Shown: one piece after another, positions 1-26,218 of the stretch | Layout of the letters: every line of letters starts with the position of its first letter | How positions within the stretch are numbered: the stretch's first letter is position 1 | Virus record (IMG/VR): IMGVR_UViG_3300025120_000464 | Location: 1 to 26,218 of that record | Source of the DNA: a virus | Direction: 5' to 3' (one strand) | DNA length: 26,218 bases | The notes under the pieces: generated by a model | The model's database searches: none | What the model saw: only the letters and a program-made list of their open reading frames with translations | Told to the model about the DNA's origin: nothing | Translations under genes and position numbers: made by a program

Positions 1-591
1 CATCATGATTCCATATCTGAAGAGATTAAACTATATACCTTCGGGGTCGACTAATGAGACTTGCAACACAGAAGGACGCACGGCACAAATAGACAGCCAA
101 TTACACGGCTAGGACTATTAAGGTAATGTCAGTTTGATACAGCAGGATAAGAAGCCAATGCTAGGTAGTATGAAAGTACTAGCAATTATATAAAGAATTT
201 ATATATTATCTAACTTGTAAGAAAGTAGGTAGGGACTTATCGATAAGCGTATGTATCAAGATAGGTTGATAATTCAGCTAAAATTTGAAAGTAATAACAT
301 TCAGTTAGTCATTGCGTAAGCTTAAGACGTGGAAATACTGGAACGCATAATAACTATGTCAATGTATAGGTTAGTCCAAGTAAGAGAAGGGTGGCAGGAA
401 CTTAGTAATTGATAGAGCAACCAGTAAAACCGTCAAATAAACACTGATAATTACAAGTAAATAAAGAGTAGAAGTATTTTTATATATTTTTATATCCATA
501 AACACAGGGTATGAACGGTTTTAAAATTGGACTATGAATCCAGCGTAAAGCGTGGACAGGTTATCCGTTTTAATTCCGTTTGTACTTTGTT
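1..591 (+). ncRNA. Gene-free region, candidate large structured RNA (class unknown)
   Basis: I see no credible gene here: all frames are broken by stops, and the longest readings (a 17-codon open stretch from base 1, and a 35-codon one from base 5) have no ribosome binding site or family resemblance. Inverted repeats are frequent. Examples are GCTAG/CTAGC near 160-185, the 8-bp pair TATATAAA/TTTATATA near 190-210, TATCAA/TTGATA near 257-274, TGCGT/ACGCA at about 314-348, TGGA/TCCA at 528-542, and AACGG (514-518) with CCGTT (576-580). The region lies just upstream of a double-hairpin repeat and a ribozyme on the same strand. Phages are known to encode large ornate RNAs (GOLLD and ROOL classes), but I cannot match this to any of them. 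It could equally be an origin or a long untranslated leader. The 5' limit is outside the window. Confidence 0.35.
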
Positions 592-663
592 AAATCCTAT
601 ATATTTGCAGGTTTTGATCTGTAAATACATAGCATTTAAGCTATGAAAATCAACAACTTAAAA
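592..663 (+). repeat. Double-hairpin intergenic repeat, copy R1
   Basis: This is the first of four related elements of about 75 nt. It reads CCTATA, then a first hairpin (TTGCAG 605-610 with CTGTAA 619-624, one G-U pair), then a second hairpin (CATAGC 628-633, GCTATG 640-645), then the conserved AAATCAACAACTTA. The other copies sit directly in front of genes, but this one runs into the hammerhead ribozyme at 670. A ten-codon reading (ATG 643 to TAA 675) starts in the second hairpin but has no ribosome binding site. The conservation fits an RNA element better than a leader peptide. Confidence 0.7.
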
Positions 664-669
664 GAGATA

Positions 670-770
670 GGTTAACTGACGAGGATTCTATATCCGAAAC
701 TATCAAGCGAAACGGAAACGTCATAGAGTGCAATGGCGTGGGCATAAGTAGTAGCTTGATAGTCTTAACC
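670..770 (+). ncRNA. Type I hammerhead ribozyme with enlarged stem III (HH1)
   Basis: Every conserved hammerhead element is present. Stem I is GGTTAA (670-675) with TTAACC (765-770). The core CTGACGA is at 676-682. Stem II is GGAT/ATCC (683-686, 692-695) closing a TCTAT loop, followed by GAAA at 696-699. Stem III is a perfect 9-bp helix, 700-708 with 754-762, continued by the A699-T763 pair. C764 is the cleavage-site nucleotide, so the predicted cut is between 764 and 765. Stem III carries 45 extra nucleotides, which form a further 7-bp hairpin (718-724 with 733-739, one G-U). Next to stem III, GAA (709-711) faces AGTA (750-753), the signature of a loop-E/sarcin-ricin motif. The 3' product would start 25 nt before the gene at 790. 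Stem I is short and no stem I-loop II contact is obvious, so the rate is unknown. Confidence 0.88.
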
Positions 771-789
771 AACACAATAGGTATATAAA

Positions 790-1077
790 ATGATAGAAAA
801 CGAAAAATACATAACTCATGAAGGTAAACGCACTAATAAATCTAATTTAAAACTGTTGTATTCAATGAATGACAACGGCAGTGATGTTGAAATATTAGTT
901 AGTTATTGTACGCCTGTAGCATATGCTATTGACGGCTTATGGCATTACACGTCTACTAAATATAGTCCAACAACTAGTAAACAAATCACGAGATTTTTGA
1001 ACGCAAAAACTGGTGGACGTGGCAACGCTTTAGAGGTGAAACAGGAAGAAATAGAAAAAATATACAAAAACGTATAA
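790..1077 (+). CDS. Small early protein, DUF8033-like
   Basis: A 95-residue protein and the first gene downstream of hammerhead HH1, whose cleavage would leave a 25-nt leader. The segment around residues 37-66 (SYCTPVAYAIDG, then YSPTTSKQITRFL) resembles small phage proteins of the DUF8033 type, in which a TPVA segment is followed by a TTSKHI-like segment. That resemblance is from memory and moderate. No enzyme motif, signal peptide or membrane segment is visible. The upstream sequence (AATAGGTATATAAA) has only a weak ribosome binding site, so the start is chosen because it is the first ATG of the open frame. It is probably an early host-interaction protein, but the function is unknown. Confidence 0.72.
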   Translation: MIENEKYITHEGKRTNKSNLKLLYSMNDNGSDVEILVSYCTPVAYAIDGLWHYTSTKYSPTTSKQITRFLNAKTGGRGNALEVKQEEIEKIYKNV

Positions 1078-1078
1078 T

Positions 1079-1153
1079 AATTATACAACTACTAGGTGAT
1101 GTCATCTAGTAATTGCATAGTATTTATACTATGAAAATCAATAACTTAGAGAG
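1079..1153 (+). repeat. Double-hairpin intergenic repeat, copy R2
   Basis: This is the second copy. The first hairpin is TACTAG (1090-1095) with CTAGTA (1106-1111); its stem sequence differs from R1, R3 and R4 but pairing is kept. The second hairpin is CATAGTA (1116-1122) with TACTATG (1127-1133), again with a compensated pair (T-A where the others have C-G). The conserved AAATCAATAACTTA follows, with GAGAG as a possible ribosome binding site for the ATG at 1159. A 7-bp palindrome, GTATAAT-A-ATTATAC (1072-1086), overlaps the 5' edge and the stop codon of the preceding gene. Confidence 0.75.
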
Positions 1154-1158
1154 ATATT

Positions 1159-1353
1159 ATGAAAAATATAAACTTAACTACTGAGCAATACGCTGTGATA
1201 GATAGCCTTGAATCTGAGATTATGTATCAGATGCAGACGTTTGGTGATGTAGACGTTGAAGGACTGTATAAAGGTGATTATATCACTAGATTATTTATGC
1301 CTAATGAGTTTCATTATGCCATTGAAAGCGTAGCTTATCGTAGTTATGGGTAA
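1159..1353 (+). CDS. Small early protein of unknown function
   Basis: A 64-residue acidic protein that I do not recognise. The start is supported by GAGAG eight bases upstream, within the 3' end of repeat R2. The sequence suggests an N-terminal helix (residues 5-27, TEQYAVIDSLESEIMYQMQ) followed by a mixed segment rich in tyrosine and phenylalanine. It has no cysteine pairs, signal peptide or membrane segment. It belongs to the cassette of short genes, each preceded by a copy of the double-hairpin repeat, that leads to the antirestriction gene. Small early phage proteins in this position often target host functions, but nothing in this sequence shows that directly. Confidence 0.65.
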   Translation: MKNINLTTEQYAVIDSLESEIMYQMQTFGDVDVEGLYKGDYITRLFMPNEFHYAIESVAYRSYG

Positions 1354-1427
1354 ATCCTATACAATCGCAGGGTGATGTCGCCCTGTTTTTGCATAGCATT
1401 TAGCTGTGAAATCAACAACTTATGGAA
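1351..1427 (+). repeat. Double-hairpin intergenic repeat, copy R3
   Basis: This is the third copy. The first hairpin is CAGGG (1368-1372) with CCCTG (1381-1385). The second is CATAGC (1392-1397) with GCTGTG (1403-1408), where a T-G wobble replaces T-A. The conserved tail AAATCAACAACTTA follows. One A is missing after the GTG compared with the other copies, which changes the reading frame of the tail. That argues that nucleotide sequence and structure, not a peptide, are what is conserved. Confidence 0.75.
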
Positions 1428-1432
1428 ATATT

Positions 1433-1627
1433 ATGGATTATATAAAATCATCAAAAAATAATTTAATTGGAATAAAGTCCTTTAAAGTTATGTCAAGCAG
1501 AAGAAAAAGAAGGTGTATCAATTATCAAGTACACTGCTTTGGTATTAAAGAAGACAATTATGGAAGCACAGTGTATACGATTGTAATACCTTCTATCAGA
1601 TACAGGTATTCATATGGAACTATATAG
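1433..1627 (+). CDS. Small basic early protein of unknown function
   Basis: A 64-residue protein that I do not recognise. The reading frame also opens at GTG 1406, inside the second hairpin of repeat R3. I chose ATG 1433 because it occupies the same position after the repeat as the starts at 1159 and 1720, with a weak TGGAA ribosome binding site. The protein is basic in its middle (SSRRKRRCIN near residues 21-30) and then rich in tyrosine and isoleucine, suggesting a small beta-rich fold that could bind nucleic acid. Two cysteines (near residues 28 and 35) are too few for a zinc finger. The gene lies in the repeat-punctuated cassette upstream of the antirestriction gene. Confidence 0.6.
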   Translation: MDYIKSSKNNLIGIKSFKVMSSRRKRRCINYQVHCFGIKEDNYGSTVYTIVIPSIRYRYSYGTI

Positions 1628-1634
1628 ATAAATA

Positions 1635-1712
1635 CAATACCTATACCATTGCAGGGTGCTAGTCATCCTGTAATTGCATAGCTATTGCTATGAAATACAA
1701 CAACTTATGGGA
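1635..1712 (+). repeat. Double-hairpin intergenic repeat, copy R4
   Basis: This is the fourth copy, directly before the ArdC-like gene. The first hairpin is CAGG (1652-1655) with CCTG (1667-1670), extendable by TTG/TAA including one G-U pair. The second is CATAGC (1677-1682) with GCTATG (1687-1692). The tail is AAATACAACAACTTATGGGA, whose GGGA can serve as the ribosome binding site for ATG 1720. Confidence 0.75.
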
Positions 1713-1719
1713 ATATATT

Positions 1720-2634
1720 ATGAAAATAAATAAAAAAATACAAGCTATCTATGACAAGATTATTAAAGCTATGGAAACAGGGGCTGATTGGTCAAAGTCA
1801 TGGACTGAAATGGGAATGGGACTACCTAAGAATCCATGTAGCAAGATAACGTATCGTGGAATGAACACGTTTATATTATTGTTTGAGTTACAAGATAAAG
1901 ATTATCCAGTAAATAATTGGGCAACTTATATTCAATGGAAAAAAGCAGGTAGAATCATACCAAAAGACACTAAAGGCGTAGACTTAATCAAGTGGAAGGT
2001 CGTCCATAAGAAGGACGATAACGGAAATGAGACAGATGAAACCTATGGTTTTTACAATGCGTTTACGGTGTTCAATGAGTCTCAATTGGAAGGGTATGAA
2101 CCACCAGTTGAAACTGATGAGCAAGTATCTGAGTTTGCTATTCAGTGGAAGGTTGAAGAGTATGTGCAAAACACTAACGCTTCAGTTAAATATAGTGAGA
2201 CAGGTGGTGCGTTTTACCACCCAAGACTTGACTATATTAACATGCCTAACAAGACTAGGTTCTTTGATACTAAGGACGCAGATGCTGAAGGTAACTACTA
2301 TGCAACACTGTTGCATGAGTTAGTACACTGGACAGGTGCTGAAGATAGATGTAACCGTAGTGGAATATCCACTAAGGGTAAGGATAAAGATATAGATGAT
2401 ACGTTTAGAGGTTCATATGCCTTTGAAGAATTGGTTGCTGAGTTAGGAGCTACAATATTATCAGTGCAATTGGGCGTTGAAGTAGAGCCAGTCGCTAATC
2501 ATTCTGCATACCTAAACAACTGGTTGAAGGCATTGAAGAATGACCCTTCTGCAATGATGACAGCCTTTAGTAAATCAACTAAAGCAATCATGTACCTTGA
2601 TGACATGCAATCTAAAAAGAAAGCAGTAGCCTAA
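1720..2634 (+). CDS. ArdC-like antirestriction protein with metallopeptidase domain
   Basis: A 304-residue protein with the two-domain layout of the ArdC/TraC-like family. The N-terminal half (about 1-125) resembles the ArdC single-stranded-DNA-binding domain: the segment around TYRGMNTFILL, the conserved WATYIQWKKAG, and a VFNESQLEG near the end. The C-terminal half is a zinc metallopeptidase-like domain with HELVH at residues 199-203 and a downstream FEELVAEL (235-242) supplying the third zinc ligand. ArdC proteins protect incoming DNA from host restriction, and proteins of this type are injected or made very early. The frame also opens at ATG 1690, inside repeat R4. I prefer ATG 1720, which lies behind GGGA and aligns with the neighbouring repeat-gene spacings. 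No key residue is missing. The family call is strong; antirestriction in this phage is inferred. Confidence 0.9.
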   Translation: MKINKKIQAIYDKIIKAMETGADWSKSWTEMGMGLPKNPCSKITYRGMNTFILLFELQDKDYPVNNWATYIQWKKAGRIIPKDTKGVDLIKWKVVHKKDDNGNETDETYGFYNAFTVFNESQLEGYEPPVETDEQVSEFAIQWKVEEYVQNTNASVKYSETGGAFYHPRLDYINMPNKTRFFDTKDADAEGNYYATLLHELVHWTGAEDRCNRSGISTKGKDKDIDDTFRGSYAFEELVAELGATILSVQLGVEVEPVANHSAYLNNWLKALKNDPSAMMTAFSKSTKAIMYLDDMQSKKKAVA

Positions 2635-2649
2635 CGCTACATATAACAT

Positions 2650-2676
2650 AGGGTAGGGAATCATCTCTACCCTTTA
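2650..2676 (+). terminator. Possible factor-independent terminator after the antirestriction gene
   Basis: A 10-bp stem is formed by AGGGTAGGGA (2650-2659) and TCTCTACCCT (2664-2673), with one G-U pair and a four-base ATCA loop. It lies 15 bases after the stop codon at 2634. The following tract, TTAATGTTT, is only moderately U-rich, so it may be a weak terminator or an mRNA-stabilising hairpin. It would end or attenuate the first early transcript. Confidence 0.5.
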
Positions 2677-2677
2677 A

Positions 2678-2693
2678 TGTTTCACGTGAAACA
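2678..2693. promoter_or_regulatory. parS: Perfect 16-bp parS-like ParB-binding site
   Basis: The sequence TGTTTCACGTGAAACA is a perfect palindrome and matches the widespread bacterial chromosomal parS consensus TGTTNCACGTGAAACA at every position. By simple expectation, one specified 16-mer occurs by chance in 26 kb about six times in a million. It lies between the candidate terminator and the ribosome binding site (CTGGAGA) of the gene at 2706. No ParA or ParB gene is seen in the window, so if it is functional it would be bound by the host ParB or by a phage protein encoded elsewhere. The alternative is an operator for an unrelated dimeric regulator. Confidence 0.75.
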
Positions 2694-2705
2694 CTGGAGA
2701 TATAA

Positions 2706-2936
2706 ATGAAACTAGAAGATAAACTATTACAAGACTTAAAATCGGAATGTGCTTATATCCAAGCAAAAGAGGAAGACCAATCATGGCGTCATAATGGTGA
2801 TGGAGAGCGTGAAGATACTGAATACGATATCAGAGTATCACAAAACGTTAAGGACTATTTAGAGGGTGTCTTAGGGGTTACTTTCATTTGGTCGGAAGAT
2901 AAAGAAGATTGGATAAAAGTAAAAGCAGATAATTAA
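2706..2936 (+). CDS. Small acidic early protein of unknown function
   Basis: A 76-residue, highly acidic protein that I do not recognise, with TGGAGA placed well for initiation. It combines an N-terminal helix (residues 1-22, KLEDKLLQDLKSEC), a strongly charged middle (DGEREDTEYD) and a C-terminal part with aromatic residues (VTFIWSEDKEDWIKV). The acidity and size recall DNA-mimic inhibitors encoded by phages, but that is only a possibility suggested by charge. It is the first gene after the parS-like site and begins the run of tiny genes that leads to hammerhead HH2. Confidence 0.68.
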   Translation: MKLEDKLLQDLKSECAYIQAKEEDQSWRHNGDGEREDTEYDIRVSQNVKDYLEGVLGVTFIWSEDKEDWIKVKADN

Positions 2937-2956
2937 TATAACAGTGGGAGCAAGTA

Positions 2957-3127
2957 ATGAAAATTATAGAAGATATAAAGAAAGTCTTTGATGTATGCAG
3001 TGAACATACAAATGAAAATTTAAAAGATGAGTACATGTATATGTATTCAAATGATTTTTTAAACAGTCATCACTTTAAAAATATAATGACGAGACAAGAA
3101 ATAAAATTGAGGGTAACAATAAAATGA
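2957..3127 (+). CDS. Small early protein of unknown function
   Basis: A 56-residue protein starting at ATG 2957 behind GTGGGAGC, which is a fair ribosome binding site. Its stop overlaps the next start by four bases (ATGA at 3124-3127), a typical sign of translational coupling in this phage. Residues 1-20 look helical (MKIIEDIKKVFDVC), followed by a tyrosine/methionine-rich stretch and a basic C terminus. It has no family resemblance that I can name. Support rests on the start signal, the coupling and the consistent packing with its neighbours. Confidence 0.55.
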   Translation: MKIIEDIKKVFDVCSEHTNENLKDEYMYMYSNDFLNSHHFKNIMTRQEIKLRVTIK

Positions 3128-3297
3128 CAGACGATATAGTAATGTTATGGGTATGGGTCGCAATGATATGTTTCATTGGACTCATAGTAGGGTTAGGTAT
3201 GTTCTTGTATACCATGTATAAGACTGACCCTGAGTTTGTATTGTGTTGGACTGGTTCGCTAGTCTTAGGACTAACGCTAGTCATGATAATATTCTAA
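3124..3297 (+). CDS. Small two-helix membrane protein
   Basis: A 57-residue protein coupled to the upstream gene by an ATGA overlap. Two hydrophobic segments are clear: residues about 5-29 (IVMLWVWVAMICFIGLIVGL) and about 38-57 (FVLCWTGSLVLGLTLVMIIF), joined by a short polar loop, YKTDPE. It is predicted to sit in the host inner membrane as a hairpin. Its location among early rather than lysis genes argues against a classical holin and suggests a superinfection-exclusion or membrane-modifying role, but that is inference. No specific family is recognised. Confidence 0.6.
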   Translation: MTDDIVMLWVWVAMICFIGLIVGLGMFLYTMYKTDPEFVLCWTGSLVLGLTLVMIIF

Positions 3298-3312
3298 TGG
3301 TTGAAGTAGAAC

Positions 3313-3387
3313 ATGTTATATGTTATGCTAGGCTGTTTAGTGGGGATGCTAATGGTAGTGCCATTCATGGAATGGATAAAGAGATAG
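3313..3387 (+). CDS. Possible 24-residue single-span membrane peptide
   Basis: A short frame from ATG 3313 encodes a hydrophobic peptide (MLYVMLGCLVGMLMVVPFMEW followed by a basic IKR end) that looks like one membrane helix with a positive C terminus. The ribosome binding site is weak (GAAGTAGAAC). Its TAG stop ends at 3387, which is the first base of hammerhead HH2 stem I. A competing 31-codon frame from ATG 3297 overlaps the previous stop, has no ribosome binding site and encodes an unremarkable peptide, so I prefer the membrane peptide. Reality is uncertain because it is so short. Confidence 0.35.
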   Translation: MLYVMLGCLVGMLMVVPFMEWIKR

Positions 3388-3436
3388 GTTAACTGACGAG
3401 GATTCTATATCCGAAACGCCGTGAGGCGTCTTAACC
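3387..3436 (+). ncRNA. Minimal type I hammerhead ribozyme (HH2)
   Basis: Stem I is GGTTAA (3387-3392) with TTAACC (3431-3436). The core CTGACGA is at 3393-3399. Stem II is GGAT/ATCC with a TCTAT loop (3400-3412), and GAAA is at 3413-3416. Stem III is ACGCC/GGCGT closed by a GTGA (GNRA) tetraloop (3416-3429). C3430 is the nucleotide before the predicted cut, between 3430 and 3431. All core positions match the consensus. The 3' product would begin 25 nt before the gene at 3456 and keeps the GAGGA ribosome binding site. Stem I and stem II are identical to those of HH1. Confidence 0.93.
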
Positions 3437-3455
3437 AATACACACGAGGAAGATT

Positions 3456-3653
3456 ATGAAACTAGATATAAACACGGTGGACGCTGAAGTACTGCTTTAT
3501 GCACTTAATTACTTAGAATCGTCTGACTTAGTCGACAGACCTAGACATGGCTCATTCATGGAAGGTAAACAACAACTACTCAGTGAATTAAGTAATAATG
3601 TTATGGACGCAATACGTAGGGCTAAGGACACTAAAGCTTCACCAATAAATTAA
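3456..3653 (+). CDS. Small early protein, first of a tandem paralogous pair
   Basis: A 65-residue protein that I do not recognise, read from ATG 3456 behind ACACGAGGAAG. It directly follows ribozyme HH2, whose cleavage would leave a 25-nt leader. Its N-terminal half (MKLDINTVDAEVLLYALNYLESS) aligns with the next gene (MKIELTIVEADIIVYALSHVNDS), so the two are tandem duplicates that have diverged. The C-terminal half looks helical. The stop codon TAA (3651-3653) is part of a 21-bp repeat of the leader that lies downstream of HH2. Function unknown. Confidence 0.68.
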   Translation: MKLDINTVDAEVLLYALNYLESSDLVDRPRHGSFMEGKQQLLSELSNNVMDAIRRAKDTKASPIN

Positions 3654-3670
3654 CCAATACACACGAGGAA
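3650..3670 (+). repeat. Second copy of the post-ribozyme leader, 21-bp direct repeat
   Basis: Bases 3650-3670 are identical to 3431-3451 (TTAACCAATACACACGAGGA plus A). The first copy starts exactly at the predicted HH2 cleavage site and carries the ribosome binding site of the gene at 3456. The second copy carries that of the paralogue at 3676 but has no ribozyme before it. The duplicated unit is therefore leader plus gene, without the ribozyme. Confidence 0.9.
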
Positions 3671-3675
3671 ACTAA

Positions 3676-3852
3676 ATGAAAATTGAACTAACAATAGTTG
3701 AAGCAGATATAATAGTCTATGCTCTAAGCCATGTAAATGATTCGCATGATAATGGTGAACTTAAAAGCTCATATATATCAGCTCATAAAAACACTTTAGA
3801 GGGTTTGACTAGGCATGTTTATGAAACGCTAAAAAATGAAATACACGAGTGA
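3676..3852 (+). CDS. Small early protein, second of a tandem paralogous pair
   Basis: A 58-residue protein from ATG 3676 behind CGAGGAAACTAA. It shares the pattern MK-hydrophobic, T-V-x-A-(D/E), YAL and then a serine-containing turn with the upstream product, and diverges in the C-terminal half (SAHKNTLEGLTRHVYETLKN, probably helical). Its stop overlaps the GTG start at 3849 by four bases. Function unknown; the duplication suggests dosage or diversification of a host-directed activity, which is only inference. Confidence 0.62.
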   Translation: MKIELTIVEADIIVYALSHVNDSHDNGELKSSYISAHKNTLEGLTRHVYETLKNEIHE

Positions 3853-4142
3853 AGAAACATAAGAAGGAACACCAGTTAATACTGGATAGAGTAATGGAAT
3901 ATGTAATGTTGATTGGCATACCAACAAAGCCTGAGCAACTCAAGATAGAAAGTTATCTTGATGTTGCATTGGACGGCTCAACTAGGTACAAAGATTCGGA
4001 GGTAGCCTTCAAGCACCTTTGTGATTTAGTCCAAGACTATTATGGTTGGGTTGACCGAGAGCAAACCGAGACGGCTGTTGATATGTTAGTTAATAATGTT
4101 GGCATGATTGCCAAAAAGAAAAGGAAGGAGAGATTACATTGA
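3849..4142 (+). CDS. Early protein of unknown function
   Basis: A 97-residue protein with a GTG start overlapping the upstream stop (GTGA at 3849-3852). It is predicted to be mostly helical, with a basic beginning (KKHKKEHQ) and a very basic end (AKKKRKERLH) around a neutral, leucine-rich core. There are no cysteine clusters and no recognised motif. The basic termini could bind nucleic acid. The next gene begins at TTG 4139, inside its last codons, so the two are coupled. Confidence 0.62.
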   Translation: MKKHKKEHQLILDRVMEYVMLIGIPTKPEQLKIESYLDVALDGSTRYKDSEVAFKHLCDLVQDYYGWVDREQTETAVDMLVNNVGMIAKKKRKERLH

Positions 4143-4258
4143 GTAAAGGAGACAGACAACGTAAGTCTCAAGTCCCTGACCGTAAGGTTGGGGAGAACTG
4201 GGACAAGATATTTAAAAACAAACCAAAGAAGAAGGAGAATAAAGATGAAGATAGATAA
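4139..4258 (+). CDS. Small conserved phage peptide (SKGD...NWDKIF type)
   Basis: A 39-residue basic peptide read from TTG 4139, with a strong ribosome binding site (AAGGAGAG) ending in the upstream gene. The layout, beginning SKGDRQRKS, then VPDRKVGENWDKIF, then a lysine-rich tail, matches a tiny protein type seen in many phages, in which a K/R-x-F-D-x-N-(W/Y)-D-x-I-F segment follows a polar N terminus. The role of that family is not known. It overlaps the next gene (ATG 4245) by 14 bases. The match to a recurring pattern makes it likely real despite its size. Confidence 0.6.
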   Translation: MSKGDRQRKSQVPDRKVGENWDKIFKNKPKKKENKDEDR

Positions 4259-4577
4259 ACACGTTTTAGAACTATTAAAAAAACGTCTAACACGTAAGAG
4301 ACTGAGACGAGTGTTGTCTCATTACAATTACGTTGAAAAGTTAGACGGTAATGGAAACTGTATGCAACAGAATGGGAAAAGTCCTATGTATGACACATAC
4401 TGTCTACTTAACTTTGGCTATGTGTATCCTATCTACTGGGAGACTGGTGAGGGTGAAATAGAAATCTGTGATGCACACGAGGTTGAGGTAGCTGAGATAT
4501 CCATAACTGGTACTGATAGTGATATCATAGATGATGCGTTAGATGAGAGACAATTTAGTGGGGAGATATTTGAATGA
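4245..4577 (+). CDS. Early acidic protein of unknown function
   Basis: A 110-residue protein. The frame opens earlier (4188), but ATG 4245 has GAAGGAGAA at the right distance, so I take that start. The N terminus is basic and helical (KKRLTRKRLRRVLSHY). The rest is acidic and aromatic, with a probable beta-rich part (YCLLNFGYVYPIYWETGEGEIEI) and an acidic tail (DSDIIDDALDER). No family recognised. The basic/acidic split suggests a small regulator or inhibitor, without firm evidence. Its stop overlaps the next start by four bases (ATGA). Confidence 0.62.
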   Translation: MKIDKHVLELLKKRLTRKRLRRVLSHYNYVEKLDGNGNCMQQNGKSPMYDTYCLLNFGYVYPIYWETGEGEIEICDAHEVEVAEISITGTDSDIIDDALDERQFSGEIFE

Positions 4578-4849
4578 TATTAGCAAAAATTAAAGAACGA
4601 AGTGGAGAGTATGAGTATGAGCATTATTGTTGGTACCAAACAGTAAGCAAGGAAGATTATAAAAATGGAAAACTAAACGAAAGGCATGTGCTATCAGATT
4701 TTTTTAGTAATGAAAGAATTGATGATGAATATGATAAAACTAATAAGGGGTACTGGCTTGATTCAATTGCAATAGTATGGGTCGAATGGGTTAAAGAAAT
4801 AACAGAAGATGAACTAACAACGCTGAAGAAGTTTCGGGTTGTTTATTAG
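4574..4849 (+). CDS. Early protein of unknown function, tryptophan- and tyrosine-rich
   Basis: A 91-residue protein coupled to the preceding gene by an ATGA overlap. It is rich in glutamate, tyrosine and tryptophan (EYEYEHYCWYQ near the start; GYWLDSIAIVWVEWVKEI near residues 59-76). The second segment could be a strand pair or an amphipathic helix rather than a true membrane span, because charged residues interrupt it. I do not recognise a family. It sits in the block of small early genes between ribozymes HH2 and HH3. Confidence 0.6.
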   Translation: MILAKIKERSGEYEYEHYCWYQTVSKEDYKNGKLNERHVLSDFFSNERIDDEYDKTNKGYWLDSIAIVWVEWVKEITEDELTTLKKFRVVY

Positions 4850-4860
4850 GAGGATAACAA

Positions 4861-4929
4861 ATGACAGTAGTAGTATGGGATGCTATCGCAGAGTTAAGGG
4901 CTCAATACAGTAGATACGACCTAACCTAG
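4861..4929 (+). CDS. Possible 22-residue leader peptide before ribozyme HH3
   Basis: A very short frame starting at ATG 4861 behind a strong AGGAGGATAACA ribosome binding site. The peptide (MTVVVWDAIAELRAQY followed by SRYDLT) looks like a short amphipathic helix. Its TAG stop (4927-4929) ends on the first base of HH3 stem I, the same arrangement as at HH2. The strong start signal argues that it is translated. It could be a functional peptide, or a way to bring ribosomes up to the ribozyme and so affect its folding. Confidence 0.45.
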   Translation: MTVVVWDAIAELRAQYSRYDLT

Positions 4930-4978
4930 TTATACTGATGAGGATTCTATATCCGAAACGCCGTGAGGCGTCTATAAC
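4929..4978 (+). ncRNA. Minimal type I hammerhead ribozyme (HH3)
   Basis: Stem I is GTTATA (4929-4934) with TATAAC (4973-4978). The core CTGATGA is at 4935-4941. Stem II is GGAT/ATCC with a TCTAT loop (4942-4954), and GAAA is at 4955-4958. Stem III is ACGCC/GGCGT closed by GTGA (4958-4971). C4972 precedes the predicted cut, between 4972 and 4973. Stem I differs from HH1 and HH2 on both strands yet remains perfectly paired, which is strong evidence that the fold is under selection. The 3' product keeps the AGAGGAAA ribosome binding site of the gene at 4995. Confidence 0.93.
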
Positions 4979-4994
4979 AACAAGAGGAAAACAA

Positions 4995-5204
4995 ATGGAT
5001 AAAGATAAAGAACAGTGTAGTTATTCCAATGGAATAATGACAGACAAAAAGTTTATAGAAGAAGTCTTTGAGATTGCGTGTGGTGATGGAGCAAGATGCG
5101 TGAAGTGGGCAACAGGACAACCAAGAGAGTTTACTAAAGAAGAAGTATTGGAAAGGCTAATGGAGTTTAGCGACAATGCTTTGAAGTGGGAAGAAGGAGA
5201 ATAG
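4995..5204 (+). CDS. Small acidic early protein of unknown function
   Basis: A 69-residue protein starting at ATG 4995 behind AAGAGGAAAAC, directly downstream of HH3. The frame extends upstream through the ribozyme, but translation from there is unlikely. The N terminus is charged (DKDKEQCSYSN), followed by a helical body (KKFIEEVFEIACGDG, then FTKEEVLERLMEFSDNALKWEEG). Three cysteines are present without a zinc-binding spacing. No family recognised. HH3 cleavage would give this gene its own 22-nt leader. Confidence 0.65.
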   Translation: MDKDKEQCSYSNGIMTDKKFIEEVFEIACGDGARCVKWATGQPREFTKEEVLERLMEFSDNALKWEEGE

Positions 5205-5206
5205 AG

Positions 5207-5446
5207 ATGAGTAAAACAATAAAATATGAATATGAAGTGAGTGATTCATCTGTTGATGTTAGGTCATGGACTATTGAAAGTGATAGACAGCTAACAGAAG
5301 GTGAAGTGGCAGAGATACATGAAAATGCAAACATGGATGATGAAGGAAAAGAGCAACAATATTCAGAAGACATTACAGTAACTTATAACGGCACAGAATA
5401 TGGAGATGACGCACAACCACGACTTGAAGGAAATTTTAAAAGATGA
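5207..5446 (+). CDS. Small very acidic early protein of unknown function
   Basis: A 79-residue protein. I take ATG 5207, three bases after the upstream stop and behind GAAGGAGAATAG; the frame also opens at 5186 inside the upstream gene. The composition is strongly acidic with alternating hydrophobic and polar residues (TIKYEYEVSDSSVDVRSWTIES), suggesting a small beta-rich domain, then a helical segment and a second strand-like part (SEDITVTYNGTEYG). Its acidity would suit a DNA or protein mimic, but no family is recognised. Its stop overlaps the next start by four bases (ATGA). Confidence 0.64.
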   Translation: MSKTIKYEYEVSDSSVDVRSWTIESDRQLTEGEVAEIHENANMDDEGKEQQYSEDITVTYNGTEYGDDAQPRLEGNFKR

Positions 5447-5586
5447 GTAAGTTTATTAAAGAAGAGTGGTCGCCATTAAGACAAGCGTTGAGTGAACTTG
5501 ATGCAGAGTTAGATGGAGTAGTAACTTCTGAGATACAAGAATGTATTGACGCAGTGTGGGACGAGTTAGATAAGATAGAAGAATAA
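5443..5586 (+). CDS. Small acidic helical protein of unknown function
   Basis: A 47-residue protein from ATG 5443, coupled by an ATGA overlap to the gene before it, with GAAGGAAATTTTAAAAG as a distant ribosome binding site. Nearly the whole chain is predicted to be helical and acidic (WSPLRQALSELDAELDGVV, then EIQECIDAVWDELDKIEE), with a heptad-like pattern of leucine and isoleucine that suggests a coiled coil or helical hairpin. It is the last of the small early genes before the replication module. Function unknown. Confidence 0.55.
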   Translation: MSKFIKEEWSPLRQALSELDAELDGVVTSEIQECIDAVWDELDKIEE

Positions 5587-5644
5587 AATAAATTAGTAAA
5601 ACATAATTAGATATGTTACGCTAAAGGAGTAATGTGGTACAAAT

Positions 5645-6115
5645 ATGAAATGGTTTAAACACAAGAGTGATAGCCACCAGTCATCAAGATTAAGAATGGC
5701 TAGTGGCGACAACTTCCTGCAAGGCTACGGATTCTACTTCTGTATAGTAGAAATGGTAGCCATGCGTGTTGAAGATGTAGACAAACCGACAGTAGTTTTC
5801 CAAACAAGTTATCTTAAAGCCATGTTAGGTGGCATTAATGCAAGGACTTTGACAAAACTATTGGCAAACTTTGAGGATAGTGGACTGATACTGAGTAAGA
5901 ACTTTGATAAAAGTATTGAAATCACAGTGCCTAAACTCAAGGAAATACAAGACAATTATACAAGAGCAGTGCGAAGTAACTACGGAGAGACTGATAAGAA
6001 TGTACGTCCTAGAATAGATAAGAATAGAATAGATAATAATATAAAAGAAAAGATTAGTGTTGCTGATAATGAAGCAGAGAGAATTAAATTATTAGGAGGT
6101 AGTGATGAAGTATAA
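5645..6115 (+). CDS. DUF4373/DnaD-like replication initiation protein
   Basis: A 156-residue protein whose N terminus (MKWFKHKSDSHQSSRLRMA, then GYGFYFCIVEMVA) matches the opening of the DUF4373 (Lin1244/Lin1753-like) domain found in phage replication initiators and DnaD-like proteins: a tryptophan-phenylalanine-lysine-histidine start, then a G-(Y/L)-Y-(F/W) helix. Residues 1-110 would form a winged-helix DNA-binding domain. The C-terminal part is polar and basic (VRPRIDKNRIDNN) and ends in an acidic tail, a usual place for a helicase-loading contact. The start is preceded by AAAGGAGTAATG. It is the first gene of the replication module, upstream of a helicase-loader candidate, and fits origin recognition. 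Confidence 0.75.
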   Translation: MKWFKHKSDSHQSSRLRMASGDNFLQGYGFYFCIVEMVAMRVEDVDKPTVVFQTSYLKAMLGGINARTLTKLLANFEDSGLILSKNFDKSIEITVPKLKEIQDNYTRAVRSNYGETDKNVRPRIDKNRIDNNIKEKISVADNEAERIKLLGGSDEV

Positions 6116-6302
6116 CCCAATGACAGACTTTGTATGTTATGCGAGGGCTAAATATGGTGATGAGATAACAACTTGTTATAAACTCACAGCAGATGAGGGT
6201 GAACCACACCCTTGTTCATGTCATGAGGACAGATTAATAACAGGTAAATCTGAGACAGGGTGTACGCCTTCGGAACAAACCATATTTGATAGGAGGAAGT
6301 AG
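6105..6302 (+). CDS. Small cysteine-containing protein of unknown function
   Basis: A 65-residue protein from ATG 6105 with a strong AGGAGG five bases upstream; a GTG at 6102 is less well spaced. It contains four cysteines and a histidine in its middle (residues about 10-50, including HPCSCHEDR and ETGCTP), which could bind a metal, though the spacing fits no zinc-finger class that I know. Its start lies inside the initiator-like gene, and its stop overlaps the next start by one base. It is presumably a replication accessory factor by position only. Confidence 0.6.
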   Translation: MKYNPMTDFVCYARAKYGDEITTCYKLTADEGEPHPCSCHEDRLITGKSETGCTPSEQTIFDRRK

Positions 6303-6748
6303 TGTTATCTGATAAAGATATAGGTAACTTCTTTGTGATGATGCACTCAATGTTCGGTCATAAGTTTAAGTCGTCATACGGTAGTGCTGTTGATAGCAAG
6401 GGTAGTATCACAATGACGGCTAAGATATGGAAGAAGACATTGAATGGTATACCACATATCAAAGATGTTATGGGTGATTTGTTTCACCCTGACTCACCAC
6501 TTATGGAGGGTAAGGACTGGTGTCCTGACTTGAGAGAGGTGGTTCAGGTATGTAAGAAGTTATCTGATAAGAAGATAAAAAGTCTAGCTCACTTGAAAGA
6601 GATAGAAGACTTTAAGAAGCTAGGCAACAAACCAAGAGACCCACTGGAACACAGACCCAGTAAAATATTGACAGACTTTATGGACAACGTAGACAAAAAG
6701 AAACTAAACAACACACGCAGAGGTAAGTATGAAAAAGAAAGTAAATAA
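6302..6748 (+). CDS. Lambda P-like replicative helicase loader (probable)
   Basis: A 148-residue protein from GTG 6302, with AGGAGGAAG directly upstream. It resembles short helicase loaders of phages (lambda P and related): a helical N terminus (residues 1-20, with FVMMHSMFG), a conserved tryptophan-leucine-G-I region (KIWKKTLNGIPHIKDV, 41-56), and a W-x-P-x-x-x-E-(V/F)-x-x-x-C segment (W73, P75, C84) like the WPPSLPEFxxxC of that family. Such proteins deliver the host DnaB helicase to the phage origin. The gene lies directly after the initiator candidate, the usual order for an O/P-type pair. Family assignment is by pattern and moderate. Confidence 0.55.
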   Translation: MLSDKDIGNFFVMMHSMFGHKFKSSYGSAVDSKGSITMTAKIWKKTLNGIPHIKDVMGDLFHPDSPLMEGKDWCPDLREVVQVCKKLSDKKIKSLAHLKEIEDFKKLGNKPRDPLEHRPSKILTDFMDNVDKKKLNNTRRGKYEKESK

Positions 6749-6959
6749 AACAGAGGAAGTATTAAAGTACCTGAAGAAGAAAGGGGAGATAGATACATGG
6801 ACAGCTATTACAAAGTTCAGAGCAACTAGGTTGTCAGCTATTATCTTTAACCTTAAAGCTAAAGGCTACAAGATAACAACTAGAGATGAGAAAGACAGTG
6901 AGACTGGAGCAAGGTATGTTACATACATGCTTGAATATAATATAGGGGGTAGGAAATGA
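6729..6959 (+). CDS. Helix-turn-helix (HTH_39-like) protein
   Basis: A 76-residue basic protein starting within the preceding gene (20-base overlap) behind GAGGTAAGT. Residues about 8-50 have the winged-helix pattern of the small HTH_39-type phage domain: helix EEVLKYLKKKG, then IDTWTAITKFRATRLSAIIFNLKAKGYKI, where the last helix and GY mark recognition helix and wing. The C-terminal part (VTYMLEYNIGGRK) would complete the wing. It probably binds DNA as a regulator or replication accessory protein. Its stop overlaps the next start (ATGA). Confidence 0.7.
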   Translation: MKKKVNKTEEVLKYLKKKGEIDTWTAITKFRATRLSAIIFNLKAKGYKITTRDEKDSETGARYVTYMLEYNIGGRK

Positions 6960-7255
6960 AAGTAACTTACGATGAACACGGTGATACTAAAACGGAGGAC
7001 ATTGATATGCACGGAGATATAATAAAACCTGATGAGCAGGGCATGGAAGAAGAAAACCAACAAGATGTTACGCCTGAGATGATTGCCTTTAGCAAGGCTA
7101 ATGCTCAGATTATAAACAACTATGAGTTTGTAAATTCCATTGATAAATTCTTACCACATTGTAAGGACGGTACGGTTTATCATAAGCTGTTAGAGATTAA
7201 GCAAGGTATACAAGTTGATACTCAGTACCTTGAAGAACAGGCACAAAATTTATAG
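6956..7255 (+). CDS. Early protein of unknown function
   Basis: A 99-residue protein coupled to the HTH gene by an ATGA overlap and preceded by GGGGGTAGG. The N-terminal 40 residues are acidic and low in complexity (TKTEDIDMHGD, DEQGMEEENQQD) and probably disordered. The C-terminal 60 residues look like three helices (TPEMIAFSKANAQIINNYEFV, then YHKLLEIKQGIQVD). No family recognised. By position it belongs to the replication and recombination module. Confidence 0.62.
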   Translation: MKVTYDEHGDTKTEDIDMHGDIIKPDEQGMEEENQQDVTPEMIAFSKANAQIINNYEFVNSIDKFLPHCKDGTVYHKLLEIKQGIQVDTQYLEEQAQNL

Positions 7256-7275
7256 CTAAGAAACCCACAGTTGCT

Positions 7276-7533
7276 ATGCGTAAACACTACCAAGATGTGG
7301 TGTCGGTAGGCTGTATCGTCTGCCGACTTCACTACGGTATACGTAGCGACCCATGTGTGCATCATCTTTTAAGTGGGGCAGGTATGGGGCAACGTAGCAA
7401 ACAAGTAATCGGATTGTGTTGGGAACATCACCAAGGTAACACTGGTATACACCACAACACTAAGGTGTTCGAGGACAAGTTTGGTACTGAGGAGTATTTG
7501 TTAGGTGAAATGAATAAGTTAATAGACGAATGA
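7276..7533 (+). CDS. Ref-like (RecA-dependent) HNH nuclease, probable
   Basis: An 85-residue protein with the metal and catalytic pattern of the Ref/RecA-dependent nuclease type of HNH enzymes: C13 and C16 (CIVC), C27, paired histidines 29-30 (CVHHLL), the GAGMGQR segment (35-40), C48, HH 51-52 with GN (WEHHQGN), GIHH (57-60), and a FGTEEYLL end. Such phage nucleases cut DNA in a RecA-filament-dependent way or process recombination intermediates, which fits the ERF and exonuclease genes just downstream. No ribosome binding site precedes ATG 7276. The frame stays open upstream to 7234, and family members usually have about ten more N-terminal residues (here KKPTVAM precedes), so a rare start such as ATA 7252 is possible. 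Confidence 0.65.
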   Translation: MRKHYQDVVSVGCIVCRLHYGIRSDPCVHHLLSGAGMGQRSKQVIGLCWEHHQGNTGIHHNTKVFEDKFGTEEYLLGEMNKLIDE

Positions 7534-7536
7534 TGT

Positions 7537-7563
7537 TTGACTATTTATTTGTTTTACTATAAT
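7537..7563 (+). promoter_or_regulatory. Sigma70-like promoter for the recombination genes
   Basis: TTGACT (7537-7542) and a perfect TATAAT (7558-7563) are separated by 15 bases, or by 16 if the -35 box is read as TTTGAC. This is the best host-type promoter in the window and lies in the only sizeable gap (7534-7654) of the replication and recombination region. Transcription would start near 7570, giving a leader of about 85 nt before the ERF gene. The spacing is slightly short, so strength is uncertain. Confidence 0.65.
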
Positions 7564-7578
7564 ATAGTAGGAAATAAC

Positions 7579-7652
7579 CCTTCCGTGGTGGGAGGATTCA
7601 CGAGTAGACAGACCATAAGCTGTCTACTCACAATCAAAGTAACGGAGGTTAC
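7579..7652 (+). promoter_or_regulatory. Structured leader with sequestered ribosome binding site
   Basis: Three hairpins can form in the ERF leader. The first is CCTTCC (7579-7584) with GGGAGG (7590-7595). The second is a perfect 10-bp stem (7602-7611 with 7620-7629) and an 8-nt loop. The third, GTAAC/GTTAC (7639-7643, 7648-7652), holds the ribosome binding site GGAG in its loop. CTTCCG (7580-7585) can also pair with the ribosome binding site CGGAGG (7643-7648). This would allow two exclusive states and therefore translational control. No U-tract follows the 10-bp stem, so it is not a classical terminator. No known riboswitch class is recognised. Confidence 0.5.
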
Positions 7653-7654
7653 AT

Positions 7655-8182
7655 ATGAGCAAACTATTAACAGCATTGAATGAGTTTCAAAAACTTAGCG
7701 TCAGTGCATCTAAAGGTGGTACTAACCCACACTTTAAATCGGAGTACAGCACATTGGAAAATGTGATTAGTGCAGTCAATCAAGGCAGTCAGTTTGGTCT
7801 TGTGTTTACACAAGAGGTAAACTTTACAGATGATATGCAAGTCTTTGTTGAAACCAGCATAAGACATATTGATACTGTTGAATCTATCAAATGTAAAGTA
7901 CCAGTCTTTTGCAAAGACATGACTAACCCACATCAACTAGGGTCAGGCATAACCTATGCAAAAAGATACGGACTACAATCTTTGTACGGTCTTCCTTCAG
8001 AAGATGATGACGGCAACAAAGCTGTCGGCAACAGTCCCAGTGGCAAAGCTGTCAATGATAAGCCAAAGAAAGTTGTAGACAATAAAGTTAATCAAGATAT
8101 AGGAGGAGACCTTAAGCAATTAGAAAAGAATCTAAAGCAGGGTAAACCTATGGGAGTAGAGGAACTTGGTCAAAGTATATAA
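7655..8182 (+). CDS. erf: ERF-family single-strand annealing protein
   Basis: A 175-residue protein of the ERF superfamily of phage recombinases, which anneal complementary single strands during DNA repair, recombination and genome concatemer formation. The diagnostic N-terminal part is clear: GGTNPHFKSEYSTLENVISA (residues about 21-40), then a (F/V)-G-L-V-x-T-Q-E segment, and a GSGITYAKRYGLQSLYGL region (about 96-115) followed by the acidic EDDDGNKA. The C-terminal third is low in complexity and basic, as usual. It begins at ATG 7655 behind GGAGG, under a sigma70-like promoter and structured leader. The exonuclease gene overlaps its end, giving an annealase/exonuclease pair like Red beta and exo. 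Confidence 0.9.
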   Translation: MSKLLTALNEFQKLSVSASKGGTNPHFKSEYSTLENVISAVNQGSQFGLVFTQEVNFTDDMQVFVETSIRHIDTVESIKCKVPVFCKDMTNPHQLGSGITYAKRYGLQSLYGLPSEDDDGNKAVGNSPSGKAVNDKPKKVVDNKVNQDIGGDLKQLEKNLKQGKPMGVEELGQSI

Positions 8183-8828
8183 CTTAAGAGCCAGTATGAT
8201 AGCAAGAGTAATAGGCATGGACGCTTATTGCTCTAGGCAAAATCACTTCGAGATACTGGTTGGTAATAAAGAAGACAAGCCTGTCAATGAAGAGTACGTG
8301 GCACACGGCAACGAGTGTGAGAAGTACGGCATAGCACAGGTAATGATAACAACAGGTGAGTTGGTTCGTAACTGTGGTACTGAGTTGTTAGGAGAGCAGG
8401 TAAACACGGTAAGACCTTTAGAAAGGTCAGATAATATAGACGTAAATTTATCTTGTACGCCTGACGGTTATGTAGGCTCAGACGGTGTAGTGGAAGTTAA
8501 AGCCCCTTACTTTGTTCAAGATGATTATGATAAATATATCACAAGGTATCTACCCCAAGTATATTTTCAACAGTATCTAACAGGGAGGAATCATACTTAC
8601 TTTTGTATCTATCAAATGGGTAACTCAAAAGTGTTTAACATTCCTTACAATAAAGATTATGTAGATAACTTTATGCTTCCAAAAGTATATGAGTTTTCTA
8701 GGTATCTTGTTAAAGGAGAGTTAGACAAAGACTTTAAGACCAAGAGAAATAGTAAGCAAGACTTTATATACAAAAGGGAGTGTCCTTACACAGAGATTAC
8801 TAACGTAAAGAAGGTGTCTAATGTTTAA
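8166..8828 (+). CDS. YqaJ-type (lambda exonuclease-like) recombination nuclease
   Basis: A 220-residue PD-(D/E)xK exonuclease that would resect double-stranded ends to give single strands for the ERF protein. Catalytic signatures are visible: HGNECEKYG with E50, the CTPDGYV segment with D100, the EVK triad E110-V-K112, and a QVYFQQYLTG motif near 131-140 typical of YqaJ. The start is TTG 8166, inside the ERF gene, behind GGAGTAGAGGAAC; an internal ATG at 8196 would remove part of the first helix (LRASMIARVIGMD), which the family needs. Length fits compact members. It is the partner of ERF by overlap and function. Confidence 0.85.
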   Translation: MVKVYNLRASMIARVIGMDAYCSRQNHFEILVGNKEDKPVNEEYVAHGNECEKYGIAQVMITTGELVRNCGTELLGEQVNTVRPLERSDNIDVNLSCTPDGYVGSDGVVEVKAPYFVQDDYDKYITRYLPQVYFQQYLTGRNHTYFCIYQMGNSKVFNIPYNKDYVDNFMLPKVYEFSRYLVKGELDKDFKTKRNSKQDFIYKRECPYTEITNVKKVSNV

Positions 8829-9177
8829 GCTACCTCAATTAGAATTAGAACAAGCCTTAGACTACCACGCTAAACTGGTAGAACTTAGGGCGAAGGCTAC
8901 TGGTGATGTATATAAATACACAAAGAAAAGAGAGGTTGCTTTCTCTTTGGCTCTAATTAATACGGCTGAATTAAAAGCAACGCAACCTATGAGAGATGCA
9001 ATAGCAAACACAGACGAAGATGTTATTAAATATAACGACATGATTGCTGATGCAAAACAATCCGAGTCATTATCGACTGGGAAAATTAATAATTTAGAAC
9101 ACAAGCTCAGACTCTTTCAAACTGTAAGTGCAAATGAAAGAAGAGAGAAGGGGTTCTATCAACAGAACGGAGATTAG
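8821..9177 (+). CDS. Helical early protein of unknown function
   Basis: A 118-residue protein starting at ATG 8821 inside the end of the exonuclease gene, behind AAGAAGGTG. It is predicted to be almost entirely helical: a long first helix (LEQALDYHAKLVELRAKATGD), a basic turn, and two further helices rich in glutamate, lysine and alanine, suggesting a coiled coil. No family recognised. Overlap with the exonuclease gene suggests an accessory of the recombination module. Confidence 0.66.
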   Translation: MFKLPQLELEQALDYHAKLVELRAKATGDVYKYTKKREVAFSLALINTAELKATQPMRDAIANTDEDVIKYNDMIADAKQSESLSTGKINNLEHKLRLFQTVSANERREKGFYQQNGD

Positions 9178-9178
9178 T

Positions 9179-9541
9179 ATGAGAATATTTATGGTATGGG
9201 CAGATGAAAACAAAAAAGGTGTGCTTGATGTTGCCATGTCAAGCAGAAGGGAAAGGAGATTGAATCATAAACTTTCTGAAAGTCATCAGGTTGGAGATGG
9301 TTTATCAGTTCACAATAATATGGAAGCAATAAATGATTTCTGTAAACATTATCATTCTGTCCTTGAGAACCAAGGTCGTATTGATGAAGATACAGCAGAA
9401 GGAAAGCCAGTAGAAGGATTGATAGATGAGTTAATAGGTACATTAGATAGTGAAACAATGAGTACGCTAGATACATTAGACCCTACCAGTCAAAAATATA
9501 TACAGGTAACATTAGTTCCTGATATAAACAAAATGCACTAA
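9179..9541 (+). CDS. Early protein of unknown function
   Basis: A 120-residue protein. I take ATG 9179 with ACGGAGATT upstream, one base after the previous stop; the longer frame from 9128 lies inside the upstream gene and has no better signal. The N terminus (MRIFMVWADENKKG) looks like a buried strand followed by a charged turn. A basic patch (SSRRERRLNHKL) and an acidic C-terminal half (EDTAEGKPVEGLIDELIGTLDSE) follow. I do not recognise it. Confidence 0.63.
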   Translation: MRIFMVWADENKKGVLDVAMSSRRERRLNHKLSESHQVGDGLSVHNNMEAINDFCKHYHSVLENQGRIDEDTAEGKPVEGLIDELIGTLDSETMSTLDTLDPTSQKYIQVTLVPDINKMH

Positions 9542-9556
9542 CAAAAGGAGAAGACA

Positions 9557-9814
9557 ATGGACAAGATAACAATTAAATTATTTTTTAATGAAGTATACAA
9601 CGATGTTATATCGGTGTTATTTAAACAGATGAACATACACAAGGAGACCGAAGGTACTAACCCTAAACCTATAGGAAGTAACGCTAAGTTTACAGCGTAT
9701 GAAGACTTTGAGATTAAGAAAGGAGAGACTTATGACATCTCTTTATGGGGACAGTTTGATGAGGATAAAGGATATCAGTCAGCAAACATACAAATAAAAA
9801 AAGCAAAGGAGTAA
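9557..9814 (+). CDS. Small beta-rich early protein of unknown function
   Basis: An 85-residue protein behind AAAAGGAGAAGACA, an excellent ribosome binding site. Alternating hydrophobic residues suggest a beta-rich fold: KITIKLFFNEVY, then NAKFTAYEDFEIKKGETYDISLWG, then YQSANIQIKKAKE. The size and the position beside the recombination genes would suit a small nucleic-acid-binding (OB-like) protein, but no aromatic pattern proves that. Function unknown. Confidence 0.66.
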   Translation: MDKITIKLFFNEVYNDVISVLFKQMNIHKETEGTNPKPIGSNAKFTAYEDFEIKKGETYDISLWGQFDEDKGYQSANIQIKKAKE

Positions 9815-9817
9815 TCA

Positions 9818-10060
9818 ATGGCAAAGGATTGGAAAGCTAACTGGGACAGGTGGTACGGAAACCCTGAGAATCGTGCTAAGAAACGTGCATATTCTTTGAA
9901 GAGGTACAATGAAAAGAAAGAGTTTATCTTGGAGCAAAAGAAAAACAGAATTGCTAATCAAACGCCTGAAGAAACAGAGGATAGGCTTAGAAAAATGCGT
10001 GAGTATTCTAACCAAAGATATAAAGCAAAAACTATGAAGGAGTTAAAAGACAACGCATGA
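9818..10060 (+). CDS. Small basic, lysine/arginine-rich protein
   Basis: An 80-residue, strongly basic protein from ATG 9818 behind AAAGGAGTAATC, three bases after the previous stop. The opening (KDWKANWDRWYGNPENRAKKRAYSLKRYNEKK) resembles the N-terminal tail of phage HNH homing-type proteins, in which N-P-E-x-R-x-K-(K/R) repeats come before the nuclease domain, but no HNH core follows. It may be a stand-alone DNA-binding protein or a remnant of a longer nuclease. The rest is helical and charged (EETEDRLRKMREYSNQRY). Confidence 0.62.
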   Translation: MAKDWKANWDRWYGNPENRAKKRAYSLKRYNEKKEFILEQKKNRIANQTPEETEDRLRKMREYSNQRYKAKTMKELKDNA

Positions 10061-10209
10061 ACTGTTGGAACTGCAACACGGAACTAATATGGGGAGGAGA
10101 CCATGATGTTGAGGATAGCGAGGAATATTCTATGGTAACAAACCTATCATGCCCCAGCTGTGGTTCTTATGTAGAAGTTTATTATCCAAAGGAGGACTTA
10201 AATGAGTGA
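10057..10209 (+). CDS. Small zinc-ribbon protein
   Basis: A 50-residue protein from ATG 10057, overlapping the upstream stop by four bases and with GAAGGAG upstream. Two CxxC knuckles (C3-C6 and C32-C35, as CPSCG) separated by an acidic stretch form a clear zinc-ribbon pattern. The last part (SYVEVYYPKEDLNE) would be the closing beta strands. Such ribbons bind nucleic acid or protein partners; no specific partner can be named. Its end overlaps the next start (ATG 10202). Confidence 0.62.
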   Translation: MNCWNCNTELIWGGDHDVEDSEEYSMVTNLSCPSCGSYVEVYYPKEDLNE

Positions 10210-10531
10210 ATGGGATAAAAGTGATATTGCAAGTGAGTTAGCTGAATCAGATAATCAAACACCTAAAGAAGAAATGCAACAAATGGTACAAGGAACTTAC
10301 CTTAATGTTTTAGAAGATTATGAGTTGGACACATGGATTCCTTATAATTATAAATGGAAGGGCATTTTAAATTCTTATACAAGAAAATATCCTGCACATC
10401 ATGTAATTAAAGCTATACATACAGCAGAATATTATCTGCAAGAAAGCGAGTATCATGACAACAAAGAAACAATTAAAAACTTTACAAAAAAAATTGGAGG
10501 TATACTTCACAATAGAAGTCTTGGAAAATGA
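10202..10531 (+). CDS. Early protein of unknown function
   Basis: A 109-residue protein with a strong start signal (AAAGGAGGACTTAA). It begins with an acidic stretch (SEWDKSDIASELAESDNQTPKEE). A compact helical region with many aromatic residues follows (DTWIPYNYKWKGILNSYTRKYPAHHVIKAIHTAEYYL, about 43-79) and then a basic end (KNFTKKIGGILHNRSLGK). The pattern of the middle part resembles the C-terminal domain of some phage replication or DnaD-like proteins, but too weakly to assign. It overlaps the next gene (ATG 10528) by four bases. Confidence 0.62.
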   Translation: MSEWDKSDIASELAESDNQTPKEEMQQMVQGTYLNVLEDYELDTWIPYNYKWKGILNSYTRKYPAHHVIKAIHTAEYYLQESEYHDNKETIKNFTKKIGGILHNRSLGK

Positions 10532-11055
10532 AACTAGAGATGCTAACACTACTACTACCTAAGACGGTAGACATGACAGCTATAGGTATGGGTAAGTCTC
10601 ACGATAGTGTTACTGCTGAGGATATTAATACTGCCTTGTCTTATGCTAACTTAACTAAGGACGAGGTAGCTATTATCATGGCTAAGTTTTTAAATGATAA
10701 TCAGTCTAGGTCAGACTTGTTTTATTCTTTTTATTTAGATGCGTTGGATATTTTTGAAGACGTGAAACTAAAGAAAGGAAGCAATACAATCAGAACTATT
10801 ATTGATTGCTGTCTTGTTGAATCTTTATTACAGGCGTGTCCGTTTTGTAATGGGGTGGGGCAGAATGTATTTAATAACACTATAGAAAAGTGTAATCATT
10901 GTAAGGAAGGCATGTTTATCTTTGATGATGATTCAAGAATGATAATGATAGGGTTAGATAAAGCTGGGTTCTTATCTATTAAGAAAGGATATACTTTAAT
11001 TATGTCAAGACTTAGAGACCTTGAGGATTCAGCATTAGAAAAACTTAATGTTTAA
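10528..11055 (+). CDS. Q-like protein with a double CxxCxxG zinc motif (possible antiterminator)
   Basis: A 175-residue protein and the last gene of the + strand block. Two metal-binding knuckles, CPFCNGVG (C104, C107) and CNHCKEG (C122, C125), separated by about fourteen residues, resemble the DnaJ-type motif found in lambda Q-type antitermination proteins. The N-terminal half is helical (ITALSYANLTKDEVAIIMAKFLND region), and a helical C terminus ends in a leucine-rich segment (RLRDLEDSALEKL). In lambdoid phages Q is the last early gene and controls late transcription, which fits its position, although the late genes here lie on the opposite strand. An alternative is an unrelated zinc protein. 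Its 3' end overlaps the convergent terminase gene by 11 bp. Confidence 0.5.
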   Translation: MKLEMLTLLLPKTVDMTAIGMGKSHDSVTAEDINTALSYANLTKDEVAIIMAKFLNDNQSRSDLFYSFYLDALDIFEDVKLKKGSNTIRTIIDCCLVESLLQACPFCNGVGQNVFNNTIEKCNHCKEGMFIFDDDSRMIMIGLDKAGFLSIKKGYTLIMSRLRDLEDSALEKLNV

Positions 11056-11512
11056 CCTTAACTTCTTCTTCTTGCTCTACAGGTATAGCAGGTATACCCT
11101 CAGCTAAGTCAGGTGCAATGCTTGGCATTTTAGTAATCAAGGTTCTTAATTCTTTAACCAACTCTTCATCTGTTTTAGAACTTACATCATCAACACTTAG
11201 GTTAATATTTTGTTGCGAGTAATTACCTAACTCAAGCAATAGTTTTGCTGTGTTAAGTTTAACTGAGTCTTGTTCTGAATTAACTAACAAATCTTTTAAC
11301 ACATTGATTGCTAGACTAGAGGTAGAAGTAATCTTTAATTCGTTGATACTTCTTATTTCTTTATCATACTTTTTCTTTAGCCAGTAACCATGCTGACTTG
11401 GGTTCTTTGTATACCCTGCTTTCTTTGCTGACGCTGTTGCGTTAGACACTGTGTCTCCACTGGTCATGTACTCAACAAACATCTTTTCTTTTTTTTCATC
11501 TGCTACTCTCAT
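11045..11512 (-). CDS. terS: Small terminase subunit (probable)
   Basis: A 155-residue protein with the layout of TerS, which recognises phage DNA for packaging and recruits the large subunit. Residues about 7-50 form a helix-turn-helix-like domain (KMFVEYMTSGDTVSNATASAKKAGYTKN, then YWLKKKYDKEI). A central helical oligomerisation region follows (LAINVLKDLLVNSEQDSVKLNTAKLLLEL, about 66-94), then an acidic, proline-containing tail. It starts at 11512 behind AGGAGGAATG, which lies inside the end of the upstream gene. It is the last gene of the late operon; the large terminase is not in the window. The family call is by pattern. Confidence 0.62.
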   Translation of the reverse strand: MRVADEKKEKMFVEYMTSGDTVSNATASAKKAGYTKNPSQHGYWLKKKYDKEIRSINELKITSTSSLAINVLKDLLVNSEQDSVKLNTAKLLLELGNYSQQNINLSVDDVSSKTDEELVKELRTLITKMPSIAPDLAEGIPAIPVEQEEEVKVKH

Positions 11513-11513
11513 A

Positions 11514-11744
11514 TCACATTCCTCCTAGTGGATTGTCTGACCTTGCTTTCATCTCATTTACTTTTGCATTAAGTACAGCTATCTCAGCTTTATTAACAGC
11601 AATGTCTGCTGTCAAAGGTTTAATGTCTACTGATTTCTGAGATTCTAATACATTAATTCTTTCGATTAGCTTTCCCTGGAAGATTGCAAATCCCAGCAAT
11701 GTAATTATAAGTGAGCCTATTCCAAGCCATTCCTTTACTCCCAT
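11514..11744 (-). CDS. Membrane-anchored coiled-coil protein (spanin- or holin-like)
   Basis: A 76-residue protein with one N-terminal membrane span (residues about 8-25, IGSLIITLLGFAIFQG), followed by a predicted coiled coil with regular heptads (ERINVLESQKSVDIKPLTADIAVNKAEIAVLNAKVNEMK). This layout, an inner-membrane anchor plus periplasmic coiled coil, fits an inner-membrane spanin or an accessory lysis protein. A tiny lipoprotein (13332-13457) in the same operon could be the outer-membrane partner. It lies directly upstream of the terminase gene. The role is inferred from topology alone. Confidence 0.6.
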   Translation of the reverse strand: MGVKEWLGIGSLIITLLGFAIFQGKLIERINVLESQKSVDIKPLTADIAVNKAEIAVLNAKVNEMKARSDNPLGGM

Positions 11745-11745
11745 A

Positions 11746-13335
11746 TTAATATCCTCTTATTCGTTTTAAATGTTCTTCTGCCCTTATGCGATTGTCTATA
11801 GATTCTTGAAGAATCTTTTGACTGTTTGCCACAGGGTCATTATATGTAACTTGGCTCTGAGCATATATATCTCTAGCATCAATGTATTCTCTTTGGTCAT
11901 CATAGTTACCTCCGTCAATATTCAATTGGTTTATAAATATATTATTATTGGTATTGCCATAGTTGTCCATAGAGAGTTGGCTTTCCATAGCCTTAGCCAC
12001 GATGAGAGAAGTGGCGACCAATCTTTGGTCTACTCTTTTAAGGGTTTCATTGACCTTTTTTTCTATAGATTCTACTGTAATAGTTTGATTACGGACTCTA
12101 GTAGTTCCTTCAGTCCTGCTTTCTTCCACCGATTCACCTCGGCTTTCGATGGGTTCTTCTCCTGTAGCAACAGTTTCAGTTCCTCCATTTCCTGATTCAC
12201 CTCCATCTGTTTCTCTTTCTCCGACAGGCTCATCTACTTCTTCAGCAACAACAGTATCTTCTGCTTGAGATTCTGTAATAACAGTTTCAGTTTCTTCCAC
12301 AACTTCAGGTGTGGTTTCTGCAACTGTGCTTTCTTCTCTAGGCTCTGCAACAACTCTTTCTTCTGTTGCTCTTGGTGTTTCTCCATCTCCTGTTCGACTA
12401 ACTTCTTCTGTTGTAACTTGTCCATCTGCTCTTGTGCTAACTTCTTCTCGTATAGGCTCTGACTCAATGATTCTGCTAGTGTCTGTGGTTTGGAAGTCGG
12501 TCTGCCGTTCTTCGGCAATGTAGATTTCTTCAACTTGGATTTCTGCTGGGACTTCTTCGAAGGTCGTTTGATTGTCATATGCTATCTCCTGAAATACATT
12601 AACAACCCCTGCGTTTAATTCTTCAATAGCCTGTGGCTCAAAGTAAAACTCATCTATGACAGACATTTCTATCATTGGTTGCTCTGTCATTTCAAATATA
12701 AATTCTTCTTCAGGTATATACTCGTAGAAATCTATATCTTCTACTACATTATACACTGTTTCGTTCATGGTTTTCAACTGAGTGGCTTGGCTCACACTAA
12801 TAAGACTGTGTTCTACTACTAATGTAGGGTTCTTTAGGTCTATTGCTCTATGAGATGTAGATTGAGATGACTCAGCAAAGTCAAATCTAACCTTAATTGT
12901 ATAATCATTTTGACTGTTGATACCCTGTGTATAACTATCTGTATAAGTTGAGTAACTACTACAGTTATATCCACTACAGCCAGGTATAGCTACATCTCTT
13001 ATCTGCGTAGTAACTGTGCCGTTTGCATCAGTTATAGTCTGAGTCATTTTAATTTCTTGGTCGTATTGATTCCAACCCCACATGTCAGCACCAAGCGTTG
13101 AAGTCCAACCACCATTCATTTCTGACTGATTAAGTGTATCTCCTAGTGTAACTGTGTTCTCTATAAAATCTCCATGAACACCAGCAACTATACTGTTGCC
13201 ATGATTGTGTGAGGGGTCATTACAATTCCAGCCACCATGTCCTTGATTGTTATTAAAAAACTGTTGAGGTAATAAATTACCAGTAGTTTCTGCAAACAAA
13301 GTTATAGGAAATAGTAGGGGTATTAAATATCTCAT
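11746..13335 (-). CDS. Exported protein with long acidic low-complexity region
   Basis: A 529-residue protein of unknown function. The frame opens at 13359, but I take the ATG at 13335: it begins a good signal peptide (MRYLIPLLFPITLFA, cleavage before ETTG) and overlaps the stop of the lipoprotein gene (ATGA). The mature N-terminal domain (to about 200) is rich in glycine, asparagine and aromatics, with two cysteine pairs. Residues about 200-410 are acidic and low in complexity, dominated by E, V and T. The last 110 residues contain helices (TVESIEKKVNETLKRVDQRLVATSLIVAKAMESQL) and end in a basic helix. The skewed codons of the acidic part leave long open antisense frames, which are shadows. 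It may be an envelope-acting lysis, exit or virion protein. Confidence 0.68.
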   Translation of the reverse strand: MRYLIPLLFPITLFAETTGNLLPQQFFNNNQGHGGWNCNDPSHNHGNSIVAGVHGDFIENTVTLGDTLNQSEMNGGWTSTLGADMWGWNQYDQEIKMTQTITDANGTVTTQIRDVAIPGCSGYNCSSYSTYTDSYTQGINSQNDYTIKVRFDFAESSQSTSHRAIDLKNPTLVVEHSLISVSQATQLKTMNETVYNVVEDIDFYEYIPEEEFIFEMTEQPMIEMSVIDEFYFEPQAIEELNAGVVNVFQEIAYDNQTTFEEVPAEIQVEEIYIAEERQTDFQTTDTSRIIESEPIREEVSTRADGQVTTEEVSRTGDGETPRATEERVVAEPREESTVAETTPEVVEETETVITESQAEDTVVAEEVDEPVGERETDGGESGNGGTETVATGEEPIESRGESVEESRTEGTTRVRNQTITVESIEKKVNETLKRVDQRLVATSLIVAKAMESQLSMDNYGNTNNNIFINQLNIDGGNYDDQREYIDARDIYAQSQVTYNDPVANSQKILQESIDNRIRAEEHLKRIRGY

Positions 13336-13457
13336 TCTCTTACAGGCTCGTAAATCCATATCTCATTAGCTCCGTAGACTTTCATCTCACCTAATGTAAC
13401 TGAGTGTGTGGTAGCACAGCTTGATAATATTAAACTAAATAACATTGCTCTAATCAT
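13332..13457 (-). CDS. Tiny lipoprotein (outer-membrane spanin-like)
   Basis: A 41-residue frame that is easily missed, lying between two exported proteins with which it overlaps at both ends (start 13457 inside the upstream gene; stop overlapping ATG 13335). It encodes a short hydrophobic leader and a lipobox (MIRAMLFSLILSSC, cysteine at residue 14), so it should be processed to a lipoprotein of about 28 residues (CATTHSVTLGEMKVYGANE...). Its size and topology match Rz1-like outer-membrane spanins, though these are usually proline-rich and this one is not. The lysis role is inferred. Confidence 0.6.
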   Translation of the reverse strand: MIRAMLFSLILSSCATTHSVTLGEMKVYGANEIWIYEPVRE

Positions 13458-14046
13458 TCCAAGTCATACTGGTTTTATTATTCCCAGTAGTTCTCAGTTC
13501 TCCTTTTCTTTTTTCAATCCATCTTGCTTTAGCTTTCTCACCAATTAATCCGTCAACAGGACATGGTGTACCTGCCATCATCATAGCTTCCCATACATTT
13601 TCATCTTGACACATCAAAGATATTGCTGCGACTTTCATGCCTAGCTTAGATAAGACAGCTACTGACTTTCTTCGTTCACAGTTAGGGTCTACATAATAAC
13701 TTCCAAACGTGCCTGAGAAACCGATTACAGTTATTCCTGCTGCTAATGGTATAACACAACTATCTTGACCATAAACACTCATAGCAGGGGCATTAGAGGG
13801 GTTTACGGCAGTCTTAGTATTACTGCTATTGTTTGTTTCATTATTCGTTGTACTGTTAGAACTAGAACCTGATTGGTAAGTTGTTGCTGACTCATACCCA
13901 CCTGTGATTGCTGTGTTAGAACCAGCATTATTAGATTGAGTGTTAGTTGTAGAACCTGACGAGGTTACATCTGCTATAGCTTGTTCAAGACACAGGGCTA
14001 ATATTAAAACTAATAATATTAAAAATCCTTTTACCACTTTTTGCAT
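13450..14046 (-). CDS. Exported protein with S/N/T-rich linker
   Basis: A 198-residue protein with a clear signal peptide (basic KVVK, then FLILLVLILALCL, cleavage after AIA). A low-complexity stretch of serine, threonine and asparagine follows (residues about 28-85). The C-terminal domain (about 88-198) is hydrophobic at first (DSCVIPLAAGITVIGFSGTF), contains five cysteines and is basic at its end (KAKARWIEKRKGELRTT). It overlaps the DUF6321-like gene at its start and the lipoprotein gene at its stop. I do not recognise a family; export and clustering with other exported proteins suggest action in the periplasm or at the envelope. Confidence 0.65.
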   Translation of the reverse strand: MQKVVKGFLILLVLILALCLEQAIADVTSSGSTTNTQSNNAGSNTAITGGYESATTYQSGSSSNSTTNNETNNSSNTKTAVNPSNAPAMSVYGQDSCVIPLAAGITVIGFSGTFGSYYVDPNCERRKSVAVLSKLGMKVAAISLMCQDENVWEAMMMAGTPCPVDGLIGEKAKARWIEKRKGELRTTGNNKTSMTWND

Positions 14047-14276
14047 GACCAGTATCTCGCTGTAAGTTTAGACTTAGCTGTACTGCATTTATGTCTTGCT
14101 CTAAAAGACTTTCTCCTTGCTGGTTGGTCTTTCTTAATAGACATATTGGCATCACCAAACCTTATCATTTTAATTGTGCTACCTTCCTTAGCTAACACCA
14201 CAAATTTTTTAGTTTTAGTTCTTGCGTTCTTAGGCTTGTTGTAACCTGAAAATTTTTCTCCTCTATAATCAATCAT
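14031..14276 (-). CDS. DUF6321-like small basic protein
   Basis: An 81-residue, very basic protein. Its beginning (YRGEKFSGYNKPKNARTKTKKFVVLAKEG), the middle KMIRFGDANM, and the end (ARRKSFRARHKCSTAK followed by LTARYWSCKKW) match the small DUF6321 type found in many marine phages: KFSGYNKPK, an H/K-x-V-x-x-K-(E/D)-G turn, (K/R)-x-I/L-R-F-G, and a basic RRKSFRARH followed by S/T-A-x-Y-W. The function is unknown; the basic end suggests DNA or nucleoprotein binding, possibly inside the head. It overlaps the membrane-protein gene by four bases. Confidence 0.75.
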   Translation of the reverse strand: MIDYRGEKFSGYNKPKNARTKTKKFVVLAKEGSTIKMIRFGDANMSIKKDQPARRKSFRARHKCSTAKSKLTARYWSCKKW

Positions 14277-14707
14277 CGTCTTACTAGACTCCCACCGAAG
14301 TAGAGACCAACGATTGAACTAACTACATGCGTGTCGAGGGGCGTAATAACTAATCCAGTCATTGGTTTCCACTGTGTTATGTCTGTTGATGATGCAAATA
14401 TCCACCACCCTTGCATGACTGCTTCAGTGTAACCTACATAGATAGGCATACTTGAGTCAATAAATGGTGCTAGTTTAGGAAGAACGAGGATAGCAACCAC
14501 ACAGATTAATGCTATCCATCGCCTAGTATTCTTGGTAAATGGGTCGTCAACTGCTCTTGCTTTGTCTGCTTGTTTACTAGCAAACCCTGCACGTTGCATC
14601 AACATTTTCTGCTCATCGGCTTTGTCTTTGCCTTTCTGAGCCATGATAGATAATACACCACCCAGTACGGTTGATACAAGCATTGATATTAATTCGATTG
14701 GAAACAT
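14273..14707 (-). CDS. Holin-like membrane protein (three predicted spans)
   Basis: A 144-residue membrane protein. Predicted spans are residues 1-22 (IELISMLVSTVLGGVLSIMA), about 65-87 (WIALICVVAILVLPKLAPF) and about 122-140 (HVVSSIVGLYFGG). A cytoplasmic helical stretch (KGKDKADEQKMLMQRAGFASKQADKARAVDDPFTKNTRR) lies between the first two. The layout resembles the 3TM holin type common in GTA-like and marine phages, in which the segment before the second span contains DPFTK(N/R)TRR. It is therefore a good holin candidate in a lysis cluster, but no endolysin is nearby. Its start overlaps the stop of the internal virion protein gene (TAATG). Confidence 0.6.
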   Translation of the reverse strand: MFPIELISMLVSTVLGGVLSIMAQKGKDKADEQKMLMQRAGFASKQADKARAVDDPFTKNTRRWIALICVVAILVLPKLAPFIDSSMPIYVGYTEAVMQGWWIFASSTDITQWKPMTGLVITPLDTHVVSSIVGLYFGGSLVRR

Positions 14708-17700
14708 TATTCTCTCTCCTTTATTGCGTCAAACTGTTCTACATAACTTTGTTTCAAGTCGTCTATTGCTTCTCTATATTCTTCTACAGTAATCTCGCCT
14801 TTCATTCTTGAGGTGTTAATTTTTTTTCTTGCTTGGTCAAACTCAGACTTTAATCGTTTAGCTTCTGCTGAACCAAACCTTCTTAACCTACTTACATCTG
14901 CCGTATTAAATTTAAAACCAAACGAACTAGCTATTGCTTCGCCAGTGGTTAATGGGTCATCCAATGTATTGTACTTAGGTTTGTTTCCGTAATCTCTTTC
15001 GTATGCTCTCATTATTTTTTTAGTAGAAAAACTAGGAAGCCCAGGAAAATTAGGTATAAAATCTTTGCCAATGTCTGTTGCTCTGCTTAATCCTATTTCA
15101 GCAGCGTTCATTCCAAACTCTTGAGCATCTCTTTTATTACCCATAAATGGGTCAATCCCAAATATGTTTTGTATTGTAGATACAAGAGGTCCACCAGGTT
15201 GAGATATCGTTGGCAAGAAAGGTATTGCGTTAGGGGTTGTTCCTCCTACATTAAATACATCTCCACCTGGCAACATTCTTCCTATGTTTATATATTTAGA
15301 TTGATTGCCTGTGCCACTAACTTTTATATTAGCTTGAGGCATAGCTGCAAAACCAAACATGTTTGTTTTATTATACTCTTGCATAAATTTTCTTTCTTGT
15401 TCTTGTTCATACTTGGTAGTTCCTGTCGCTGCTCTTCCTAAATCATTAGCTGCATAACCTAGGGCTGCTATAACTGCAACTTTTTCAGGATGTTTAACTG
15501 CAACCTCTGCCATTAAAGGCATAATCCTGTACGAATAAGATAAAAATGGAACGGCTGTTCCTCTTAAATTGTTTATAAATTTTGATTTAATATTATAATC
15601 AACAAACCATTTTACAGCTTCTCCTGCTGCGTCTTCTCTTGTCCACTTCATATTGGTTTTAGGATTTAATTCATTTAATCTGCTTCTGTATAAAGCTACT
15701 CTAAATAATCTATCCTCTAATTGATACAAACCTGATGTAAATTCATCAGCTTCTACAGCTTTATTTTTTACTTTCTTTAAAAATGTACTATCTTCTATTG
15801 TGTTTTTTATGGTTTTAAATGCTGAAGTTAAAAAGTCATTTGATTTTTCTGCATCTGTTACATCAAAAGTTTTACCTATCTTTCCTATGTCGATAGAGTT
15901 TCTTATCTCGGCACTTAAATAATCTCTGCCAAAAACTCCGTCTTTATACATGGCTTGTAAGTCAGGGTCTAGGTTTTCCCATTTAAGCGTTCCTTTTTCA
16001 AACGCCATTATTTGTCCTGCTGTGCCATCGTTGTGTACTTTTCCTAATTGTTTCCAGGCACCTCCTGCTCCATAGTACAAAGTAAAATTAGATACATAAT
16101 TATTAAAATGTACTGCTGGGTTGTAAACAGTTTTAGTTTTTTTCCAAATACTGTTTATTTTGAAATAAGTTTCTCCAAGATATTTATTGCCATCATCATC
16201 TCTCATTCTTTTTAAGAGCATCATGTCTTTGTATTGGTCTAGCTTAACTAATTTACCAGCTAACTTGCCGTACATAGGTACTTCTTTGTCTTGTTTTTCA
16301 CCAAACTTTATTACTGCTTTGTTGCCGTCATAATCTGTTTGTTTCGCATTAGGTATGTAAACATATTTTTCTGTACCAACCACATCCCCATTAGCATCTG
16401 TTACTTTTAGTTTTATAGGATTGTCAGGGGTAGCACTTTTAATATTAAATTGTGAGTCAGATAATCTTTCAAGTTTTCTAGCTTCTTTGGCAGCTTTAGC
16501 TTGTTCTTTAGCTAGTTGTTTTTTTAATTTTTGATATTGTACTTGCCCACCAAAAGGAAACTCAGGTAATACCTGTCCTTGATTAGGGGCATAAGAACCA
16601 GGAGGAGGTAATGATTCATCACCGTACCTTAGCTTTAACATTTGTGTTTCAATTTCACTGGTCTTTGCATTGCTGTATATAGGCTTACCATCTATTCCTA
16701 CATTTTGTGATTTTGTAATTCCTTTGGATGCTAGTTGTTTAGATAATAATGTAACTTTGTTTAAAACCCAGCCCTCATTAATACCAATATCGTTTAACTG
16801 TGCATAAAATTTTCCAATACCAACTGTGCTTCTTAACTCTTGTCCTGTTTTAGCTAACTGCAATGCAGCATCGTCTAACTCGCCAAGCTCAAGTCTTTCT
16901 TTTTTAGATAACTGAGTAATTATTTCATACTTGCCTGTTTCATTTCCTTCTGAGTCTTTAGCTTTTCTAATAATGACTCCGTAATTAGATGCTTGTTCAT
17001 CTGCATTTAATGTTTTGTTGTATTGTGGGTCAGCTTCATCAGTAATTCTATTGACAAGCCTTCCATATCCATCTTTCTTTTGACCGTATAGTTTATTAAT
17101 TCTGTAATCATATTTTCTTTCTGCTCTTAATTTAGGTAATATTTTTTTTAATTCAGCAGCCGTAAATGTATCTGATTTATCTAATATATATTTGCTTCCT
17201 CTTGCAAAAGTAGATTCACCCCTAATCTTCCCTAAGTTTTTAACCCAACTGTTAGCTTTAGCAGCACCTTTTTCATTAAGAACTTTCTCGTAGTTTCTTT
17301 TAATATAATTATTTATGTTTGTTTTAAAAACATCATCATCTATAAGACCAGCCAACCTCATGTCTTCTCCAATGTCTTTCATAATTTTGCCTTGTTTTTC
17401 AGTAAGGGCTATAATTTTTTCAACACTGGTAGGAACAGGTACTTTTAAAGGAGTGTCAATAATTTCTCCAGTGTTCTTACCATCTTTATCTTTAATATTT
17501 TTGTAACCACCAAGATAATCTTCTACTCTTTCTTGTTTACGAGTTTCTTTTTCTAATAATTTTTTTTGTTGAGCTTTTGATAATCCTTTTAATTCTTCAG
17601 AAGTATACTTGACTCCTGTCTCAGGATTGATTCCTTTAGATACAACTAATCTTTCAACTAGTTCTCCTTTAGACATAGCTTTTAATTCATCAACACCTAA

Positions 17701-18843
17701 GTCTCCACCCATTAAATTATAAGCCACCCTTCTTTCTTCAGGACCTAACTTGTCTAACTCTGTAGTTATTTCTGCTAATCTTTTTCTATAAGTTCCTACT
17801 CGACCATCTAACTCTCTATCTAATCTTAATAAATCAGGGTGCATCCTATTGTCAGGGTACATATTGTGCATCTTTGTATTAAACCATTCGTTTTTATTTA
17901 ACGGATTACCTATAAATTTTTTACCTAAAACAATACCTGCACCAATAGCAAACCCATTAAATAAAAATTGTTGTGCTGTTTCGGATTCGTTGTACTCGTC
18001 TAAAATATTATAAGTAACTACACCTCCTAAAACTCCTCCCAATGGAGCTATAGGATTTTGCACCCATCTGTCCCATACAGGTTTCATTGCATTTTTTCTG
18101 TAAGACTCCATTAAGGTTAATTTTTCATCAATTAACCCATCACTCATAACTCGACTTACTTCAGCTTCTTGCCTTCTAATATTTTTAGTTCTTGTTTGTT
18201 CTATTTGTAAATTCTTGCTAGGTAATTGTTCAAGTGCTTCATCAGTTGTCTTGGGTAGTGCGTCAAATCCAAACCATTTTTTACCTGCTGCACCTAACGC
18301 ACCAGTAATAACGCCACCACCAACTGCCCCAATTCCTGCTTGTTCTAGTCTACTGAACCCCATATCTTCATCAACATACGAAGCAGCACCAATTCCTGTG
18401 CCGTAGGCTATACCTTGTTTAACCATTGAAGCTACAGATTTTGCTTTAGCTAATGGAATAATCCAACCAGCAGGGTCAGCTACAACACCACCCATATAAG
18501 CAGCCAACGCTTTACCACCGTATTCTTTGTTTCTAAATATAGTATTAAGTCTTTTTTGGTCAATACGCATTTGTTCTTCATCAAGACCAATGAATTGTTT
18601 AACCCCTCTGTAAGTATCTGTAAATCCTAAAGTTGCTGCATATGCCATAGCTTCAGCTTCATTGTCAATACCTTCTACATTGCCAGTATCAACAGCAATG
18701 TTGTTATTTGTAATAGCTTCGTAATCACTACCAGCATTAATCAAATCATATAGTTGTTCATCTGATGGATTAACAACAGCAGGACCATTATTTACTGTAC
18801 CGTTTATTCTATTGTAAAGTTCTTTTTCTTGTTCTGTTGGCAT
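14707..18843 (-). CDS. Large internal virion (DNA ejection) protein
   Basis: A 1378-residue protein, the largest in the window, lying among virion genes. The N terminus is acidic and helical. Several glycine/alanine-rich hydrophobic segments follow (about 110-150 with GIGAASYVDE, about 167-187 with AGIGAVGGGVITGALGAAG, and about 270-310), as in podovirus internal core proteins that insert into the host membrane during ejection. A long charged, helical middle part leads to a region with NSIWKKTKTVYNPAVHFNNY (near 930-950), typical of very large phage virion proteins. The end is a highly charged coiled coil. I see no lysozyme or transglycosylase signature. Size and neighbours support an ejection or core protein. 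Confidence 0.7.
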   Translation of the reverse strand: MPTEQEKELYNRINGTVNNGPAVVNPSDEQLYDLINAGSDYEAITNNNIAVDTGNVEGIDNEAEAMAYAATLGFTDTYRGVKQFIGLDEEQMRIDQKRLNTIFRNKEYGGKALAAYMGGVVADPAGWIIPLAKAKSVASMVKQGIAYGTGIGAASYVDEDMGFSRLEQAGIGAVGGGVITGALGAAGKKWFGFDALPKTTDEALEQLPSKNLQIEQTRTKNIRRQEAEVSRVMSDGLIDEKLTLMESYRKNAMKPVWDRWVQNPIAPLGGVLGGVVTYNILDEYNESETAQQFLFNGFAIGAGIVLGKKFIGNPLNKNEWFNTKMHNMYPDNRMHPDLLRLDRELDGRVGTYRKRLAEITTELDKLGPEERRVAYNLMGGDLGVDELKAMSKGELVERLVVSKGINPETGVKYTSEELKGLSKAQQKKLLEKETRKQERVEDYLGGYKNIKDKDGKNTGEIIDTPLKVPVPTSVEKIIALTEKQGKIMKDIGEDMRLAGLIDDDVFKTNINNYIKRNYEKVLNEKGAAKANSWVKNLGKIRGESTFARGSKYILDKSDTFTAAELKKILPKLRAERKYDYRINKLYGQKKDGYGRLVNRITDEADPQYNKTLNADEQASNYGVIIRKAKDSEGNETGKYEIITQLSKKERLELGELDDAALQLAKTGQELRSTVGIGKFYAQLNDIGINEGWVLNKVTLLSKQLASKGITKSQNVGIDGKPIYSNAKTSEIETQMLKLRYGDESLPPPGSYAPNQGQVLPEFPFGGQVQYQKLKKQLAKEQAKAAKEARKLERLSDSQFNIKSATPDNPIKLKVTDANGDVVGTEKYVYIPNAKQTDYDGNKAVIKFGEKQDKEVPMYGKLAGKLVKLDQYKDMMLLKRMRDDDGNKYLGETYFKINSIWKKTKTVYNPAVHFNNYVSNFTLYYGAGGAWKQLGKVHNDGTAGQIMAFEKGTLKWENLDPDLQAMYKDGVFGRDYLSAEIRNSIDIGKIGKTFDVTDAEKSNDFLTSAFKTIKNTIEDSTFLKKVKNKAVEADEFTSGLYQLEDRLFRVALYRSRLNELNPKTNMKWTREDAAGEAVKWFVDYNIKSKFINNLRGTAVPFLSYSYRIMPLMAEVAVKHPEKVAVIAALGYAANDLGRAATGTTKYEQEQERKFMQEYNKTNMFGFAAMPQANIKVSGTGNQSKYINIGRMLPGGDVFNVGGTTPNAIPFLPTISQPGGPLVSTIQNIFGIDPFMGNKRDAQEFGMNAAEIGLSRATDIGKDFIPNFPGLPSFSTKKIMRAYERDYGNKPKYNTLDDPLTTGEAIASSFGFKFNTADVSRLRRFGSAEAKRLKSEFDQARKKINTSRMKGEITVEEYREAIDDLKQSYVEQFDAIKERE

Positions 18844-18844
18844 T

Positions 18845-19429
18845 TTACCTTGAGTTCCTTATTATTTCGTAAGTATTAAAACTTTCATCATAGGTAGGAT
18901 ATTCTTCTTCAGGAACTCCATTGTCCCTTGCAGTAGATGTTTGTTTGTTATGAAACCTCATAAAGTTATCAAACTGACCAGTGTCTCCTAAAACATATCT
19001 TTCATTAAACAAATTGTTTTTAAAAAATTCTTGAGTAGGTGCTTTTGCACCAGCAGTTTGCATGTCTTGTTGTAATTGAGTTATTGACCCAGTGTATTCA
19101 TCTTTAGTAAAATAGTATTTATCATAAAGAGTTGCAGCGTCTTTAACATTTGCTCTAATTTCTTTTTTAGCTGCTGTTGCTGTAGTCCCTGTTGTTGCTA
19201 GTGCTTTGACTTGAGCTGCTGCGTCAGTTGATACATCTTTTAAAACTCTACCAGCTTTATCGTATTCGTTTTCTCCCATTCGAGTCCTGCCAAGTAAACC
19301 AATCCCTGCTCTAAGTAGGGCAGCGTTTTGAATAGCAGCCAACATTTTTTTAGGGTCATTGACCTGCGATGATGGAGCTAATATACCACCCAATCCTTCA
19401 GCAAATTCTTTTAGTTTATCTTCTGCCAT
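18845..19429 (-). CDS. Virion-associated protein of unknown function
   Basis: A 194-residue protein read just before the internal virion protein gene, with only one base between them. It is mainly helical and alanine-rich (KKMLAAIQNAALLRAGIGLLG, then AAAQVKALATTGTTATAAKKEI), with a polar C-terminal third (FDNFMRFHNKQTSTARDNG). This composition is common for small ejection or head proteins placed beside a large core protein. No family recognised; the virion role is inferred from position. Confidence 0.62.
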   Translation of the reverse strand: MAEDKLKEFAEGLGGILAPSSQVNDPKKMLAAIQNAALLRAGIGLLGRTRMGENEYDKAGRVLKDVSTDAAAQVKALATTGTTATAAKKEIRANVKDAATLYDKYYFTKDEYTGSITQLQQDMQTAGAKAPTQEFFKNNLFNERYVLGDTGQFDNFMRFHNKQTSTARDNGVPEEEYPTYDESFNTYEIIRNSR

Positions 19430-19431
19430 TC

Positions 19432-20151
19432 TTATCTCCTGTATCTAGCGTATAAATCTTCGTCTTGTATTTTAGTTCCTGCTACTGCTGGGGTAATCCC
19501 TGGTGTAATTGCTGGTCTGACATTGCTTTGTGTTTGACTGCCACTATTAACCATGCCTAATATTTTTAACAAACTCATATAATCCATACCACCTGTTGCT
19601 GCTGCTTCTGCAATTTTAGGCAAATCTTCCGTTCCTTTTCCTTTTATTCCTAAATTATTAAGAACGGTTTGAACACCAGGAGGCAACGTGTATAATTGAT
19701 TTGGTTTAAAAGGAGTAGAATCAACTACTCCACCACCTGTTTTAGTGATAGGGTTTACAACTCTAGTATGATTAACTATTGTATTTATTGGTCCTCCAAT
19801 AATACCTTGGTCTACATATTTTTGCCTTGTTCCTGCAAAAGTCGGATTAGTTAAAACAGCATCAATATATTTATCGTCAAACGTAGGAAATCTTTTTTTT
19901 AGACTATATAAATTTTGTTCATATGGACTGTTAATTGCTAACGCTTCAGGACTAGATGTTTGCATTTGTACTGGTGGTGTTGGAGTATTAGTTTTAAACA
20001 AGTTCCATAGTGGGTCTAACATAGATTTGTTATCCCTCATTCTTTTATCTAATACAGAAAAATAAAGCTCATCTTGTGGATTTTCATTAGCTAATCCAGC
20101 AATCAATCTTCTTCTTTCTTTTTCTTTATCAATTCTTTCTTGTTCTGTCAT
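19432..20151 (-). CDS. Virion-associated protein of unknown function
   Basis: A 239-residue protein. The N terminus is charged and helical (ERIDKEKERRRLIAGLANEN). The central part is rich in proline, threonine and asparagine (TPTPPVQMQTSSPEALAIN, then VDSTPFKPNQLYTLPPGVQ) and probably extended. The end is polar and glycine-rich with a charged terminus. It lies between the glutamine-rich protein and the next virion gene and is presumably an internal or ejection component. No catalytic motif is visible. Confidence 0.62.
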   Translation of the reverse strand: MTEQERIDKEKERRRLIAGLANENPQDELYFSVLDKRMRDNKSMLDPLWNLFKTNTPTPPVQMQTSSPEALAINSPYEQNLYSLKKRFPTFDDKYIDAVLTNPTFAGTRQKYVDQGIIGGPINTIVNHTRVVNPITKTGGGVVDSTPFKPNQLYTLPPGVQTVLNNLGIKGKGTEDLPKIAEAAATGGMDYMSLLKILGMVNSGSQTQSNVRPAITPGITPAVAGTKIQDEDLYARYRR

Positions 20152-20164
20152 AATATCTCCTTAA

Positions 20165-21079
20165 TTAATCAAATAAACTTAAAGCTGCTACTGTTGCTGC
20201 TACTGCCATACCTTGTGGTGTTGTTAATAATGGTGCTATAGGACCAGCAGCACTTGTGGTTGCAAATGCACCTGATGCACCTAATGCACCATAAGTACCT
20301 GCTCCTAGTAACCCTGCACCTATTGCCTTCTGTCCAAAACTAGGCTCTCCACCTTGAGCTGAAGTAGTGCTACCACCTGGCAGTATATTACTTCCTGCAA
20401 TGTTAGAGTATCTACTTAGTGCTTCGTCAGGAGCTTGTTGTGCAAATTCAAATCTCATTCTTGCTTCATCAATTGCTTGTTGAGACCTTTGTTGTTCAGC
20501 CGTACCTAACGCACCCAACTGCATAGCTGGTGCTGTAATAGCTTGTTGTGTTTGTGGCGACATTGCCAAGGCTTTTAATTGATTAGCTTGTGCTTGTTGA
20601 TAAGCATCACTATACATAGTAGAAGATATATCACCTGCTCTTTGCATGTAATCACCGATAACGCCTTGCTCTAATATAGCTTGTCGTGTGCCACCCAGTT
20701 GTCCTGCACCTGTTGCATCTCTTCTTGCTTGTTGTAATAAACCTTGAGCTTGAGAATAAATTGGACGCAATGCTGCTTCGGTAGCTCCTGCTAAGTATGG
20801 GTTACTTGCTAGATTTTGTGGCGACATTAAACTGTAATTTTGTGCCGACAATATATTATCAGCTAGTCCTTGTTGTGGAACAAGATTGGCTCTGAGTTGT
20901 TGTTCAGCAACTTCCATGTCCTCGGTTAACCCTGCATAAGTTTGACCAGGGAAAAACTGTTGTGGTCCTTCATTATATCTAGCCTGAGCTTGTTGATATA
21001 TATCGCTCATGTACGGAGCTTGTTGTGGCGAAGGTAACGCCATAGTGGTTTGTGTACCACCTCCACTTCCTTTACCCAT
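20165..21079 (-). CDS. Glutamine/alanine-rich virion protein (possible ejection protein)
   Basis: A 304-residue protein of the type found upstream of large internal proteins in marine podovirus-like phages. It begins GKGSGGGTQTTMALPSPQQAPYM, contains FFPGQTYAG (residues about 42-50), and has long glutamine- and alanine-rich helices (YQQAQANQLKALAM, QQAIDEARMRFEFAQQAPDEAL). The C-terminal 60 residues are glycine- and alanine-rich and hydrophobic (GQKAIGAGLLGAGTYGALGAS, then GMAVAATVAALSLF), consistent with a membrane-interacting segment like that of P22-type ejection proteins. The starting methionine is preceded by AGAGGTACAC. Assignment is by composition and context. Confidence 0.62.
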   Translation of the reverse strand: MGKGSGGGTQTTMALPSPQQAPYMSDIYQQAQARYNEGPQQFFPGQTYAGLTEDMEVAEQQLRANLVPQQGLADNILSAQNYSLMSPQNLASNPYLAGATEAALRPIYSQAQGLLQQARRDATGAGQLGGTRQAILEQGVIGDYMQRAGDISSTMYSDAYQQAQANQLKALAMSPQTQQAITAPAMQLGALGTAEQQRSQQAIDEARMRFEFAQQAPDEALSRYSNIAGSNILPGGSTTSAQGGEPSFGQKAIGAGLLGAGTYGALGASGAFATTSAAGPIAPLLTTPQGMAVAATVAALSLFD

Positions 21080-21090
21080 AATGTGTACCT

Positions 21091-21534
21091 CTAGTGTTTA
21101 ACATTTAATTCTTTTCCTAAAACTGTGTAGGTATTTTCATACCCAAACTTATTTAATTTTTTTGCAAAACCTTTTCGACAACATGTCTCTATAGCTTCGC
21201 ACCCATTTTCTAACGCCCAAGTCTCTAAAGTATTTAACCAATCCTCAACCCATTCATCTAAATCTTTACCACCTAGCGTAACTATACGACAAGTTGTTCT
21301 TCTTGGGTATTCAACTATTTCTGTAGTTAATACAGAAACTATTTCTTTATCATCGTTGCTTAGAATCCATAACTGCATTTCTTGATTTTTAATCTTGTGA
21401 TAAATGTCATGTGTATTTTGTTCTTCTTTACCTCTTGAATTACCCATTGATATATAGGGTTCACAATCGTCCCATACATGGGGTAACAATTCAGGCAAGA
21501 CTCCTGATATATATATCACCCTAGTTTCACCCAA
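21091..21534 (-). CDS. GNAT-like acetyltransferase (phage type)
   Basis: A 147-residue protein with the outline of the small GNAT-like proteins common in virion gene clusters of marine phages. It has an N-terminal region leading to a strand LWILSNDDKEIVSVLTTEIVEYP (about 55-77), a second strand CRIVTLGGKDLDEW (about 82-95), a helix WLNTLETWALENGCEAIETCC, and the C-terminal GFAKKLNKFGYENTYTVLGKEL typical of the GNAT end. The Q/R-x-x-G-x-G/A acetyl-CoA loop is not clearly present, so catalytic activity is doubtful. It overlaps the upstream gene by 19 bases. A structural or assembly role has never been excluded for this type. Confidence 0.6.
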   Translation of the reverse strand: MGETRVIYISGVLPELLPHVWDDCEPYISMGNSRGKEEQNTHDIYHKIKNQEMQLWILSNDDKEIVSVLTTEIVEYPRRTTCRIVTLGGKDLDEWVEDWLNTLETWALENGCEAIETCCRKGFAKKLNKFGYENTYTVLGKELNVKH

Positions 21535-21776
21535 CTACCAGCAGCGTTTCTAAAGTACACGCCTTCTCCACTGCCTGGGTTAAAGTTTGAGCCATCTGCA
21601 TACACAATGTCTCCTTGTTTAATTCTAGCTGGAGCTACATTTTTAACCTCTACAAATGTAGTAGGGTTCTCTTGTAATGCTCCTTGCAATTTTGTAAGTT
21701 CTTGAAAGATGTACTGTGGCATATCTTCAGGGTTGCTCGGTACTGGATTAGGTACATACTTGGGTGCTTCAGACAT
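21516..21776 (-). CDS. Small virion protein of unknown function
   Basis: An 86-residue protein lying between the beta-propeller-like gene and the GNAT-like gene, overlapping both. The N-terminal half is proline-rich and then helical (NPVPSNPEDMPQYIFQELTKLQGAL). The C-terminal half reads like one small beta domain (RIKQGDIVYADGSNFNPGSGEGVYFRNAAGSWVKLG), a pattern frequent in phage tail-tip or fibre accessory proteins. No specific family recognised. Its start overlaps the previous stop by one base (TAATG). Confidence 0.64.
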   Translation of the reverse strand: MSEAPKYVPNPVPSNPEDMPQYIFQELTKLQGALQENPTTFVEVKNVAPARIKQGDIVYADGSNFNPGSGEGVYFRNAAGSWVKLG

Positions 21777-23338
21777 TATCTACCTCCTAATACTTCATAT
21801 TCTATATCATATCCGTTTAATTCAAAAGTTGTAGCCGTTGTGTTTTGAAACTTAATAGCTATATATTTGCCTGTGGCTCTAGCATCTACCTTGTTTTGAG
21901 AGTTAGGGTTAATACTTTGTTGTGTTTTATAAGTATAAGTTCCGTTAGGACTCATTGAACTTCCTACAAATACTTCAGCAGCTCCTGTTCCTGCAAACCT
22001 TGGCGTAACCTTTCTAACTTGTACTACTGTGTTTGGGTTATTATCGAGGACTAAACCTTTTCTTTCTAGCAACATGGTAAAGTTATTACCTGCAAAATCA
22101 AATCCTTGGTCTGCTCTATACAATCTAGTATCGCTAGTACCTGCCATTAACATGCTGGTCTCTGTAGGATTGTAGGCTCTTTCTCCCCATGATTCAGTTG
22201 TGCTGTAAGCTATCCAACTTTGCGATTGACCTGACCATAAAATACTAGTGCTTCCGTCTGAGGTAGGAGTAACTACTCCAAGACCTATCCCAAGTATTCC
22301 TGGTAAATCTCTGAAGCTAAACGCAGAAGTATTATAATTATAAATCAATGCTTTATTGCAGAATGTTGAGCCGACTGTTGGGTATGAAACCCATATCTCT
22401 CCCTTCTGTATGTTGTGAGCTACAAAAGTATTAGCATAATTTGTGCTATCTATTTCATCAAACAGTGTTCTTTTAATTACATCACTGGCTATAGATTTTT
22501 TAGATACGCCATCGTGTACTATGATATCGCCATTTGTTACCACAAAATGTCTTCCGTTAAATTCACAAGCACAGTTCTTAGATAAAATACCTGTGTCATC
22601 AAATAATTTTTGGAAACTAAAAACTAAGTTACCTCCAATGTAATTCATTATCCATGTAGTCTTTTCTTTATATATAACAAAAGATTGTTTAAGAGCAAAT
22701 CCGTCAACAATAAAATCTCCATTGTCTCCGATAGTTGTAGCACCTGCATCATTCGTAGCACCAGCTGTCCATGTACTAGGTAGTGCGTTGTTCTCTGCTG
22801 CATCTCCCCACCTAATTTTGTTAGGATAATTGACAGATGATTCGGTTAAGTTTAAAGATATTAAATAATTACCATAAGGTCTTATTGCTTTGCATACTGT
22901 ATTTGATGGCCAGTTAGTTAAATCTGTAAATTTATTAGCTCCTGTATTTGCTAAACATTGTGGGTCATCTACCCCATTGTTAAGTATAGGTAAACCATTA
23001 AAGATTGATACGTCCCAATTTCCTTGAGCTGTCAAATTGACATTATAATCTCCTGATGTTCTTGTAAAATCAGTGTGTGTAGAACCGTCTGTTCTATATA
23101 TCTTTGCAGTCCCTGCATAAAACCAATAGTTGTTTTGTCCTGTTGCCCAGTTTAATACTTGATAAGGAGCAACTGTAGGATTAGCTACTGGAAAAGGATT
23201 GTCATGACCTGATATTTTTTTAGCTGCACCGTCTTCAAATCTTGCGTTCTCTGTGTGAGAAAAAAACTCAGGAGGTAAGGTTGTAGGGTTTGAATCCTTA
23301 ACCATTCCTTTAGGAGTGTTTGATTGGAATATAGGCAT
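21776..23338 (-). CDS. Virion protein, probable beta-propeller (P22 gp10-like position)
   Basis: A 520-residue protein. The frame opens at 23356, but ATG 23338 overlaps the stop of the upstream gene by one base (TAATG) and starts the conserved MPIFQSNTPKGMVKD, so I use it. An N-terminal ENARFEDGAAKKISGH segment leads into repeated strand-turn units with W, Y, G and N (NYWFYAGTAKIYRTDGST, IRPYGNYLISLNLTE, FVIYKEKTTWIMNYIGGN, FNGRHFVVTNGDIIVHDG), a pattern of a bladed beta-propeller. The opening and size are reminiscent of P22 gp10-type tail stabilisation proteins and similar tail components of marine podoviruses. The C terminus is a further beta domain (VRKVTPRFAGTGAAEVFVG). A tail or connector component is likely. 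Confidence 0.65.
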   Translation of the reverse strand: MPIFQSNTPKGMVKDSNPTTLPPEFFSHTENARFEDGAAKKISGHDNPFPVANPTVAPYQVLNWATGQNNYWFYAGTAKIYRTDGSTHTDFTRTSGDYNVNLTAQGNWDVSIFNGLPILNNGVDDPQCLANTGANKFTDLTNWPSNTVCKAIRPYGNYLISLNLTESSVNYPNKIRWGDAAENNALPSTWTAGATNDAGATTIGDNGDFIVDGFALKQSFVIYKEKTTWIMNYIGGNLVFSFQKLFDDTGILSKNCACEFNGRHFVVTNGDIIVHDGVSKKSIASDVIKRTLFDEIDSTNYANTFVAHNIQKGEIWVSYPTVGSTFCNKALIYNYNTSAFSFRDLPGILGIGLGVVTPTSDGSTSILWSGQSQSWIAYSTTESWGERAYNPTETSMLMAGTSDTRLYRADQGFDFAGNNFTMLLERKGLVLDNNPNTVVQVRKVTPRFAGTGAAEVFVGSSMSPNGTYTYKTQQSINPNSQNKVDARATGKYIAIKFQNTTATTFELNGYDIEYEVLGGR

Positions 23339-24063
23339 TATGCTGTGCGTCTCCACATATATGCAACAATGTATGGTTGTAAAATATTATGTGCTGCACC
23401 ACCACCTGTTGCATTTGTAGTCATTGTTCTACCAGGATTAGTGCTATCACCTGCTGATGGAAAATCAACATCTTCATCTTCACCGTTACCTCTTAAAGCT
23501 GATGTGTGAGTATGTGATGGTAATTCAGCAGTGCTTAATGTATGAGTCTTAGCACCACCAGTTTCTTGTACTGTATCAAAATCACTATCTGCTGCGTTTA
23601 AACCTACTATAACTCTACCAGCTCCAAAAGTTACCCAAGTTCCAAATCCAAACAAAGTTGCAGGATTGGTTGATACTGCTGCGTTAATATAAATAGAACC
23701 TACTGGGTATATAGCTTGTATAGAGGTTAGTAATCCTGCTGAACTGGTTACAGTTCCTGATACAACTAAGTTTCTAATACCTGTTGAATCTTTACTTGCA
23801 TCAACTGTTACGGCTTTAGATGCTTCTGCTGTACCCAACGTAGTTACATCTACATAATTTAATTCTGCTGTATTTGCTGTAACGCCATCTAGTTTATTTA
23901 ATTCTGTGTGTGTTGCTGATACTGCCCCAGTAATACTGGGGAAGGTTGCTTTAACTGTAGATTTTACCAATCTTATATGGTCATCGCCTTCGTTAACTGG
24001 GTCTCCAGCTACTGGGTTTGAGCTATTTAAGTCTGATATATATGTTCCTGTTTCTAATCCCAT
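23338..24063 (-). CDS. Tail fibre protein with collar-type C-terminal domain
   Basis: A 241-residue fibre protein. The N-terminal part (ISDLNSSNPVAGDPVNEGDDHIRLVKSTVKATFP) is the usual head of short marine phage fibres that bind the virion. A shaft of THTELNKLDG and TAELNYVDVTTLGTAEASKAVTVD repeats follows. The C-terminal half is a tail-collar-like domain: YPVGSIYINA (about 119-128), a FGFGTWVTFGAGRVIVG segment, two histidines in SHTHT, and the ending HNILQPYIVAYMWRRT. Such domains often trimerise and may hold metal ions at the HxH. It lies between the small gene at 24074 and the propeller gene. Confidence 0.8.
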   Translation of the reverse strand: MGLETGTYISDLNSSNPVAGDPVNEGDDHIRLVKSTVKATFPSITGAVSATHTELNKLDGVTANTAELNYVDVTTLGTAEASKAVTVDASKDSTGIRNLVVSGTVTSSAGLLTSIQAIYPVGSIYINAAVSTNPATLFGFGTWVTFGAGRVIVGLNAADSDFDTVQETGGAKTHTLSTAELPSHTHTSALRGNGEDEDVDFPSAGDSTNPGRTMTTNATGGGAAHNILQPYIVAYMWRRTA

Positions 24064-24073
24064 TTAATTTCTC

Positions 24074-24349
24074 CTAGCCTTTGGGGTTGTTATCTTTAAC
24101 TGATTTAATATGTGTATACCACAAGCCTGTTTTAGCAGTATCTCCTAATTTACCAGCATCTATATCTTTATATAACATATCAAGTTGGTTTACTATTGAG
24201 TCATAAAAGTTACTACCAGTATCTCCTGTTCTTCCTAGAATATAAGCATTATCTATATACCATTGTTTAGTTGCTTGTATATCGGATAAAGTTTTAGCAT
24301 CTTCTTCTCTAGTTGTAATTGTTCCTTTGTTATCTACTATTGCTACCAT
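24074..24349 (-). CDS. Small protein after the tail fibre gene
   Basis: A 91-residue acidic protein, read immediately after the large fibre gene with a one-base start/stop overlap (TAATG at 24349). It starts with a short beta turn (VAIVDNKGTITTREED), followed by two helices (LSDIQATKQWYIDNAYIL, then FYDSIVNQLDMLYKDIDAGK) and a tryptophan-containing end (GLWYTHIKSVKDN). Position after a fibre gene suggests a fibre assembly or attachment partner; no family recognised. Confidence 0.64.
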   Translation of the reverse strand: MVAIVDNKGTITTREEDAKTLSDIQATKQWYIDNAYILGRTGDTGSNFYDSIVNQLDMLYKDIDAGKLGDTAKTGLWYTHIKSVKDNNPKG

Positions 24350-26218
24350 TATGCCCTCACAACTCCATAAATTGTCATGTTAATTTTTGATGCACCTGTG
24401 CCACCTGCAAATATTAATTGAAATCCATTACAAGTGTTTGCTTGTGTGTCATTAATATATCCATGACCTTGTGCAATTCTTGATGTTCCGTTACTACCCT
24501 CTCCACCTATTTGATAAACAAATGATGGTGATATTTGTCCTTTAGAATCATTAGAATCTGAATCCCATCTACCACCAGCAGGATTATTAAAATACATAAA
24601 GCCATTCATTGGGTCTTTATCGCCACCTTTTTGTTGTTCAACAAGAGTAAATTTATCTGCTGCATCTGTAGTAATTCTTTTTTCTGAATTGTTGTGCGTT
24701 AAACCTAAAGTAGTTTGTCTATAATCTGAATTTGTAAGAGCAGAACCATCATCTAAAAATCTCATTTGTAAATCACCATCACCTGCTTGTGAGATACCAT
24801 GAATAATTACATAATAATTATCATAACTTGAATCAAATCCTGTAAAAGAATATGATGTTGTATTAGCACTAGCATTATATTCATTGACTGCACTTATTAC
24901 TGCTAGTCCACCACCACCACCACTAGCTTCTGCCCATTTAACACCTGTAGCTTCTGATGAATCTGCTGTCAAAACATAATTGTTTGTACCTACAGCTAAT
25001 GCTTGTGGATTACCACTACCATCGCCAATTAAAATCTTTCCTTTAGTAGATAAATCAACTGCTGTAAGAGCAGATGTTCCATTACCAATGATAACTCCGT
25101 TAGCTGTTAAACTAGTTGCTCCAGTACCACCACTGCCTACTACAAGAGTTGCTGATAGTCCTGCTGATGTTCCACTGGTATTTTGTGAACCTGCTGCATT
25201 TACACCTGGTAAATCTATACTTGCAGAGCCATTAAATGAAACTCCACCTATGTTTCTAGCAGTTGTAAGGGTTGCTGCTGAAGTAGCTGTTGCAGAATTT
25301 CCAGTACATGAGCCTGAAGAACCTGAAGTATTGCCTGTTACGTTGCCTGTTAACGCTCCAGCAAATCCTGTTGCAGTTAAAATGCCACTGCTTGAATTAA
25401 ATGCTAAATTAGAACCTGACTTAGGTGCTAAATCTCCTGTAGCAGCAGTTGTAAATAATGGGAAACAAGTAGTATCACTACTTTCATCTGCTACTGTAAC
25501 ATTTGTAGATGTAGTAGCTGTAGCACTGTTTCCAGTACAACTTCCTGCACTTCCACTAGCATTTCCTGTTACGTTTCCTGTTAATGCACCTGCAAAACCA
25601 GTAGCTGTTAAAATTCCTGAATTAGAATTAAAGGCAAGATTACTTCCTGATTTAGGTGGAAGGTCGCCTGTTGCTGCTGTAACAAATAATGGAAAACATG
25701 TAGTATCGGTAGATTCATCTGCAACTGTTACGTTTGTAGAAAGAGTTGCTGTAGCTGAATTACCACTACAAGAACCTGAACTTCCTGATGTATTTTGATT
25801 ACCTGCTGTATTAACGCCTGGCAAGTTTATACTTGCTGAACCATTAAAACTAACGCCACCAATATCTCTTGCTGTGGCTAAAACTGTTGCTGTTGCTGCA
25901 TTTCCTGTAGTCGAACCTGATGTACCTGAAGTATTACCTGTTACATTTCCTGTAATATTTCCTGCAAAAGTACCTGACAATACATCTGTATTAGCATTAA
26001 AAGTTAATCCACTAGCTGTCTTTGGCCCTAAATCACCAGTTGCTGCAGTTGTAAACAAAGGAAAACAAGTAGTGTCTGTTGACTCATCAGCAACTGTAAT
26101 TGCTGTAGGTACACCTTCAGCTTTAGAATCTAATTGTGTTTGTATAGCAGATGTTACACCATCTAAATAACCTGCTTCTGTAGAAGTTACTGCTGATACG
26201 CTAACATCTCCACTACCA
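24349..26218 (-). CDS. Repetitive tail fibre protein, partial (5' end outside window)
   Basis: At least 622 residues of a long fibre; the frame stays open to the window edge (first complete codon at 26217), so the N terminus is missing. The first visible part (SVSAVTSTEAGYLDGVTSAIQTQLDSKA) is the repeat unit typical of marine phage fibre shafts. Three repeat units then follow, each ending VADES(S/T)DTTCFPLF(V/T)TAATGDL and continuing (P)KSGSNLAFNS. Variable segments with GNVTGNxSGxxGSxxGNxATA lie between them. The C-terminal 190 residues (about 430-622) form a separate domain with YSFTGFDSSYDNYYVIIHG and KINMTIYGVVRA, likely the receptor-binding tip. Glycine, serine, threonine and alanine dominate, as in beta-helical shafts. 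Confidence 0.85.
   Translation of the reverse strand, partial: GSGDVSVSAVTSTEAGYLDGVTSAIQTQLDSKAEGVPTAITVADESTDTTCFPLFTTAATGDLGPKTASGLTFNANTDVLSGTFAGNITGNVTGNTSGTSGSTTGNAATATVLATARDIGGVSFNGSASINLPGVNTAGNQNTSGSSGSCSGNSATATLSTNVTVADESTDTTCFPLFVTAATGDLPPKSGSNLAFNSNSGILTATGFAGALTGNVTGNASGSAGSCTGNSATATTSTNVTVADESSDTTCFPLFTTAATGDLAPKSGSNLAFNSSSGILTATGFAGALTGNVTGNTSGSSGSCTGNSATATSAATLTTARNIGGVSFNGSASIDLPGVNAAGSQNTSGTSAGLSATLVVGSGGTGATSLTANGVIIGNGTSALTAVDLSTKGKILIGDGSGNPQALAVGTNNYVLTADSSEATGVKWAEASGGGGGLAVISAVNEYNASANTTSYSFTGFDSSYDNYYVIIHGISQAGDGDLQMRFLDDGSALTNSDYRQTTLGLTHNNSEKRITTDAADKFTLVEQQKGGDKDPMNGFMYFNNPAGGRWDSDSNDSKGQISPSFVYQIGGEGSNGTSRIAQGHGYINDTQANTCNGFQLIFAGGTGASKINMTIYGVVRA
25280..26110 (-). 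repeat. Degenerate tandem repeats in the tail fibre gene
   Basis: Related segments recur at about 25441-25509, 25672-25740 and 26041-26109 (- strand CDS). They encode copies of VADES-DTTCFPLF-TAATGDL. The first two lie 231 bp (77 codons) apart and the third a further 369 bp (123 codons), so the unit is codon-preserving but of uneven length. Such repeats are prone to recombination and can change fibre length and host range. Confidence 0.75.

Follow-up and report, generated by a model that had tools for sequence, protein, structure and literature searches.

The put sites of phage HK022 are simple RNA elements of about 70 nt. RNA-mediated antitermination is named in PMC6256539, and PMC12286853 describes GOLLD and ROOL as large, structured RNAs of phages whose function is not known and which often lie near tRNA islands. 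Hammerhead ribozymes are reported in PMC3088659 from intergenic regions of phages such as PaP3, from sites next to ardA and, in halovirus HF2, from close to where the 5' end of an early transcript was mapped. The window analyzed here is an entire IMG/VR virus record of 26218 bases, in which the + strand carries the early genes up to about 11 kb and the − strand carries the structural genes beyond that point. The tract at its left end, positions 1–499, is very probably a structured leader RNA, and we lean towards the full reading that it is a folded non-coding 5' leader of the phage early transcript acting in cis. Like the put RNA, the proposed leader would be a structured RNA heading a phage early transcript, but it measures about 400–500 nt and any antitermination by it would be hypothetical. 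With GOLLD and ROOL it shares large size and structure, whereas it lies at the head of an early operon, has no Rfam match and belongs to a record in which ARAGORN found no tRNA. A hammerhead-like sequence farther downstream (HH1) resembles these phage hammerheads in preceding an early gene; the leader is not itself a hammerhead.

A nearly 600-bp tract with no credible reading frame had been called exceptional in this record by the first-pass annotation, and both points held. No frame of at least 50 aa overlaps 1–789, the longest six-frame ORF in 1–591 has 44 aa, and among 44 gaps separating hand-picked ORFs the largest are 198, 158 and 121 bases long; the first early gene (95 aa, phrog_5643) lies at 790–1077 on the + strand. 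Since a longest ORF of 44 aa is usual for shuffled DNA (211 of 500 same-composition shuffles had no longer one), the tract appears non-coding, not purged of frames in any special way. We compared three copies of this leader type, class A: the window, in which the record end cuts off the 5' end of the leader, L008 (IMGVR_UViG_3300009420_003523, positions 3361–3757), whose first gene is 96% identical to that of the window, and L110 (12040–11648, minus strand). Longer protein frames were rejected, as start, frame and stop are not all kept in the three copies; a 55-aa frame of L110 is interrupted by stops in the same register of the window and L008, and a frame running from 329 is thrown out of register in the window by a single-base gap. 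The conserved protein frame that the earlier reading had named as contrary evidence did not appear, and only a frame of 11–12 codons keeps its start and register across all three copies. This putative coding frame, a possible leader peptide, occupies 54–92 of the + strand and reads MRLATQKDARHK in the window, MRLATQKDARHG in L008 and MRLATQRDARH in L110. Its start column is common to the three copies, a G-rich stretch ends 7 nt upstream, the stop falls at the same place or one codon off, and the differences are one conservative K/R change and a last codon that is variable or missing. If the frame were translated, stalling on it or the absence of stalling could alter the downstream fold and early expression, as in an attenuator, and the shared start codon and frame, the near-constant stop and the conservative change would all suit such a device. 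However, the core block that contains most of the frame (44–86) is invariant at 42 of 43 positions of the three-copy alignment, third codon positions included, which constraint on the RNA explains equally easily, and one scan found no + strand intrinsic terminator in 1–1200, a wider scan scoring a site at 1367–1386. We regard a leader-peptide attenuator as improbable.

Between the conserved blocks the three class A copies differ strongly, and whole hairpins have been gained or lost. A peripheral hairpin at 87–119 carries a compensatory change in L008 (G96-C109 to A-U) and is entirely missing from L110, and a stretch of local hairpins at 185–230 of the window is missing from L110 and mostly from L008. 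The 3' domain (277–438) contains the stacked helices 326–331/430–434, 336–341/421–426 and 357–363/408–414, the latter two holding 6 double-change pairs. In the consensus structure of window 1–592 and its homologues, 94.6% of cells pair and double changes occur in 15 of 120 pairs. Sliding the partners of these 120 pairs by 1 to 3 columns left at most 3 double-change pairs, a control biased in favor of the structure because this was derived from the same alignment. A fairer control, in which columns were shuffled within gap-pattern and variability classes and then refolded, gave 5.0 ± 2.3 double-change pairs for leader 1–500, and 0 of 100 shuffles reached the 15 observed, so that the covariation proposed earlier as a check was found, in three sequences. 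The consensus energy of 1–500 has a z of −3.31 on the + strand and −1.12 on the − strand; it is this energy that supports the + strand, since the number of double-change pairs is equally high on the − strand (14, with 5.2 expected), as complements predict. The structure is conserved, and its consensus form, resting on three copies, is tentative. Thermodynamic stability was discarded as proof of structure for 1–500, single-sequence fold energies being at chance (z −0.66 for the window, +0.62 and +1.44 for the relatives); the excess stability relative to shuffles of 1–591 (z −2.67) and 1–790 (z −4.99) comes from the hairpin at 504–590 and the elements after it. The description of the tract as hairpin-rich thus holds for the strong 504–590 hairpin and fails for 1–500, where the energy is no better than that of shuffled DNA. 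A stem reported at 314–348, read as GCGU 314–317 with ACGC 343–346, was also lost, two of its four pairs being broken in L008 and one in L110, and the conserved pairing in this area is instead 326–331 with 430–434. The broader proposal of a large structured non-coding RNA before the early genes gained from the covariation and from relatives in which entire hairpins are cleanly absent. When viral contigs were scanned by pattern for further class A copies, only L008/L025 (one contig) and L110 came up; a scan of genome contigs gave one Mycobacterium match that was taken as chance, 7 loci came from an ArdC scan, the contig of L008 again and six distant ones, and a search of phage records with window 1–8000 found no further copies.

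None of 4227 Rfam families matched the window at gathering threshold, GOLLD and ROOL among them, and ARAGORN found 0 tmRNA genes, so these candidate identities from the first-pass annotation were abandoned. In a lax Rfam search of 1–790 the only matches were RAGATH-7 at 16.4 bits and AaHKsRNA82 at 19.4 bits, both far under their gathering scores; the RAGATH-7 match (RF03159, gathering score 111.8) covers 592–786, a stretch spanning a double hairpin and HH1, and was treated as chance. For the L008 leader a lax search returned 4 sub-threshold matches only; the one with the lowest E in this leader, Ysr283 (E 0.0087, 17.9 bits, gathering 58), is absent from the window and was dropped as chance. 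Across six sources searched up to E 0.5, the only match was Hammerhead_3 in L013 and L022, at 39 bits each (39.1 in L013) and under the gathering score of 48.5. A covariance model limited to the leader 3' domain (R1, 277–438) matched strongly only its three source class A copies among 100 sources, and a fourth row at window 839–991 (E 1.9) was not credible. With filters off, R1 did not find the leaders of the other classes (B, C and D, described below), the best of 12 rows scoring 12.5 bits (E 1.4) and 0 of the 12 falling on a B or C leader; a row on L017 4653–4809 (8.6 bits, E 8.5) that overlaps the D leader was taken as chance. If our reading is right, the class A leader would be a large structured RNA of marine phages outside the classified families, and in the open-access literature searched we recognized no paper describing it.

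The left end of the record falls inside the tract, and L008 continues farther upstream, through a promoter-like site to a divergent terL (terminase large subunit) gene. Its interval from terL to gene 1, 2597–3915 or about 1.3 kb, holds + strand frames of at most 42 aa and, among frames of at least 40 aa, − strand frames of 83, 58 and 52 aa. At 3308–3335 a sigma70-type promoter-like sequence, TTGACA-16-TATAGT, faces the early genes, and TTGACA-18-TATACT at 2656–2627 faces terL. With the start placed 7 nt past the −10 box, window base 1 would lie about 18 nt past the predicted transcription start; both this start and transcription of the leader are predicted from consensus matches. Promoter-like sites of this kind, scoring 10–11 of 12, stand just upstream of the leader in all four scanned loci (L008, L110, L027 and L032). 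Their totals per region clearly exceed shuffles only in L008 (15 against 8.5 ± 3.0), the other regions having 9 against 6.2 ± 2.7 (L110), 7 against 7.1 (L027) and 6 against 8.5 expected (L032). The promoter sequence is nearly common to L008 and the class B loci and different in L110 and L032. GTAC-type repeats at L008 3141–3222, upstream of the early promoter, are possible operators or origin repeats. An origin had been the other option offered for the tract, and a replication origin or other DNA-level element would suit the place between divergent operons, these repeats, and the conservation of an AU tract (below) as exact sequence. Yet the repeats lie upstream of the promoter and outside 1–591, inside which we saw nothing supporting an origin, and conservation in 1–499 tracks RNA pairing, with a better consensus energy on the + strand. 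We consider this explanation very improbable.

The class A leader ends in an AU tract of 23 nt (TTTTTATATATTTTTATATCCAT, 477–499, + strand), followed on the same strand by a long hairpin (504–590) and a double hairpin (592–645, made of 602–627 and 628–645). The AU tract does not vary among leader classes A, B and C, in 6 of 6 aligned loci and also in L029, the tract of L110 giving no independent support, as L110 was found with it as a probe. The long hairpin is likewise present behind classes A, B and C; it folds with a z of −5.8 (500–592) and an alignment energy z of −7.3 in relatives, and its 3 double-change pairs do not exceed what shuffles give (1.5 ± 1.3; 23 of 100). The stem noted earlier at 514–580 is part of this strong hairpin and recurs in the relatives. 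The double hairpin (z −4.1 for 592–660) can alternatively pair as one longer stem, and is for this reason a possible two-state switch. Similar double-hairpin elements stand before each of the first four early genes, at 592–645, about 1090–1133, 1367–1410 and 1650–1692, three of them found by pattern and that at 1367 by eye and by the terminator scan. Since other phages have hammerhead-like sequences before the first gene, the double hairpin may be a processing or regulatory element with a role equal to theirs.

Unrelated leaders occupy the same position in other loci: class B in L027, L029 and L030, and class C in L032, neither related in sequence to class A. Behind each comes the same 23-nt AU tract and, in loci that extend that far, a long hairpin and a double hairpin of the same type, L029 ending inside the long hairpin. 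Class B, three close sequences, has 3 double-change pairs against 0.7 (2 of 100) and an energy z of −0.13, so that a structure is suggestive only; class C is one sequence. From these comparisons, it is the slot, rather than the RNA itself, that is common to the relatives. It is possible, though we think it unlikely, that the head of the early operon is a slot for unrelated large structured RNAs, placed between the early promoter and a constant processing module, transcribed before anything else after infection, and released to act on the host. Equally doubtful is the extension by which this slot would be an RNA counterpart of the slots that swap host-takeover and counter-defense genes, with release by ribozymes or processing hairpins.

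The hammerhead consensus comprises a CUGANGA and GAAA core, three stems and an NUH cleavage site. HH1 (670–770, + strand) has the core motifs CTGACGA and GAAA and a GUC, which we take to match this consensus; it agrees with it by sequence and fold (z −2.5 for 661–780), and its predicted activity would cleave after 764. Rfam hammerhead models gave no row on the window, either at gathering score or in lax searches. The record holds further hammerhead-like copies at 3385–3438 and 4927–4980, and the three sequences between early genes could cut the early transcript into pieces. The idea that HH1 defines the 3' end of the RNA did not survive, because HH1 follows the leader in only one of three class A copies, being absent behind it in L008 and L110, and because near-copies (95.5–96.4% identical) in three contigs, L006, L007/L014 (one contig) and L012, all lie at one same place between two other genes. 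HH1 therefore appears, from its distribution, to be a separate, exchangeable intergenic element and a neighbor of the leader.

A fourth leader type, D, is present in a different phage group (L013, L015–L017, L020 and L022), where, by our reading, a TTGACA site precedes it and a hammerhead-like sequence and the early genes follow; in L022 a small gene (frame 4664–4900) lies between leader D and the gene-1 homologue. In the D tract of L017 the longest frames have 45 aa (+ strand) and 62 aa (− strand). Aligning four D loci gave 11 double-change pairs, where shuffles gave 3.1 (0 of 100 reaching 11). The consensus energy favors the − strand (z −4.65; + strand z −3.59), so that it does not place leader D on the + strand.

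In the model that we propose, host RNA polymerase would start at a sigma70-type promoter just beyond the left end of the record and transcribe, in order, the leader RNA, the AU tract, the long hairpin, the double hairpin and the early genes. The leader would act in cis, either by carrying the polymerase past the terminator-like hairpins that lie between the early genes or by setting the processing and stability of the early mRNA, and the various leaders at the slot would serve as interchangeable forms of one control module. Within 1–11600, promoter-like sites on both strands are at chance (44, with 43.8 ± 5.7 in shuffles). Terminator-like hairpins of the + strand lie between early genes at 1367–1386 and 2650–2673 and, where the early genes end, at 11108–11126; in 1–11600 such sites number 8 against 4.8 ± 2.1 expected, an unclear excess over chance. 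The chance-level promoter count and the terminator-like hairpins in the early region fit a single leader promoter that reads through, and, together with the leader coming first and the constant elements after it, they lead us to favor a cis role, which taken alone we hold to be plausible, somewhat short of probable. The closest rival is a trans-acting RNA, made first, cut free by a ribozyme or by processing at the AU tract and hairpins, and acting on host factors or defenses; conflict with hosts would then explain why leader types are swapped. The replacement of entire leaders ahead of constant elements, the early position, and the hammerhead-like sequence behind leader D and HH1 behind the window leader are all consistent with this explanation, which we rate as rather unlikely, given that class A occurs only at the early position among 100 sources, that HH1 is missing from two of three class A copies and that no target is known. 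Should the cis-acting leader be right, the role of this RNA would be testable by simple deletion at its location, and RNA swapping before constant elements would let phages vary RNA functions as they vary proteins.

Among named phages, Vibrio phage Phriendly (L117) has a terminase 56% identical to that of L008, and its positions 140–1556 contain no annotated gene and an unannotated 60-aa frame at 873–1055. We rejected the whole of 140–1556 as one gene-free leader starting from TTGACA at about 743, as the 60-aa frame lies inside it and the 743 site fails scoring; promoter-like sites scoring 11 of 12 are found at 934–962 and 1021–1049, with 6 sites in all against 6.3 expected. A hammerhead-like sequence at 1495–1546 stands directly before the early gene at 1557 and is 92.7% identical over 41 nt to that of L017. 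By analogy, 1056–1550 is perhaps a similar leader, about 450 nt long, with a hammerhead-like ribozyme at its end. The fold energy of 1056–1550 is at chance (z −0.51); that of 772–1550 is lower (z −4.69), but this stretch includes the 60-aa frame. The later checks of the frame, the promoter sites and the fold energy thus weakened the support that Phriendly lends to the leader model. As a cultured phage with a related terminase and maybe a similar ribozyme-ended leader, Phriendly could give a laboratory system.

Some further features of these genomes were recorded. The hammerhead-like sequences of L017 (about 4910–4985) and Phriendly have an extra core base (CUGAAUGA) and almost no stem II, and Rfam searches gave no hammerhead row in either. 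A tRNA-like look in Phriendly was not borne out by ARAGORN. Phriendly 105–1104, which includes the frame at 873–1055, has a fold energy z of −6.4 (20 shuffles), and part of it is conserved in Vibrio phage VP506. Baldr (OQ414636), the nearest named phage by terminase, has two long divergent regions in which no feature is annotated, at 31114–31799 and at 38919–644, the latter across the record start.

Follow-up and report, generated by a model that had tools for sequence, protein, structure and literature searches.

Hammerhead motifs in the analysed genome fragment

The window, i.e., the whole stretch of DNA that was analysed, is a virus record of 26,218 bases that carries three hammerhead motifs, designated here HH1, HH2, and HH3. 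Its genes include an ArdC-like anti-restriction gene, recombination genes of the ERF and YqaJ types, and genes for virion proteins. The three motifs are set in an early-gene operon of a tailed-phage genome fragment. HH3 lies between the stop codon of a 22-aa open reading frame (ORF) and the ribosome-binding site of a 69-aa gene (Table 1).

Table 1. Features of the three hammerhead loci in the window
Feature	Position	Strand	Details	Basis
HH1	670..770	+	type I; 10-bp stem III with large loop; predicted cleavage 764/765	motif finder, folding
Gene downstream of HH1	790..1077	+	95 aa, phrog_5643	sequence, phrog match
HH2	3387..3436	+	type I; stem I GGTTAA/TTAACC; predicted cleavage 3430/3431	motif finder, RNA folding
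Gene downstream of HH2	3456..3653	+	65 aa; Shine-Dalgarno-like GAGG at 3446-3449	sequence
ORF upstream of HH3	4861..4929	+	22 aa; TAG stop at 4927-4929 overlaps stem I	ORF list
HH3	4929-4978	+	type I	motif and three helices read from sequence
HH3 stem I, 5' arm	4929..4934	+	GTTATA; its first G also ends the TAG stop of the 22-aa ORF	
HH3 catalytic core	4935..4941	+	CTGATGA (C3-A9, N7 = T)	sequence
HH3 stem II	4942..4954	+	GGAT/ATCC, loop TCTAT	motif finder, RNA folding
HH3 core GAA	4955..4957	+	G12 A13 A14	sequence
HH3 stem III	4958..4971	+	ACGCC/GGCGT, GTGA loop	motif finder, RNA folding
HH3 C17	4972	+	predicted cleavage 4972/4973	sequence, known hammerhead mechanism
HH3 stem I, 3' arm	4973..4978	+	TATAAC; would-be 5' end of the downstream mRNA	sequence, motif finder
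Predicted post-cleavage leader of HH3	4973..4994	+	22 nt; Shine-Dalgarno-like GAGGAA at 4984-4989	sequence
Gene downstream of HH3	4995..5204	+	69 aa; homologues in 30 viral contigs	homology search

HH3 has the core of a type I hammerhead: CTGATGA, GAA, the A15.1-U16.1 pair (A-T in the DNA), and C as H17. Its stems I, II, and III comprise 6, 4, and 5 bp, respectively, and stem I is open. Loop II (UCUAU) corresponds only partly to the family consensus UNAWU, having T at position 3, where A is usual. The motif lies far above chance: the finder, run for three topologies, gave three matches in the window and one match in a set of 100 randomized versions of the complete window with dinucleotide content preserved. 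The hammerhead is the minimum-energy structure for all three copies in RNA folding. The fold energy by itself is unexceptional (HH2 and HH3 both have a z of about -1.5); the case for hammerheads rests on the motif and on comparison with relatives. Judged by these, HH1, HH2, and HH3 are genuine type I hammerhead ribozymes with predicted cleavage sites.

The original prediction described stem I of HH3 as compensated with respect to HH1, whose stem I is the same as that of HH2, and this is what we observe. Three of the six pairs differ, each on both strands (G-C to T-A, T-A to A-T, and A-T to T-A), and all six are kept. It was also correct that the core differs only at N7, being CTGACGA in HH1 and HH2 and CTGATGA in HH3. 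Stems II and III of HH2 are identical to those of HH3. The three copies alone do not prove compensation within a single lineage, because they may be separate acquisitions; such compensation is directly demonstrated by orthologous pairs on other contigs (see below).

Two leaders in the window are repeated. At 3650-3675, TTAACCAATACACACGAGGAA is the exact predicted post-cleavage leader of HH2, with the rest of the ribozyme absent. This copy precedes a paralogous gene with its ATG at 3676 and looks like a tandem gene duplication minus the catalytic part. No relatives of the gene that follows HH2 could be confirmed in a search. Another leader, consisting of a hairpin like CATAGCATTTAAGCTATG and then ATCAACAACTTA, occurs before early genes at 620-665, 1115-1150, and 1390-1425, and HH1 is inserted directly after one copy of it. 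A terminator-like hairpin is located at 1367-1386.

Collection of relatives

Relatives were collected with DNA search patterns that fixed stem II or stem III and always left stem I free. Each of two patterns matched more than 100 viral contigs among the matches listed. The relatives come from hundreds of phage and prophage contigs, and one pattern matched bacterial assemblies as well: nine type I copies lie at 534-4571 of L335, a 5.8 kb contig binned as Aliivibrio, and a Saccharothrix contig has seven type II copies. The true host of L335 may differ from its bin, because its downstream leaders have no clear Shine-Dalgarno sequence. Hammerheads were also found in the cultured phages HTVC019P, HTVC109P, HTVC031P, Eistla, and MEP301 and in Flavobacterium elemo phages; HTVC031P contains types I, II, and III inside 9 kb.

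In the virus and phage records that were searched whole, all core-pattern matches are on one strand, and control reads gave none. The finder gave no ribozymes in 80 loci of tail-protein relatives, most of which lack early regions. The counts of type III elements (27 raw matches, and 22 in another scan) are upper bounds, because some type III calls with loops longer than 100 nt are spurious overlaps of type I. A GC-rich group (L162 and L165) has a stem I of only 3-4 bp (taaCCCC ... GGGa).

Pairing and covariation in stem I

Among 323 distinct elements selected with no condition on stem I (several matches in coding sequences are chance ones), 278 have a stem I of at least 5 bp, and in 263 it is exactly 6 bp. 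When arms were randomly dealt among the 323 elements, far fewer stems I were paired.

The original prediction proposed a covariation test with R-scape and interpreted the compensated stem as a sign of selection on the ribozyme fold. We applied an R-scape-like procedure with a tree-based null to 294 elements (270 distinct composites) filtered on stems II and III only. The finder itself imposes some conditions on stems II and III and none on stem I. For the 270 distinct elements, 1081 column pairs were ranked; each of the best 12 belongs to a true helix, and stem I pairs 1-5 are among them. These five pairs score above every null alignment (APC 275-456, as against at most 200 in the null). The APC of pair 6, which is mostly G-C, is 114, within the range of null maxima.

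A diverged set of 84 representatives with less than 80% identity gave the same picture. In register, 461 of the 504 stem I cells are paired (92%), and all six pairs are present in 63 of the 84 representatives. With one arm slid, 143-190 cells pair (28-38%); with arms re-dealt, the mean is 249 and the maximum 278.

We also compared 73 pairs of elements that precede homologous genes on different contigs. They show 46 both-sided stem I changes with pairing kept and five G-U changes, and 28 cells were scored as broken. In the cases inspected, the broken cells have two sources. One is a parsing error in a single element, L234, which actually has an intact stem I (GTTACA/TGTAAC); the other is a naturally short stem I of 3-5 bp in L122, L181, and L099. 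Among the inspected cases of these 73 pairs, there is no clear example of a homologue with a mismatched stem I and the rest conserved, which was the observation named beforehand as contradicting selection. A clean compensated pair of orthologues is formed by L112 (GTTATA/TATAAC) and L166 (GTTACA/TGTAAC), which have the same stem III and the same downstream gene; the GTTATA stem of L112 is that of HH3 itself. The helices of the type I family are therefore kept through compensatory change across homologues. Stem I covariation and in-register pairing, together with the constancy of the core described below, support selection on the ribozyme fold.

We considered whether stem I, the future mRNA 5' end, is alike within a genome beyond what is seen for stems II and III, and rejected this: its excess identity is 0.19-0.20, as compared with 0.18 for stem III and a lower value of 0.12 for stem II. 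Seven contigs (L094, L172, L239, L269, L293, L315, and L318) have one stem I shared by their type I copies, with differing stems II and III. Their excess over between-genome identity is not clearly above that of stem III.

Catalytic core and loop II

The core was assessed in elements with three intact stems, with changes allowed at up to about four core positions. It is perfect in 244 full-fold elements, and four further elements are real variants: U4C in L196 and L243, and C3U with G8A in two elements of L226. The double variant retains the 3-8 base pair. Both classes belong to natural variants with activity that were described in 2011 (PMC3088659). Two other full-fold matches, four core changes away, look like chance. 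Among the elements outside both search patterns, there are 113 perfect cores, one single-change variant, and two double-change variants; two four-change matches are again chance-like.

The elements outside both patterns have loop II UNAWU with a closing G-C pair (90%), A at -1 (94%), and A at +1 (86%). We infer from the conservation of UNAWU and the flanking A residues that loop II and stem I may form a tertiary contact.

Position relative to genes

An ORF start, as defined by a simple ORF scan and not by curated genes, is located at most 80 nt downstream of 95% of 278 type I elements. The corresponding value is 42% when same-strand positions are drawn at random and 21% when the opposite strand is read at the element's own site. 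The distance from the predicted cleavage site to the ATG has a median of 25 nt (5th-95th percentile 19-40). A simple scan detected a plain Shine-Dalgarno sequence ahead of the following ATG in only about half of the elements. The densest locus has 13 copies across 11 kb.

Gain, loss and exchange

The contig L320, which is 93-97% identical to the window over neighbouring early genes, is without HH1 and has ATTAATACTTATGGAGATATAAAATG at the site. The gene downstream of HH1 is preceded by a type I ribozyme in the window; its homologue has a type III one in L003 and none in L320. HH1 also has a counterpart with 96% identity across 112 nt on a contig that encodes a T7-like RNA polymerase, where the gene behind it is a different one. 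No ribozyme was found upstream of any of the 30 homologues of the gene downstream of HH3, and a search of twelve related contigs with the hammerhead core pattern gave no match.

Since the relatives, the homologues, and the empty HH1 site are without ribozymes, cleavage is not essential to these genes. The variable presence among relatives and the identity of HH1 to an element elsewhere imply that the ribozymes are gained and lost with early-gene cassettes. In this lineage the hammerheads are accessory, and locus-specific conservation is absent.

Comparison with known systems

HH3 adds to a known group, since clusters of hammerheads of all types in phages and prophages were already described by Perreault et al. 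in 2011, with a proposed role in transcript processing (PMC3088659). Tandem phage hammerheads were shown to cleave in vitro, and one set did so in E. coli (PMC3088659). Like those clusters, the window has more than one hammerhead next to the genes of a single phage genome, with three copies in 26 kb. The likeness extends to the core and the helices, to the occurrence of all three topologies and of multiple copies in the spaces between phage genes, and to the suggested outcome, in which a long phage transcript is divided into gene-length mRNAs. In contrast to the 2011 study, start-codon placement, covariation, and core constancy rest here on counts from hundreds of elements. Further differences of the present type I set are a 6-bp stem I flanked on both sides by a conserved A, a UNAWU loop II, scores mostly below the Rfam thresholds, and members in cultured Pelagibacter, OM43, and Flavobacterium phages.

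HHphage, the hammerhead of the haloviruses HF1 and HF2, is separated from a start codon by 13 nt, and a mapped RNA 5' end is at most 3 nt from the cleavage site (PMC3088659). This variant resembles HH3 in being upstream of an early gene start, but it has a variant core and an archaeal host, whereas the core of HH3 is standard. Theta ribozymes of gut phages are likewise small self-cleaving RNAs spread across tailed phages with a proposed function in RNA processing; unlike the elements considered here, they have an HDV-like fold and are located at tRNA 3' ends, not before start codons (PMC10879173).

A search of the whole window with Rfam 15 gave nothing, and HH1-HH3 were not called. Small-window searches gave only sub-threshold matches, including one to an irrelevant CRISPR repeat model. 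The best Rfam hammerhead match of HH3 is RAGATH-1-hammerhead (RF03152), at 15.7 bits. This is far under the gathering score of 56.3, and the model differs in its extra upstream hairpin and 5-bp stem I; several family members, for which it is likewise the best hammerhead model in Rfam, score about 24-31 bits against it. Hammerhead_1 (RF00163) shares the type I topology, and the L335 copies reach 25-27 bits against it, under the gathering score of 34; HH3 has no match to it even at an E-value of 10. The sampled elements are thus largely invisible to Rfam.

The role of hammerheads in bacteria and phages has been described as an open question (PMC6155905), and a search of the literature collection used here for papers on pelagiphages with hammerheads gave none that was relevant. 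What is added here is the quantified selection on stem I and the core, the tight start-codon placement, and the cultured phages available for testing. These carriers, with one to several copies each, include HTVC031P, HTVC109P, Eistla, the Flavobacterium elemo phages, and MEP301.

Possible role of the hammerheads

Hammerhead ribozymes cleave themselves after H17. By this chemistry, a transcribed HH3 RNA would cut itself after C17. The upstream RNA would be left with a folded end and a 2',3'-cyclic phosphate, and the mRNA of the downstream gene would begin with a 5'-OH and have a leader of about 22 nt that includes the Shine-Dalgarno site. Polycistronic phage RNA would in this way be split just ahead of each ribosome-binding site. 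The likely benefit is that each unit could have its own translation and its own decay; one possible reason is that 5'-end-dependent decay acts poorly on a 5'-OH end. Processing of polycistronic phage RNA by the predicted self-cleavage is the best explanation of the data and, in our opinion, a probable one. The placement statistics point to one role, which is testable in infected cells.

A broader proposal is more tentative, and we hold it with some doubt: in hammerhead arrays, tailed phages could have a general RNA-processing system, gained again and again, by which the 5' ends of many early-gene mRNAs are set. The selected trait would be the cut about 25 nt before the start codon and not the RNA shape, because all three types (I, II, and III) are used in the same kind of place and can replace one another at homologous genes, as in the case of HH1 and its type III counterpart.

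The main rival of RNA processing is cassette recombination or mobility, which may also hold alongside it. Active ribozymes would then serve the mobility of gene cassettes, as recombination junctions or as a selfish insert before start codons, and mRNA processing would be a side effect. The empty HH1 site, the differing presence among close relatives, the HH1-like element in front of a different gene, and the near-identical ribozymes of L243 and L299 that precede different genes all agree with this. However, most copies within one genome differ in stems II and III, unlike fresh insert copies, and three circular permutations occupy one kind of place. A non-systematic look revealed no target-site duplications or encoded enzyme. 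On balance we regard mobility as an unlikely primary function.

The elements might instead be folded boundaries of mRNAs (decay blockers or binding sites) in which catalysis is no longer relevant, as their stable hairpins at gene boundaries would allow. A purely structural element needs no CUGANGA, GAA, or H17, yet the core is almost always kept in full-fold elements and its variants are known catalytically tolerated ones, which makes this explanation highly improbable. Chance resemblance or a decaying DNA repeat, suggested by the exactly matching stems II and III of HH2 and HH3 and by the ribozyme-less half copy of the HH2 leader near 3650-3670, can practically be dismissed in view of the shuffling result, the stem I covariation and core constancy in relatives, and orthologous compensated pairs before the same gene such as L112 and L166.

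Additional observations in carrier genomes

In L355, L357, and L087, a motif ACTAGACGGCG/ACTAGACGGTG is found close to several pelagiphage hammerheads; it is possibly a promoter of a phage RNA polymerase. In two elemo phages (L354, 5968-6075, and L400, 27432-27539), a hypothetical gene is annotated on the opposite strand over the hammerhead, and this gene is probably spurious.
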